Shown here piece after piece: positions 1 through 64,000 of a stretch of 64,000 bases of DNA (position 1 is its first letter; every line of letters begins with the position of its first letter). The stretch is taken from the NCBI GenBank assembly GCA_030690265.1, contig JAUYHA010000177.1:1-64000 (forward strand). The letters are read 5' to 3'. This stretch comes from Dehalococcoidales bacterium. Its GTDB lineage: Bacteria > Chloroflexota > Dehalococcoidia > Dehalococcoidales > UBA2162. Below the pieces are notes generated by a model, which saw only the letters and a program-made list of their open reading frames with translations, made no database searches and was not told where the DNA came from. The translations under genes and the position numbers were made by a program.

Positions 1-1292
1 GCTCGGCTTTACAGGTTACCCAGGTGCTGGAAACTACTCTTGAAGAAAACCTTAAAATGATTGCCGACTCCATAAATTTTCTGAAGGCAAAGGGACTGAC
101 TGTTTTCTTTGATGCCGAGCATTTTTTTGATGGCTTCAAAGCTAACCCTGATTATAGCCTGAGCTGTTTGACCACGGCGGCTGAAGCCGGTGCCGGTTGC
201 CTGGTGCTCTGTGATACCAACGGAGGAACGCTGCCTACTGAGATAAGGGGAGCTGTTGAGGCTGTCAGAAAACAAACCACCCTGTCCCTGGGTATTCATG
301 CTCACAATGATGCCGGATTGGCGGTGGCGAATACACTGGCGGCGGTAAGTGCCGGAGTAACCCAGGTGCAGGGCACCATCAATGGCTTCGGCGAGCGCTG
401 TGGTAATGCCAACTTTTGCTCCATCATCCCCAATCTGAAGCTCAAAATGGGTATTGACTGTGTTACCGATGAGCAATTAGCTAAATTGACCGAAGTTTCC
501 CACTATATCAGTGAAGTTGCCAACCTCGTTCCCGACCCGTTCTCACCCTATGTCGGGGCCAGCGCCTTCAGCCATAAAGCCGGGCTTCATGTTTCCGGCA
601 TGGCTAAGTGGGTTGACAGTTACCAGCATATCGACCCCTCACAGGTGGGCAACCGGCAGAGGGCGGTGGTTTCTGAGCTATCAGGCAAGCGGAATATCAT
701 CTACAAGGCAAATGAGCTGGGCATAGATTTATCCTCGCAGGATAAGGAAATACAGAAGCTGCTGGAGCAGATTAAGCAACTGGAGAGCCGCGGTTTCCAG
801 TATGAGAATGCCGGGGCTTCTTTTGAGCTACTGCTCCACCGGAGCAAGCCTGATTATCGGGCACCATTTGAACTGGTTGACTATATGGTGGTGGTAGAGA
901 AGAAGCGGCGGCTACCTACCCGAAAAAATCCGGATGAGATGCTGGCTGAGGCAACGGTAAAGGTGAGGGTTGGTGGCGAAGTAATCCATACTGCGGCTGA
1001 AGGTAATGGCCCGGTCAATGCCCTTGACCAGGCACTGCGCAAGGCACTATTACAGTTCTACCCCGATTTGGCTGTCGTCAAGCTGGTTGACTATAAGGTT
1101 CGCATTCTTGAAGAGAGTGTTGGCACCGAGTCTCAGGTTCGTGTCCTCATTGAATCCAGTGACGGGACTGATGAGTGGACGACGGTGGGCAGTTCAACCA
1201 ACATTATAGAAGCCAGCTGGCTGGCACTGGCTGACAGTCTGGAGTACTGGCTGGCAAAACACAATTCTTCGGCTAGCCCTCAGGCAATATGA
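1..1292 (+). CDS. cimA: Citramalate synthase (alpha-isopropylmalate synthase/HMGL family), 5' truncated by window edge
   Basis: Open frame runs to the left edge (SALQVTQVLETTLEENLKMI...); GIHAHNDAGLAVANTLAAV and FGERCGNANFCSIIPNL motifs; C-terminal LeuA dimer-like domain. Confidence 0.93.
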   Translation, partial: SALQVTQVLETTLEENLKMIADSINFLKAKGLTVFFDAEHFFDGFKANPDYSLSCLTTAAEAGAGCLVLCDTNGGTLPTEIRGAVEAVRKQTTLSLGIHAHNDAGLAVANTLAAVSAGVTQVQGTINGFGERCGNANFCSIIPNLKLKMGIDCVTDEQLAKLTEVSHYISEVANLVPDPFSPYVGASAFSHKAGLHVSGMAKWVDSYQHIDPSQVGNRQRAVVSELSGKRNIIYKANELGIDLSSQDKEIQKLLEQIKQLESRGFQYENAGASFELLLHRSKPDYRAPFELVDYMVVVEKKRRLPTRKNPDEMLAEATVKVRVGGEVIHTAAEGNGPVNALDQALRKALLQFYPDLAVVKLVDYKVRILEESVGTESQVRVLIESSDGTDEWTTVGSSTNIIEASWLALADSLEYWLAKHNSSASPQAI

Positions 1293-1359
1293 CCGGAGTA
1301 TTTTTACCTTAGCCTGTTCCATATTGCCGGTAATTGGGTGTTCGGGAATCAAGAGCAGA

Positions 1360-1725
1360 ATGAAACGAAGAGACACCGGTATTCTGGGTGAAAAACTGGC
1401 CAGAGATTTCCTGAAGCAGAGGGGCTATCGCATTCTGGAAACCAACTACCGCTGTCCTCACGGTGAAATTGATATTGTTGCCCGGCAAAAAGATACCCTG
1501 GTCTTTATCGAGGTGAGAACCAAGACGAGCCTGGAGTTCGGCACTCCAGGGGAGACAATTACCCCGGTTAAGAAGGAGAGGATGAGGGCCTGTGGTGCCT
1601 ATTACCAGCAGGCGCACCATAACCTGCCTCAGCTATGGCGCCTTGATGTGGTAGCTGTAGAACTGAATCAAAGGGGGAAGCTCTCCAATATTGAGCTTAT
1701 TGAAAACGCCGTAGGTGAGGAATAG
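1360..1725 (+). CDS. yraN: YraN/UPF0102 family putative endonuclease
   Basis: GEKLARDFLKQRGYRILETNYRCPHGEIDIVARQKDTLVFIEVRTK; the ORF track begins at TTG 1324, ATG at 1360 is the more likely start. Confidence 0.9.
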   Translation: MKRRDTGILGEKLARDFLKQRGYRILETNYRCPHGEIDIVARQKDTLVFIEVRTKTSLEFGTPGETITPVKKERMRACGAYYQQAHHNLPQLWRLDVVAVELNQRGKLSNIELIENAVGEE

Positions 1726-1840
1726 GGTCTGCGGAGAATTTGTACGGTCTTGGAAATGAGGGGACATAACTGCCAAAAGATGAATTCAGTTGGTGAATTC
1801 GAACCCTGGCTGTCGCGCTCTGTGACCCTCTCGTAAACTT

Positions 1841-2488
1841 TTATGAGAGCGGGCAGAGTTTTCCCAGTACGCATTCAGTGCAGCGGGGGCGCCGGGCTTT
1901 GCAGGTCCTGCGGCCGTGCTCTATAGTGAGCACGTGGAATTGATAGGCATCCTCAGGCGGCACAATCTCCTCCAGAATCCGGTGGGCTTCCTCTATTGAC
2001 GCTTTAGAGTCAACCAGTCCCACTCTCTTCGAGACGCGGAAGATGTGGGTATCCACGGGCAGGGCCGGCCTGCCCTGAGCGAAGACAAGCACGCAGTTAG
2101 CCGTCTTGGTGCCCACTCCCGGTAATTGCTTCAGCCACTCCCTTGCTTCGGGAACAGGAAGCTCATTCAGAAAATCGAGCTCAAGCTGCCCCCTCTTCTG
2201 CCTGACCTCATTGAGGGTTTGCCTGATGCGTGCCGCCTTAATCTCCGCCAGACCGCCGCTCCTTATGGCCGCTGCAATCTCCCTCGTATCAGCCTCAAGC
2301 AGGGCTTCCCAGGTGGGAAAAGAAGCATTGAGGGATGCAAAAGCCCGGTGCGAGTTTCTGTCCGAGGTATTCTGTGACAGGATGGTCTGCACCAGCGTGC
2401 CAAGCGGGTCATAATTCGGTCGCCACTCGGACCGGCCGTACTCACGGCTTAACAGTTCAATGATTTGCTTAACGTTTAACTTCTCCAT
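1841..2488 (-). CDS. nth: Endonuclease III-like DNA glycosylase
   Basis: HhH motif LPGVGTKTANCVLVFA, PVDTHIFRVSKR, C-terminal Cys cluster CKARRPRCTECVLGKLC (4Fe-4S). Confidence 0.92.
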   Translation of the reverse strand: MEKLNVKQIIELLSREYGRSEWRPNYDPLGTLVQTILSQNTSDRNSHRAFASLNASFPTWEALLEADTREIAAAIRSGGLAEIKAARIRQTLNEVRQKRGQLELDFLNELPVPEAREWLKQLPGVGTKTANCVLVFAQGRPALPVDTHIFRVSKRVGLVDSKASIEEAHRILEEIVPPEDAYQFHVLTIEHGRRTCKARRPRCTECVLGKLCPLS

Positions 2489-2542
2489 TGTTTACAACTG
2501 GTTTATTGAGGATGAGTCTATAACCGGTTGGTGGGGAAGGGG

Positions 2543-2563
2543 TGACAATAGGCAGAACTTTTG
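2543..2563. repeat. Dispersed repeat partial copy A (tgacaataggcagaacttttg)
   Basis: Shares caataggcagaactttt with copy C; also preceded by an aaccggtt-like sequence (2522-2529). Confidence 0.6.
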
Positions 2564-2577
2564 AGCTTGAGTTCAGC

Positions 2578-2805
2578 CTAGTCCCGGATTAGTACTATAA
2601 ACTCTTCAACGCTCAGTCCTGCCTTACGGATGAGGCTTCTTAAGGTACCTCGCCTTACTTCTCGATGATCAGGAACCGAAAGAATGGTCGGCACCTCTGC
2701 TTTGGTTAGAATGATGTGGCTTCCTTCTCTCCGTGATACCTGCCACCCCGCTCTTTCAAAGGCATCAACTGCCTTTCTACCGGAAATAGCCGGCAACCGG
2801 GGCAC
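2578..2805 (-). CDS. hicA: HicA-family mRNA interferase toxin
   Basis: 75 aa, GWQVSRREGSHIILTK...VPDHREVRRGTLRSLIRKAGLS; adjoins HicB at position 2805. Confidence 0.88.
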   Translation of the reverse strand: MPRLPAISGRKAVDAFERAGWQVSRREGSHIILTKAEVPTILSVPDHREVRRGTLRSLIRKAGLSVEEFIVLIRD

Positions 2806-3107
2806 TAAACGGCTACCTCTGCCGGTAACTCGACTACCCTGGTCTCTATGGTAAGCGGTAGCCCATCTTCAGCACGGCCAGCCAGTATCTGGCGAATCTC
2901 TTCGGTTACTATTTCAGGGGTTTCCTTTGGTGGGGACATTCCTTTTTGCTGGCGAACTTCCAGCACACCCAATATAGCCTCCTGGATATTGGCTAGTGCC
3001 TCCGCCAAGGTATCACCCTGACTTGAGCACCCAGGGAGCGCCGGACAGTGAACGGAGTAACCCCCATCTTCTTCAGGCTCAAGAATTACGGTAACAGTAA
3101 ACTTCAT
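2805..3107 (-). CDS. hicB: HicB-family antitoxin
   Basis: LEPEEDGGYSVHCPALPGCSSQGDTLAEALANIQEAI; typical HicB N-terminal domain. Confidence 0.88.
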   Translation of the reverse strand: MKFTVTVILEPEEDGGYSVHCPALPGCSSQGDTLAEALANIQEAILGVLEVRQQKGMSPPKETPEIVTEEIRQILAGRAEDGLPLTIETRVVELPAEVAV

Positions 3108-3158
3108 AATATCCCCTAAGTAAAACCTGATTTACATTATAACAGAAATAGGCAAACG

Positions 3159-3178
3159 AGGTATCAATAGGTAGAACC
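3159..3178. repeat. Dispersed repeat partial copy B (aggtatcaataggtagaacc)
   Basis: Shares aggtatcaataggtagaac with copy D. Confidence 0.65.
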
Positions 3179-3250
3179 ATTAAGGACTTCGATTTGACCT
3201 TTAATCTGAGCAGCTAGTTGGGCGTTAAAACTAAATGGGATAAAAAGGAG

Positions 3251-3293
3251 AAAGGGAGTGGGACTCGTAGAATCTATTAGTCCCACTCCCTTT
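3251..3293 (-). terminator. Intrinsic terminator for catalase gene
   Basis: 15-bp stem AAAGGGAGTGGGACT / AGTCCCACTCCCTTT; followed on the minus strand by CTCCTTTTTA. Confidence 0.75.
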
Positions 3294-3322
3294 ATGGTCA
3301 TTCTGCAAAGTCAAGAATTATG

Positions 3323-4795
3323 CTATTTTGGAATTTCGGTCAATTTTATGCCCGTGGCTTTGGCGACACCTTCACCATATGCCTTGTCAGCCTTATAACA
3401 ATTTGCGATATGCTTTATCTTGATTTCTTTCGGTGCAGCACTTATATCACGAGCGGTGTTCTCAAAGAGCACCTTCTGTTGTGCCGGGCTCATCAGGCGG
3501 AAGAGCTTTCCCGGCTGGGTATAGTAATCATCATCGTCCTCTCGGAAATTCCACCGGGCAGCAGCTCCTTCCAGTTTTAGCGGCGGCTCGGCAAACTCCG
3601 GCTGCTCCTGCCAGTTTCCATAGCTGTTGGGTTCGATACTCGGTATGCTGCCCTGGTTACCATCAACCCGCATAAGTCCATCGCGGTGAAAACTGTTAAC
3701 GGGACTGCGGGGAGCATTGACCGGGATGAGGTGATGATTGACTCCCAGGCGGTACCGTTGGGCATCGCCGTAGGAGAAGAGCCGGCCCTGGAGCATCTTA
3801 TCAGGTGAGAAACCGATTCCCGGTACGATGTTCGCTGGGTTGAAAGCGGACTGCTCAACATCAGCAAAATAGTTTTCTGGGTTGCGGTTCAGTTCGAGGA
3901 CACCCACCTCAATTAGGGGATAATCCTTATGGTACCAGACCTTGGTCAGGTCAAAGGGATTATAAGGCATCTTGGCAGCGTCTTTTTCGGGCATAATCTG
4001 GAAATACACCGTCCAGCGGGGGTAATCCCTTTTCTCGATACTTCCATACAGGTCGCGTTGATGACTCTCCCTGTCCTTGGCTATAATTACTTGGGCTTCT
4101 TCATCGGTCAGATTCTTGATACCTTGTTGTGTTTTCAGGTGGAATTTAACCCAGAACCTTTCATTTTTAGCATTGATGAGGCTGAAAGTATGGCTGCCGA
4201 ATCCGTGCATGTGCCGGTAGGAATACGGGATGCCCCGGTCGCTCATTACAATGGTTACCTGGTGCAGCGCTTCCGGGAGATTGGTGAAGAAATCCCACTG
4301 GTTGCGCGCACTTCTCATATTAGTACGGGGGTCTCTCTTGACAGCATGATTAAGGTCGGGGAACTTGAGGGGATCGCGCAGGAAGAAGACTGGCGTGTTA
4401 TTGCCGACCAGGTCCCAGTTGCCCTCCTCAGTGTAGAACTTCATTGCAAAGCCTCGGATGTCACGCTCGGCATCGGCGGCACCGCGTTCACCTGCCACAG
4501 TAGAGAAGCGAATGAAAAGGTCGGTCTTTTTACCCACAGCTGAAAAAATCTTGGCTTTGGTATAGCGGGTAACATTCTTGGTAACGGTGAATGTCCCGAA
4601 GGCTCCGGAACCTTTAGCATGCATGCGCCGCTCCGGAATAACCTCACGGTCGAAGTGACCCAGTTTTTCGAGGAACCAGACATCCTGTAACAGGGCAGGG
4701 CCTCGCGGACCGGCAGTCATAGTATTCTGATTATCTAAGACGGGAGCGCCGGCAACGGTGGTCAGTTTCTTTCTCAAGACATTCTTTTTCGGCAT
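3323..4795 (-). CDS. katA: Heme catalase (clade 3-like)
   Basis: [79 protein letters not shown]. Confidence 0.97.
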
Positions 4796-4909
4796 TTCCT
4801 CCTCCCTATTGGCACAGCAGCGAGTTCAAGGCACCATATAACTTATAGGAGTATGTTTGCCATCTGTCAATGAAAAACCGGTTTATGATGCGAAAAAGTT
4901 CACAAAAGT

Positions 4910-4939
4910 GGAGCTGAGGTATCAATAGGCAGAACTTTT
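4910..4939. repeat. Dispersed repeat copy C (ggagctgaggtatcaataggcagaactttt)
   Basis: 29/30 identity to copy D by eye. Confidence 0.8.
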
Positions 4940-5176
4940 TCCACCGGCAAACCTCCTTGAGTAACTCCTCAGTCTCAACTATTCGGTCACCTCCAGTACA
5001 TTTTAACATTTCAGAGTTTCATCTCACAATAAACTCCCTAAATCCAAATTTGTCCAACTATCGCTACTATACGGGTAAAATGGGCCTTTTGAATATGACT
5101 TTTGTCCCATTATCAGGACAGAACAGCTGAAATTTCAGGGCGCGAAAAAGCTCTTTAGTTGGACATTTAAGAAATA

Positions 5177-5192
5177 GACTGACGAGTCAGTC
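5177..5192. promoter_or_regulatory. Perfect palindrome GACTGAC-GA-GTCAGTC, candidate TetR-type operator
   Basis: 7-bp arms with 2-nt centre in the ndh/katA intergenic region. Confidence 0.4.
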
Positions 5193-5305
5193 AGATTTCA
5201 CAGATGGTATATGAATAGGTGGCAATAAATATACGGTTTTAATATCTTTTGATGTCTAGACGTGCCCCGGCGCTACAATATGACTCCAGGTGATAAAGCA
5301 TCGCT

Positions 5306-6631
5306 CTAACTGCCTTTGTTATCAATAACGGCTGACAAATCACTATCTTTACCCAATCGCGATTCAATATCTTGCGATTCAATAAGAGAGGTATCCGGCC
5401 CGAATATCCGTGCCAGAACCCAGTCAACCGCTATTTTTACACGGTTCTTTTTGCCGATAGCCAGTAACGAGTAGGATATAACCCAGACCAGTATCGCCAG
5501 AATACCACTTAATGAGAATCCGTTTAAACGTAACAAGGCGTTTGACCTGCCCAGTGATATCACCTCCGCCGAGTCAGAAATCCTGTATTTCGTTCTCTTT
5601 TTTTGCGTTATATCGGCAACCAGGTTCCTGGCTACAACGGCAGCCTGTCTAACGGCGTTATGTGCCCGCTGACGGGCCACCTGCCCGGTAACGGAATCCT
5701 GATAGTGGACACAATCGCCAACTGCATAGGCACCACCACAATTTACCAGCTCTAAAAAATCATTTACAATTACCCTGCCAATAGCATCCTTCTCAGCGCC
5801 AATTGATGAAATTACCGGATTAGCCACAACTCCGGTAACATAGACCACCGTGCGGGAGGGAATTGCTTCTCCAGTATCTAACCTTATCCGGTGGCTGCCG
5901 ATTTCGGTAATCCTGCAATTGAGCCTTACGTTGATATTGTGCTTTTGCAAATGCTTCATCACATAGTGCGAATACTTTTCAGGTAACTCACTGATGACTC
6001 TATCCTTAGACTCTATTAAGTTTATCTTAATCCTTGCCGGGTCTATATCCGGGTAACTGGACAGTAAGTATTTATATACCACGTCAGAAAGGCTTGAAGC
6101 CAGCTGAACACCTGTGTAGCCGGCACCGGAAATCGCCAAAGTCAATAACTCTTCAACCACCGCCGGGTCTGTTTCAGCACTGGCTTTTTCAAACATTTTT
6201 ATTATATGGTTCTTTACTGCCACGGCATCTTCTGCCGACTTAAGAGAGAATACGTTACTGCCGTTTTCAATATTATCAGCCATACCCGATATATCAGTAA
6301 CTCCGCCCAGCGCCAGGACGATATAGTCATAGCTGAAGATACCGGCACTCGTTTTTACTTTACCCTCGGAAAGATTAATATCTTCCACACGAGCCTGGAC
6401 GAACTGATGAATATTACTCCGGTAAAGATTGCGTATCGGCACAACAATATTCTCGGGAAACAATACTCCCACAGCCAACTCATGTAAAAGCGGCGAAAAT
6501 AAAAAGTAATTCTGCTTATCAATCAGGGTAATTTTGATGTCCTCGCGCTTCTTCAAATCGCGCAGCAGGTATTTGAGGACGGTGAGCCCCCCGAAACCGG
6601 CACCAAGAATCAAGATATTCTTTTTATCCAT
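5306..6631 (-). CDS. ndh: NAD(P)/FAD-dependent oxidoreductase, type II NADH dehydrogenase-like
   Basis: ILILGAGFGGLTVLKYL N-terminal FAD motif; YVTGVVANP; AVGDCVHY; C-terminal hydrophobic helix. Confidence 0.88.
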   Translation of the reverse strand: MDKKNILILGAGFGGLTVLKYLLRDLKKREDIKITLIDKQNYFLFSPLLHELAVGVLFPENIVVPIRNLYRSNIHQFVQARVEDINLSEGKVKTSAGIFSYDYIVLALGGVTDISGMADNIENGSNVFSLKSAEDAVAVKNHIIKMFEKASAETDPAVVEELLTLAISGAGYTGVQLASSLSDVVYKYLLSSYPDIDPARIKINLIESKDRVISELPEKYSHYVMKHLQKHNINVRLNCRITEIGSHRIRLDTGEAIPSRTVVYVTGVVANPVISSIGAEKDAIGRVIVNDFLELVNCGGAYAVGDCVHYQDSVTGQVARQRAHNAVRQAAVVARNLVADITQKKRTKYRISDSAEVISLGRSNALLRLNGFSLSGILAILVWVISYSLLAIGKKNRVKIAVDWVLARIFGPDTSLIESQDIESRLGKDSDLSAVIDNKGS

Positions 6632-6714
6632 AAGCTTATTTCCGGTCGTTTACAAAAGCTATCTTTTACTCCGCGCAGAGTCAAATGCCTAATACTGCTC
6701 CTGGCAGAAGTCAC

Positions 6715-7725
6715 TTACTGAAGGATTTTCTCCAGTTCGTCTCTTCCTTCAGGAGTGGTCATAAACACCAGGACATTTTCCGGTCTGATAGTATAATCAT
6801 CCTGTGGATTATACACCCAGTCATTTCCTGTTTTCACAGCGAGCAGCAAGGTACTCGATTTCTTTTTGATATCCAAATCAGATATCGTTTTGCCTGCCAA
6901 TCTTGCAGAAACACCAATTTCTTCAACCCGCAAATTCTTCTCCCGGTCTCTTAACATTATGTCCAGGAAGGACACAACCGTTGGTCTTACCATTTCAGAT
7001 GCCATCCTTAATCCGCCTATGAAACTGGGTGACACCACGGCATCTGCTCCTACCCTGATTATCTTTTCCTGATTGGTAATCTCATTACACCGGACGATAA
7101 TTCTGAGTTCCGGGTTCAGCTGTCTGGCGGTTAGACTAATAATCATATTGCTATTATCATCACCGGCGGCAGCAAATAATCCCCTGGCACGATTAACACC
7201 TGCTTTTACCAGAGTTTCGTTGTCCGTGGCATCTCCTTCAATAAAGACCGCTGCCCGGAGTAATTCGAGATGTCTGGCAACCTTGTTTTTATTTACATCC
7301 ACAATTACATATTGTCTACCGGTCGCGTCAAGTTCCTTAGCTATATTTGAACCTACGGTACCAAGCCCGCACACAATATAATGGTCTTCATAGTTGCCAG
7401 CTAATTTTTCCATCCTTCTCCTCCTGAAGGTCTGCATAAGGTCCCCTTCCACAAGCATTGCCGTAAAATTGGTGACCACATAAAGCAGTATGCCGATACC
7501 TGAAATAGCAATAAAAATGGTAAATACTCTGCCGGGGGCGGACAGCTCAAAAATTTCACCGAATCCAATTGTGGTAATGGTGATAAATGTCATATAGAAA
7601 GTATCTAATAAAGAATATTGTCTGCCCTCAATAATCCAGTAACCCAAAGTGCCTATAATAATGATGGTTATAAGGATTAATCCTGCCCAGAGAAATCTTT
7701 TGCGGATTTGCGAAGCCTCATTCAC
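6715..7725 (-). CDS. Two-TM potassium channel with TrkA-N (RCK) and TrkA-C domains
   Basis: Selectivity filter TITTIGFGE; HYIVCGLGTVGSNIAKEL Rossmann motif; C-terminal TrkA-C. Confidence 0.92.
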   Translation of the reverse strand: MNEASQIRKRFLWAGLILITIIIIGTLGYWIIEGRQYSLLDTFYMTFITITTIGFGEIFELSAPGRVFTIFIAISGIGILLYVVTNFTAMLVEGDLMQTFRRRRMEKLAGNYEDHYIVCGLGTVGSNIAKELDATGRQYVIVDVNKNKVARHLELLRAAVFIEGDATDNETLVKAGVNRARGLFAAAGDDNSNMIISLTARQLNPELRIIVRCNEITNQEKIIRVGADAVVSPSFIGGLRMASEMVRPTVVSFLDIMLRDREKNLRVEEIGVSARLAGKTISDLDIKKKSSTLLLAVKTGNDWVYNPQDDYTIRPENVLVFMTTPEGRDELEKILQ

Positions 7726-7732
7726 GACTTTA

Positions 7733-9529
7733 TTAACTCTCTATCCCTGGTCCCGCTTCTACTTTAAGCCGAGCCATTTCAGAGTCGAGTTCCCGAATAC
7801 GCTGAGACATCTTCTGCAGTATAAGATAGGCAAAAGAGGGGTCTTCATGAACACGCCGCAGAAAAATGCGTTTATCTATGGTTAGTATTCTCATATCACC
7901 TTTAGCCCGCACAGTTGCCGAGCGCGGCTGCTGCTGAAATAAAGCCATCTCTCCAAATACATCGCCCTCACCTAATACTGACAAAGTCACCTCTTTACCT
8001 TCCCGGGTCACAATTACTTCGCTCTGTCCGGACTGGATTACATACATACAATCCCCGGTCTCTCCTTCGCGTATAATTACTTCCCCATCATGATACAGCC
8101 TGCCCATAGTAGTCTCTTCCATCACTTCCTCCTTCCTGTCTGCTTCCACAGATGATGAGCCTGAGCCAGAGACTATATGCCGGATATAGCCGCCGATAAA
8201 AGCAGGGTGCAGACAACGTATGAACACATCGCGGTAAGGGGCACTTCCGGTGAACATATCCCAGAGTACCATACTCATCCGCCGGTACTTACCTAACTTC
8301 TGCTGCTCGCTTTTTATCATCCGCACCACCCCCCGGCTCAGTAACCGGCTTCTCTTTACTACCTCAACAGCTGCGTAAATAACCCTTCCGAACCGGTTGT
8401 CCCACTTGATAGTTTTGCAGATTGGCCAGTAACCTTCGAAGAAATCTCTTTGCGATATCCCCCTGAAGAGCGCCGTTACCGCAGCTACTTTAGCCGTCCG
8501 GTAGGCTGACCCGATACCGTCTTTATTGAGCCGGCTCATACCAGAGTCACCGATAAGCACCACCCGGTCACCGAAGGGCTGAGTAGCATTACCAAGGCTG
8601 GCATAGGGCGAACAGGAGCAAGTCCCGGCAGTGTGCGAGTCATTGCTGGAAAGATATTTTTGCACCGGCGGACGCTGCATAAATGAATCCACAAACTTAC
8701 CGTCCATCTTATCGCCGATAAGACACATAGTAACAAAATTATCCTTGGGGATAAGAGCAGCAAATTCAAGACCGGGTAAATTCAATAAAAAGGCATGCAT
8801 AGCATTACCCAGGTTATTGGTGACAAACTCGGAGCCGAAAGCAAATTCCATGTTGAAAGTTTTTCTGGCTTTTGGCTTCCGGTATCCAAAGTCCAGCTTC
8901 TCAAAAAGTCCCCCGCTCGGTGAATTTACCCCCACCGCCCCAACAATAAGGTCATACGTACGGGGCTCCCTGCCTTTAGTATGTACCTGAGGTTTCTGTC
9001 CATCCCAGGAAAGGTCAGTTACCCTTTCTTTGATAGCACCGGCTCCCTTTGATACAGCTAAATTCAGTATGTACTCATCAAAACTCTTCACTTTCATATC
9101 TGCAGCTCCCTTAGGCCCGCCACCCCGGTATGTCGTGGCAATTCTCATTTCGCGAAAAGGAGCGTACATAGTAACACTCTCCCTATCGGTATGCAGCAGG
9201 AATGAATTGATACCTCTCTGGACAACATCCGCCGGTAATCTTATGCCTTCTACAGACAAGGACTGCACCAGTGATTCTGAGATTACACCGGCGCACATAT
9301 TACAGCCAACAGGTCCCAGAGCCGAGAACTCCCGGCGTTCGTAAATATCCACCTGAAGACTGATTTCCACGCGACTCGCCATGTGCAAAAGAAAGTAGCT
9401 GAAGAAAGAACCGGCCGGACCACCGCCGATAACTGCTACCCGGGAACCATTATCCAGGGACAGAGACGAATTCTGCTTCATTTCCTGGCTAACTCCTCGA
9501 ACAACCGATTGGTACAAGCCCATCATCAC
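7733..9529 (-). CDS. Geranylgeranyl reductase-like FAD oxidoreductase fused to C-terminal cyclic nucleotide-binding domain
   Basis: VAVIGGGPAGSFFSYFLL; DRVVLIGDSGMSRLNKDGIGSAYRTAK; C-terminal DVFGEMALFQQQPRSATVRAKGD phosphate-binding cassette. Confidence 0.87.
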   Translation of the reverse strand: MMMGLYQSVVRGVSQEMKQNSSLSLDNGSRVAVIGGGPAGSFFSYFLLHMASRVEISLQVDIYERREFSALGPVGCNMCAGVISESLVQSLSVEGIRLPADVVQRGINSFLLHTDRESVTMYAPFREMRIATTYRGGGPKGAADMKVKSFDEYILNLAVSKGAGAIKERVTDLSWDGQKPQVHTKGREPRTYDLIVGAVGVNSPSGGLFEKLDFGYRKPKARKTFNMEFAFGSEFVTNNLGNAMHAFLLNLPGLEFAALIPKDNFVTMCLIGDKMDGKFVDSFMQRPPVQKYLSSNDSHTAGTCSCSPYASLGNATQPFGDRVVLIGDSGMSRLNKDGIGSAYRTAKVAAVTALFRGISQRDFFEGYWPICKTIKWDNRFGRVIYAAVEVVKRSRLLSRGVVRMIKSEQQKLGKYRRMSMVLWDMFTGSAPYRDVFIRCLHPAFIGGYIRHIVSGSGSSSVEADRKEEVMEETTMGRLYHDGEVIIREGETGDCMYVIQSGQSEVIVTREGKEVTLSVLGEGDVFGEMALFQQQPRSATVRAKGDMRILTIDKRIFLRRVHEDPSFAYLILQKMSQRIRELDSEMARLKVEAGPGIES

Positions 9530-10284
9530 ACCTCATACGTGTGGCATGATTCAGCCAATTCCACCCAACCGCCGAATTCCCGGGCGGCTCTTTCCAGGCA
9601 GGAAGCCCGAGAGCAGGTTGACCAGATATGCGTCAGTAATACATGCCTGGCTCCCGCTTCTCTGGCAATCCGGCCGGACTGCTCGGGGGTCAGATGCCCC
9701 CAGCTAACGTCTTTTTTACTTTCCAAACATGCTCCCGTATTACATATAAATAGCTCAGCATCCCTGGCAATCTCAATCAGTTCCGGACATGGTCCTGAGT
9801 CCGAAGAATAGGAAAGTTTTTTACTCCCGGTTACCGTGATACCAAAGGAAGGAATATAGTGGTAAACAGGGGTAAATTGAAACTTGAGACCGTCCAGCTC
9901 CAGCGGCTCTCCCGGATTATATTCAGAAACCCTGAAAGCGTCTTCAAAAAAATTGTCCGTCTCACTGAATGGCAGTGTAACCTGCCTCAACACATCAATG
10001 CCGCCAGGCGGCAGATGCAGCCGGGGCCTGGGCATATTATTACTCTCAATCCCGTAGCAAAGGGCATAGCGGTAGGGTATCAGGTCCAAAAAGTGGTCGG
10101 CATGCATGTGGGATATTACTATATCAGATATAGCGGTCAACTCGTGATATTTCTGCAGATAATTTAGCACGCCGGTACCACATTCCACCAGAACCGTTGC
10201 TCTGTCTGTCTCCACCAAGAATCCAGAACATGCCTCCCCGGCACCCGGGCAGGCGGCACCCGTGCCTAAAATCGTAACCCTCAA
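9526..10284 (-). CDS. MBL-fold metallohydrolase (RNase Z-like)
   Basis: ILGTGAACPGAGEACSGFLVE, ISHMHADHFLD, SSDSGPCPEL; overlaps the start of the downstream flavoprotein gene by 4 nt. Confidence 0.88.
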   Translation of the reverse strand: MRVTILGTGAACPGAGEACSGFLVETDRATVLVECGTGVLNYLQKYHELTAISDIVISHMHADHFLDLIPYRYALCYGIESNNMPRPRLHLPPGGIDVLRQVTLPFSETDNFFEDAFRVSEYNPGEPLELDGLKFQFTPVYHYIPSFGITVTGSKKLSYSSDSGPCPELIEIARDAELFICNTGACLESKKDVSWGHLTPEQSGRIAREAGARHVLLTHIWSTCSRASCLERAAREFGGWVELAESCHTYEV

Positions 10285-10428
10285 TTCTCCTCCTAGATTA
10301 TTTTAAACTCAAAATATTATACAGTATCGGGTAATAAACGCCAAGCGGGTTGGCATTTGAAAGATAGGTGGTATACATCCTATCCTGGTAGGCCGGCCCC
10401 CCGTATGTATAGCACGAAAATCCTAGCT

Positions 10429-11415
10429 TCACGGCCAGGACATCTCATGAAGAAGGCAGGCAACTTGATGAGAGCCTCCGGCATCTTTAAGTAGCGGAAC
10501 AACACTTGAACATTGCTCAAAGGCATGGCGGCAGCGTGGATGAAAAACACAGCCACCCGGTAAGCTTGCAGAGCCAGCCACTTCCCCTTTGAGCAGGATA
10601 ACATCCCGTTTTGCTTCTATATCAGGGTCTGGAATGGGCACGGCTGAGAGTAACGCCTGTGTATAGGGGTGCAATGGCGAGTTATAAAGCTCATCCCGGC
10701 TGGAGATTTCCATAATTTTCCCCAGATACATTACCATTACCCGGTCGCTGATGTGGCGCACTACTGAAATGTCATGGGAAATGAAGAGATAGCCAATGCC
10801 AAATTGCTCCTGTAAGTCATCAAGAAGGTTGATAATCTGGGCCTGTATTGAAACATCCAGGGCTGATATCGGCTCGTCGCAAATGATAAAGTCGGGTTGC
10901 AGGGCCAGCGCCCGGGCAATACCAAGGCGCTGACGCTGTCCACCACTGAACTCGTGGGGATAGCGGTCTGCCATGTTAGCAGAGAGTCCCACCATATTCA
11001 GGAGTTCGGAGATGCGTTCCCGGTAGTTCCCGGTTTTGCCATGTATGCGTAATGGCTCGCCGATTATATCTGTGGCGGTGAAGCGGGGATTGAGTGAATC
11101 ATAAGGGTCTTGAAAAATAACCTGTAGTTTTTGGCGCATCGGGCGCAGTGCCTTATCCGAGAGCTGGCACAGGTCAATCCCTTTAAAGAGCACTTCACCC
11201 TGCGTAGGCCGGTAGAGCTGTAATATACACTTGCCCAGAGTAGTCTTTCCACAACCACTCTCCCCGACCAGCCCCAGTGTTTCCCCTGCCTTAACCTTAA
11301 AACTTACCCCATCCACCACTTTCGCATCACCCGTCTCCTTCCGGCGGAATAATCCTGAGCCCGCCGGAAAAGACTTGGTAAGATTATTAACTTCAAGTAT
11401 TATTTCTTCTGCCAC
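10429..11415 (-). CDS. Oligopeptide/dipeptide ABC transporter ATP-binding protein (OppF-like)
   Basis: Walker A GESGCGKTTLGKC, signature FSGGQRQRLGIARAL, C-terminal oligo_HPY motif. Confidence 0.95.
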   Translation of the reverse strand: MAEEIILEVNNLTKSFPAGSGLFRRKETGDAKVVDGVSFKVKAGETLGLVGESGCGKTTLGKCILQLYRPTQGEVLFKGIDLCQLSDKALRPMRQKLQVIFQDPYDSLNPRFTATDIIGEPLRIHGKTGNYRERISELLNMVGLSANMADRYPHEFSGGQRQRLGIARALALQPDFIICDEPISALDVSIQAQIINLLDDLQEQFGIGYLFISHDISVVRHISDRVMVMYLGKIMEISSRDELYNSPLHPYTQALLSAVPIPDPDIEAKRDVILLKGEVAGSASLPGGCVFHPRCRHAFEQCSSVVPLLKDAGGSHQVACLLHEMSWP

Positions 11416-12395
11416 GGTTTAACACCCTCTTGAGCTCTAATACAAGCTGAATAATGGCTGCCGGAGACTGGCAGGAGCACGGCTTCACCCTGCTGGCATT
11501 CAGTGCCCTGATGAGCACAACGGGGGCCAAAAGAGCATCCTCTGTAGAAGCTAATTAAATCCGGCGGTTGCCCCTCAATCGGCTTCAGTCTGCTCCGAAC
11601 CGACTCATTTAGACGAGGCACTGAAGCCAGTAAGCCCGCGGTATAGGGATGAGCGGGGTTCTTGTAGACTTCTCCGGTAAGCCCATATTCGACGACCTGT
11701 CCGGCATACATGACATATATGCGATGGGCATAGCGGGCTACTACTCCCAGATTGTGGGTAATTAGGATAAGAGCCATCTTTAATTCTTCGGTAATATTGC
11801 GGATAATTTCCAGAAGCTGGGCCTGGATGGTTACATCCAGGGCGGTGGTGGGTTCGTCGGCAATGATAAGTTTCGGCTGGCAGGATATAGCCATCGCAAT
11901 CATAACCCGCTGGCGCATCCCGCCGCTGAATTGATGGGGGTAGTTTTTCGCCCGCTCTCGGGGCTGGGGAATTTCCATCAGATTGAGAAGCCGGACTGTC
12001 TCATTAAAAGCTTCTTGCTTGGTCATATGCCGGTGGAACTCCAGGGCTTCGGAAATCTGGCGGCCCACGGTCAGCACTGGATTCAAAGAGGTCATCGGCT
12101 CCTGGAAAACCATTGAAATGCTAGCTCCTCTTATCCGGCGCAGTTCCTCATTAGAGATTTTCAAAAGGTCAGTGCCGTCAAAGATAACCTCGCCGGAGAG
12201 AATCTTGCCCGGCGGCTCTTTAATCAGGCGCAGGATAGATAGGGCACTCACCGTTTTCCCGCAGCCACTCTCACCCACCAGAGCCACCGTCTCACCTTCA
12301 GCGACAGCATAGGAAACGCCGTTGACTGCCTTAACTATGCCGTCCTGAGTGTAGAAATGGGTTGTCAGATTGCGAACTTGCAGAATGTTTGACAT
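11400..12395 (-). CDS. Oligopeptide/dipeptide ABC transporter ATP-binding protein (OppD-like)
   Basis: GESGCGKTVSALSIL, FSGGMRQRVMIAMAI, C-terminal GCSFGPRCAHQ. Confidence 0.95.
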   Translation of the reverse strand: MSNILQVRNLTTHFYTQDGIVKAVNGVSYAVAEGETVALVGESGCGKTVSALSILRLIKEPPGKILSGEVIFDGTDLLKISNEELRRIRGASISMVFQEPMTSLNPVLTVGRQISEALEFHRHMTKQEAFNETVRLLNLMEIPQPRERAKNYPHQFSGGMRQRVMIAMAISCQPKLIIADEPTTALDVTIQAQLLEIIRNITEELKMALILITHNLGVVARYAHRIYVMYAGQVVEYGLTGEVYKNPAHPYTAGLLASVPRLNESVRSRLKPIEGQPPDLISFYRGCSFGPRCAHQGTECQQGEAVLLPVSGSHYSACIRAQEGVKPWQKK

Positions 12396-12397
12396 AT

Positions 12398-13270
12398 TTA
12401 TCGCCTCAACCTCGGGTCCAGGGCATCTCTTAAACCATCCCCCGAGAAGGTGAAGGCAAGCATCAAAATACCAATTGCCAGAGCGGGAAAGACTATCAGA
12501 TGGGGTGCGGCGAAGATAACATCATAGCCATCACGAATCATCGTCCCCCAGCTGGGAGTAGGCGGCTTAACCCCGATACCGATATAGCTCAGAGCCGCCT
12601 CAGCAAAGATAGCCCTGGGTATATTAAAGGTAGTTGCCACTATTATCGGCCCCAGTGAGTTAGGCAGCAGGTGCCGCAGGGTAATGTAGCGCCCATTCCC
12701 GCCCATAGCCCGTGCCGCAGAAACGAAGTCTCGTCCTTTCAGAGCCAGTACCTGCCCGCGGGTCAAGCGGGCGATATTAACCCAGGCGGCCAGGCCAATT
12801 GCCAGGAAAATCATGTAGATACTACCGCCGAGGACGGCACGAAGCAGGATAATGAGCAGGATGTCAGGAAAAGCATACATGACATCAACAAAACGCATCA
12901 GGGTATTGTCTATCCTGCCGCCGGTGTAACCGGCAAAAGCACCGATGGGTATCCCTACAATCAAAACGATAAGCTGGGTAAAAATACCCACCGCTAAAGA
13001 GGTGCGGGCACCGTAGAGCAGACGGGTGAAAACATCACGCCCCAGAGCATCTGTCCCGATGAAGTGATTAAAGCTGGGGCTCTCCAGAATGGCATTCAAG
13101 TTTTGCTGGTCATAAGCATAGCTGGTTATCAGCGGAGCAAGTATGGCACTAAGGCTAATCAGCAGAATAACAATAGCCCCGGCTACGGCCAGACGGTTCC
13201 GTCTCAGTCGTATCCAGGCATCACCCCATAAAGTATGATGAGGGCGTGCTGTTTCTACGGCTACGCTCAT
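12398..13270 (-). CDS. Oligopeptide ABC transporter permease (OppC-like)
   Basis: FIGTDALGRDVFTRLLYGARTSL, EAALSYIGIGVKPPTPSWGTMI. Confidence 0.95.
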   Translation of the reverse strand: MSVAVETARPHHTLWGDAWIRLRRNRLAVAGAIVILLISLSAILAPLITSYAYDQQNLNAILESPSFNHFIGTDALGRDVFTRLLYGARTSLAVGIFTQLIVLIVGIPIGAFAGYTGGRIDNTLMRFVDVMYAFPDILLIILLRAVLGGSIYMIFLAIGLAAWVNIARLTRGQVLALKGRDFVSAARAMGGNGRYITLRHLLPNSLGPIIVATTFNIPRAIFAEAALSYIGIGVKPPTPSWGTMIRDGYDVIFAAPHLIVFPALAIGILMLAFTFSGDGLRDALDPRLRR

Positions 13271-13278
13271 TTTACTCC

Positions 13279-14247
13279 TCAGTTATAACGGATGCGCGGG
13301 TCTATCACCGAGTATAATATGTCCACCGCCAGGTTCACCACGGCGACGGCAAAAGCATAAAAAAGTATGGCTCCCATAATAAGACCGTAATCACGGGCGA
13401 AAACACCCTGAACAAATAAGCGGCCAATACCCGGGATAGAAAACAGGCTCTCAATGATGAAAGAGCCGGAAATTAAAAAAGCCAGCTCCGGTCCGGCAAT
13501 AGTGACTACCGGAATTAAAGCATTTCTCAAAATATGACGGAGCAATATAATTCGCTCGGTAAGGCCCTTTGACCGGGCGGTACGTATATAGTCCTGCTGA
13601 ATTACTTCCAGCATACCAGCCCTCATAATTCGGGCGATATAAGCCGCCGGGAGCGCCGCCAGAGCAAAAGCCGGCATAATAATCTTCTGAACAGTACCCC
13701 ACCCACCTGTAGGAAGCCAGTGCAGCACCACTGAAAATATTATTATCAGCAAAATACCCAGAACGAAGCCGGGAATACTGACGAAGATTGTTGATAATAA
13801 AACCGAGGCGTAGTCTACAACCGAGTTCTGCCTCAGGGCAGCTGCTGCTCCCAGAGGAATGCCGATGATGAGAGCAATGGCAAAGGCAGCAAAACCCAGG
13901 GTGACTGTCTTGGGTAAGCCTTGAAGCAAGATTTGAGTGACACCCCGGTCCTGATAAGAATACGAAACGCCGAGGTCTCCACGAACGGCATTCCAGATGA
14001 AGTCCCCGAACTGGACAAGGAACGGTTTGTCCAGCCCGTATTTCTGGTTCAGGTTAGCCACTACCTGCGGGTCCAGTTGTTTTTCCTCATCCCATGGCCC
14101 GCCCGGTACCAGATGCATCAGGGAGAAGGTAATAAAAGCTACCACCAGAAGGACAAGACAAAGCCAGAGAAAACGGTACGCCAAGTATTTGGGCATTTCT
14201 TCAAAAACCAATGGACTCGGCGGGTTAGCTTTATCCGCCGAGTCCAA
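13279..14247 (-). CDS. Oligopeptide ABC transporter permease (OppB-like)
   Basis: FSLMHLVPGGPWDEE, YIRTARSKGLTERIILLRHILRNALIPVVTI, IESLFSIPGIGRL. Confidence 0.95.
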   Translation of the reverse strand: MDSADKANPPSPLVFEEMPKYLAYRFLWLCLVLLVVAFITFSLMHLVPGGPWDEEKQLDPQVVANLNQKYGLDKPFLVQFGDFIWNAVRGDLGVSYSYQDRGVTQILLQGLPKTVTLGFAAFAIALIIGIPLGAAAALRQNSVVDYASVLLSTIFVSIPGFVLGILLIIIFSVVLHWLPTGGWGTVQKIIMPAFALAALPAAYIARIMRAGMLEVIQQDYIRTARSKGLTERIILLRHILRNALIPVVTIAGPELAFLISGSFIIESLFSIPGIGRLFVQGVFARDYGLIMGAILFYAFAVAVVNLAVDILYSVIDPRIRYN

Positions 14248-14274
14248 TCTTAACCTGATATCTGGTCTGGGTGC

Positions 14275-15927
14275 CTATTGCCCAATGTAAATCTCTCTGA
14301 GGAACATATCTCCGGCAACCCGACCATCCATCCCGGTAGTCTTGAGTCCTTTAACGGAAGGTTTATATAAGACGAACCGCTCGCGGTAGTACATCGGGAT
14401 TATCGGCACATCCTCCATTACCATTCGCTGAGCATCAGCCAGCAACTGAAGCCGTTTGTTATTATTCAATTCTGCCTTCGCCTGCTCAACAATATCATCA
14501 AACTGCTGATTGCTGTACATGGTAAGGTTATTCCCGGCCCCGGTACCGAAAAGTTCAGGCAGGAAATTATCGGGGTCCGGATAGTCAGCTCCCCAGGAAA
14601 TCCAGATTAGATTGTGGCCTCCTCCCAGGAATAGCTGAACGAAAGACTTGGGCTCCATAGGTTCCAGAGCAATATCTATCCCCAGGCCGTCTTTTAACTG
14701 TCCCTGCAAAAACTCGGCAATCAGCCTGTTACCGCTGGCGTCTGCGTACTGGAATTTAAGTTCCGGCAGTGTGCTTATGTCAGCATAGCCAGCTTCAGCC
14801 AGAAGCTGTTTGGCTTTGTCAAGGTTAAATTCGTACTCCTTGCCCAGTTTAGAATCGTATCCGGGCATACCGGGCGGTACCCAGCTGTATGCCGGCTCCC
14901 CGACTCCATCTCTAACCTTGTCCACAAAGGAAACCCGGTCAATGGCAGTTGCCAGCGCCTGACGCAGCTTGAGATTGTCAAAAGGAGGCTTGCTGACATT
15001 GAAGAAGAAGGCGTAAGTTCTCAGTTCAGGGTAACGTACAATCTCCTGACTCAGTATGGGGTCAGCCATAGTAGCTTTCTCCGTTCCCGGAGGCACATTG
15101 CTCATTTCAAGCTCATCGTTTCTATAGGCGGCCAGCTCAGCATTGACATCGGTAATCATTTTCAACTGGATTTCGGTCAACTTCGGTTTGCTCCCCCAGT
15201 AGTTGGGGTTTGCTTTCAGGGTTATGTGGTCCTGGTGAAGCCACTCGCTGAGCACAAAGGGGCCATTACCGATATAATTTGGCGGTTCTGTCCAGCTAGC
15301 CCCGTGCTGAGTGATGATGTCTTCGCGCACAGGGTAAGTAGGCCATAGTGCCATGAGCTGTAAAAATGTGGGACGGGGTTGAACCAGTGTAATTTGAATG
15401 GTCTGCTCATCAATAGCCTCAACGCCGACAGCATCCCTCAGGTTCGCCCTGGCGGCTTCATCCTGGTCGGCAGCCCCGTTATATTCCTTGGCGCCGGCAA
15501 TATCAAAATAGAAAGAGGCATACTTTGCCGCCAGCTCCGGGCTCAACATACGCTTGATACTGTACTCAACGTCCGATGCAGTAACTTCTTCACCGTCGCT
15601 CCAGGTAACACCATCACGTAACTTGAAAGTGTAGGTCTTGCCATCAGCCGATATTCCGTTGTTGCCGACGGAAGGGACTTCCCGGGCTACCACCGCTTTT
15701 AAGGTAAGGTCCTGGTTAAAGCCGAGCAGTCCATCAAAGACCTGCATAATGACGGTCCTCTGGTTAGCCACAGAAGCAAGATTAGGGTCAATAGTGGCCG
15801 GTTCCCCGCTGATATTGACTCTCAGTATTTGCTCACTGGCGGGAGCCTGCCCTCCGCAAGCCCCCAGAAGCAGAACCAAGACTATAAGACACACAGAACT
15901 CAGATAGATAAGCGTTTTCTTCTTCAT
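14275..15927 (-). CDS. Oligopeptide ABC transporter substrate-binding lipoprotein (SBP family 5)
   Basis: Lipobox LLLGACGG; NISGEPATIDPNLASV, TYTFKLRDGVTWSDGEEVTASDV. Confidence 0.95.
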   Translation of the reverse strand: MKKKTLIYLSSVCLIVLVLLLGACGGQAPASEQILRVNISGEPATIDPNLASVANQRTVIMQVFDGLLGFNQDLTLKAVVAREVPSVGNNGISADGKTYTFKLRDGVTWSDGEEVTASDVEYSIKRMLSPELAAKYASFYFDIAGAKEYNGAADQDEAARANLRDAVGVEAIDEQTIQITLVQPRPTFLQLMALWPTYPVREDIITQHGASWTEPPNYIGNGPFVLSEWLHQDHITLKANPNYWGSKPKLTEIQLKMITDVNAELAAYRNDELEMSNVPPGTEKATMADPILSQEIVRYPELRTYAFFFNVSKPPFDNLKLRQALATAIDRVSFVDKVRDGVGEPAYSWVPPGMPGYDSKLGKEYEFNLDKAKQLLAEAGYADISTLPELKFQYADASGNRLIAEFLQGQLKDGLGIDIALEPMEPKSFVQLFLGGGHNLIWISWGADYPDPDNFLPELFGTGAGNNLTMYSNQQFDDIVEQAKAELNNNKRLQLLADAQRMVMEDVPIIPMYYRERFVLYKPSVKGLKTTGMDGRVAGDMFLREIYIGQ

Positions 15928-15978
15928 ATTTCCCCCTTGTCAGGAGACCGTATTCTCCAGTATCGTGTTGTCTAAAGT

Positions 15979-16025
15979 TAACAGTAACCAACCACCCAGT
16001 CAAGAAGGATGGTTGGTTACTGTTA
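15979..16025 (-). terminator. Hairpin after the 1725-aa surface protein gene
   Basis: 16-bp perfect stem TAACAGTAACCAACCA / TGGTTGGTTACTGTTA. Confidence 0.6.
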
Positions 16026-16043
16026 ATGTACTTTTACAGATGA

Positions 16044-19000
16044 TTACGGTAAGACATAGCCAAAGACACCGCTGTCCGGCATATTATCAACTATGCCCTT
16101 CTCGCTGGTAGCCTGAACCCCAGCCTGGGTTTCAGCAAACCACTGGATATAGTAGTCATTGCCCAGGTTAAGGTCAGCCAGGCTAAAGGTAAGTACCAGC
16201 CAGCCATCACCGGGCAAAGTGTAACTGAGGCTGCCCAGTCCGGTTAATCTACCGTCATTATACTTCAGATGGAAGGTATTCCCTGACTGAGTATTTAACT
16301 TTATGCGGTACTGGTAATCAGCAGTGATATCCTCGGCTACCCGGATACCGATGTTCATATTATCGCCGACGACCTCAACATAACCCCTGATGAGATTGGC
16401 AGAGCCAAGACTGTTCCCATAGGCATCAGCTGTAGCATCACTTTCAGTGTCCCATATCCGATTGAGCAGCACATCATCCGTGCCGATGCCGCCATTGGCA
16501 TCAAGCACTTTAAGGGTGGCATTAATCTCCGCAGGAGCATCCTCATCCGTGTAGTTGTAGGTGTGGGAGACGATGAAGACAGTGGTATTATCAGACCCGA
16601 AACTGTCAGGGAGGAGCAATCCGCTGGTAGCGGTGCCATCACCAAAGTCCCAGATATACGAAACCGGGACTTCAGGCTTTTCATCATAGGCAACAACAGA
16701 GCGGAAATTGACCGGTTTACCCGGAGCATAGCCCTGGTCAATGCCGGCATCAACATCGATGATGCTCATATTGGCACCCTTGCCAGTAAAGTAAGCTATA
16801 TTGCCGTATTTGTCCCAGACCTGCACCAGCAAACCATTCCCCTCAGCGTAACTGACATCAACAGTGAACAAGCCGCTCTCAGGCAAGGGTTCGCTCAAAT
16901 CGAGCCTGGCCGGTTCCAGACTACCATCACCAATGCTGAGGACCAGCACACCCTTAATGCCGCTCGGGTCAGCGGCGTTAACGGTGACAGACACCGTGGT
17001 GTCATCCACCCGGCGCAAGTCCATGCCGTTTACCACCGGGGGCTGCCATTCGCTGGCTCCGCGCAAATATTCGATTTTAAGATTGTTATACAGACGCTGA
17101 ATTCCGATAACCGGGACAGAAGATGTTGGCATGAACTGTCCGGGCATCACCACCACGTTCTGGAGTATATCGCCGCCTGCGGCCAGGGTATTAAGGGTAA
17201 CAATCTCTGAGGGCCAGAAGGAGAATACCGTTGTCTTGGGCTCCTCTACATTCGTCGACCACTCGTTGGTTGGCCTGTGGATAACCGGGTCAAAGTCCTC
17301 AATATCCGTATAGGAACCGCCGGTAATCAATACCCCATGCACCGTCGGCTCAACAGGCAAAACGATACGCGGCTGGATAGCTCGTCCGGCGGTGACCTGA
17401 GTATCGCCTTCAGTAGTGTCATAGCTGGCGGCATAGTAATAGCCGAGACTGCTGGGGGGTTCCGGCTGCCGCTGCAGGACATAGCTGACCGAGGGAAGAG
17501 GCGAACCATCTGTTATTTCCAGGTTCCCCGAGATTGACTCGCCGGCAACCTGCGCCGTTGCCTGCGTAAACAGTGGGTTGTTCTCCCCCTGGCTTACCTG
17601 CACGCTGTACATAGGCAGACCGTAGAGGGTGGTCTGGATAGATGATTTCTCATCATACACTGAAATAGTGCTCAGGCTGTTCAGGTACTCTATCTTTGTA
17701 TCCCTGACAGCCTTACCAATCTTAACTTCGCCCTTGACCAGCTCCCTGGCCAGCATGGAAAGAATAAGCTCGTTACCAGCCAGACCTTCAGTTTCACCCA
17801 GGCCGTAGCCGGTGTTGCCGATGAGTATCGCCGCTTGCCTGGTCAGAGCCTGAGGGAAGTCCAGAGCCGGCTTGACACCCAGACCCGGGTCAGCAGACTT
17901 GGAACCGCGGTCAGGAACATTAAGGCCCATATGGCAGCCTATTGAGAATATGATTTTCCGGAAGAGAGACGGTTCTGAACCTTCGGGAACCACCAGGTCG
18001 AGGCTGGTCATCAGGTCATTCTCTATAGGGACCTGGTTAAAACCCCAGGCGGACAAAGCGGCGTAGTGGGTATAATGAGCGTTCAGGTCGTCGATATCAG
18101 GCACAGTAGATGTATTAAGGAAGCCACTAAGCAGCCCGTCAGCCGTCCAGTCATCACTTATCATAGCAACAGGATTCAACCCGGCGGTGCTGAAGGTATT
18201 GAATACATCCTCAGAGCCATCGGTGAAGAAGTCGTAGCCGCTGACGAAAGTATCCGTAGGCTGAATAACGCCCGGGATAACACCCTCGTCGGACAGGAAA
18301 ACACGGGCAGTATCAATGATATCCTGGGGAGTCTCTACCAGACGTCCCATAGCAAAGTCAGGTATATAGAGCTCCCGCCCCCGGAATGCCGAGGGCTGAA
18401 CATCACCATAAAAGTCGTCGGTAAGGTTGAAACCACCCTGAATGCTATAGCGCAGCGGGCTGCCTGCTTTGAGGAAAGCACTGCGGATATAGAAGCGCTC
18501 GTTACTGATGACGGTCTCATCGGGAACACGCCGGTAGGGGATAACATCGTCACTGCCAACCAGGACAATATATTCTATAGTGGAACGAGTGCTAATATAA
18601 CCCAGTGTTTCGTTGCGTACCAGGGCAGCCACATTATTAGCTTCATCCACGCTGCCCGGGTTAACATCCCAGGTATCATAAATAACACTGGGTACGGAAA
18701 TGATGTGCCCCAGAACGTCAGGATGTGCCGCCAGATTCTCCAGCGCTGCCTGCAGGTCGGTCCAGGACTCTTCCGGATATAGTGCCTGCAGCCGCTCCCG
18801 CTGGGTAACAAACAGCGTCTTTGGGGCGGCATTTCCAGCCAGTTGGTCAAATATTATCACGGTTGTCTCAGTAGGTGGAAAATCAGGAGCAGTGACCAGT
18901 ACCGAACCGGTCGGTGCGTTCTTCACCACGGGCACCTTTAACTCTATCTGAAGAGCATAGGGGTCGGAGCTGAAAGCACCGTTTGCCCCTTTAACAACTA

Positions 19001-21221
19001 TAAAAAGACGCGTCCCGGGAATATCAATAGAAGCCTGGACTGTCTCGTGATTCAAACCCCGGTTGACAGAAAAACCCGCCACCGTAGTATTCTCGCTCAG
19101 AATACTACCGATGCCCAGCTCACTCAGCTTTATATCACCACCACCGATTCCGGAACCCTCGTCCCAGGAGCCTTCATCCCATGAGCCTTCATCCCAGGAG
19201 CCCTCGTCCCAGGAGCCTTCATCCCAGGCACCTTCGTCCCAGGAGCCTTCATCCCAGGAGCCTTCATCCCAGGAGCCTTCGTCCCATGAACCTTCATCCC
19301 ATGAACCCTCGTCCCAGGAACCCTCGTCCCATGAACCTTCATCCCAGGAGCCTTCGTCCCATGAACCTTCATCCCAGGAACCCTCGTACCTTGAACCGCG
19401 GTCAAAAGCGCCTTCGTCACAGGAGCCTTCATCCCATGAACCTTCCTCCCAGGAGCCTTGGTCCCAGGAACCTTCGTCCCAGGAACCTTCATCCCAGGAT
19501 GCTGTTTGAACTCCATAGTCATCAGGGAGAAGGGTTACCAGTATCAGGTCATAATCGGCCGGCAGACCATCTACCTCCGGCAGCCCCTTCAGGGTAACCA
19601 GGACTTCGGACCCGGCGGGCAGGTCACGGTATCCAGTCGGGTCCTCACCGGGTAGAGGGGGAAGGTCGCCGCGGTTTGCCGGGCGCTTCACCTCGAAGGT
19701 ATCTAAATCGCCACTCTCCTGAATGTAAGAAGTATAGACAGTGTCGCTGGGGAGAATAGGAGAGGCGGAGAAATCATCATTTAGTTCGCGGCTTTCAGGG
19801 CTGTCAGGGACGGGAAGCACCGTTATCCAGAAACCATCCCGACCGTTATTGCTGGTGGGGTCAGATGATGACGGGGATTCCATTACCGTCAGGGTCCCCT
19901 CTAATCTGACAGGTAAAGGAGTATCGCCGATAATAGCCTTCAGGTCAGAGCCTCCAATAGAACCGCTGACGATGCCGTAATCCACAACAGGTTCGTTTTT
20001 CTCTCTAACGACCCCGTTGATGGTCAGGTACTCTCCTGGGTTGGTCAGCTTCTTCACTCGCCATGTGGCTGTATGCTTGTCCAGCCAGCCATGGTCTAAG
20101 AAGCGGCCTTTCAGGTCAACCCCATCACCAGCCCGAACTTCAATGCTGAGAGCATTGACTGCCGGCGGGGTGTTGCTGACTACTACCTCCGGTACAGGAG
20201 TACCGTTACCGGCAATTTGGCCGGAAAAGGCAGTATCTGACTCACCGTAGCTGTCAGTAACGGTGAGAGACACCTGGTAAGTGCCATCGTCAGGAGGAAG
20301 GAAAGCCGGGTTCTGCATGCTGGAAGTGCGGTCTACCGCATTAGCGTTAGGTCCAGCGTCCGGACCGACAATGCTCCATTGCCAGGAAACAATATCATCC
20401 GGTCCATCGATATCAAAGGAAAGGTCTTGAAATCCGATGAGCCCGCCCTCCCAGGCTGGCTCAGGTGGGGTGGGGAAGAAGGTAAATACAGCAACCGGCG
20501 GGGTATTCACGTTGTCAAAGTAACCCCAGGTGGCGTGAGCGTTGTTGCTGGTGCCTCCTACTGTGTAGCTAAGGACCAGGTCATCACCAACGTTGATACC
20601 GCTGATTTCGGCTTCAATCCAGCCGGTATCCAGATAGTCACCACGCTTGTCAAGGTCAATATTAACCTCCCAGAGGACGTTACTGTTACCGGTCGGGACA
20701 AGCCTGGAGTCTGTGGTCAGGGCATCACTGCCATCCGAAGGGTCAGTAAATGAAATACTCCCTACGGGCGAAGCATCCGGGGAACCAGCCGGTTTCAGGT
20801 CAATACGGACAATATCATTGCCCCGGTGCTCCCAGGAAAACAGCCTGAGGGAAAACTTTACGGTGTCACTGTTAGCGGTAAACTCCTGAGATACCCTGTT
20901 ATCACCGACGTTCTGTTTTTCAGCGATTTGCTTGGGAGCTCCCAGACGCAGCATCCAGTCGCCTTTATAAGGGTCAACTGAGGCACCTCCCATATCATCG
21001 TATCCAGGATAAGTACCAGAATCTTCGCTGCCAACAACGGCTACCGCATCTACTTCAGAATCTACTGTCCAATCAGTATCCGGATTCAGATTACCTGTTT
21101 CGAACCCCATATTATGCAGTGGTTCGCCAGCTATGGCTCGGGCCGGTTGGCCAACGGGCCAAGCAGATGCTCCGACCAGAAGCAACAGAGCCAGCAGCAG
21201 ATTGAGCTTTCCTTTAAACAT
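16044..21221 (-). CDS. Large secreted protein: signal peptide, PKD-like domains, PPC-like domain carrying a WDEGS repeat, C25 (gingipain-like) peptidase region
   Basis: N-terminal signal peptide; PKD-like YIWDFGDGTATSG and WQWSIVGPDAG; YIVLVGSDDVIPYRRVPDE, DFAMGRLVETPQDI and KIIFSIGCHMGLNVPD resemble C25 caspase-like peptidases. Confidence 0.8.
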   Translation of the reverse strand: MFKGKLNLLLALLLLVGASAWPVGQPARAIAGEPLHNMGFETGNLNPDTDWTVDSEVDAVAVVGSEDSGTYPGYDDMGGASVDPYKGDWMLRLGAPKQIAEKQNVGDNRVSQEFTANSDTVKFSLRLFSWEHRGNDIVRIDLKPAGSPDASPVGSISFTDPSDGSDALTTDSRLVPTGNSNVLWEVNIDLDKRGDYLDTGWIEAEISGINVGDDLVLSYTVGGTSNNAHATWGYFDNVNTPPVAVFTFFPTPPEPAWEGGLIGFQDLSFDIDGPDDIVSWQWSIVGPDAGPNANAVDRTSSMQNPAFLPPDDGTYQVSLTVTDSYGESDTAFSGQIAGNGTPVPEVVVSNTPPAVNALSIEVRAGDGVDLKGRFLDHGWLDKHTATWRVKKLTNPGEYLTINGVVREKNEPVVDYGIVSGSIGGSDLKAIIGDTPLPVRLEGTLTVMESPSSSDPTSNNGRDGFWITVLPVPDSPESRELNDDFSASPILPSDTVYTSYIQESGDLDTFEVKRPANRGDLPPLPGEDPTGYRDLPAGSEVLVTLKGLPEVDGLPADYDLILVTLLPDDYGVQTASWDEGSWDEGSWDQGSWEEGSWDEGSCDEGAFDRGSRYEGSWDEGSWDEGSWDEGSWDEGSWDEGSWDEGSWDEGSWDEGSWDEGSWDEGAWDEGSWDEGSWDEGSWDEGSWDEGSGIGGGDIKLSELGIGSILSENTTVAGFSVNRGLNHETVQASIDIPGTRLFIVVKGANGAFSSDPYALQIELKVPVVKNAPTGSVLVTAPDFPPTETTVIIFDQLAGNAAPKTLFVTQRERLQALYPEESWTDLQAALENLAAHPDVLGHIISVPSVIYDTWDVNPGSVDEANNVAALVRNETLGYISTRSTIEYIVLVGSDDVIPYRRVPDETVISNERFYIRSAFLKAGSPLRYSIQGGFNLTDDFYGDVQPSAFRGRELYIPDFAMGRLVETPQDIIDTARVFLSDEGVIPGVIQPTDTFVSGYDFFTDGSEDVFNTFSTAGLNPVAMISDDWTADGLLSGFLNTSTVPDIDDLNAHYTHYAALSAWGFNQVPIENDLMTSLDLVVPEGSEPSLFRKIIFSIGCHMGLNVPDRGSKSADPGLGVKPALDFPQALTRQAAILIGNTGYGLGETEGLAGNELILSMLARELVKGEVKIGKAVRDTKIEYLNSLSTISVYDEKSSIQTTLYGLPMYSVQVSQGENNPLFTQATAQVAGESISGNLEITDGSPLPSVSYVLQRQPEPPSSLGYYYAASYDTTEGDTQVTAGRAIQPRIVLPVEPTVHGVLITGGSYTDIEDFDPVIHRPTNEWSTNVEEPKTTVFSFWPSEIVTLNTLAAGGDILQNVVVMPGQFMPTSSVPVIGIQRLYNNLKIEYLRGASEWQPPVVNGMDLRRVDDTTVSVTVNAADPSGIKGVLVLSIGDGSLEPARLDLSEPLPESGLFTVDVSYAEGNGLLVQVWDKYGNIAYFTGKGANMSIIDVDAGIDQGYAPGKPVNFRSVVAYDEKPEVPVSYIWDFGDGTATSGLLLPDSFGSDNTTVFIVSHTYNYTDEDAPAEINATLKVLDANGGIGTDDVLLNRIWDTESDATADAYGNSLGSANLIRGYVEVVGDNMNIGIRVAEDITADYQYRIKLNTQSGNTFHLKYNDGRLTGLGSLSYTLPGDGWLVLTFSLADLNLGNDYYIQWFAETQAGVQATSEKGIVDNMPDSGVFGYVLP
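19153..19497 (-). repeat. 15-bp tandem repeat (23 units) encoding WDEGS pentapeptides
   Basis: Direct reading: ccttcatcccaggag-type units, 345 bp; three degenerate units (CDEGA FDRGS RYEGS) inside. Confidence 0.97.
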
Positions 21222-21608
21222 TGATAGTATCCCCCTCTACTTGATACTTTTAGATTGTGGTCGATGTTGACTGGCAGTTAGTTAACGATTAATTTGTTCA
21301 GGTTAATTTGCTGATTAATTAAACTAAAGCCTGCTTTCAGCGGCGAAAATCAGTAATTGCTTAAAGCAGGTTACTATAAATAACATATCCTGCGCCGAGC
21401 AGAATGTCAATAGTATCAATCTGGAGTAAACTATGGTTTACTTTCAGGGTATCTTTGAGATATTCAGCACTTGCAGGCACTATTCGCCGGATTTTATGAC
21501 TGAAATGACATGCTTAAGACATACGTCGGGGTGGGCTGGTAGACTGAAAGCACTATCCGTATAACTACCCGAAAGTGAGTTATACCTACCCGAAATGATG
21601 GGAGAGGT

Positions 21609-22289
21609 TTATCTCTCGGGAGAAGAAGCAGGAATTATCCCTTTGCTGACCGCATAAGCCGCCACCTGAGCTTTATTATTGAGGTGGAGTTTAGCCATGA
21701 TATTCCGCAGGTGATACTTCACCGTGTTTTCAGTGATGCCCAGCTCTAAGGCTATCTGCTTATTAAGAGCTCCGGTAACCACCAGGCGCAGTATATCAGT
21801 CTCTCTTTCTGTCAATCTGCTTTCGGGAGCAGGTTCCGCCGGGGCTGTGTTCAGGCGGGCAAACTCCTCCATAATTCTAGCGGCCAGAGTTGGAGAGAGG
21901 GCAGCCTGTCCCCCGACTACTCCAGAGAGAAGGCTGATAAACTCTTTAGCCCTTATGTTTTTCAGAATATATCCTTCGGCGCCGCTTCTTACCGCTTCAA
22001 ACAGGTCATCATCTTCTGTGGATACAGTTAGGATAATAATCTTGATTTGAGGCATCTCTGTTTTGATGAGACGGGTAGCTTCCAGACCGTTACAACGAGG
22101 CATCTTGATATCCATCAGTATGACATCAGGTTTAAGGTCACGAGCTTTCTCCAGAGCTTCCAGGCCATCGCTGGCTTCGCCAACTACCTTGATATTATTC
22201 GCCTTGAGTAAACTGGCGATGCCATTGCGAACCAATTCGTGGTCGTCAGCGAGCAGTACTCTCAAGCTTCCTCTTCTCCTTCTGGTCAA
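21609..22289 (-). CDS. NarL/LuxR-family response regulator
   Basis: Receiver LLADDHELVRNGIASLL...VILMDIKMP; HTH LTERETDILRLVVTGALNKQIALELGITENTVKYHLRNIMAKL. Confidence 0.95.
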   Translation of the reverse strand: MTRRRRGSLRVLLADDHELVRNGIASLLKANNIKVVGEASDGLEALEKARDLKPDVILMDIKMPRCNGLEATRLIKTEMPQIKIIILTVSTEDDDLFEAVRSGAEGYILKNIRAKEFISLLSGVVGGQAALSPTLAARIMEEFARLNTAPAEPAPESRLTERETDILRLVVTGALNKQIALELGITENTVKYHLRNIMAKLHLNNKAQVAAYAVSKGIIPASSPER

Positions 22290-23661
22290 GAGGGATTTCG
22301 AGACTCACCCGTGTCCCCTTGTCCGGAGTAGCCTTTATCACCAGGGTTCCCCCTATGCTCTTGGCCCTTTCCTGCATAATTTTGAGCCCGAACTGTGGCC
22401 TTTGCCCGTGCGGTATGTGGGAAATATTGAAGCCCCGACCGTTGTCCTCAATGGTAATACTGGCTTTTGTTTCATCACCGGAAATCCGAACCCGGGCATA
22501 GCTGGCTCCGGAATGTTTTCTCACATTGGTAAGAGCTTCCTGGATAATACGGATGACCTGAAGTTCAACGTTCGCCGGGAGCCGGGGATAGCCGCCGCTG
22601 TCACTATCCACTTCAGTTTTGATACCACTCATCTGATTAAAATGGATGATGTATTCCTGAAGGGTAGTTATCATATCTCTACGCGGTGGTGTAGCTGTCC
22701 GCAGACCGAGTATGGTCTCCCTGACATCGGCATACACTTCCTGGGCAATGTTTTCCAGCTCTTCAAGCTGTTCTTCAGCCTGCTCGCCTTGGCCTGAAGA
22801 AATGAATTGTTTTGCCGCCTGGCTCTTCGCCAGGACATAGCTTAACACCTGAGCCAGGCCATCGTGCATCTCCCTGGCAATCCTTTCCCTTTCTTCCAGC
22901 GCCGCCATATCCTGCATCCTCTCATGGAGGCGGGCGTTCTCGATAGCCACAGCTATCTGATTGCCAATGTTGGCCAAAAGCTGAGTATCATCCGCGGTAA
23001 AATGCTCAGCTTCCAGGCTATAGATATTAATAGCTCCGATGACTGCGGTTTTGTACAAGAGGGGTACGGCCGCCAGGGAGCGAAAGCCTCCGGAGTTTCC
23101 TGTTACAGCGAATAATTCCTGGTCCTGTGCCAGTTCTCTTACCGCCACTTTAGCACCAGAGCGTTTCATGATTTCGGTAAAGCCTTCGTCAATTTTGAAT
23201 CGTATTTTGCCGTGAAAAGCATCGGGTAATAATCCGCTATGTGCCTGCCGCACCATCTCATTAGCTTGTTTATCCAGCAAAAATAACTCGCCGGCATCTG
23301 CTGCTGTTACCTCAAGCAGCTTATCCAGTGCCTGGTATAATACCACATCCAGGTTAAGAGACTCACTTACCGCCAGGGCAACATTGTTTATAGCAGCAAG
23401 TTCCTGATTCCGGCGAAGACTCTCCCGCTGCATCCTCTCAATTTTGCCAAAGATAAGCCTGGAGAAGAAAAAAGCACTTAGCGTTACGACGGCAACCAGA
23501 ACAAGATTTCCCCCGAGCATTGGGTCGTGCTCAATAAAAACAGTATGCCTGATAGCCTCAAACAGGGCGATGAAGATAGCCGGTGCCGCCACGGTTATTA
23601 TCTTGATAATTTTGAGGCTCAGGCTATCGCCTTTGCGGTAAAAGAAAATATTGAAGCCCAT
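22246..23661 (-). CDS. GAF-domain sensor histidine kinase (HisKA_3 type)
   Basis: EERERIAREMHDGLAQVLSYVL; GAF region; HATPase_c [12 protein letters not shown]; overlaps the response regulator by 44 nt. Confidence 0.94.
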   Translation of the reverse strand: MGFNIFFYRKGDSLSLKIIKIITVAAPAIFIALFEAIRHTVFIEHDPMLGGNLVLVAVVTLSAFFFSRLIFGKIERMQRESLRRNQELAAINNVALAVSESLNLDVVLYQALDKLLEVTAADAGELFLLDKQANEMVRQAHSGLLPDAFHGKIRFKIDEGFTEIMKRSGAKVAVRELAQDQELFAVTGNSGGFRSLAAVPLLYKTAVIGAINIYSLEAEHFTADDTQLLANIGNQIAVAIENARLHERMQDMAALEERERIAREMHDGLAQVLSYVLAKSQAAKQFISSGQGEQAEEQLEELENIAQEVYADVRETILGLRTATPPRRDMITTLQEYIIHFNQMSGIKTEVDSDSGGYPRLPANVELQVIRIIQEALTNVRKHSGASYARVRISGDETKASITIEDNGRGFNISHIPHGQRPQFGLKIMQERAKSIGGTLVIKATPDKGTRVSLEIPLDQKEKRKLESTAR

Positions 23662-23768
23662 ACCCTACCTTTAACCAGATTGTAGGGATTGCACCCTGGT
23701 ACTGTCAACTAAACCAGCCCAGACTGAAGGGTTAATCAGCAAGTGCTTGCTTTTTGCCTCCCTGTCCT

Positions 23769-26700
23769 CTAGGGATACGAAGTGCCAAGTTTAACTGCCC
23801 TGTCAAGGTCTTTTTGGGCTCCTATACGCCGGAAAATAGCTATTGCCTGACTAATAGCAGTCCTGAATCCCCGGCGGTTCTCTTTACCCACTCTCTCCGA
23901 AGACCGCAATTCGGCGAGATAGAGAAGTGACAGTGCTTTTTCATAATCTGCCTTCATTTGTTCCGCCAGGAGCACGCTCTGTTGCAGATTAGCTTCTGCC
24001 TGAACATAGCCATCAGCGCGAGCCATATTGATGCGTCCCAAAATGCGAAGCCCGCGAACCTCAACAAGCTTCAAACCCATCTTACCGGTCTCTTTCAAGC
24101 CTCGCTGGCAGGTACGCCGTGCCAGCTCTATCTGGCCTGTTTCCAGCTCTAGTTCCGCTTGCTGCAGAAGTGCCTCGGCCTGCAGCCCGGGATGGCGGGC
24201 TTTCTTGATAAGCTCCATAGCTTTCTGCAGTTGCCGAAATGCTTTAGGATAGTCCTGCTGACGCTGGTAAGCCCTGGAGAGGTTTATCATAGCCAGACCG
24301 GTGGGACCCAGAGGTGAGCCGGTCCGTTCGTAGGTCTCCACCACTTTATCCAGGTGGTCTATCGCTTCCTCTATATGTCCTTGAATAAGTAATACCTCTG
24401 CAATATTGTTATGCTTGATAGCCACGAGGTTAGGGTTACCCAGACGCTGGCAAGCCTCCAGGCCAGCCTGGTAGTGGTATAGAGCCTTATCCAGAATACC
24501 CAGAGCCTGGTAGCAACCACCTACATTACTATGAGCTACTGATTGCCCGAAGATATCTCCTACCTCTTCATAAAGACGGACTGCTATAAGGCGATGCCTC
24601 AAGGCTTGTTTCACCTTTCCGGTCCACAGATAGGAACCAGCCAGTATGGTGTGGGCATAGGCAAGGTGACGCAGGTCACTGCTACGTCGTGACAGGGTCA
24701 AACCCACTCTCCCACAGCGAATTGATTCTTCGTGAAGACCTTTACGGAACAGGGTAAGGGTCATGGCGGTCCAGATGAGAGCCGCCTGTGACGGTTGCCT
24801 CGGAGGCAGCTTGCTCAGAGCTGTATCCAACCACCTGAGCGAGGAGTCATATTCAAAGTGACGCTCGTATGATACACCTATCTTGCGGCATAAAGCGGAT
24901 TCCCGGACCCTGGCCGGGGGTATTCCTAACAGGTCGGAGAGAGGTGGCGGAGTTCCATAACGTCTGGCCTGGCGCCAGGCTCGCAATGCTTCGGAGTAAG
25001 CTTTCGCCGCTTCAGCATGTTGCCCCCCGTCCTCGTAGCAATCCCCGATGCGCTCAATGATGTAATTGCCTTGATGGACTATAGCTCCGCCAATCTGCTT
25101 GACCGAATCCAGGGCGCGACGGTAGTAGTCGATAGCCTCTTCATGGGCAAAAACCTTCCGCGCTTTGTCAGCCGCCTTCACCGCGTAGGTCAGGGTCTTA
25201 TCATTATTCCTGCCATGGCTATAATGATGAACCAGAATTTCATATACCGTCTCGAGCTTACCCCCGTTAGCTTCTTCAATACAGGTAGCTACCTGTTGAT
25301 GTAGTTCACGCCGCCGTGCAAATAACAGGCTGTCATAAGCAATATCCTGAATTAGAGTGCTCTTGAATCGGTACATATCCTGTTTAATATCCGGGTAGGG
25401 AGCCAGCAAATCAAGTTGGGACAGGTCTTGCAGGCAGTGTTCCAGGTTGACTTCCTCGGCGCTGAAACTCAGTAGCGGCTGTAAAGTCGGAATGTCAAAG
25501 GTGCTTCCAATTACTGAAGCGGTCCGGATTACCTCTTTCAGGAAATTACCCAGGGTATCTATTCTAGCCATAATCAGGGTCTGGAGACGGTCAGGGATAT
25601 CCAGCGAAGCCATTATCTTTGACGATTCTAAAGTAGAAGCAGTCAATATTTTGTCTATGACGCCGGCGGCACTCAACGAGACGGCAATTTCCTCAAGAAA
25701 TAAGGGATTACCTCTTGCTTTGGTAAGAATTGTTTCCATAACCTGTTCGGGAAGATTGGGATGCCCGAGGACACTGAGGGCAAACTGTTTGGCAACTTCC
25801 TGAGGCAGTTCTCCAAGAGTAATAGTCACAGCTGAACGCTCCGGCAGCTTTATCTTTTCCTCTTTAGCAGGTCTCTGACTCAGACAGACCATTATATGAG
25901 AGTTGCTGATATTTGCTCCCAGGTAGTTAATAAGTTCTAGCGAACTGTGGTCTGCCCAGTGCAGGTCTTCTACAAGAATTAAAAGCGGCAACTTCAATGC
26001 CGACTCCTGAAACAAACGGGCCACGAGTTCGAAAAGTCGCCGGCGGCGACTCTCATCATCAAGAGAGCGCACCACATCACTTTCGGGAATAGAAAGGCCA
26101 AGCAACCAGTTCAATAATGAAGCGGACTCAATAAATTCCGGACTTAAGCGTTCGATTGTGGATAGAACCTTCTGGCTGCGGGATTCGGCGCTTTCATCAG
26201 GACTCAGCCCGAAAAATGTGTTCAATATTCCTACCCACGGTGTAAAGGGTTTAGACACCGTGTGTGACTGACAGGTACCCGTATATGTTTCCCACCCCAG
26301 GCTATTCGTATGGTCCTGAAATGACTGAATCAGGCGGGACTTCCCTATACCGGCTTCACCTGAGACAATTACGACCTGACCTTTTCCAGAACCGATTTTA
26401 CGACAGGTCTTCTTGAATAATGCCAGCTCTTTTTCACGACCAAACAGGGTACTGGCCGGCTCTGAGAGTATCGCTGGGGCAACATTCCTCTCACCTTCCA
26501 GCTCATAAACAGGTATCGCGTCTCTCTTACCTTTAACTTGAATAGGTGCCAGTTCTCTGGATTGGAAGCTGGCACCAGCCTCAATTATCACCTGCCTGGA
26601 TACCAGCGCTTTATCGGCAGAACAAGCGCTCATCAGCCGGGCAGACAGGTTCACTGCATCACCCATCACGGTATATTGCCGGCGGTAAGCTGGCCCGACA

Positions 26701-27890
26701 TCCCCGGCGAAAACAAAACCCGAGTTGACGCCGATTTTATAGGAAAGATGCAACTTTAACTCGGCTAATTTACGGCTCAGTTCCGTTACCAGATGCAGGG
26801 CGCTTGCCGAATCGTACTCGTGGGCTACCGGGGCTCCGAAAACAAGAATCAACTTCAATCCGTGAGTATAGACGTCATTACCTGCCAGAAAACCTCCGGA
26901 TTCGTTGCTCAGTTGCAGCAGTGCCGTCAGGTATTGCTGCAGTTCCTTCAGCATAGATTCGGCACCGTATTCCTCCAGAAGCTTATTAATACCGATGAGA
27001 TTAATGAAGATAATAGTGACCTTACGATGTTCCCCTTCAATGTTTCTGACTTTACCATCGCTTCGCAGTCCTTGTGCTATGGGAGGGGGAAGAAAAGCTA
27101 CTATTTCGGTTACTCCAGCCGGGAGTCCGGCATCAGGCTTATTGATAAGGGATTGAATAATTGGCTTCACCCGGAGACGACGGACCAGGTAGTTGCCACC
27201 ACGGGGTTCGGTAATACAGAATTCACCAAGCTGTTTCATAGAGCTTTCCGAAATAAGCAGCTCACCACTTTCAGCTTCATCCTGAAGCTCGCATACCCTG
27301 TTGGTATCTGGACCCAGGATAAAATGCTGCATGGTGTGCCCGGCTAAACCGGCGGCTGCCGAGTAAAAGTTGCCGCTGTGCACACCGATGGTCATCTTAA
27401 GGCGAAGGCGAAAGCTGCCGGCACGAAAAGCCTTGAACTGACCGGTGGTTCGCTGCATTGCCAGGGCAGCAGCTACCGCCCGCAAAGCGTGGCTCTCTCC
27501 CTGGAAAAGAATGAGCAGGGCATCCCCGCCAAATTTCAGATTATCGCCACCGTACTGGTTGCTGGTATCCAGCATGCTCTGGAAATACTGGTTGATTATA
27601 TTGGTAAGCAGTTCCGCTCCCTCTTTACCCACCTCAGCCAGCTTTTCCGTCATCGGAGTAAATCCTGAGATATCAGCGAGCAGAAGAGTACCTTCGATTG
27701 AATCTACCCAGGGCGGGTTCCTATCAGGATGCGAGGCAATGGCATCCAGCAGAATACCTGGTATGTACGGCGCCGTAGACGGCAACAAACCAGGGTCAAT
27801 ATCCGGAGACTTGTTCCCAACCTTTTTGGGTTCAGCTTTAGGTTCAGAGAAATTCTTCTTCCCGCGTCTTTCAAGTGATTGAGCTGACAT
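23769..27890 (-). CDS. Soluble adenylyl cyclase-like protein: two class III cyclase domains, P-loop NTPase, TPR repeats
   Basis: C1 LLADISGFTPMTEKL...FGGDALLILF; C2 YTVMGDAVNLSARLM; Walker A VSGEAGIGKSRLIQSF; C-terminal TPR. Confidence 0.92.
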   Translation of the reverse strand: MSAQSLERRGKKNFSEPKAEPKKVGNKSPDIDPGLLPSTAPYIPGILLDAIASHPDRNPPWVDSIEGTLLLADISGFTPMTEKLAEVGKEGAELLTNIINQYFQSMLDTSNQYGGDNLKFGGDALLILFQGESHALRAVAAALAMQRTTGQFKAFRAGSFRLRLKMTIGVHSGNFYSAAAGLAGHTMQHFILGPDTNRVCELQDEAESGELLISESSMKQLGEFCITEPRGGNYLVRRLRVKPIIQSLINKPDAGLPAGVTEIVAFLPPPIAQGLRSDGKVRNIEGEHRKVTIIFINLIGINKLLEEYGAESMLKELQQYLTALLQLSNESGGFLAGNDVYTHGLKLILVFGAPVAHEYDSASALHLVTELSRKLAELKLHLSYKIGVNSGFVFAGDVGPAYRRQYTVMGDAVNLSARLMSACSADKALVSRQVIIEAGASFQSRELAPIQVKGKRDAIPVYELEGERNVAPAILSEPASTLFGREKELALFKKTCRKIGSGKGQVVIVSGEAGIGKSRLIQSFQDHTNSLGWETYTGTCQSHTVSKPFTPWVGILNTFFGLSPDESAESRSQKVLSTIERLSPEFIESASLLNWLLGLSIPESDVVRSLDDESRRRRLFELVARLFQESALKLPLLILVEDLHWADHSSLELINYLGANISNSHIMVCLSQRPAKEEKIKLPERSAVTITLGELPQEVAKQFALSVLGHPNLPEQVMETILTKARGNPLFLEEIAVSLSAAGVIDKILTASTLESSKIMASLDIPDRLQTLIMARIDTLGNFLKEVIRTASVIGSTFDIPTLQPLLSFSAEEVNLEHCLQDLSQLDLLAPYPDIKQDMYRFKSTLIQDIAYDSLLFARRRELHQQVATCIEEANGGKLETVYEILVHHYSHGRNNDKTLTYAVKAADKARKVFAHEEAIDYYRRALDSVKQIGGAIVHQGNYIIERIGDCYEDGGQHAEAAKAYSEALRAWRQARRYGTPPPLSDLLGIPPARVRESALCRKIGVSYERHFEYDSSLRWLDTALSKLPPRQPSQAALIWTAMTLTLFRKGLHEESIRCGRVGLTLSRRSSDLRHLAYAHTILAGSYLWTGKVKQALRHRLIAVRLYEEVGDIFGQSVAHSNVGGCYQALGILDKALYHYQAGLEACQRLGNPNLVAIKHNNIAEVLLIQGHIEEAIDHLDKVVETYERTGSPLGPTGLAMINLSRAYQRQQDYPKAFRQLQKAMELIKKARHPGLQAEALLQQAELELETGQIELARRTCQRGLKETGKMGLKLVEVRGLRILGRINMARADGYVQAEANLQQSVLLAEQMKADYEKALSLLYLAELRSSERVGKENRRGFRTAISQAIAIFRRIGAQKDLDRAVKLGTSYP

Positions 27891-28060
27891 ATTAACTATG
27901 TTAGCAATTAGCTAAGCAGGTTTCAATGTCAATCCGGTCTAGCGAATTCTGGTCAGCTACTATCACTGAGGTGGCCCGGACTGTCCGGGGACTTGATCAG
28001 GCATATGAGGAAGATGCTCAAAGGCATACTATTAACAGGCACCATCCACTTAGAAATAAA

Positions 28061-28089
28061 AGGCTCCCCTTACTAAGTAAGGGGAGCCT
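28061..28089 (-). terminator. Terminator hairpin downstream of cytochrome c fragment
   Basis: 14-bp arms AGGCTCCCCTTACT / AGTAAGGGGAGCCT; minus strand continues TTTTATTTC. Confidence 0.7.
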
Positions 28090-28142
28090 GAAAAACCAAT
28101 CACCGCCTGTTTATAAGAAATATACTATGTAATTGACCTTCC

Positions 28143-28574
28143 TTACTCGGGAAGAGTCTGCGCGTAACCTAATACGTCAACCGCGTCTTCAATACTCCAT
28201 CCATTATTCACCGCTGACGGCATTGCGGTTCCGGGCTGACCGAATCTAATCTTGTGCTGTCCTTCCCAGGGGTCACCTTTTACAATATCACCCACATATT
28301 CAGGCTCTTGCTCGCTACCGAAGTTGAGCATCTTGCCGTCAGCACCGTGACAAGCCGCACAAGTAGTGTCGAATAATCGTTTACCATTGTCTATATCGGC
28401 ACCTATTGCTTTCTTGGTAGAATAATCTATATATTTACTATCATCAATCATTCCATACTTCAGGAAATCCACCAGGTGCCCTACATGCAAGTCAGTCATA
28501 GCACTGAAATCGTGTGCCGAATCAACCCCACCTTTGAGGATTCTGGTTAGTTCATCCCGTGACTTGCCACTCAC
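28143..28574 (-). CDS. Cytochrome c domain protein, probably 5'-truncated
   Basis: CAACHGADGK heme motif; no signal peptide; N-terminal part resembles the distal half of a preceding cytochrome c domain. Confidence 0.75.
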   Translation of the reverse strand: MSGKSRDELTRILKGGVDSAHDFSAMTDLHVGHLVDFLKYGMIDDSKYIDYSTKKAIGADIDNGKRLFDTTCAACHGADGKMLNFGSEQEPEYVGDIVKGDPWEGQHKIRFGQPGTAMPSAVNNGWSIEDAVDVLGYAQTLPE

Positions 28575-28604
28575 CTGTAGAACTCCTGGGAAACCGGTTT
28601 TGTG

Positions 28605-28634
28605 GGAGCTGAGGTATCAATAGGTAGAACTTTT
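28605..28634. repeat. Dispersed repeat copy D (ggagctgaggtatcaataggtagaactttt)
   Basis: Near-identical to 4910-4939, partial copies at about 2543-2563 and 3159-3178. Confidence 0.8.
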
Positions 28635-29268
28635 AGCCTGTCTTTTTCAGTTGTGGGGAACGCCACATGAACCAGCAGGGAACTCCTAACACGGTCTCCT
28701 CTTCAGTCATTACAAACCCGAAGCGCTGGTAAAGGGGCAGGTTCTCAATCTTCTCCGTCTCCAGATAGGCTGCTTCGCCCAGGTCATCCACATGCTGACA
28801 AAAGCGACTCAGTAGTTGAGTCCCAATTCCTCGGCCTTGTTTCTCCGGCAGGACGCCAAAAGGACCAAAATGCCAGTGTGGTTCGTCGGGGTCGTGTCTT
28901 GCCCATGCTGACCGCCACTCCATAATTCTTGGAGTCCGGCCGCCAAACATACTTTGCAGAACAGGTAAGAGTTGCTGAGCTTGCGAAGGTGTCATCCTAC
29001 AACTGGGCGAGCGTATATAACACATAATGCCGACAATTTTGCCTTCTTGCTTTGCGAGAAGGGTCCCCGCTTGTAATCGCCCTAATCCTGCTTTGAAAAA
29101 ACCTATTTGAAGGTCGCGCTCCTTCTCATGTTGCCAATTGAAAACCGCCATGTGAATGGGGTTAGGGCACATAGCGCTGGCCAGTATGCTGGCGCCGTCA
29201 GTTAATTCTTCCTGTTGCAAGGGTTCAATGATTATTTGTTCCATTTTACTTTCCATTCTAGATGACAC
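28633..29268 (-). CDS. GNAT-family N-acetyltransferase
   Basis: HFGPFGVLPEKQGRGIGTQLLSRFC acetyl-CoA binding motif. Confidence 0.88.
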   Translation of the reverse strand: MSSRMESKMEQIIIEPLQQEELTDGASILASAMCPNPIHMAVFNWQHEKERDLQIGFFKAGLGRLQAGTLLAKQEGKIVGIMCYIRSPSCRMTPSQAQQLLPVLQSMFGGRTPRIMEWRSAWARHDPDEPHWHFGPFGVLPEKQGRGIGTQLLSRFCQHVDDLGEAAYLETEKIENLPLYQRFGFVMTEEETVLGVPCWFMWRSPQLKKTG

Positions 29269-29295
29269 AAATTTTTGAAGTTATTTTAACAGAAC

Positions 29296-29377
29296 TGGGG
29301 AAGGGGGGACTCGAACCCCCACGCCTTGCGGCACCAGATCCTAAGTCTGGCCCGTCTGCCAATTCCGGCACTCCCCC
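29296..29377 (-). tRNA. tRNA-Leu (anticodon UAG)
   Basis: Reverse complement GGGGGAGTGCCGGAATTGGCAGACGGGCCAGACTTAGGATCTGGTGCCGCAAGGCGTGGGGGTTCGAGTCCCCCCTTCCCCA; anticodon loop CTTAGGA; no encoded CCA. Confidence 0.95.
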
Positions 29378-29580
29378 GGGTTCAGAGCCTCCAGACCAGA
29401 TTCACTCCCGATTATATCACGGATAGGAGTAAGAGACGACCTTTTAACAGCCCGGGCTATAGCTCCGCTTTCCTTGACAATCCTTCCCCGCTTAAGCCAT
29501 ACTTTAGAAGTCAAAACTCCCCAATCGGTGACCAGCTGATTTCACTGCAGTCCAGCCATTAATTATGATTTGGAGGTATA

Positions 29581-30054
29581 ATGCGTATCGGCTTAATTAC
29601 GGATACCCATATCCCTACTATTGAGAAGGAGCTGCCTGCCGGTGTGAAAGCCGCTTTCCAGGGCGTTGACCTTATTCTCCACGCCGGAGACATTTATACC
29701 ATTTCTGTGCTGGATGAACTGGAAAAGATAGCCCCGGTGCTGGCGGCACTTGGTGATGATGACTATCCCGGACCGGACGACCGCATTAAACCGAAACATG
29801 TCCTCAAGCTTGAGGGACAAACACTCTGGCTTACCCACATACGCTATACTCTCCTTCCAACTCCGGAGAATAATAACAAGCCCGATATTTTTGTTTTCGG
29901 TCATGCACACCGCACTGTGGTAGAGTCATCCGACGGTGTTCTCTATGTCAACTCCGGCAGCCCCACCTTCCTGAGTTACCAGCGGGGACCGGGCACCGTC
30001 GGTCTGCTGGAACTGAATTCAGGCAAGGCGGAGGCGCGCATTATCCACCTGTAA
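29581..30054 (+). CDS. YfcE/MJ0936-family metallophosphoesterase
   Basis: MRIGLITDTHIP, LILHAGDIY, FGHAHRTVVE, VNSGSPT. Confidence 0.88.
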   Translation: MRIGLITDTHIPTIEKELPAGVKAAFQGVDLILHAGDIYTISVLDELEKIAPVLAALGDDDYPGPDDRIKPKHVLKLEGQTLWLTHIRYTLLPTPENNNKPDIFVFGHAHRTVVESSDGVLYVNSGSPTFLSYQRGPGTVGLLELNSGKAEARIIHL

Positions 30055-30062
30055 AAGCTCCT

Positions 30063-30278
30063 TTATTTCCCGAACAGGCGTTTCCACCACGGGGCTTTAT
30101 CACCAAATCCTTCTACCCGGAAAGAATGCTCACACTTCCCACAGCGCCAGGTCTGGAACTGCTTATTGTAAGAGGTGTTGGAACTCCCGCAACGGGGGCA
30201 GGTGGTCCTTACTTTTTTGGCCGTTTCCTTGTCAAGCTGCTCCCAGTACTCATCATGCCAGCTGGGACGAACGGGCAT
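30063..30278 (-). CDS. Small zinc-ribbon protein
   Basis: CPRCGSSNTSYNKQFQTWRCGKCEHSF. Confidence 0.7.
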   Translation of the reverse strand: MPVRPSWHDEYWEQLDKETAKKVRTTCPRCGSSNTSYNKQFQTWRCGKCEHSFRVEGFGDKAPWWKRLFGK

Positions 30279-30299
30279 AATAACCTCCCTCTCTCAGTG

Positions 30300-30334
30300 G
30301 GCACCCTGAAAAATCAATGATTTTTCAGGGTGCC
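30300..30334 (-). terminator. Terminator hairpin
   Basis: GGCACCCTGAAAAATCAATGATTTTTCAGGGTGCC. Confidence 0.7.
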
Positions 30335-31308
30335 TAAAGATGCAGTTCTATTATATCACCATCCTGGAGGAGATGGTCTCTCTTGACCATTATGCCATCG
30401 TGCTTAGCCGAACCCCAGATGCGGGCATACTTCAGCTGTCCCGAAAAATCCTTGTGGACAGCCGCGGCGGCATCTTCCAGCTTACTCCCCCGCGGAAGAA
30501 CAATCGGGTCACTGAGGTCCGCCTTTTGACCCGGCGCCTTGGTATATACCCGGATAATATCAAGCATCCGGTATATTCCGGCTTTCAGTTCTTCTAAGCC
30601 AGCCCCCGTTTTTGCGGAGACGGCAATAACCGGTACCACCTCCTGATACCGCTCTTTCAGCACCTCATAGTTCCGGCTGCCCAGGTCCAGCTTGTTAGCG
30701 ACAATCAGCCCCTTTTTGAGACGTAAAAGACTGCCCGGCTCTTCCTCAGCCTGCCGGACATCAATCCTTACCCGCATTTTGCCCAACTCTTCAGCCAGAG
30801 TCTCCGCCTGAGCAAGTGGGCCATCACTTAAGTCAACCACCACTAACAGGCCGTCAGCCCGCAGCAGATTAGGCAGCAACCAGGGTTGAGTGCCGCCAGG
30901 TACCAGGGACGGCGTATCAACCAATTGTATCTGTATATTCTCGAATTCCATTATTCCCGGGGTAAGACTCTGGGTGGTGAAAGGGTAGTCAGCCACCGCC
31001 GGGGAGGCATTGGTAAGGGCAGCGACAAGCTGAGACTTGCCGGCATTGGTCAGACCGATGACCGGCACCTGAGCGGCTCCCTCTTTCTGGATAACCAGTG
31101 AAGCCCGCTGAGTAGCCGCTTTCTTATCAACTGTCTTGGTTAGCCTGGCGATTCTTCTTCTCAGGTCAGCCTTGAGATGGTCAGTGCCCTTGTGCTTGGG
31201 CATTATAGCCAGCATATCCTCAAGGGCAGCTATCTTCTCCGGGGCAGTCCTGGCTTCCCGGAAGGTCTTTTCCGCTTCAAAATACTGAGGTGGTAAGTTA
31301 GCTGGCAT
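30334..31308 (-). CDS. DRG/OBG-family GTPase with C-terminal TGS domain
   Basis: VIGLTNAGKSQLVAALTNA, DYPFTTQSLTPGIM, NKLD; C-terminal TGS-like. Confidence 0.9.
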   Translation of the reverse strand: MPANLPPQYFEAEKTFREARTAPEKIAALEDMLAIMPKHKGTDHLKADLRRRIARLTKTVDKKAATQRASLVIQKEGAAQVPVIGLTNAGKSQLVAALTNASPAVADYPFTTQSLTPGIMEFENIQIQLVDTPSLVPGGTQPWLLPNLLRADGLLVVVDLSDGPLAQAETLAEELGKMRVRIDVRQAEEEPGSLLRLKKGLIVANKLDLGSRNYEVLKERYQEVVPVIAVSAKTGAGLEELKAGIYRMLDIIRVYTKAPGQKADLSDPIVLPRGSKLEDAAAAVHKDFSGQLKYARIWGSAKHDGIMVKRDHLLQDGDIIELHL

Positions 31309-31325
31309 TTTTTATCCTGTATTTA

Positions 31326-33161
31326 TTACAGATATTCCTTTGTCTTCCTGGCTGAAGCTCGTGTCATGCCTTTAACAGCAGCCAGCTCTTCTTCAGAAGC
31401 CTCCCGGATAGCCTGGAGCGAGCCGAATTGTTTTAAGAGAGCCCGCTTACGCCTTGGGCCGATGCCGGGGACACTATCCAGAGAGGAGGCGAAGGTCTCC
31501 CTCTTGCGGACTCTCTGGTGATAGCCTAAAGCGAAGCGGTGGGCTTCATCCCTGAGGCGCTGCACTAGCTGGAGTCCGGGAGAGCTGGAGGGCAGGCTGA
31601 CCGGCTCTGACTGCCCCGGGATAAAAATTGACTCGTTTTCCTTGGCAAGGCTGGCGACAGGCACGGAAGCAGCACCTGCCTCCCGCATTGCTGACAGGGC
31701 AGCACTGAGCTGACCCTTGCCGCCGTCAATAAGGACAAGGTCCGGCTCTACCGCCCAGGCTTCCGTGGTCAAGGTATCGCCACTCGGGAGGTTAAAGCGC
31801 TTGAAGCGACGCCTGAGCACCTCCTTGAGCATAGCGTAGTCATCAACTCCGAAGACTGTTTTAATTCTGAAGCGCCGGTAATGGGCTGGCTTCGGCTTTC
31901 CCTTTTCAAAGACCACCATACTGCCCACGGCACCTCTTCCCTGTATATTGGAGACATCATAGCCCTCCATCCGTGAAGGGAGGCGGGGCAAATGAAGCTC
32001 TTTTTCTATTTCGGCCAGAGCCTCAGTAAGTAATGAAAGGGTACCCTGCTGCTTGATTTTAAGCTGCTGCAGGCCCCGTTCCGCATTTTCGGCAACAATA
32101 TCCACCAGCTGTTTTTTATCACCCCGGTAGGGCACCCGAAGATGAACCCTGCTCCCCCTTTTGCTCTGCAGCCAGCCCTCAATGGTAACTTTATCCTCCA
32201 CCGGATGCTGGAGCAGTATCAGAAGAGGTATGTAAGGAGCCGAGCCATAAAACTGCTTGATAAAGCTGGACATAATCTGTTTTGGCTCTTCCGAAATGGT
32301 ACCCTGCAAAATAAAGCTTTCCCGTCCAATCAGCTTACCGCTGCGAATAAAAAAGACCTGAGCACAGGTCCGGTCTCGCTCTTGAGCGAAAGCAACAACA
32401 TCCTGCTCGCCCCTTACTCTGGTAGCGATACGCTGACCCTCAATCACCCTTTCAATAGCCTGTATCTGGTCTCTGAGCTGGGCCGCCTTCTCAAAATCCA
32501 GAGCCTCAGCTGCCTTTTTCATCTTGCTTTTCAGGCTCAGGACAATTCTTTCCTGCTTTCCTTCAAGAAAAAGGATTACCTGCTTTATCACTTCGGCGTA
32601 TTCCTCCTTACTCGCCTCCCCAACACAGGGTCCCACACACAGACCCATGTGATACTCAAGACAGGCTCGCGGGTCGTTGCCTGTGATGGTCCTGGAGCAA
32701 GAGCGGAAAGGGAATATAGCTTTGAGTACCTTCAGGGTCTGACGGACTGACCTGGCACTGGCAAAGGGGCCGAAATAACGCCCTCCATCCTCTTCCACAC
32801 GGCGGGTAAAATATACCCGGGGCCAGTCTTCGTTAAGGGATATTTTGAGGAAGGGAAAAGTCTTATCATCCTTGAGACGCACATTGTAATGGGGGTGGTG
32901 CCTCTTAATTAAGTTATACTCAAGGATGAGGGCTTCTTGCTCCAGACTGGTAACGAAGAACTCGAGGTCGTGCACCTGGCTTACCATCCGCTGCACTTTC
33001 GGGGTTAGTTTCTCTTTAGAGCCGAAATATGACCTCACCCGGTGATGCAGGTTCGCCGCCTTACCCACATAGAGTATATTCCCTTCAGCGTCCCTGAAAA
33101 TATAGACGCCCGGACTGGCTGGCAAATGCTTTAATTGCTCGGCTATCATCTGGCTCGTCAA
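31326..33161 (-). CDS. uvrC: Excinuclease ABC subunit C
   Basis: GIY-YIG PGVYIFRDAEGNILYVGKAANLHHRVRSYF; UVR domain; SMVVFEKGKPKPAHYRRFRIK; HhH C-terminus. Confidence 0.97.
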   Translation of the reverse strand: MTSQMIAEQLKHLPASPGVYIFRDAEGNILYVGKAANLHHRVRSYFGSKEKLTPKVQRMVSQVHDLEFFVTSLEQEALILEYNLIKRHHPHYNVRLKDDKTFPFLKISLNEDWPRVYFTRRVEEDGGRYFGPFASARSVRQTLKVLKAIFPFRSCSRTITGNDPRACLEYHMGLCVGPCVGEASKEEYAEVIKQVILFLEGKQERIVLSLKSKMKKAAEALDFEKAAQLRDQIQAIERVIEGQRIATRVRGEQDVVAFAQERDRTCAQVFFIRSGKLIGRESFILQGTISEEPKQIMSSFIKQFYGSAPYIPLLILLQHPVEDKVTIEGWLQSKRGSRVHLRVPYRGDKKQLVDIVAENAERGLQQLKIKQQGTLSLLTEALAEIEKELHLPRLPSRMEGYDVSNIQGRGAVGSMVVFEKGKPKPAHYRRFRIKTVFGVDDYAMLKEVLRRRFKRFNLPSGDTLTTEAWAVEPDLVLIDGGKGQLSAALSAMREAGAASVPVASLAKENESIFIPGQSEPVSLPSSSPGLQLVQRLRDEAHRFALGYHQRVRKRETFASSLDSVPGIGPRRKRALLKQFGSLQAIREASEEELAAVKGMTRASARKTKEYL

Positions 33162-33281
33162 ACTTGTCCCTCCTGGGCTTTATGTAATTTTATTTTAACA
33201 TAGCCCGTTGCCGAGGCGAAATGTTTGGTCGCCGAGAGCGGATATACCATCTGAAGAAAAGCAGCCTGTACCCTATCAAAT

Positions 33282-33827
33282 TTAGACACCCAGCCTGCTT
33301 CCGAAGATTACAGCCGCAATATTAAACAGGCTGTGAATAACCATAGCAATAATGAAAAACTTCTTATTGCCCTTTAGAAAGGGAATTTCTCCTCGGACCG
33401 ATGCCAGCAGTTTCTGGTTGATACCAAAGCCGAAAATAAAGCTGGTGAGTGTGTGTATGGTGAGATTTACGCTGTAGCGAAAGACCACCAGAGCCTGGGT
33501 GTGCTCAGGAAAGTAGACCTGCAGATAGAGGATATTCTCAACCACCGCAAAGGAAAGCCCGCCAAGGGCAGCTAATAAAGCGGTATACAGTCGGCTGGTA
33601 AGAGTTTCCGGCCAGCGTACCAGCAGAAGATAGACCCCCGCCGGTTTCATAACCTCTTCAATCATCGGGCCGGCGACAAAAACAACCAGGAATATGTTCT
33701 GTGATATTTCCTGAATGATGGCTCCCAGTATACCGAAAAGACCCCCGGCAATGGCTATCAGAAAAGCCCGAAACCGCCACTTAGCCTTACCGGTATCAGT
33801 CTCCGCTGAAGGGAGGATATTCATCAC
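33282..33827 (-). CDS. PrsW-family intramembrane metalloprotease
   Basis: GPMIEEVMKPAGVYLLL, FAVVENILYLQ, VIHSLFNI. Confidence 0.85.
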   Translation of the reverse strand: MMNILPSAETDTGKAKWRFRAFLIAIAGGLFGILGAIIQEISQNIFLVVFVAGPMIEEVMKPAGVYLLLVRWPETLTSRLYTALLAALGGLSFAVVENILYLQVYFPEHTQALVVFRYSVNLTIHTLTSFIFGFGINQKLLASVRGEIPFLKGNKKFFIIAMVIHSLFNIAAVIFGSRLGV

Positions 33828-34092
33828 GCAAAAACAGCAGATAAGCCGTTACATTGTTCTGCCAGCGCTGGTAGCCGACAACAAAATCAAACATGCCCCT
33901 GGGATATTTCCCGGTAAATAGAATGGCGAAAAAGGCAATAAAGGTCACGATGCCAGCCGCAATACCATAAAGCCAGAGGGCAATACCATGGGGGATACCA
34001 ACATAAAACCAGCCAAAAAAGGCCTTTAAGAGAAGCTTAGCTCTGGAGAGTCTCTCGGGATAATTAACTTCAAAGGTCACTGGATAGCTCAT
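33796..34092 (-). CDS. DUF4389-like membrane protein
   Basis: YPERLSRAKLLLKAF..., ILFTGKYPRGMFDFVVGYQRWQNNVTAYLLFLRDEYPPF. Confidence 0.75.
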   Translation of the reverse strand: MSYPVTFEVNYPERLSRAKLLLKAFFGWFYVGIPHGIALWLYGIAAGIVTFIAFFAILFTGKYPRGMFDFVVGYQRWQNNVTAYLLFLRDEYPPFSGD

Positions 34093-34214
34093 TTTATCTT
34101 ACCCCCTACCATTAGTGATGTAGATTTTATACCTCTCACCAGGAGGCGTCAAATCACGGCCGGGGCCTCTTCACTCAAAGGAAAGGGGAGAGCCTGAAAC
34201 GGGGTGCTATTTCG

Positions 34215-35489
34215 CTATTTTTCCTGGTTCAGGGTAGCCAGAAACTCGGCATTGGTTTTTGCCTTTCTCATACTGGCAAGAACTCTTTCCATAGCCTCAG
34301 CATAATTGACCGAGTCAGAGGCAATCATAGACACCATACGCCTGAGTAGCCAGGCTTTCTTTAAGGTATCTTCGTCCATAAGCAGCTCTTCCCGCCTGGT
34401 ACCGCTACGCTCAATATCTATGGCGGGGAAAACCCGGCGTTCAGCCAGGCGGCGGTCAAGGTGGACTTCCATATTGCCCGTCCCCTTAAACTCCTCATAG
34501 ATAAGGTCATCCATACGGCTGCCAGTATCAACAAGGCAAGTAGCAATAATCGTCAGGCTGCCCTCTTCTTCCGTGTTCCGGGCGGCGCCAAAGAAATGTT
34601 TGGCCGGATAGAGGGCGGCCGGGTCAATACCGCCGGACAGGGTGCGGCCACTGGAGGGCATAGCCAGGTTATAAGACCGGGTCAGGCGGGTAATGCCATC
34701 AAGCAGCATGAAGACATCCTTACCAGTTTCCACCAGACGCTTGGCTCTATCCAGTGCCAGCTCAGCGACACGGGTGTGTTCCTCTACCGGCTGGTCAAAG
34801 GTGGCGCCTATCACCTCGCCCCTGACCGAGCGTTTCATGTCAGTAACCTCCTCTGGCCGTTCACCAATAAGGCACACCATCAGGTGAATATCGTCATAGT
34901 TAGCCACAGCGGCATTTGCTATGGATTTGAGCAACATTGTCTTGCCGGCTTTCGGTGGTGAGACAATCAAGCCCCGTTGCCCGCGGCCGATAGGAGCCAC
35001 AAAGTTGAGCATGCGGGCCGACAGGTCGTTGGCTGGAGTTTCCAGGTTAATCAGTTTATCCGGGAAAGTGGGGGTGAGTGAACCGAAGTGGGGACGGCTT
35101 TTAGCTAGTTCCGGGTTGATATTGTTGACGGCTTCTATCCGAAGCAGGCTGGAGTATTTCTCGCCGCCTCTGGCTGGCCTGCTCTGTCCGGCAACCATCT
35201 CACCATTGCGCAGCCCAAAACGCCGAATTTGGGACTGGGAAACATAGATATCACTTGAGCTGGGTAGCAGGGTATGATTCCTGAGAAAGCCGTAGCCATC
35301 GCTCATAATCTCCAGGATACCGCTACAGAAGATATTACCTTCTTGCTCAGCGAAGCCCTGGAGCAGGCGCATAATAAGCTCCTGATTTTCCAGGCTGTCA
35401 CATTCGGGGATATCCATCTCCTTAGCTAGCTCCAGCAGTTCGTCTCTGGTCTTGTTTTCTAACTGGCTAATATCCATTTTAAATCTCAC
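34215..35489 (-). CDS. rho: Transcription termination factor Rho
   Basis: [81 protein letters not shown]. Confidence 0.98.
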
Positions 35490-35525
35490 TCTCTATCAGG
35501 AAGGGCATCAAAACACCTCCTTAAC

Positions 35526-36725
35526 TTAATGATTTTCTTCAGAGTTACCAATGCCGGGAGTAGTCGTACCCGGAGCGAACCGTGGGGGTGTCCCATTAGG
35601 CCAATGCAAGTAAGTTGTCCGGACAGGATAGTTGATAGTAATTCCTTCCCGGTCAAAGCGTGTCTTCAGGCGCTTAATAAGCTCGCTCTTTAGCCGGAAG
35701 GAAGCCATACGGTCTTTAGCCTGCAGCCAGAGCCAGAAATTAATGTTCGAGTCGCCAAATTCCTCATAGCCAAACCATGGCTCGGCTGTCTTAACTGCTT
35801 CGTCAAGTTCTTGAGTTACCTCTCTGGCTACGGCCAGTGCAATCTCCTCTACCTGGGCTAGGTTACTGCTGTAGCTGACACCACAATTCACTATCACTCC
35901 CATCTCCATATTGGGAGCGTAAAAGTTGGTGATTATACTGTTAGCCAGCACTGAGTTAGGAATAGTCACCATATTGTTGAACGGGGTGCGAATCCGGGTG
36001 CTACGCCAGCCCACGTCAAGCACATACCCCCTTATCTTCCCGTCCTCCAGCTCAATATAGTCACCCACCCGCACCACCCGGTCAGATACAATCTGGGTGC
36101 TGGCAAAAAAGTTACCCAGGGCAGGCTGAAGTGCCAGGGCTACAGCTAAACCACCGATTCCCAGGCCAGCGATGAAGGGGGTAAGACTAATCTTCAAATA
36201 GTCCAGCAAGATGAGGAAACCGAGGGCATAGACGGCTATCACCAAAAGCCGCTGCAGGAAACGGATGAGCCCCTCATCAAGACGCACCTTTCTGCGGATG
36301 GCGCGACTGTGAAAATACCCGCCCAGCAGAAGGCTACCGGTTCGGGTCAGACTGTAGGTAATGAGAACAATCAGCACCACGAAGCTGAGCTTTGTCAGAA
36401 CAGGACGCCAGCCTGCCAAATAGGATACCGAACTTAGCGATAAAAGCAGCCCCTGGGACACTATCAGCAGAAAAACAGGCCTGGAGAGGCTTTCCAGGAG
36501 CTGTGAGGAAAGCGTTGCTTTAGAGCCTTTCTCCAGCTTTCGCTCCTGGCGGTGAATACCCAGAAGAACCAGCCAGGCAACCAGAGCCGAGACAAGCAGC
36601 AAACCGACTGCCCAGGCAGCTTCCAGAAGCGGCGAATCAATGACAAATTGTGGCTGCACAGCCACCCCCTTTAAGATAGAAGAACAAACTCCGGTACCAA
36701 AATTCCCCTGTTTCCCATGAAACAC
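35526..36725 (-). CDS. MscS-family mechanosensitive channel
   Basis: GIGGLAVALALQPALGNFFASTQIVSDRVVRVGDYIELEDGKIRGYVLDVGWRSTRIRT. Confidence 0.92.
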   Translation of the reverse strand: MFHGKQGNFGTGVCSSILKGVAVQPQFVIDSPLLEAAWAVGLLLVSALVAWLVLLGIHRQERKLEKGSKATLSSQLLESLSRPVFLLIVSQGLLLSLSSVSYLAGWRPVLTKLSFVVLIVLITYSLTRTGSLLLGGYFHSRAIRRKVRLDEGLIRFLQRLLVIAVYALGFLILLDYLKISLTPFIAGLGIGGLAVALALQPALGNFFASTQIVSDRVVRVGDYIELEDGKIRGYVLDVGWRSTRIRTPFNNMVTIPNSVLANSIITNFYAPNMEMGVIVNCGVSYSSNLAQVEEIALAVAREVTQELDEAVKTAEPWFGYEEFGDSNINFWLWLQAKDRMASFRLKSELIKRLKTRFDREGITINYPVRTTYLHWPNGTPPRFAPGTTTPGIGNSEENH

Positions 36726-36734
36726 CCGTTTGAG

Positions 36735-37388
36735 CTACCGCCGGGAAACACTCCTCCAGTCAGCCAGAAACCGGCTGATACCAGTATCAGTGAGGGGATG
36801 ACGAATCATCTGCATCAGCACAGGGTAGGGAACGGTGGCAATATGAGCTCCTGCTTTAGCCGCCTCCACACAGTGCTGGGGGTGACGAATGCTGGCGGCA
36901 ATCACTTCAGTCCTTATTTCCGGATACTTCTGGAAAACATCAACGATATCCCTGACTAACTGCATACCATCCTGCCCGATGTCATCCAGCCTGCCGACAA
37001 AGGGACTGATATAAGCGGCGCCGGCCCTGGCTCCAAGCAGAGCTTGATTCACCGAAAAGCACAGGGTGAAATTCACCTTTATTTTCTCTTTAGCCAGGAT
37101 TGAGGTTACCTCCAGCCCTTCAGCGGTAGCCGGAATTTTAACCACTACATTCGGTGCCCAGGTAGATATTTGCCGTGCCTGCTCAACCATCGCCTCCACC
37201 CCCTCAACTACCACCTCGGTTGATATCGGTCCGGAAATGATAGAGCAAATTTCCTTGATGGTGGCTTCATAATCGGTCGCCCCGGCCTGTGATACCAGGC
37301 TGGGATTGGTGGTAACCCCGCTGACGACTCCCAGTTTAGCCGCCTGCTTAATCTGCTCAATATTAGCTGTATCCAGGAAAATACGCAA
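36735..37388 (-). CDS. tal: Transaldolase / fructose-6-phosphate aldolase family
   Basis: MRIFLDTANIEQIKQAAKLGVVSGVTTNPSLVSQ; VKIPATAEGLEV. Confidence 0.95.
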   Translation of the reverse strand: MRIFLDTANIEQIKQAAKLGVVSGVTTNPSLVSQAGATDYEATIKEICSIISGPISTEVVVEGVEAMVEQARQISTWAPNVVVKIPATAEGLEVTSILAKEKIKVNFTLCFSVNQALLGARAGAAYISPFVGRLDDIGQDGMQLVRDIVDVFQKYPEIRTEVIAASIRHPQHCVEAAKAGAHIATVPYPVLMQMIRHPLTDTGISRFLADWRSVSRR

Positions 37389-37408
37389 CTTTTTCCCCGA
37401 AAAATTAA

Positions 37409-39046
37409 CTATAAACTAGCTTGAAAAGGCAATGAAGCCTGAGCTCCTTCTCGCAAGACATCCTTGGCAGCGCCAATGAAATCACGGAATAGGGGGTGGG
37501 AACGGTTGGGACGAGAGCCAAACTCGGGGTGAAACTGACAGCTAACCATCCAGGGGTGGTCAGCTATCTCACATACCTCCACCAGTTTGCCGTCAGGAGA
37601 GAGTCCGCTGCAAACCAAACCTGACTCCTCCAGCTGAGCCCGAAACCGGTTATTAAACTCATAACGGTGCCTATGGCGCTCGTAAATCAGGTTTTTACCG
37701 TAGGCATTGCCGGCACGGCTGTTCTTAAGCAGTTTACAGGGATAGTTACCCAGGCGCATGGTGGCACCTTTATTCTCTATGTCCTTCTGCTCAGGGAGAA
37801 GGTCAATAACCGGGTAAGGGGTGGAAGCATCAAACTCGGTGGAGTTCGCCCCGTTACCAAGGACATAGCGGGCAAACTCAATCACCATAACCTGCATACC
37901 CAGGCACAGTCCCAGATAGGGAATTTTATTTTTCCGGGCATAACTGACTGCTTCTATCATGCCTCCTATACCTCTAATGCCGAAGCCCCCGGGGACAATG
38001 ATACCCTGAACTGAACGCAGCAGAGCTTCAGCACCCTTCTCTTCCAGAGACTCGGAAGGGACCCAGGTGAGATTAATGCACCTGTTATGATAGAGACCAG
38101 CGTGGCAGAGAGCCTCACGAACCGAGTAATAGGCATCCTGCAGCTCTACATATTTACCTACCAGAGCGATGTTAACCGGCTCATGGGGCTCTTTAAAAGT
38201 GGAAACCAGCTGCCGCCACTGGCTCAGGTCAGAACTATGCGCCTTAAGCTCAAGCTTATCCACAATCAGCTGTCCCAATCCCTCCTCCTCCAGAGCCAGC
38301 GGAACTTCATATATGGTAGACATCGTCGGCAGGAGGATAACTGCCTGCCGCTCTACATCACAGAACAGGGATATTTTATCCCGTATCTCTTCCGAGATAG
38401 GCAGGTCACTGCGACATACAATAATATCAGGCTGGATACCGATGCGCCGGAGTTCATTAACACTGTGCTGGGTAGGCTTGGTCTTTAGCTCCTTAGTAGT
38501 AGCAAGATAGGGCAGAAGGGTAACATGGATGTAGAGCACGTTCTCCCGCCCGACATCCTTTCTCATCTGTCTGATAGCTTCAAGGAAGGGCTGTCCTTCA
38601 ATATCACCCACAGTGCCGCCTACTTCTATAATCACCACATCTGCCTGAGATTTTTCGGCCAGATTTTTAAAGCACTGCTTTATCTCACCGGTAACATGAG
38701 GCACCACCTGAATAGTGCCGCCCAGAAAATCGCCCCGTCTTTCTTTAGCAATAACAGCACTATAGATTTGCCCTGAAGTAACATTAGACTCCCTGTTAAG
38801 GTTAACATCAATAAAACGCTCGTAGTTACCCAGGTCAAGGTCGGTTTCAGCTCCGTCCTCGGTGACAAATACCTCACCGTGCTGATAGGGAGACATTGTT
38901 CCCGGGTCAACATTGAGATATGGGTCAAGCTTCTGCACCGTTATGGCGACCTGGCGGCTTTTCAGGATGGTACCTACAGAGGCGACAGTAATACCCTTGC
39001 CAAGTGAACTAACTACACCGCCGGTAACAAAAATATACTTTGGCAT
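37409..39046 (-). CDS. pyrG: CTP synthase
   Basis: [39 protein letters not shown]; class I GATase. Confidence 0.98.
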
Positions 39047-39199
39047 TAAGAAAACCGAGCCGGAACCCTAAAGCAAATGAAAAATATGAACGAAAACCTT
39101 CGTTAGCTTATTGAGCAAGGAATGGAACAAGCAGTTATTAGATATAATAATCCGAAAAATGTAACTTTGTCAAGTTTGTAAAAGCTCCAGGCTCAATTA

Positions 39200-39229
39200 T
39201 TGCCCTTTACACCCAAACTATGCTATAAT
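39200..39229 (+). promoter_or_regulatory. Sigma70-like promoter for gyrB
   Basis: TTGCCC - 18 nt - TATAAT about 28 nt upstream of the gyrB ATG. Confidence 0.6.
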
Positions 39230-39250
39230 GTAAGTAAAGAGAAATATTGA

Positions 39251-41757
<2,507 letters not shown>

Positions 41758-41796
41758 TCTAACCTCCTGAACTAAATACGCTAAACAGATTTTAAA

Positions 41797-42757
41797 TTAT
41801 AGTTTCCATTCCTCGGGCGGGCAATAAACTATAATTTCGTGGGATTCTTTCACATGGTTACCGGTGCCACTTTTCCGGTTCAATCCTATCCTGGTCTCTC
41901 CCTGTCCCATGGTGTACTGCCAGCTCGGAAGAAACTGCTCAAACTCCTGATAGTATTCCCTTATCGTCGGGCAGTCATTATAGGAAAGAATAAAACCCCC
42001 TTTATGCTCTCTCAGCAAATCCCTTAGCTCTTCGTGAGGGAAGCCGCGGTGATGGACCGGGATATTTCGCATCGGGTAAATCCCCTTAAACATCTTTGAG
42101 TCCTCTCCGAGGTAGTAGGGCGGGTCGCAGTAGAGAAAATCTTCGGGATGATTTTTAATAACTTCCTGGAAATCGGCACACTGGACTTTTAGATTGGGGG
42201 CAGTAAAATCTCTGATTCTCTCTATCATCACCCGGTATCTTTTCTCATTCAAATAGATATGGGAAGACCAGCCCATAAAACCGGGCCCATAGGATAAATT
42301 AAAGTTATAAACGAAATAAACGGCCAGGGTGAGCGGGTCTAACCGGACTTTACCTTTCCAGACATCGTTCAATATCAACCTTATTTCTTCAAAGGTTTCT
42401 TTATCGGGTTTCAACTCTTTAAGTCTATCGTAAAGAAGCTTCGGGTTTTCTATCTGGAACTGCCAGTAGTTAACCAGAATGTCAAATATGTCAGAGGCGA
42501 TAACCGGCAAGCCCAGCTCGTTGGCACAGGCTAATTCGACTGAGCCGCCGCCCAGGAAAGGCGAGACTATCCTTCTCACATTATCCGGGAGCAGTTCTAC
42601 AATCAGACCCACGGCAAGGCTTTTCCCTCCGGCATACCTTATTGGGGCACCGAGGTAGCGCTTGTACTTCATCTTTCCGCCCCGGCTGGCCAGCGAACGC
42701 AAGAAGGCACTTTTGCGCTCACTTAAGGAAAGAAAAGAGACAGACTCCAGCTCCGCT

Positions 42758-42768
<11 letters not shown>
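41797..42768 (-). CDS. Dam-family adenine-specific DNA methyltransferase
   Basis: PIRYAGGKSLAVGLI; SPFLGGGSVELA; FLYCDPPYYL. Confidence 0.92.
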
Positions 42769-44679
<1,911 letters not shown>

Positions 44680-44919
44680 TCAAATAAGAACCTTCAAATT
44701 ATCTTTCTTATATTAGCATATTAGAATGGAAATCGTTTCTTTATTTTATCTTATTATTATTAGGTATCAAGCATACGCCAAGACGGGTTCTGGTTTCAAG
44801 GAGGGGCTTAAAGTTTCGAGTGAGGCACTTGGCTTTTCGGGGTTATCAAAATGGAGGAAGGGCTTATTTAAAATCCGGGATGGTTCTTCTAAACTTTCCG
44901 GGTTGTCAAAAATTAGCTC

Positions 44920-46257
44920 TTAGGTTGTGGCGTGAATTTCCTGCTGGATTTCAAAAACCTTTTGTTTCAAAGCGGGGTTATCATTAATCTGGCCGGCAAT
45001 TTTTTGATAACCGTGGCTGACAGTAGCTGGAGTTCTACCGCCCAGCAATTGACCGGTTTCAGCAAGGGAGCAATTTGTTTCCTGCCGGAGGAGGTACATG
45101 GCTAATTGCCGGGCGAGAGCCACTGCTTCTTCTCGGTTCTTGCCTTTCAGGTCAGCCGGTTTTAACTGGAAACTTTTCAGTACCGCATCAATGATAAGAC
45201 TGGTGGTGACAGATTTAATTTTAGGTTGGGCGCCAGCTAAAGCCTGCTCGGCTACTTCCAGAGTCAGTCTGGCTCCCAGCAGCTTGCCATAGGCAATAAT
45301 CCGGTTCAGGGAACCTTCCAGGGCTCTTATATTTTGCTGGACCCGCATGGCAATAAGCTCAAGAACATCGGAAGGGACATCCATTCTTTTCTGTCTGGCT
45401 TTAGCCTGAAGGATAGCCAGGCGGGTTTCGAAATCCGGGTCTTGAATATCGGTAACCAGCCCGCCTTCAAAACGGGAGCGCAGTCTCTCTTCAAGAAAGC
45501 CCATCGTCCTGGGTGCGCGGTCGCTGGTGAGGACAATCTGGCGCTTGGTGCTGTATAGCTCATCGAAGGTATAGAAAAAATTTTCCTCGGTTTTTTCTTT
45601 GCCCTTAAAGAACTGGACATCATCAATCAGGAGCATATCAACGCTGCGGTACCTTTCACGAAAGTCATCGATTTTGTTGTCCCGCAAAGAGCTCATCAGC
45701 TGGTTGGTATACTGCTCCGCGCGGACATACTCTATCAGGAGATTGTTGCTCAAAGCGATGTGGCCGATAGCATGCAGCAGGTGGGTCTTGCCCAAACCGG
45801 TCCCCCCCTGGATAAAGAGCGGATTGTAGCTCAGCCCGGGGCTTTTAGCTACAGCTATGGCGGCGGTATAGGCTATTTGATTGGAACTGCCTACGACGAA
45901 GGAATCAAAGGTGTGCTCCGAGCTAAAAAGGGGCAGCCTTGATTGCTGGAGGGGTACGACTTTTCTCCGGCTACTTTTCCTGAACGGGGGGTAATTTTCA
46001 TGCCCCTTTACCTCAAATTGAACTTGAATCCTCTGCCGGGTAATATTGCTGAGCACCTTTTCAATTAAAGAGCGTTGATTCTTGTCCAGGTATTCGGCAA
46101 CGAAAGTATTGGCTACCCCAATAACGAACTCATTATTTTGATAACTAAGTCCGAAAGTCTTTGCCAGCCAGGTGCGGTAGTTTGACCGGTTCACCTGGCC
46201 TTGAAGTTCACCGAGGGCGGCTTCCCAGATGTATTTGGCTTCTTTCGCTTCTGTCAA
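44920..46257 (-). CDS. dnaA: Chromosomal replication initiator DnaA
   Basis: NPLFIQGGTGLGKTHLLHAIGH; LLIDDVQFFKGKEKTEENFFYTFDELY; domain IV ALARQLAMYLLRQETNCSLAETGQLLGGRTPATVSHGYQKI. Confidence 0.97.
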   Translation of the reverse strand: MTEAKEAKYIWEAALGELQGQVNRSNYRTWLAKTFGLSYQNNEFVIGVANTFVAEYLDKNQRSLIEKVLSNITRQRIQVQFEVKGHENYPPFRKSSRRKVVPLQQSRLPLFSSEHTFDSFVVGSSNQIAYTAAIAVAKSPGLSYNPLFIQGGTGLGKTHLLHAIGHIALSNNLLIEYVRAEQYTNQLMSSLRDNKIDDFRERYRSVDMLLIDDVQFFKGKEKTEENFFYTFDELYSTKRQIVLTSDRAPRTMGFLEERLRSRFEGGLVTDIQDPDFETRLAILQAKARQKRMDVPSDVLELIAMRVQQNIRALEGSLNRIIAYGKLLGARLTLEVAEQALAGAQPKIKSVTTSLIIDAVLKSFQLKPADLKGKNREEAVALARQLAMYLLRQETNCSLAETGQLLGGRTPATVSHGYQKIAGQINDNPALKQKVFEIQQEIHATT

Positions 46258-46558
46258 GTCCTTCCCTCTGTTTCTTTTTAAATAGTGAACCCCGAACGGG
46301 ACCGGGGGTATTGAGAGTAGTGACGGGGCATTGGAGAGAATTTAATTGAACCCGGTTTAATGATACCAAGTCGTTTTCTTTGGTTGACAAGGAGTTTTTC
46401 ACTGGTTGCCGGTCAATTTTGGCTCCTCTTTCCCCTTACAAGGTCTGTCGGACTTGCTTTTTTAGCAAATCTTTCCCTGATAGCCATAAAGTATCGCCCT
46501 GTCAGCCAAACTTTTTTAATAACTTTTTAAGTGTTAAAATTACCGCTGGAGGTCTGGA

Positions 46559-47500
46559 ATGCGAGTTGTTTTTATGGGCACTCCCCAGTTTGCGGTTCCC
46601 CCTCTGGAGCACCTGCTCTTCAATGGCTATCAGGTGGTGGCGGTATATACTCAGCCTGACAGGGCAGCGGGTAGAGGACGCCTGCTGGCTGCTTCGCCGG
46701 TGAAAAGGGTGGCGATAGATTGGGGATTGCCCGTGGTGCAGCCGGCCAGTTTTAAGAAGACCGAGGTAGTGGCAGAGCTGGCGAGCTTTAAGCCTGATGT
46801 TATCGTGGTGGCGGCCTTCGGGCAAATCTTGTCCCAATCGGTGCTGGATATTCCTGTCTATGGGTGTTTTAATCTTCACCCCTCTTTATTGCCCAGATTC
46901 AGAGGTGCCTCACCGGTCGCCGCCGCTATCCTGGCTGGCGACCAGTTTACCGGAGTTAGCGTCATGCAGATGGAGGCGGGTCTGGATAGCGGTCCGGTGC
47001 TGGTTCAAGCCCGGGTACCTGTTTTCTCACAGGATACTACCGGCTCTCTAACAGCCAAGCTGTCGCTAATAGCTGCTCACCTGCTCCTGGAAACTTTGCC
47101 TCGCTGGTTAAAGGGCGAGCTTACCCCCCGTCCTCAGGAGGAGGCTGAAGCTACCTATTGCCCCACAATCAGCAACAAAGAAAGTAAGATTGATTGGCAT
47201 CTGCCGGCAGTGGCTATCTGGAGGCAGGTGCGGGCCTGGCAGCCCTGGCCGGGGTGTTATACCGAGTGGCGGGGCAAGCGGCTTAAGATTATTGAATCGC
47301 TGCCTTTGCCCGGGGAAAGCGCTCCTGAAGCAGGACGGGTGGTTGCCCTGAATAAGGAAGGTGCCGTGTTTGGCATTGGTAGCGGGGAGGGGATTTTGGG
47401 CGTGCTGAAGGTCCAACTCGAGGGGAAGCGGGTTATGACTGCCGCCGAGTTTCTCAGGGGACAGCCGCAGTTTATTGGTGCCGTATTGCCATCGGGTTGA
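46559..47500 (+). CDS. fmt: Methionyl-tRNA formyltransferase
   Basis: MRVVFMGTPQFAVPPLEHLL; GCFNLHPSLLPRFRGASPVAAAILAGDQFTGVSVMQMEAGLDSGP. Confidence 0.97.
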   Translation: MRVVFMGTPQFAVPPLEHLLFNGYQVVAVYTQPDRAAGRGRLLAASPVKRVAIDWGLPVVQPASFKKTEVVAELASFKPDVIVVAAFGQILSQSVLDIPVYGCFNLHPSLLPRFRGASPVAAAILAGDQFTGVSVMQMEAGLDSGPVLVQARVPVFSQDTTGSLTAKLSLIAAHLLLETLPRWLKGELTPRPQEEAEATYCPTISNKESKIDWHLPAVAIWRQVRAWQPWPGCYTEWRGKRLKIIESLPLPGESAPEAGRVVALNKEGAVFGIGSGEGILGVLKVQLEGKRVMTAAEFLRGQPQFIGAVLPSG

Positions 47501-47513
47501 GTCAGCAGAAGGT

Positions 47514-48092
47514 TCAGGCAGAAAATTTGCTTAGCCGGATAATCTGGGCTTCTGTTCTGCCTTTGGTTATCTGCAAAAGTCCCACGGTGCCCAGTGCGAA
47601 CATACCATTGGGTACGGTTGGACTGCCCGGATTCACCATCAGGATGCCGTGGTCTTTCTCTATCGATGCAATATGACTATCACCCTGGACAATAATGTCA
47701 AATTTTTTACCGAATTCTCTTTCCACTATCTCATTCAGGGGAGGGCTGGGAGGCGGGGGGGAGTATATTGCGTGAGTCAGCAGAAGGTTCAGTCCGTTTA
47801 TTGAGAGAACATGGTTCCGGTTAAGCTGGTAGTGCTCGGGGAACTCCGGGTCTCCGTTGCCCCGGGCGGCTACTACCGGGGCGATGGTTTTTAGCTCATC
47901 AAGAACTTCGGGAACATAAATATCACCGGCGTGAAGAATGAGGTCAACATTCTGAAATACCTCTTTTATCTCAGGGGGTAAAATCTTGACCTCCCTGGGG
48001 ATATGAGTATCGGCAATCAGACCGATGCGGATAGTTTCCGCACCGGGTTTTCCGATGATGGAGCTGTCTACTTCAGCATTGTGTAAGGTCAT
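47514..48092 (-). CDS. YfcE/MJ0936-family metallophosphoesterase (paralogue of 29581..30054)
   Basis: IRIGLIADTHIPREVKILPPEIKEVFQNVDLILHAGDIYVPEVLDELKTIAPVVAARGNGD. Confidence 0.88.
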   Translation of the reverse strand: MTLHNAEVDSSIIGKPGAETIRIGLIADTHIPREVKILPPEIKEVFQNVDLILHAGDIYVPEVLDELKTIAPVVAARGNGDPEFPEHYQLNRNHVLSINGLNLLLTHAIYSPPPPSPPLNEIVEREFGKKFDIIVQGDSHIASIEKDHGILMVNPGSPTVPNGMFALGTVGLLQITKGRTEAQIIRLSKFSA

Positions 48093-48121
48093 TTTTCCCT
48101 TTTGTCCGGGCTGATTTCAGG

Positions 48122-48763
48122 CTAGGCTAGCTGCCTGATGACGGCAATAACCCTCCCCTGGATTTCAACATTGTCCGGCTCAGCGTATATTGGCTTCATC
48201 AGAGCATTTGCCGGCTGAAGGCGGATAAGACCTGCCTCACGGTAGACCTTCTTCAGGGTAACCGCTTTTTCCGCTTTAAGCCATAGGGCGGCCATCTCTC
48301 CGTTTTCTACTACATTCACATATTGCATCAAAACAGTATCACCGTCGTTAATCAAAGCGTCAATCATTGATGAACCCTTTACCTTCAGGGCATAAACGCC
48401 TCTTTTACCCCTGACCAGGTCTTCACTTACCTCCAATGTCTCTGAAGAGGCAGTGGAGTCCCAGGTATCCGGTGCCGGCACCGGTATCGGTTCGCCGGCG
48501 GCTATTTGACCAATAATCGGCACCTTGAAGCTGTTGCCCGGGGCGGCAGACGGGGTGAGTAATTCAATACCCCGCGAAATGCCGTGGTGGCGGCGAATAT
48601 AGCCTCCCTGCTCCAGGATATCTAGGTTATAGTCTACCACCGAGGTTGAGCTAATCCCGCAGCCAGCAACAATATTCCTGACAGTGGGTGGATAGCTCAT
48701 CTCCAGCAAAAAGCGGTAAATAAAATCAATAATATTTTGCTGTTTGGGGGAAAGCGTTTTCAT
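48122..48763 (-). CDS. lexA: LexA repressor
   Basis: LSPKQQNIIDFIYRFLLEMSYPPTVRNIV; cleavage region; VYALKVKGSSMIDALINDGDTVLM. Confidence 0.94.
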   Translation of the reverse strand: MKTLSPKQQNIIDFIYRFLLEMSYPPTVRNIVAGCGISSTSVVDYNLDILEQGGYIRRHHGISRGIELLTPSAAPGNSFKVPIIGQIAAGEPIPVPAPDTWDSTASSETLEVSEDLVRGKRGVYALKVKGSSMIDALINDGDTVLMQYVNVVENGEMAALWLKAEKAVTLKKVYREAGLIRLQPANALMKPIYAEPDNVEIQGRVIAVIRQLA

Positions 48764-48794
48764 TTGCTACCTGCTAAAATTACTCTGACTTTAG

Positions 48795-48808
48795 AGAACA
48801 GATGTTCT
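48795..48808. promoter_or_regulatory. LexA/SOS box AGAACAGATGTTCT upstream of lexA
   Basis: Perfect GAAC-N4-GTTC palindrome about 32 nt upstream of the lexA start, matching the Gram-positive type SOS box. Confidence 0.8.
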
Positions 48809-48841
48809 GTATAAAACTTTACAACGAGTTAATTGTTTTTG

Positions 48842-50452
48842 TCAAGGCTCCTCTATCGTTATCACATTCTCTAGATACGGGCTTGTAATTTCGGGGAAAG
48901 CACCGTGTATCCTGGTGTAGAGAGAATAGGTTGCCTCGCTGAGGGCTGCGGTATCAACGGACACGCTGATAGCAAATGTCTTCCACGATGGTGTCTCCGG
49001 TGCCGCAGCCTGCTTTGAGGCATGAGCCTGCTCAGTGAACCCGGCAGTTTCCATTGTCCCAATAAAAACGCTGATTGTGCCCGTCAATGCGGGACCCTGA
49101 TAGTCGAAGCCTACTCTAACATTGCAGGGCGTTCCCCGCTTTACTATGTTGTCGTAACCAGTAATACGCAGGTTCCTTGCCTCTGCCGGCGGAACCTCCG
49201 GCTGAGGAGCTAACTCTTCAGCCTCTTCCTCAGCTTCTTCCTTCTCTCGTTCCTCTTTCTCTTCCGGTTTCTTTGCCGGTTTCTTAATAGGTTTGGCCGG
49301 TTCTTTCCGGCGCTTTATCAAGAAGAATATTATCGCCGCAGCCACCAGGGCAGCCACGGCGGCTGCTATCAACCAGATAATCGGGAAGGGGGGAGGGAAA
49401 GCAACCGGCAGCCCTTTTTCGTCGCTCTCAATGTAGAGCTCTCCTTCGATGTTGAGCTTAAGCCTCAAGTCATAGATGCCCTCCACCCATCCCTGTGCCG
49501 GCACATAACTGTAGCTGCCATCGGTTCGGCCTATATCCAGACGGCTCAGGGTAATCAAAGACACCTGCTCCAGGGGCTTGTCATCCAGGTTCACCTGAAG
49601 CATTACTTCCCCATTGTTAAGCGGCTCGGAGAGATTGTTCAGGGTATAGACCACCCTGGCAAAAGTTATCTCTTTACTATCCGGGGCAAAGTTGGGCTCG
49701 ATGTCAAAGAACTCGAAGTAAATTGGCTTTACAACTAGCGTAATCTCTTTGCTCTCACCGGCTCTGACCTCTACACTCTCTTCTGCCAGCTGCCGGCTGC
49801 CGAGGAATGCGGAAATCCGGTAGGTACCCGGGGAGACCTTTACCTCCAGTGTTCCCGTCTCACTTCTTGTAATCTCGTTAAGTCTGTCCTGAATTACTTT
49901 GAATACTTTGATTCCGGTCTTGATGGGATTGCCGTCAGGGGTAATGACACGGACGGTAATCCAGGCGGCATCACCGGTTACTACAAGCCTGGCTTTCTGG
50001 GCGCTGGCGGTAGCCAGCTGGACTCCTTCACCTCCCTCTCTCGGAGCAAATCGTGCTGAGACAGTGACCTCATATTCACCCGGAACAGCGTCCTCCGTTA
50101 CTTTAATAGTTGGTAAGACCTTTTGCTCTCCGCCGGGCGGTAAGGGAAAAGCGGCCTGGTCGAATGCTACTTCTACCCCGAAAGGAGCCTTCCAGCTCAT
50201 TTGAACGGTCATTTCTTCACCGGTGTGGTTGAAGACTACAACATAGATGCTGGGGTTGCTTACTTCTACCCCTTGAGGCAGCTCGAATTCCTGCTGAGAG
50301 AAGGTGCCTGATAAGGCTATGCCCCCTTGAGCCTGCACGACAATAGAGGGGGGCAGCAAAAGAGCCAGGAGCAGAAAAGACAGCAGTGCTTTGCGAACCG
50401 GCCTTCTGGTGTTACTGGATAATGACTGCGAAATGCCAGCTTTGGTGGTCAT
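48842..50452 (-). CDS. Secreted/membrane beta-sandwich protein with central TM and charged linker
   Basis: N-terminal signal; FPIIWLIAAAVAALVAAAIIFFLIKRRK TM; KKPEEKEEREKEEAEEEAEE linker. Confidence 0.7.
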   Translation of the reverse strand: MTTKAGISQSLSSNTRRPVRKALLSFLLLALLLPPSIVVQAQGGIALSGTFSQQEFELPQGVEVSNPSIYVVVFNHTGEEMTVQMSWKAPFGVEVAFDQAAFPLPPGGEQKVLPTIKVTEDAVPGEYEVTVSARFAPREGGEGVQLATASAQKARLVVTGDAAWITVRVITPDGNPIKTGIKVFKVIQDRLNEITRSETGTLEVKVSPGTYRISAFLGSRQLAEESVEVRAGESKEITLVVKPIYFEFFDIEPNFAPDSKEITFARVVYTLNNLSEPLNNGEVMLQVNLDDKPLEQVSLITLSRLDIGRTDGSYSYVPAQGWVEGIYDLRLKLNIEGELYIESDEKGLPVAFPPPFPIIWLIAAAVAALVAAAIIFFLIKRRKEPAKPIKKPAKKPEEKEEREKEEAEEEAEELAPQPEVPPAEARNLRITGYDNIVKRGTPCNVRVGFDYQGPALTGTISVFIGTMETAGFTEQAHASKQAAAPETPSWKTFAISVSVDTAALSEATYSLYTRIHGAFPEITSPYLENVITIEEP

Positions 50453-50535
50453 TGCCTAATGGTAACTGCCTGTCTCCCGTGTGTCAATAGTCAGCAAAAG
50501 AAGTCGTTTGGCTAGTGTCGCGTCAGGTAAATAAT

Positions 50536-50608
50536 TTGTCATTCCCGCGAAAGCGGGAATCCAACCGCACCACCCTACCTGGATTCCGGAACAAGTCCGG
50601 AATGACAA
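50536..50608. repeat. Palindromic MITE/REP-like element
   Basis: TTGTCATTCC...GGAATGACAA outer inverted repeat, with two internal hairpins (attcccgcgaaagcgggaat and attccggaacaagtccggaat). Confidence 0.8.
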
Positions 50609-50677
50609 TGGGAAAAGGTCAATTGATTAGCCCGACAGGACATTTCAAATTGTTAAGCAGTCTCAGCAAAAATAGCA

Positions 50678-50706
50678 GAGGCAGGGAGAGGTTACCTCCC
50701 TGCCTC
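50678..50706 (-). terminator. Terminator of 50728..51783
   Basis: Stem GAGGCAGGGAGAGG/CCTCCCTGCCTC, minus strand continues into CTATTTTTG. Confidence 0.65.
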
Positions 50707-50727
50707 GCTTATTCTATCCCTTCAGGC

Positions 50728-51783
50728 TTAGTTGGTTACGCTGAAGGTAATGGTGCCTGAATAGTTGACTTCCTGGATGCCGGCTAGTGAAAACGAGAGA
50801 GCCATCCAGAACTGATTATTACCGGTGGATTCAGACGCATTGGCGTTGGTGGTAACACGGCTCAGGGTGCCGAGCCCGGTTATGGTTGTATCACTGGAAG
50901 CCACTGCTTGAGGGGTCTTGGGTCCATTATTAGTAGTGGCTTTCTGGTCATCTATTTCAAGGTTAAACTGAGCGGACCCAGCCGGCACACCGGTGCCACC
51001 GGCCAGGTTTATGATGTTCGAGCCACCGTCAGTCCAGTTGGCACTTGAGTAAACCCCCAGGGCATACTGCTTGTTGGTGGTGACTTGAGCGGTAAGGTAG
51101 TTGCTTACCGGAACGGTGATGTAGCCAGTCTGCCCCGGCTCAATACCGGCGGTAGCATCACCTAGAGTGAGACTGGCAGAATCAAAGCCGATTTCGGCAT
51201 AGGCACCCATTGAGGAGCCAGTTGCCCATGACCCTGAACCATTCTTGTTTTCGTCACGGGCGGTGGCTGAAGCATACCAGGTCTGGGTAGCCGTAGCCTG
51301 AGCCAGCTTACCGGGCTTGAAGGCTAGATACCAGTCCCCGCTATTACTGGTGAAGACCGAAGGTGATATAGAGCTGGCACTCACCACTTCCCAGGTGGTG
51401 CTATAAGCACCACTTTCCCTCGACCATACATCTCCGCTCTTGGTCCACTTGAAAATACCGAGGGCGTCAGCATCCCAGTTGCTACCATCCGCACTGTAGT
51501 AGATGTGGAATTCTATTTCAGTGATGTCATCAATGGTATTGGTATCGCCAGCGGTTACCTTCACCCGGTAGGTGCTCAGCGGTGTCATCGAGGTAACCTC
51601 GGTCTCGCTACCGGATTCCACCAGTGTCACTGCAGTTACCGTGGGAGCCGTATTGCCTCCCTTACCTTGACCGCCAACCCCACCCTCAGCAGCGTATGCC
51701 ACTTTTGGAGTTAAGCTTATCGGAATTAAGCCTATTAGCAGAGCCACAATTATAGATATGGCAGTAATTTTAATTTTTTTCAT
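50728..51783 (-). CDS. Secreted hypothetical protein
   Basis: Signal peptide MKKIKITAISIIVALLIGLIPISLTPKVAYA; beta-rich, Ser/Thr/Gly-rich body. Confidence 0.75.
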   Translation of the reverse strand: MKKIKITAISIIVALLIGLIPISLTPKVAYAAEGGVGGQGKGGNTAPTVTAVTLVESGSETEVTSMTPLSTYRVKVTAGDTNTIDDITEIEFHIYYSADGSNWDADALGIFKWTKSGDVWSRESGAYSTTWEVVSASSISPSVFTSNSGDWYLAFKPGKLAQATATQTWYASATARDENKNGSGSWATGSSMGAYAEIGFDSASLTLGDATAGIEPGQTGYITVPVSNYLTAQVTTNKQYALGVYSSANWTDGGSNIINLAGGTGVPAGSAQFNLEIDDQKATTNNGPKTPQAVASSDTTITGLGTLSRVTTNANASESTGNNQFWMALSFSLAGIQEVNYSGTITFSVTN

Positions 51784-51989
51784 CCAACACTCTCCTTTCT
51801 CTTAGCATTCTACGTAATACTTATACATACTTATAATACTTCGCCAATTGGCAAAGGTCAATCACTATAGTAGGTTACTTAGTATTGATTTTTGTCACCC
51901 GAAAGAGTTAACCCGACCTTGCCACCACGTATTATTGACAACTGCTGGCTGAGTATTTATCATTGTTTGGAAGCCGGATAATTAAGACA

Positions 51990-52502
51990 ATGACCGAAGA
52001 AGCTAAGAATAGCGGGCAGCCGGAAGCCGAGGTTGTCGCCAGCCAGAGGGCAAAAACGAGGGCGAGCGCCACAAGATGGCAGTTCAACGTGGTTGTTTTC
52101 CTGTTTGCCGTTCTGTTTGTTATCATGGTCTTGCTATCTCTGGGGGTTGGCATTAATGTTATATCTTCTGTGGCTTTTTTCGGATTAGTTATCGCCTGGG
52201 TTATGGGGTGGAGGCAGGAGAAGCAACTCTACCAGCGCTTCTACACCGAAGAGCTGTCAAATCTGGAACAAACGCCAGGAAAGGTGTTTTCAGTCCCCGC
52301 CTCACCGCTCACTCCCCGAGAGCTGGAGACTCTGAAGTATGTGGCTCAGGGCTATACTAACAGGGAAATTGCTTTAAAGCTTGTCGTTAGCGAGGACACT
52401 ATAAAAACTCATGTCGCCCGGATATTGACAAAGCTGAATGTAAGTGACCGCACCCGGGCGGCAGTTGTCGCTACCCGAAAGGGCTTGATTCCGGCAGAAT
52501 AA
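51990..52502 (+). CDS. Membrane-tethered LuxR-type HTH regulator
   Basis: Two hydrophobic segments (VVVFLFAVLFVIMVLLSLGVG, VISSVAFFGLVIAWVMGW), then LTPRELETLKYVAQGYTNREIALKLVVSEDTIKTHVARILTKLNV. Confidence 0.88.
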   Translation: MTEEAKNSGQPEAEVVASQRAKTRASATRWQFNVVVFLFAVLFVIMVLLSLGVGINVISSVAFFGLVIAWVMGWRQEKQLYQRFYTEELSNLEQTPGKVFSVPASPLTPRELETLKYVAQGYTNREIALKLVVSEDTIKTHVARILTKLNVSDRTRAAVVATRKGLIPAE

Positions 52503-52727
52503 GCCTCTTTTCGAATCCGGGATATATCCGAACGTGTCAGCGTTTTCTTCTGGTAAAGGCAAATTGAATTTTCTTACCGTTGTGCTTTTTGTTCTTCTTA
52601 TTCACACTCTCGATAAAGGTTTTCAGACTGACAAGAGGTTTGTCACCCATTAAATTCGCTCCTCTACTTTTTTACTTTTGTGACAGGGTCGTATTGTATC
52701 ACCCATCCGGGTATAAAAGCAACTGCG

Positions 52728-53771
52728 TTAAGTCTCGTGAGCAGTAAGAAACGGATGACCTTCCCGTTCAAAATCGGGGAGGTAGTTTTCCGATGCTCCC
52801 ATTTCCTGCGTCCAGCCGTTTTCTATGCCGGCGTCCAGCAGCAGCTGGAGAGCCGTTTCATACTCACTCGCTGAAACCGTTCGGGAAAGCAAAGGGACCC
52901 GTTGGGCTTTGTGGAGGGGCAGGTATTGAGACATCAGGCTGACGGTCACCCCGGGCGAAAGCTCCTGAGCCAGCCACCTGAATGTTTCCTCGCTGCCTGC
53001 CAGTCCATTGGGTAGAATAAGATGGCGCACAATCAGCCCCCGCTGTGCCACGCCAGACTCATCTACCTGTAAGCTGCCAACCTGCCGGTGCATTTCTTTA
53101 ATAGCCTGACGGGCCCGGGCTACGTAATCCGCAGCGTGCGAGAACTTTCTTGCCCGGTCATCAGAGGCATATCTTAAATCAGGCAGGTAGATGCTTATTA
53201 TACCGTCAAGCTCTTTTAGAGCACTAACGGAATCATAGCCACCTGTGTTGTAGACCAGTGGCACCCTAAGCCCTTGGGGCACGGCTTCCAGGACCGCTCG
53301 CACCAGCTGGGGAATAAAGTGAGAAGGCGAAACAAAGTTAATATTGTGACAACCCAGCTCATCCTGAAGATAGAGCAGGCTCCCAGCCAGAGTGTGGCAG
53401 TCCACCTGTTTCGATTTTTGTTTCTGCCAGTTTTGACTTATCTGGTAGTTCTGGCAATAAACGCATCTCATATTGCAATTGCCAAAGAATACCGTTCCTG
53501 AACCCCTGCTTCCAGAAATGGCCGGTTCCTCCCCGTGGTGAGAGCAGACAGACGCGACTATCGGAAGGCGGCCCGAATGGCAGTAACCAGTTTCGTCTTC
53601 CAGCCGGTTAACATGACAGTCCCTGGGGCAGATATCGCAGCAAGCTAACCGCCCTTCAAGGGTATGAGCACGCCGCTCCAGTTCACCCGAGCGGTACAGA
53701 GTAATATAGTCTGGTTCCATAATACATAAATAACCTGTCTTAATGGGTACAGTATAACATAAGGCAATCAT
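52728..53771 (-). CDS. Radical SAM protein (PflA-like/AmmeMemoRadiSam type)
   Basis: FGNCNMRCVYCQNYQISQNW (CxxxCxxC); HNINFVSPSHFIPQL; GTVFFGNC. Confidence 0.88.
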   Translation of the reverse strand: MIALCYTVPIKTGYLCIMEPDYITLYRSGELERRAHTLEGRLACCDICPRDCHVNRLEDETGYCHSGRLPIVASVCSHHGEEPAISGSRGSGTVFFGNCNMRCVYCQNYQISQNWQKQKSKQVDCHTLAGSLLYLQDELGCHNINFVSPSHFIPQLVRAVLEAVPQGLRVPLVYNTGGYDSVSALKELDGIISIYLPDLRYASDDRARKFSHAADYVARARQAIKEMHRQVGSLQVDESGVAQRGLIVRHLILPNGLAGSEETFRWLAQELSPGVTVSLMSQYLPLHKAQRVPLLSRTVSASEYETALQLLLDAGIENGWTQEMGASENYLPDFEREGHPFLTAHET

Positions 53772-53896
53772 GCTAACGATTACCTTATGGTTTGTATTAC
53801 TGGAAAATCAAGACCTGGCTTCGTCACTTAAAGCCTCTTCTAGTTTCTGCACTGAAGTTTGATTACAGATAAAGATAATGATAAAATGCCTGAGTA

Positions 53897-54075
53897 ATGC
53901 GTACTGTTGGTAATTCACAAATTGCAGAAAAACTCTTCATCAGCCGCCGGACAGTAGAGGTACACAGAAGCCACATAATGAAAAACTGGGCCTCCATCGT
54001 CCGCAGGTTGACCTGGTACGTTATGCTGCCGAGAGAGGCTTGATTAAACCTCTTTTTCATATCGAGAGCAGATAA
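53897..54075 (+). pseudogene. LuxR-type HTH remnant with frameshift
   Basis: Frame 1 GNSQIAEKLFISRRTVEVHRSHIMKN, continued in another frame as LGLHRPQVDLVRYAAERGLIKPLFHIESR*. Confidence 0.8.
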
Positions 54076-54095
54076 TTTTTGAGCGTAATTTATTT

Positions 54096-54501
54096 TTACT
54101 CTTTGGATGTAGCACTTCTATCAATCGGTTCTTTTTCAGTTGAGGATACAATTCCCAATTCGGTGGCATAGTCTACCAGCTGAATGTACTGTGGACGAAA
54201 GTTGAGCTTGCGCATCAAGTGAACTTATTACATAGGCCTCGTCGTCATAGAATGAGAAGACGATAATACCACTTTTCGGATAATCATATGCCAGCTTCTT
54301 AATCAATAATACGCCACTGCTAGGCATGACAAAATCCATTATGATTATCCTTGGATTGTTTGACTCCACAATTCCAGGCAATTCAAGCCCATTTGATGCC
54401 TCTCCGACTACCTCGATATCCTCTTCCGATGCCAGTATAGAGCGCAGCCCTTTCCTGACCACCTCGTGGTCATCGGCCAGTACAACCGTAATTTTGTTCA
54501 A
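54096..54501 (-). pseudogene. NarL-type response regulator with internal deletion/frameshift
   Basis: Receiver VVLADDHEVVRKGLRSILASEEDIEVVGEASNGLE...FYDDEAYVISSLDA, then HLMRKLNFRPQYIQLVDYATELGIVSS (LuxR C-terminus) in another frame ending at 54096. Confidence 0.82.
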
Positions 54502-54867
54502 GGAAGTGTTTTCCCTCCTCTTTTTTTATGCGATGTTCTTCTGCCGAAATAATGCTTCCAAATTATGATATGCCCGCATAGGTATGCGGTGTATCCGAGG
54601 AGTTACGTATTAGCCGCTTCACCAAAAACTGATTACGATAGATAATAATTACCGGTAGATTAAGCAATACCTAGATTGAGGTAAAGTGTGTAGTACCCTA
54701 AGTAATAACGGGTTAAATTCCAAGTGGTTGAGAAGGAGTGAAACTATGTGTGAAATCAGGGGAGTTAGGATGGGGGTGGGGATGGGCACAATAGCCGACA
54801 ATACTCTATGAAGGGAGTTAACAACTGGTGAGGAGCAACCCGGCGGGGAAATACCTTAATCTGAAAA

Positions 54868-54899
54868 AAGCTGGATGAGGTGAGTACCCCACCCAGCTT
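54868..54899 (-). terminator. Terminator of cytochrome bc operon
   Basis: Stem AAGCTGGATGAGG/CCCCACCCAGCTT (with GU pairing), minus strand continues TTTTTTCAG. Confidence 0.65.
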
Positions 54900-54927
54900 C
54901 AATCTCAAATATCAAAGGGGAAGCATC

Positions 54928-55620
54928 TCATTTCAGTGTCTGAAGGTAATCGATGATAGCATCTACATTTTCATCTGAAAGCCTGCCCCTCCAGCGGGGC
55001 ATAGCAGCTTCAAGCTCTTCGCCATCTTCATCCTTGCCATCAAGGACAGCGCGCTTGGCGATGGGCCAGTCTCCGCCGTATATATCATTAAGTGTCGCAA
55101 AACGGACATCGGCAGCTGTGGCTTCCCCTATCTTCAAACCACCAGAGCCGTCGGCTCCATGACAGGCTGCACAATTCGCATCGTATAGTTGTTTGCCAGT
55201 GGCTGCTGTGCCTGTGCCGGATGGGGGTGTCGGCTCCGAAGGAGTTAATGTTTCAGAAACACCTTCCCAGTTTTTAATAAAGCTGACCAGGTCATTAATC
55301 TGGTGCTCCTTTAAGGGGCCGCCGTCTTCGCTACTCCAGGCAGGCATAATTGTCCCCGGAACTCCCCGGGAGATAATCCTGGTCAGGGTCCTGGTATCAA
55401 GAGCAGTTCCCCTTAAAGCCGGACCGACGCCGCCTTCTCCATTAACGCCGTGGCAGCTGGCGCAGAGCGAGCTATATGTGTGAGAGCCTCTTTCCACTGC
55501 TTCATTTTGCTGCCGAAGGAGAGCCGCTTCCTGCCGCCCCGATTCCATTGCCCAGTAAACAGGGATAAAGATTACTATCACCAGTGTCAGGATAAAACCC
55601 AGTAAAATCTTTTGTTGCAT
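54928..55620 (-). CDS. Di-heme cytochrome c, membrane anchored
   Basis: CASCHG and CAACHG motifs; N-terminal TM. Confidence 0.9.
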   Translation of the reverse strand: MQQKILLGFILTLVIVIFIPVYWAMESGRQEAALLRQQNEAVERGSHTYSSLCASCHGVNGEGGVGPALRGTALDTRTLTRIISRGVPGTIMPAWSSEDGGPLKEHQINDLVSFIKNWEGVSETLTPSEPTPPSGTGTAATGKQLYDANCAACHGADGSGGLKIGEATAADVRFATLNDIYGGDWPIAKRAVLDGKDEDGEELEAAMPRWRGRLSDENVDAIIDYLQTLK

Positions 55621-55621
55621 C

Positions 55622-56173
55622 TTAAATTTCGGTCACTTGAGATTCGTCAAAACTGGTACGCTCGATAACGGTGCCAGTATCCACGACTACCTCTCCTCCT
55701 TCGATACTGATGGGGAAGATATCCAGTGGTCTGGGGGGTGGTCCGGAATGAACTATTCCAAAACGGTCAAAGATACCGCCATGACAGGGGCAGTTAAACC
55801 TGCCGCTGTCAGCAAGGTCATCTTCACTGGGGTCATCAGCCAACCAGGGAACCACACAGCCCAGATGGGTGCATTTGCGGTAGAGAGCCAGAAATCCGGA
55901 TTCAACCCGAGAAAGGTAAAAGCGTTGTTCAGGAAAATAGGCCATCGTCCCCACGGGCATAGCCCTGGCTTCTTCGATACTGGCGACCTTAACCTTAGTG
56001 CCGAAACTTCCCGGCTTCAATCTGGGCCATAAAGAAGCTATAAATCCACCTGTCGCTTCAATGACCAGTAACCCTCCGGCTGCCCACCAGGCCCGGCTCA
56101 GGAACTGTCTCCTGGTCAGGGTTTTATTCTTTTCCTTCGCCTCACTCACTGAGGACTGGGAGTCTTTATCCAT
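55622..56173 (-). CDS. Rieske 2Fe-2S protein
   Basis: CTHLGCVVPW...FNCPCHGGIFD; twin-Arg-like TRRQFLSRAWWAAGG. Confidence 0.93.
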   Translation of the reverse strand: MDKDSQSSVSEAKEKNKTLTRRQFLSRAWWAAGGLLVIEATGGFIASLWPRLKPGSFGTKVKVASIEEARAMPVGTMAYFPEQRFYLSRVESGFLALYRKCTHLGCVVPWLADDPSEDDLADSGRFNCPCHGGIFDRFGIVHSGPPPRPLDIFPISIEGGEVVVDTGTVIERTSFDESQVTEI

Positions 56174-56207
56174 GTTAAACCTCCGCTTGGTAATAACCGG
56201 GGAGGAG

Positions 56208-56951
56208 TCAAAATGTTAATGCCCCCGGTGGTAAATTCCAGGGCAAGGTCAGGTGCATGCCCAACCCCCGGAAGAAGAGCCCGCTAATTATCAGTAAGAA
56301 ATAGGTCACCACAAAGGCGGTGAAAAACCCGATGAGCACCTCTCTGGTGGAAGGGCGCCATCTACGCATCAGGAGATAGAGCAGTCCGGAAAGCCCGGAC
56401 ATCACAGCGATGGGGATAATCCAGCCAGGTAATATTTCTGGCTTACTGATTAGTGACCTGACCCGGACATATTCGTCAAACAAAATAAGCACGATAAGCC
56501 AGACGCTGGTATAGACAGCTGACCAGAGGGCGATTTTCCTGCCTTTCCTGGAAGCGAACCAGATGCCGATATCCTTTTTACTGCGGTCAAAATAAGGAAT
56601 CACCATCAGGACAATTATCATCAGTCCGGGGATGATTACCCCGGCCAGTGCCGGGTTCATGTGCAGAAGCATCTCCTGAAGGTTCATAAAGTACCAGGCT
56701 GCCTTGGCTGGATTCTCAGTTACATCCGGGTTGGCGAATTCTCTCAGCGGGGCGTTGAGGAGGGACCAAAACAGCAAAAGAACTGTCGTGCCCAGGACAG
56801 CTAAAGTCTCCATTATCAGGAGGTGGGGCCAGGATGTCACCGTATCTTCAGGTCCCTTGTCCACCATCGGGCTGGAGCCTTTTACCAGTTCCACCAAACC
56901 GTAGGCTTTTTCGGAACCGGGTGGGAACACCTCTCGGGGTTTTTCGCTCAT
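56208..56951 (-). CDS. Cytochrome b C-terminal domain/subunit IV-like protein
   Basis: NPAKAAWYFMNLQEMLLHMNPALAGVIIPGLMIIVLMVIPYFD; overlaps the cytochrome b gene by 4 nt. Confidence 0.88.
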   Translation of the reverse strand: MSEKPREVFPPGSEKAYGLVELVKGSSPMVDKGPEDTVTSWPHLLIMETLAVLGTTVLLLFWSLLNAPLREFANPDVTENPAKAAWYFMNLQEMLLHMNPALAGVIIPGLMIIVLMVIPYFDRSKKDIGIWFASRKGRKIALWSAVYTSVWLIVLILFDEYVRVRSLISKPEILPGWIIPIAVMSGLSGLLYLLMRRWRPSTREVLIGFFTAFVVTYFLLIISGLFFRGLGMHLTLPWNLPPGALTF

Positions 56952-57709
56952 TCTGCTTCCTCCATTATCCGGCTTTCGTCACTTTCCAGCGGACTTGAGA
57001 GTCCGCCGTCCTTTCTGATTCTCCAAAAATGAACGCCGATAAGAATAGCCATCATCAGAGGGAAGAACCACATATGCAATGCATAAAATCTAACCAGAGC
57101 TTCCGGGCCCACCTCACTAGCGCCTAACAGCAGCAGCCGGAGTTGCTCACCGATAAAGGGAGTAACTCCGGCTATATTGGTGCCTACGGTAACTGCCCAG
57201 TAGGCAAGCTGGTCCCAGGGAAGCAGGTAGCCAGTGTAGCTCAGCAGTATGGTCAATACCCAGAGCATGACCCCGATTACCCAGTTGAATTCTCTGGGAC
57301 GCTTATAGCCACCGGTGAAGAAGACCCGGCACAAGTGGAGAAAAACTGTTAGCACCATAAGATGAGCTGCCCAGCGGTGCATATTCCTAATTAACATGCC
57401 AAAAGTAATTGCCGTCTCCAGCCGTTGAATATCACTATAGGCCCGCTCAACGGAAGGAGCGTAGAAGAACATCAGCCAGACTCCGGTGCCCACCAGAACT
57501 ATGAACAAGAAAGTGGAGATTACCCCCATACCCCAGGTGTAGCTTACCTTGAGGGAGTGCCTTTTAACCCTGACGGGATGGATATGAAGGAATAAGGTGT
57601 TGATGATAACCTTAGCCCGGTTCTCTTCAGTATTGGGGTAGCCCTGCCGAAAGATAGATTTCCATACCCGGTTCTGCGTTATCATTCTGGTAAGTGAGCG
57701 AGTTTTCAT
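56948..57709 (-). CDS. Cytochrome b N-terminal (b6-like)
   Basis: NMHRWAAHLMVLTVFLHLCRVFFTGGYKRPREFNWVIGVMLWVLTILLSYTGYLLPWDQLAYWA. Confidence 0.94.
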   Translation of the reverse strand: MKTRSLTRMITQNRVWKSIFRQGYPNTEENRAKVIINTLFLHIHPVRVKRHSLKVSYTWGMGVISTFLFIVLVGTGVWLMFFYAPSVERAYSDIQRLETAITFGMLIRNMHRWAAHLMVLTVFLHLCRVFFTGGYKRPREFNWVIGVMLWVLTILLSYTGYLLPWDQLAYWAVTVGTNIAGVTPFIGEQLRLLLLGASEVGPEALVRFYALHMWFFPLMMAILIGVHFWRIRKDGGLSSPLESDESRIMEEAE

Positions 57710-57712
57710 TAT

Positions 57713-59710
57713 TTAGCCGTTAGTCTCCTCTGTTGCCGCTCCGGCATTTTGGTCATATATCAGCTCTTCCTCAAAGTGGAAAGCCTCCATGGTAATAGCC
57801 CCGGTGGGGCAACGTTTGGCGCAAAGACCACAGCGTATGCAGCGGTCTTCGTCTTTTATCATAGCTGTCCCCTGGTTGAGAACCTCGCCGCCTTTTTGGA
57901 AATCACTTAACGGTATTCCGTACCTGGCTTCAACCATTTCCGCCACTCTTTCATCGCCTTCTATCCTGTCCAGCCTTATCATTTTGTAGCAGTTCTGAGG
58001 GCAGACATCCACACAGCCGCCGCAGAGAATACAGAGGTCGCCATTGAAGACAGTCTGGATGTGGCACTTGAGACAGCGTTCGGCCTGCTCCCTGGCTGAT
58101 GATTCATCAAAGACCGCCTCAACTTCAGAACCTCCGGTCCTCCTGTCCAGCGGCACCCGTGGCGGGTTAGCCCGGGGTATATCCAGAATTTCGGTGTGAG
58201 GTAAATCTTCCTCAGGAACGGGAGTCAGCCAGCCCCGGAGCACTGTCCTTGGCTCCACTTTTTTCAGATAGTTATCTATGGCCCGGGCGGCGCGGTGACC
58301 GCTGGCGACAGCATCAATAACTGTCCGCGGGCCACGTATGGCGTCGCCTCCGGCGAAGATTCCGGGGGCAGCAGTCGCCAAGGTATCAGTATCAACCGCA
58401 ATCGCTCCTTGAGTTGAAAAAGCGATGCCATCTCTCGGGCGAATAAAACTGAGGTCGCTTTCCTGTCCTATAGCCAGAATCACCGAGTCGCACTCGAACA
58501 AAGACTCAGACCCCGGAACAGGGACGAAAGCAGGCTGCTCCTTTTCATCCGGTTGCAGGCGGCCGGCCAGAGTTTCAAAACCGGTTACCTTACCCTGGCT
58601 GCCAACAATGCGCTTGGGTAATACTTCAGTATGGAGGATGATGCCTTCTTCCAGAGCATTATCCAGCTCTTCCAATGGTGAGGTTCGCATTTCCTCCAGG
58701 GTGCCCCTGTAAAACACATGTACCTCATTCACTCCCGAGCGGAGAGCCTGCCGGGCAGCATCCATAACAATCATCAGGGTAGTATCAGTGGTAATCTCAT
58801 CCGTTTCTCTCTGCCGAACACTCCGGCGGGCACTTTCTACTCCTCCTCCAACCACTGCCACCCTGGTGCCAAGATTAATTCGATGGCCCTGTTTCACATG
58901 GGTGAGAAAATCTACGGCAGCCAGAACGCCATTAAGGTCAACGCCATCAATATCCAGCCATCTGTCTTTATAGGCACCAATGGCGATGAGGATAGCTCCA
59001 AAGCCCTGCTCCTGCAAACTGTTCAGGCTAAAGTCGACCCCCATGCGCATATTTGCCTTAATCTCTACCCCCAGGTCCAGGATTTCACCAATCTCCAGTC
59101 TCAAAACTTCCCGCGGCAGCCGGAATTCCGGAATTCCCAGCAGAGCCATACCTCCGGCTTCAGATGCAGCTTCAAAGATAGTTACCTTATAACCGAGAAG
59201 GGCTAAATCATGTGCAGCAGTAAGGCCAACCGGGCCGGCTCCAATAATAGCCACCGGGCTACTGCTTGGTGCTGTCTTGCCAGCCTCTTTATGCCTGCCT
59301 GCCGATACCTGGCTGAAGCTCTCCACAGTTTGGGCATTAGCCGGCGGCTTCCCGCTCAAACGGGCGATACCGACCTGGCGGTCAGCTTCTCTGAGGAGAG
59401 GCAGGCGGCTTCTTGATTCCGCACCGTAGTGTTCGGAGAGAAAGCGTTTTAAGGTGCGGATGGTAATCGCCTCATCAATCTTACCCCGGCGGCAGGCCCG
59501 CTCACAGTGAGAAGGGCAAACACGCCCGCAAATAGAAGCGAAGGGGTTAGGTTGTCTGGCAATAATATAGCCTTGAGCATAATCACCGCGGGCTACGGCA
59601 TTTACATAGCCCTGGGCGTTAGTGTGAGCAGGACAGGCATTTTGACAGCTTATGTTTCTTTTGTAGTAGTCAGTACCTACTAGTTCTACCTGATATTTTT
59701 TGTCAGTCAT
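57713..59710 (-). CDS. GltD-like FAD/NAD(P) oxidoreductase with N- and C-terminal Fe-S domains
   Basis: CQNACPAHTNAQGYV...CGRVCPSHCERACRRG; VAIIGAGPVGLTAAHDLALLGYKVTIFEA; C-terminal CILCGGCVDVCPQNC and CIRCGLCAKRCPTGAI ferredoxin motifs. Confidence 0.93.
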   Translation of the reverse strand: MTDKKYQVELVGTDYYKRNISCQNACPAHTNAQGYVNAVARGDYAQGYIIARQPNPFASICGRVCPSHCERACRRGKIDEAITIRTLKRFLSEHYGAESRSRLPLLREADRQVGIARLSGKPPANAQTVESFSQVSAGRHKEAGKTAPSSSPVAIIGAGPVGLTAAHDLALLGYKVTIFEAASEAGGMALLGIPEFRLPREVLRLEIGEILDLGVEIKANMRMGVDFSLNSLQEQGFGAILIAIGAYKDRWLDIDGVDLNGVLAAVDFLTHVKQGHRINLGTRVAVVGGGVESARRSVRQRETDEITTDTTLMIVMDAARQALRSGVNEVHVFYRGTLEEMRTSPLEELDNALEEGIILHTEVLPKRIVGSQGKVTGFETLAGRLQPDEKEQPAFVPVPGSESLFECDSVILAIGQESDLSFIRPRDGIAFSTQGAIAVDTDTLATAAPGIFAGGDAIRGPRTVIDAVASGHRAARAIDNYLKKVEPRTVLRGWLTPVPEEDLPHTEILDIPRANPPRVPLDRRTGGSEVEAVFDESSAREQAERCLKCHIQTVFNGDLCILCGGCVDVCPQNCYKMIRLDRIEGDERVAEMVEARYGIPLSDFQKGGEVLNQGTAMIKDEDRCIRCGLCAKRCPTGAITMEAFHFEEELIYDQNAGAATEETNG

Positions 59711-59730
59711 TTTTTAGTTGGTATTGATTT

Positions 59731-60279
59731 TTAACTTGGCTTTACCGATAACAGGCGCTCGCTTATCAGCAGTTGTCTGGTATCATCCAGCCTGGAAGCT
59801 GCTACCCTGACAACTCCCTTTAAAACAGTATAGCCAATATCGTGATTCTTTTCAATTAATTGTCTCAGTTTACGACCGTTAATAGATAAGACTCTGACAT
59901 CCTGCAGGCATACTGCTGTCAGGAGATGGGTGTACGGTTCAACGACAGCTGACCAGCCCACTATTTCATTACTGGTGGCTATATCCACGGTGATTCTCCG
60001 GCTGGCCCGGGTGACTGATTTAGGTAATGAAGCCTGTATAGCTACTCTACCTTCTTGAACGATAAAAAACTCTTCAGAACTATCCGCTTCCTCAAAAAGG
60101 ATAGTCCCTGCCTCAAATTGCTTCTCGGCGGTAAAAGAGGCTATTTCCTTCAATGCGTTATCGCCAAGGGTTGCCAAAACGGGGCAACTTTTCAAGCCGG
60201 AAATAACCGACTTATCCGACCTATCACCCGTTCTATAGCTCATTGAAAACTCCTCTGAGACAGGTTGCAAGATAATCAT
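59731..60279 (-). CDS. Cyclic nucleotide-binding domain protein (Crp-like fold, no HTH)
   Basis: CPVLATLGDNALKEIASFTAEKQFEAGTILFEEADSSEEFFIVQEGRVAI. Confidence 0.82.
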   Translation of the reverse strand: MIILQPVSEEFSMSYRTGDRSDKSVISGLKSCPVLATLGDNALKEIASFTAEKQFEAGTILFEEADSSEEFFIVQEGRVAIQASLPKSVTRASRRITVDIATSNEIVGWSAVVEPYTHLLTAVCLQDVRVLSINGRKLRQLIEKNHDIGYTVLKGVVRVAASRLDDTRQLLISERLLSVKPS

Positions 60280-60296
60280 TCCGGTTCACCCAGGCG

Positions 60297-60959
60297 CTAA
60301 TGTTCAGTCTGTATCTTGCCGCTTCGCCAAAAGCGGGCGGTAAACTTTTTGAGTAAACCGTAGCCATATAAAGCCAGACCGGCTAATACCAGCAGGACGC
60401 CGTACGGGGCAAGCCATAAGGTACCGATGAGATAAAGCCCGCCTCCGATACTTACCGTACCGGCAGATAAGGCATTCCTGGGTGCCTGGTCATCCTTCTG
60501 CGCAGCAGCCAGCCGTGTTTTTACTTCAATGTTAGCAAATATCGGGGTTGCGGCTATCGCTCCATCGTGATTCAGGTCATTTAGTCTGAAAATAGTATTA
60601 CCGGCTATCCCTTTTCTAGAGAAGAAAACCTGCCTGTCCCGGCTGGAAGGGCCCTTTGGTATCAGCTGCACATCCAGATTATTTACCAGGACTACACGCG
60701 TTCCCGGCATTCTTTGGGAGATACTCTGGGCTATGTCTAGGCCGCTCATCCGTGACAGAGTCAGACCATCCATGCCGACCGAATAAGGCAGCTCACTATC
60801 TATAATGGCAACATCCGGCCGCAGGTTCTCCGCCAGGTCGAGCACCTTAATGGCATTTTCTGCCTGTCCAATGACGACAGCCCCCGGTTCTTCTTCAACT
60901 ACATCCGTAAGCAAACCCTGTAATTGAGGCCATTCCGAAGCTAAGACAACTCTCATCAT
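60297..60959 (-). CDS. Receiver-like domain protein with C-terminal TM segment
   Basis: LRPDVAIIDSELP and VVLVNNLD receiver-like motifs; C-terminal GGLYLIGTLWLAPYGVLLVLAGLALYGYG. Confidence 0.7.
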   Translation of the reverse strand: MMRVVLASEWPQLQGLLTDVVEEEPGAVVIGQAENAIKVLDLAENLRPDVAIIDSELPYSVGMDGLTLSRMSGLDIAQSISQRMPGTRVVLVNNLDVQLIPKGPSSRDRQVFFSRKGIAGNTIFRLNDLNHDGAIAATPIFANIEVKTRLAAAQKDDQAPRNALSAGTVSIGGGLYLIGTLWLAPYGVLLVLAGLALYGYGLLKKFTARFWRSGKIQTEH

Positions 60960-61168
60960 TTACCTCCTCCGGCAGGGATTACATGTTTTGACCATACCGG
61001 CCCTTCAGATATAATAACAGTAGGTAGCTGGCTCACACATCAGAGAAATACCTCGTTTTGAAAGTTAGTAATACTTGTGGCTAACCAGGTAAAATTACTT
61101 GGTAGCAGTTAGGGTTATTACGCTACATCGGTAGGGGATTTTTTGCTAGACTAAGGGTAGATGGGGTT

Positions 61169-61837
61169 ATGATTATGGAGGAGATAAGGATTGTCCTGGC
61201 AGAAGACCATGCGTTAATGCGCGAGGGAACGCGCCGTATCCTCGAGGAGTATCCTGACCTGAAAGTAGTTGGTGAGGCTGAGGATGGTCAACGGGCATTG
61301 GATTTGATAGCTACTCTTAAGCCAGATGTAGCTATCCTGGATATCCGCATGCCCAAACTTAATGGCGTTGCCGTTGTTCGCCGGATGAGAGAACTCTCCC
61401 CAGCTACGAAAGCAGTGATGTTAACCGCCTATGACGATGATGACTACATCCTCGCTTTGATGGAGGTTGGTGCCTCGAGCTACCTCTTGAAAACTACTCA
61501 GGCAGATGAGTTGGTCGATGCAATACGTAGAGTCCACATGGGTGAGGCAGTCCTCGGTAAGGATATTGCCGTTAAGGTAGCCCAGCTCTGGGCACGCCAC
61601 CGGATTATGGATGGAGATAATTTATCGGCGGAGCTTAGCCCCCGTGAACGGGATGTGCTGGAGTATGCTGCTAAGGGTCTCCGCAATAAAGATATTGCTG
61701 ACAAATTGTATATGAGCGTCCGTACTGTGGAAGGCCATTTGAGCAATATCTATACCAAGCTCCGTGTTTCTTCGCGTACCCAGGCCGTTCTCTACGCCAT
61801 ATCCCAGAACCTGGTTAGTCCGGAAGAAGAGAAGTAA
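61169..61837 (+). CDS. NarL/LuxR-family response regulator
   Basis: IVLAEDHALMREGTRRIL...VAILDIRMPKLNG; LSPRERDVLEYAAKGLRNKDIADKLYMSVRTVEGHLSNIYTKL. Confidence 0.95.
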   Translation: MIMEEIRIVLAEDHALMREGTRRILEEYPDLKVVGEAEDGQRALDLIATLKPDVAILDIRMPKLNGVAVVRRMRELSPATKAVMLTAYDDDDYILALMEVGASSYLLKTTQADELVDAIRRVHMGEAVLGKDIAVKVAQLWARHRIMDGDNLSAELSPRERDVLEYAAKGLRNKDIADKLYMSVRTVEGHLSNIYTKLRVSSRTQAVLYAISQNLVSPEEEK

Positions 61838-61839
61838 CC

Positions 61840-63309
61840 ATGAGTAAAGTGCGGCTGAATATGAACAGGGTGCCCTACCTGCCCGTTCTCCCCTTCCTGC
61901 CGAAAAGCTTCAAACTGCTCAAACACCACTTAAGCGGGCATCAAGCTATGTTACGGGAGTGGCGCTTCTGGGTAATTGTTATTCCAACAATTCTCGTTTC
62001 AGCAGCCCACACTATCCTGGAAACCGTGATACACCTCCCGGCTTTTGGGCTACTTTACTTCGTCCCCAGTGCTTTATTTCTTATTCCGGTAGTGTTTGCA
62101 GCGCTGACCTTTGGATTGAGAGGAGCTCTCGTCACCTCGCTGACGGCTACTGTGATTACTATTCCTAACTGGGTCTTCTTTCACGAAAGCTGGGAGACTC
62201 TCGGCTGTATATCTCAGCTGTTCGTGGTCAATATTGCCGCTTATTTCATCGGGAAGCAGACTAACAAGGTAAGGGGTGCCCTGCAGCAAGCAAAAGCCGC
62301 CAGAACGGCTCTGGCAATTTCTGAAACAAAATACCGCAGGTTATTTGAATCCAGTCCCAACCCTATTCTCGTCCTGGATGTAAATGGTGCTATCCAGGAT
62401 GCCAATCTGGCGGCAGGTGTTCTCTTCACTAAGACGCCGGAATCTCTGAAGAGGACTGCCGCGGCTGACCTGCTCGGGACGACAAATACCCAGAAACTTC
62501 TTGGTTTTTCCAGGGATAGCCAGCCCCCGGAGGCGCTGACTCTAAAGCTTAAGGATGGTCTGGAACTTTACGTAGAGCCAGCGTTTACCCAGGCCAATGA
62601 TATTCAGGACAGCCTCGTTATCCAGCTCCACCTGAGGGATGTTACCGAAGAAAGAATGCGGCAGGCGGGACTTAGAGCCTACGCGGCCCATGTGCTCCAC
62701 GTCCAGGAAGAGGAGCGTCAGCACATTGCCCGGGAGTTGCATGATGTAACGATTCAGCAACTGGTCTTGCTTTACCGTCAGCTGGATAGCAGCGAATCTC
62801 TACCGCAATCTCTCGTCAACATGCTGAAAGGAGCCAGGGGAACAATCGAGGAAGTTATCAGGGGACTTCGAGATTTCACCAGGACTCTACGGCCTTCGAT
62901 TCTGGATGATATCGGACTGGAAGCCTCTATCCGCACTCTGCTCTCAGGCTTTATGCAAAGGTCAATGATTAAAGGACGGATAAAAATAGTTGGACAACCG
63001 CGAAGATTACCACCAGATGTTGAGTTAGGGGTTTTTCGTGTTGTTCAAGAGGCATTATCTAATGTAGAACGCCATGCTCGGGCAACTCAGGTGGCTGTAA
63101 CGATAACCTTCGACAAAGATAAAGTCAGGCTGGAGGTAGTTGATAACGGGGTAGGTTTTACTGTACCATCCTCCCCGGGTGACTTTTCTGCCAGCGGTCA
63201 GCTGGGGCTCATCAGTATGCAGGAACGGGCAAAGCTGCTCAACGGTAAGCTCGAAATCCAGTCCAGCCCCAATAAGGGCACCCGGGTTATTATCTCTATT
63301 CCTGTCTGA
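61840..63309 (+). CDS. PAS-domain sensor histidine kinase (HisKA_3 type), multi-TM N-terminus
   Basis: EEERQHIARELHDVTIQQLVLLYRQL; EVVDNGVGFTV; PAS YRRLFESSPNPILVLDVNG. Confidence 0.94.
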   Translation: MSKVRLNMNRVPYLPVLPFLPKSFKLLKHHLSGHQAMLREWRFWVIVIPTILVSAAHTILETVIHLPAFGLLYFVPSALFLIPVVFAALTFGLRGALVTSLTATVITIPNWVFFHESWETLGCISQLFVVNIAAYFIGKQTNKVRGALQQAKAARTALAISETKYRRLFESSPNPILVLDVNGAIQDANLAAGVLFTKTPESLKRTAAADLLGTTNTQKLLGFSRDSQPPEALTLKLKDGLELYVEPAFTQANDIQDSLVIQLHLRDVTEERMRQAGLRAYAAHVLHVQEEERQHIARELHDVTIQQLVLLYRQLDSSESLPQSLVNMLKGARGTIEEVIRGLRDFTRTLRPSILDDIGLEASIRTLLSGFMQRSMIKGRIKIVGQPRRLPPDVELGVFRVVQEALSNVERHARATQVAVTITFDKDKVRLEVVDNGVGFTVPSSPGDFSASGQLGLISMQERAKLLNGKLEIQSSPNKGTRVIISIPV

Positions 63310-63337
63310 GGAGACATCCTTGATTCATTTATCACGT

Positions 63338-64000
63338 ATGGGACTGCTCAAGAAAACTTTTATTTTTGTTGGGGCCGGGTTTGCGGCGCTGATGGCTCTT
63401 TTAACCTTTATTTCGCTGGATACCGTCAACCAGGGTATCGAAATTGCTTCACGGGAAAAGCTTGCCGTGGCGGAAAACATTGCTTCAAACATTGATGATA
63501 TCATACTGCACCTGCATTTTGAGACAGCTTATACCGCTTCGGTCCTGGGAAATAACTGGCAGAAAGTTGACGCTGAGTCAGACAGGAGTGAGCGTCTAGT
63601 CTCCTTAAGAAACCACCTGCTACGCCATATGGCTTCGTTCCGGCAAGTAGATGCGGTAGTATTCGTAGCCCTACTGGATAGCGGAGGGAATGTTCTGCAG
63701 ATGGAGCCTGCCCCTGAGCAGGGAATAGCACAATCTGTGGCTGCTGCTCCTGCTATTCAGCAAGTCTTAGCCGGTGATGAGGAATATATTGAAGTGGAGA
63801 AGGCAATTCTAACGGGTGATAGCCCGACCCTCTCAATGGTGGTCCCTGTTAAAGACGACCAGCAATTATTACAGGGAATGATAGTTGCTGATATTCCGGT
63901 CATTCCCGGTAACTTTGATTCCCTTCTCCAGCGGTGGGGAGCAGAGCACGACTTACAGGTTATCAGTGAAACCGGCACCATCGTGGCGAGTTCTCTGCGG
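63338..64000 (+). CDS. Membrane sensor protein with Cache-like extracellular domain (3' truncated by window edge)
   Basis: Open frame to window end; TM FIFVGAGFAALMALLTFISL then periplasmic sensor region; no stop in frame. Confidence 0.75.
   Translation, partial: MGLLKKTFIFVGAGFAALMALLTFISLDTVNQGIEIASREKLAVAENIASNIDDIILHLHFETAYTASVLGNNWQKVDAESDRSERLVSLRNHLLRHMASFRQVDAVVFVALLDSGGNVLQMEPAPEQGIAQSVAAAPAIQQVLAGDEEYIEVEKAILTGDSPTLSMVVPVKDDQQLLQGMIVADIPVIPGNFDSLLQRWGAEHDLQVISETGTIVASSLR

Follow-up and report, generated by a model that had tools for sequence, protein, structure and literature searches.

A flavoenzyme fused to a cyclic nucleotide-binding domain in a Dehalococcoidales bacterium, a candidate cAMP-regulated partner of NDH-2

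The window analyzed here (the whole 64,000-nucleotide stretch of DNA from a Dehalococcoidales bacterium) encodes a confirmed two-domain protein, in which an N-terminal FAD oxidoreductase is joined to a C-terminal cyclic nucleotide-binding (CNB) domain within one uninterrupted reading frame of 598 codons with a GTG start. The protein retains cAMP-contact residues, its two modules recur among relatives in conserved fused and split arrangements, and its gene is linked to genes for a protein like type II NADH dehydrogenase (NDH-2), an adenylyl cyclase and a phosphodiesterase-like protein. In our reading, which on the sequence comparisons has about an even chance of being correct, the fusion would be a cAMP-regulated membrane-redox flavoenzyme partnered with NDH-2 and acting on the quinone pool or on a prenyl tail. 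The features on which the argument draws are the following (positions in the window):

5177..5192, minus strand: terminator-like hairpin after the NDH-2-like gene (consensus scan; weak, and the count of such hairpins is not above that in shuffled sequences)
5306..6631, minus strand: NDH-2-like NADH:quinone oxidoreductase (Pyr_redox_2, 128 bits; PDB matches)
6715..7725, minus strand: K+ channel with two transmembrane segments and an RCK part (TrkA_N/TrkA_C), selectivity filter TTIGFGE (Pfam Ion_trans_2, TrkA_N, TrkA_C)
7733..9529, minus strand: fused FAD oxidoreductase-CNB protein, 598 aa (reading frame, profile matches, AlphaFold2 model)
7754..8104, minus strand: CNB domain and C-terminal helix, aa 476-592 (Pfam match at aa 479-558; PF00027, E 1.2e-25)
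7904..7957, minus strand: phosphate-binding cassette FGEMALFQQQPRSATVRA, aa 525-542 (alignment to CRP)
8102..8194, minus strand: linker between the FAD and CNB domains, aa 446-476 (low pLDDT; gene break in relatives)
8195..9460, minus strand: FAD domain with a GGR/FixC/KMO-type fold, aa 24-445 (TIGR02032, 43 bits; Foldseek)
8612..8620, minus strand: CxC (C304, C306), second invariant cysteine pair of the FAD domain (alignments)
9293..9304, minus strand: CxxC (C76, C79) within GCNMCAG, where GGRs have their active-site cysteine (alignment)
9526..10284, minus strand: MBL-fold gene resembling atypical class-II cAMP phosphodiesterases (NF041851, 147.6 bits; SHMHADH)
10316..10344, minus strand: promoter-like site TTGGCG-17-TATAAT immediately ahead of the MBL gene (consensus scan; weak)
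23769..27890, minus strand: adenylyl cyclase with two class III domains in tandem, AAA and TPR, similar in architecture to soluble adenylyl cyclase, sAC/ADCY10 (Pfam, PDB match)

The AlphaFold2 model of the whole fusion (from a 33-row alignment) had a mean pLDDT of 86.6 and a pTM of 0.86, with pLDDT falling to 48 within the linker, at aa 461-470; in six relatives (L088, L089, L090, L094, L135 and L136) the linker is the point at which the gene breaks and the modules are separate genes. The N-terminal 445 residues have the Rossmann fold of a FAD-dependent protein, with GGGPAG at aa 35-40 and GDS at aa 327-329, and no Pfam family scored above its cut-off on them. The original prediction of a GGR/FixC-type enzyme (GGR, geranylgeranyl reductase) held only at the level of the superfamily and of the FixC fold: the best NCBIfam model was that of the GGR superfamily (TIGR02032, 43.1 bits), and the domain is distantly related to the canonical GGR of the same bin (hhalign 97%). 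Strict membership in the GGR family was ruled out, because the score lies well under the cut-off of 158.8 and because the GGR substrate motif YxWxFP (PMC12004948) is lost, with FAALIP at aa 256-261 of the fusion and FAWLVP in the canonical GGR of the bin.

It is nevertheless conceivable that the fusion is a GGR-type enzyme that saturates prenyl side chains (e.g., those of menaquinone, like MenJ) under the control of cAMP. For this speak, besides the superfamily match, the alignment of GCNMCAG with ICCTG of the canonical GGR in the region of the active-site cysteine (Cys47 in the Sulfolobus acidocaldarius enzyme, S. acidocaldarius GGR, PMC12004948), the variation of isoprenoid substrates among GGR homologues (PMC12004948) and the presence of MenA in the bin. 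However, beyond the low score and the missing substrate motif, solved GGRs were absent from the 50 best structural matches of the FAD domain, and the bin already has a canonical GGR that scores above the family cut-off, so that we consider a prenyl reductase of this type rather unlikely.

The CxxC is accompanied in the FAD domain by the CxC pair, which is absent from the aligned canonical GGR of the bin. All four cysteines (C76, C79, C304 and C306) were invariant in a 15-row alignment comprising both CNB- and NDH-2-linked members, and in a 28-row alignment C76, C304 and C306 remained invariant and C79 was kept in at least 90% of the rows. These cysteines could serve as a disulfide relay or as a metal site.

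The C-terminal domain was matched by PF00027 (cNMP_binding) with 89.8 bits, above the cut-off of 27.5, which bears out the original prediction of a FAD enzyme fused to a CNB domain with a canonical phosphate-binding cassette. In the alignment to Escherichia coli CRP (E. coli, sequence taken from MG1655), the ribose-binding Glu and the phosphate-binding Arg and Ser are kept (E72/R82/S83 of CRP, E527/R536/S537 of the fusion), as is the base-capping Arg of the C-helix (R123 and R577, respectively). The pair at the adenine edge is changed (T127/S128 of CRP, L581/D582 of the fusion), and because of this replacement the ligand could be either cAMP or cGMP. The GE and the Arg of the cassette were kept in 16 of the 17 CNB sequences scanned, the remaining one (that of L134) being missed by the search pattern. 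Between the window copy and a second copy of the fusion in the same bin (contig C179), the FAD domain showed a dN/dS of 0.07 and the CNB domain one of 0.12; the latter is under purifying selection.

The phosphodiesterase-like, K+ channel, NDH-2-like and cyclase neighbors, which the original prediction did not mention, are the strongest functional clues. In the window, the MBL gene shares 4 bases with the start of the fusion gene; at the second copy it lies upstream at a distance of 27 bases. It scored under the cut-off of 400 of NF041851, and both copies (SHMHADH, SHIHADH) carry the signature [T/S]HXHXDH of atypical class-II cAMP phosphodiesterases (e.g., Rv1339; PMC9293780); the nearest structures were 1zkp and YhfI (6kns). 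Related MBL genes occur near L090 and L105 (THRHYDH and SHGHYDH), and the one near L090 passes Pfam PDEase_II. The K+ channel gene also lies downstream of the second fusion copy. The cyclase, with PF00211 in two stretches, AAA_16 and TPR, had human ADCY10 as its best PDB match (E 2e-26); aligned to it, C1 shows the pair of metal-binding Asp (ADISGF, KFGGDAL) and C2 the Asn/Arg in YTVMGDAVNLSAR. Homologues of the cyclase are encoded on C179, divergently from the MBL gene, and after the FAD and CNB genes in L090. Cyclase genes were found at 6 of 15 CNB-type loci and at none of 24 others, in 195 and 252 kb of sequence read, respectively (Fisher P=0.0015, an optimistic value since the loci are related). 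The surroundings of the fusion gene fit a cAMP circuit.

Further observations were made in these regions. A giant PKD-domain protein of 1725 aa, with the pentapeptide WDEGS repeated about 20 times, is encoded at 16044-21221 of the window (minus strand); its homologues adjoin the cyclase in L019 (3-1766) and, in L088 (9911-14398, with FDMTT repeats), immediately precede the FAD and CNB genes. A peptide-type ABC transporter operon occupies 10429-15927 of the window and also follows in L088. In L093 (8179-9971, minus strand), a K+ channel-RCK gene overlaps a CNB gene, beside another CNB of the fusion family and a cyclase gene. A standalone CNB protein of 182 aa, which contains no HTH, is encoded at 59731-60279 of the window (minus strand) and adjoins a glutamate-synthase-like Fe-S flavoprotein.

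The CNB domain of the fusion probably binds a cyclic nucleotide, and direct gating of the FAD enzyme by such a ligand is likely. An alternative is that the domain has weak affinity for a ligand, or none, and is there only for dimerization or docking, with no control by a second messenger. The changed adenine-edge residues would agree with this, and CNB-fold proteins that bind no ligand exist, e.g., the standalone protein just mentioned, which is unrelated to the CNB of the fusion and has a degenerate cassette (GWSAVVEPYTH where GE...R is expected). This alternative is unlikely in view of the Glu and Arg of the cassette kept throughout the family, the conserved R123 cap, the purifying selection on the domain and the cyclase and phosphodiesterase-like genes nearby.

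The NDH-2-like gene lies two genes downstream of the fusion gene. The nearest solved relatives of its product are NDH-2s (9mqy, E 2e-39, then YjlD, 5na1, 4nwz and Ndi1; also 9pxk), and its NDH2_C domain scored 26.5 bits against a cut-off of 27.7. The protein is homologous to the C-terminal half of fusions of about 880 aa that belong to the sister clade of the FAD domain; most members of that clade either form proteins of about 840-890 aa together with an NDH-2-like part or are encoded beside an NDH-2-like gene, and one NDH-2-linked sister member is present in the same bin (C91, L022). Because the sister FAD domains are fused to NDH-2, the FAD domain and NDH-2 may act together (a Rosetta-stone argument), and a functional partnership is probable. 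In the CNB-type loci the link is one of proximity, not of fusion: the window, L019, L105 and L086 have NDH-2 near the CNB fusion, and none was seen in the flanks read at several other CNB-type loci. ETF or FixX partner genes were absent from the neighborhoods read, the partners being NDH-2, CNB or SDR-like. MenA was found in the bin and a quinone pool is therefore plausible; menaquinone synthesis by the futalosine pathway (PF02621) was not found there. We regard the chances as evenly balanced that the substrate of the FAD enzyme is a quinone or a prenyl compound.

The structural comparisons raise the question of an oxygen-dependent reaction. The FAD domain modeled alone (pLDDT 91.3) matched kynurenine 3-monooxygenase (KMO; 6foz, E 6e-19) and, in second rank, FixC (7koe_C, E 1e-18) in Foldseek, and the whole fusion had FixC of Fix/EtfABCX (7koe_C, E 9e-18) in first rank; scores were nearly equal among FixC, kynurenine 3-monooxygenase and halogenases (including PltM). 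A profile search of the domain against PDB sequences gave weak halogenase and FixC matches and nothing else. A hydroxylase- or halogenase-type enzyme (KMO/PltM-like), whose oxygen-dependent reaction would be under control, could be drawn from the top Foldseek matches next to FixC, and the window contains a catalase gene, as might be expected under some exposure to oxygen. Class A flavoprotein hydroxylases carry the DG motif GADGxxSxxR. In the fusion this region reads GAVGVNSPSG, with the Asp and Arg missing, which disfavors a class A hydroxylase; as the partner, moreover, is an NDH-2-like NADH dehydrogenase, we hold an enzyme of this type to be quite improbable.

The search for relatives covered 393 genomes from the class and 400 from the phylum. 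Besides the second copy in the same bin (581 aa, 81% identity, a continuous reading frame), four further fused loci were found elsewhere (G033, G104, G098 and G704), which brings the number of fused loci to six, in five genomes. In at least six loci (G071, G077, G164, G260, G604 and G727) the FAD and then the CNB module are separate adjacent genes with small gaps or overlaps, and G206 has the look of a split FAD and CNB pair, its FAD gene being cut by the contig end. In a tree of 43 FAD domains, all CNB-linked ones fell into a single clade (support 100/100), which also takes in three members with no CNB seen alongside; one change on the tree accounts for the association with CNB and two for the fused versus split state. 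A scan of genome contigs for the fusion yielded nothing beyond one match at the level of the CNB domain, and tblastn of the fusion against plasmids gave partial matches, none of which reached a query coverage of 80%; all of the ten listed fell in the CNB part. That two genes were joined by an assembly or sequencing artefact might be suspected from the separate adjacent genes of several relatives, but this was rejected, and a sequencing frameshift as the source of the fusion refuted, because six fused loci from five genomes, two of these loci on different contigs of the same bin, have continuous linkers and because of the purifying selection, which together leave an artefact a negligible chance.

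Outside the class, five loci (L138, L140, L141, L142 and L144) have tandem pairs of diverged FAD-domain genes, the second of which forms its own clade. L137 (5655-8522, plus strand) encodes an NAD(P)H-binding DUF2867 protein that carries the FAD domain at its C-terminus, and in L135 a DUF2867 gene is the divergent neighbor of the FAD-domain gene. Synonymous divergence between the window (5306-10284) and L019 (6386-11010) was uneven: 2.3 for MBL, 1.6 for FAD, 0.87 for CNB, 1.4 for the K+ channel and 0.37 for NDH-2. Such unevenness between the two copies of the bin may reflect gene conversion or mixing within the bin, whose contamination is 7.3%.

A cAMP-regulated flavoenzyme partnered with NDH-2 might work as follows. 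cAMP would be made by the sAC-like cyclase and taken up by the C-terminal CNB domain, a shift of the C-helix and linker would then switch the FAD domain to higher or lower activity, and the MBL-fold phosphodiesterase encoded just upstream would remove the cAMP; the uptake of cAMP and the direction of control are what we infer from the contact residues and the gene neighborhood. Electrons would probably pass from NADH, via the NDH-2-like dehydrogenase, to one or both flavins and on to a lipid-soluble acceptor, either the head group of menaquinone or a polyprenyl tail with double bonds; NDH-2 may either feed NADH electrons to the FAD enzyme or share the quinone pool with it, and the electron path, like the substrate, is proposed from these genomic associations. 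More tentatively, and with distinctly less confidence, one might see here a self-contained circuit from cAMP to respiration that would operate without transcription (made up of a sAC-like cyclase, a phosphodiesterase and a flavoenzyme that is gated by its CNB domain and uses the same quinone pool as NDH-2). The FAD domain would then represent an undescribed four-cysteine (CxxC + CxC) family, perhaps with an extra redox center, in paired cAMP-gated (CNB) and ungated (NDH-2-fused) versions, which sometimes occur in one genome.

Bacterial cAMP is known mainly for its action via CRP-type transcription factors and, to our knowledge, few bacterial enzymes are switched directly by a fused CNB domain. 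If the proposal is true, a second messenger would control membrane redox metabolism itself, directly rather than by gene regulation, and the fused and split pairs together with the ungated, NDH-2-fused sister proteins make the idea of gating directly testable. The open-licence papers searched contained no work on a GGR combined with a cyclic nucleotide-binding domain, in agreement with the earlier remark that a characterized example is not known, and none on cyclic nucleotide signaling in Dehalococcoidia. Fusions of CNB domains with enzymes are already known; the FAD-CNB pairing, the NDH-2 sister form and the surrounding set of cAMP genes appear to be undescribed in that literature.

Among known systems, the GGR superfamily (TIGR02032; including MenJ and Bsr) shares with the fusion the FAD Rossmann fold with GxGxxG, a Cys near the flavin and the GD motif, but the fusion differs in its sub-cut-off score, the lost YxWxFP, the extra CxC pair and its joining to CNB or NDH-2. 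FixC of Fix/EtfABCX is the best structural match of the full fusion and the second of the domain model, but with 16-17% identity and no ETF/FixX partner seen beside the fusion gene. Kynurenine 3-monooxygenase and the flavin halogenases resemble it in overall fold (TM about 0.6), whereas the fusion has no DG motif and its genomic partners are others. The upstream MBL gene shares the signature of the atypical class-II phosphodiesterases Rv1339/CpdA/YhfI and scores under the NF041851 cut-off (PMC9293780). Bd1971 of Bdellovibrio, a proven cAMP receptor, is a CNB-EAL c-di-GMP phosphodiesterase allosterically activated by cAMP, and it binds cGMP too, either nucleotide activating it (PMC6717892). As in the fusion, a single CNB domain sits on a catalytic domain, and the cassette FGEMALFQQQPRSA of the fusion resembles that of Bd1971, FGEMALIDNQNRSA, almost letter for letter (FGEMAL....RSA is common to both); Bd1971 also has no counterpart of the T127/S128 contacts of CRP and uses Asn instead. 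Its CNB domain, however, is N-terminal, not C-terminal as in the fusion, and its enzyme is an EAL protein, not a flavoenzyme. Mycobacterial Pat/Rv0998 is a cAMP-gated protein acetyltransferase in which a CNB domain is joined to an enzyme of metabolic control. The model NF058543 matches the CNB part of the fusion, which is like Pat/Rv0998 in joining CNB to an enzyme and unlike it in that this enzyme is a flavoenzyme and not an acetyltransferase.
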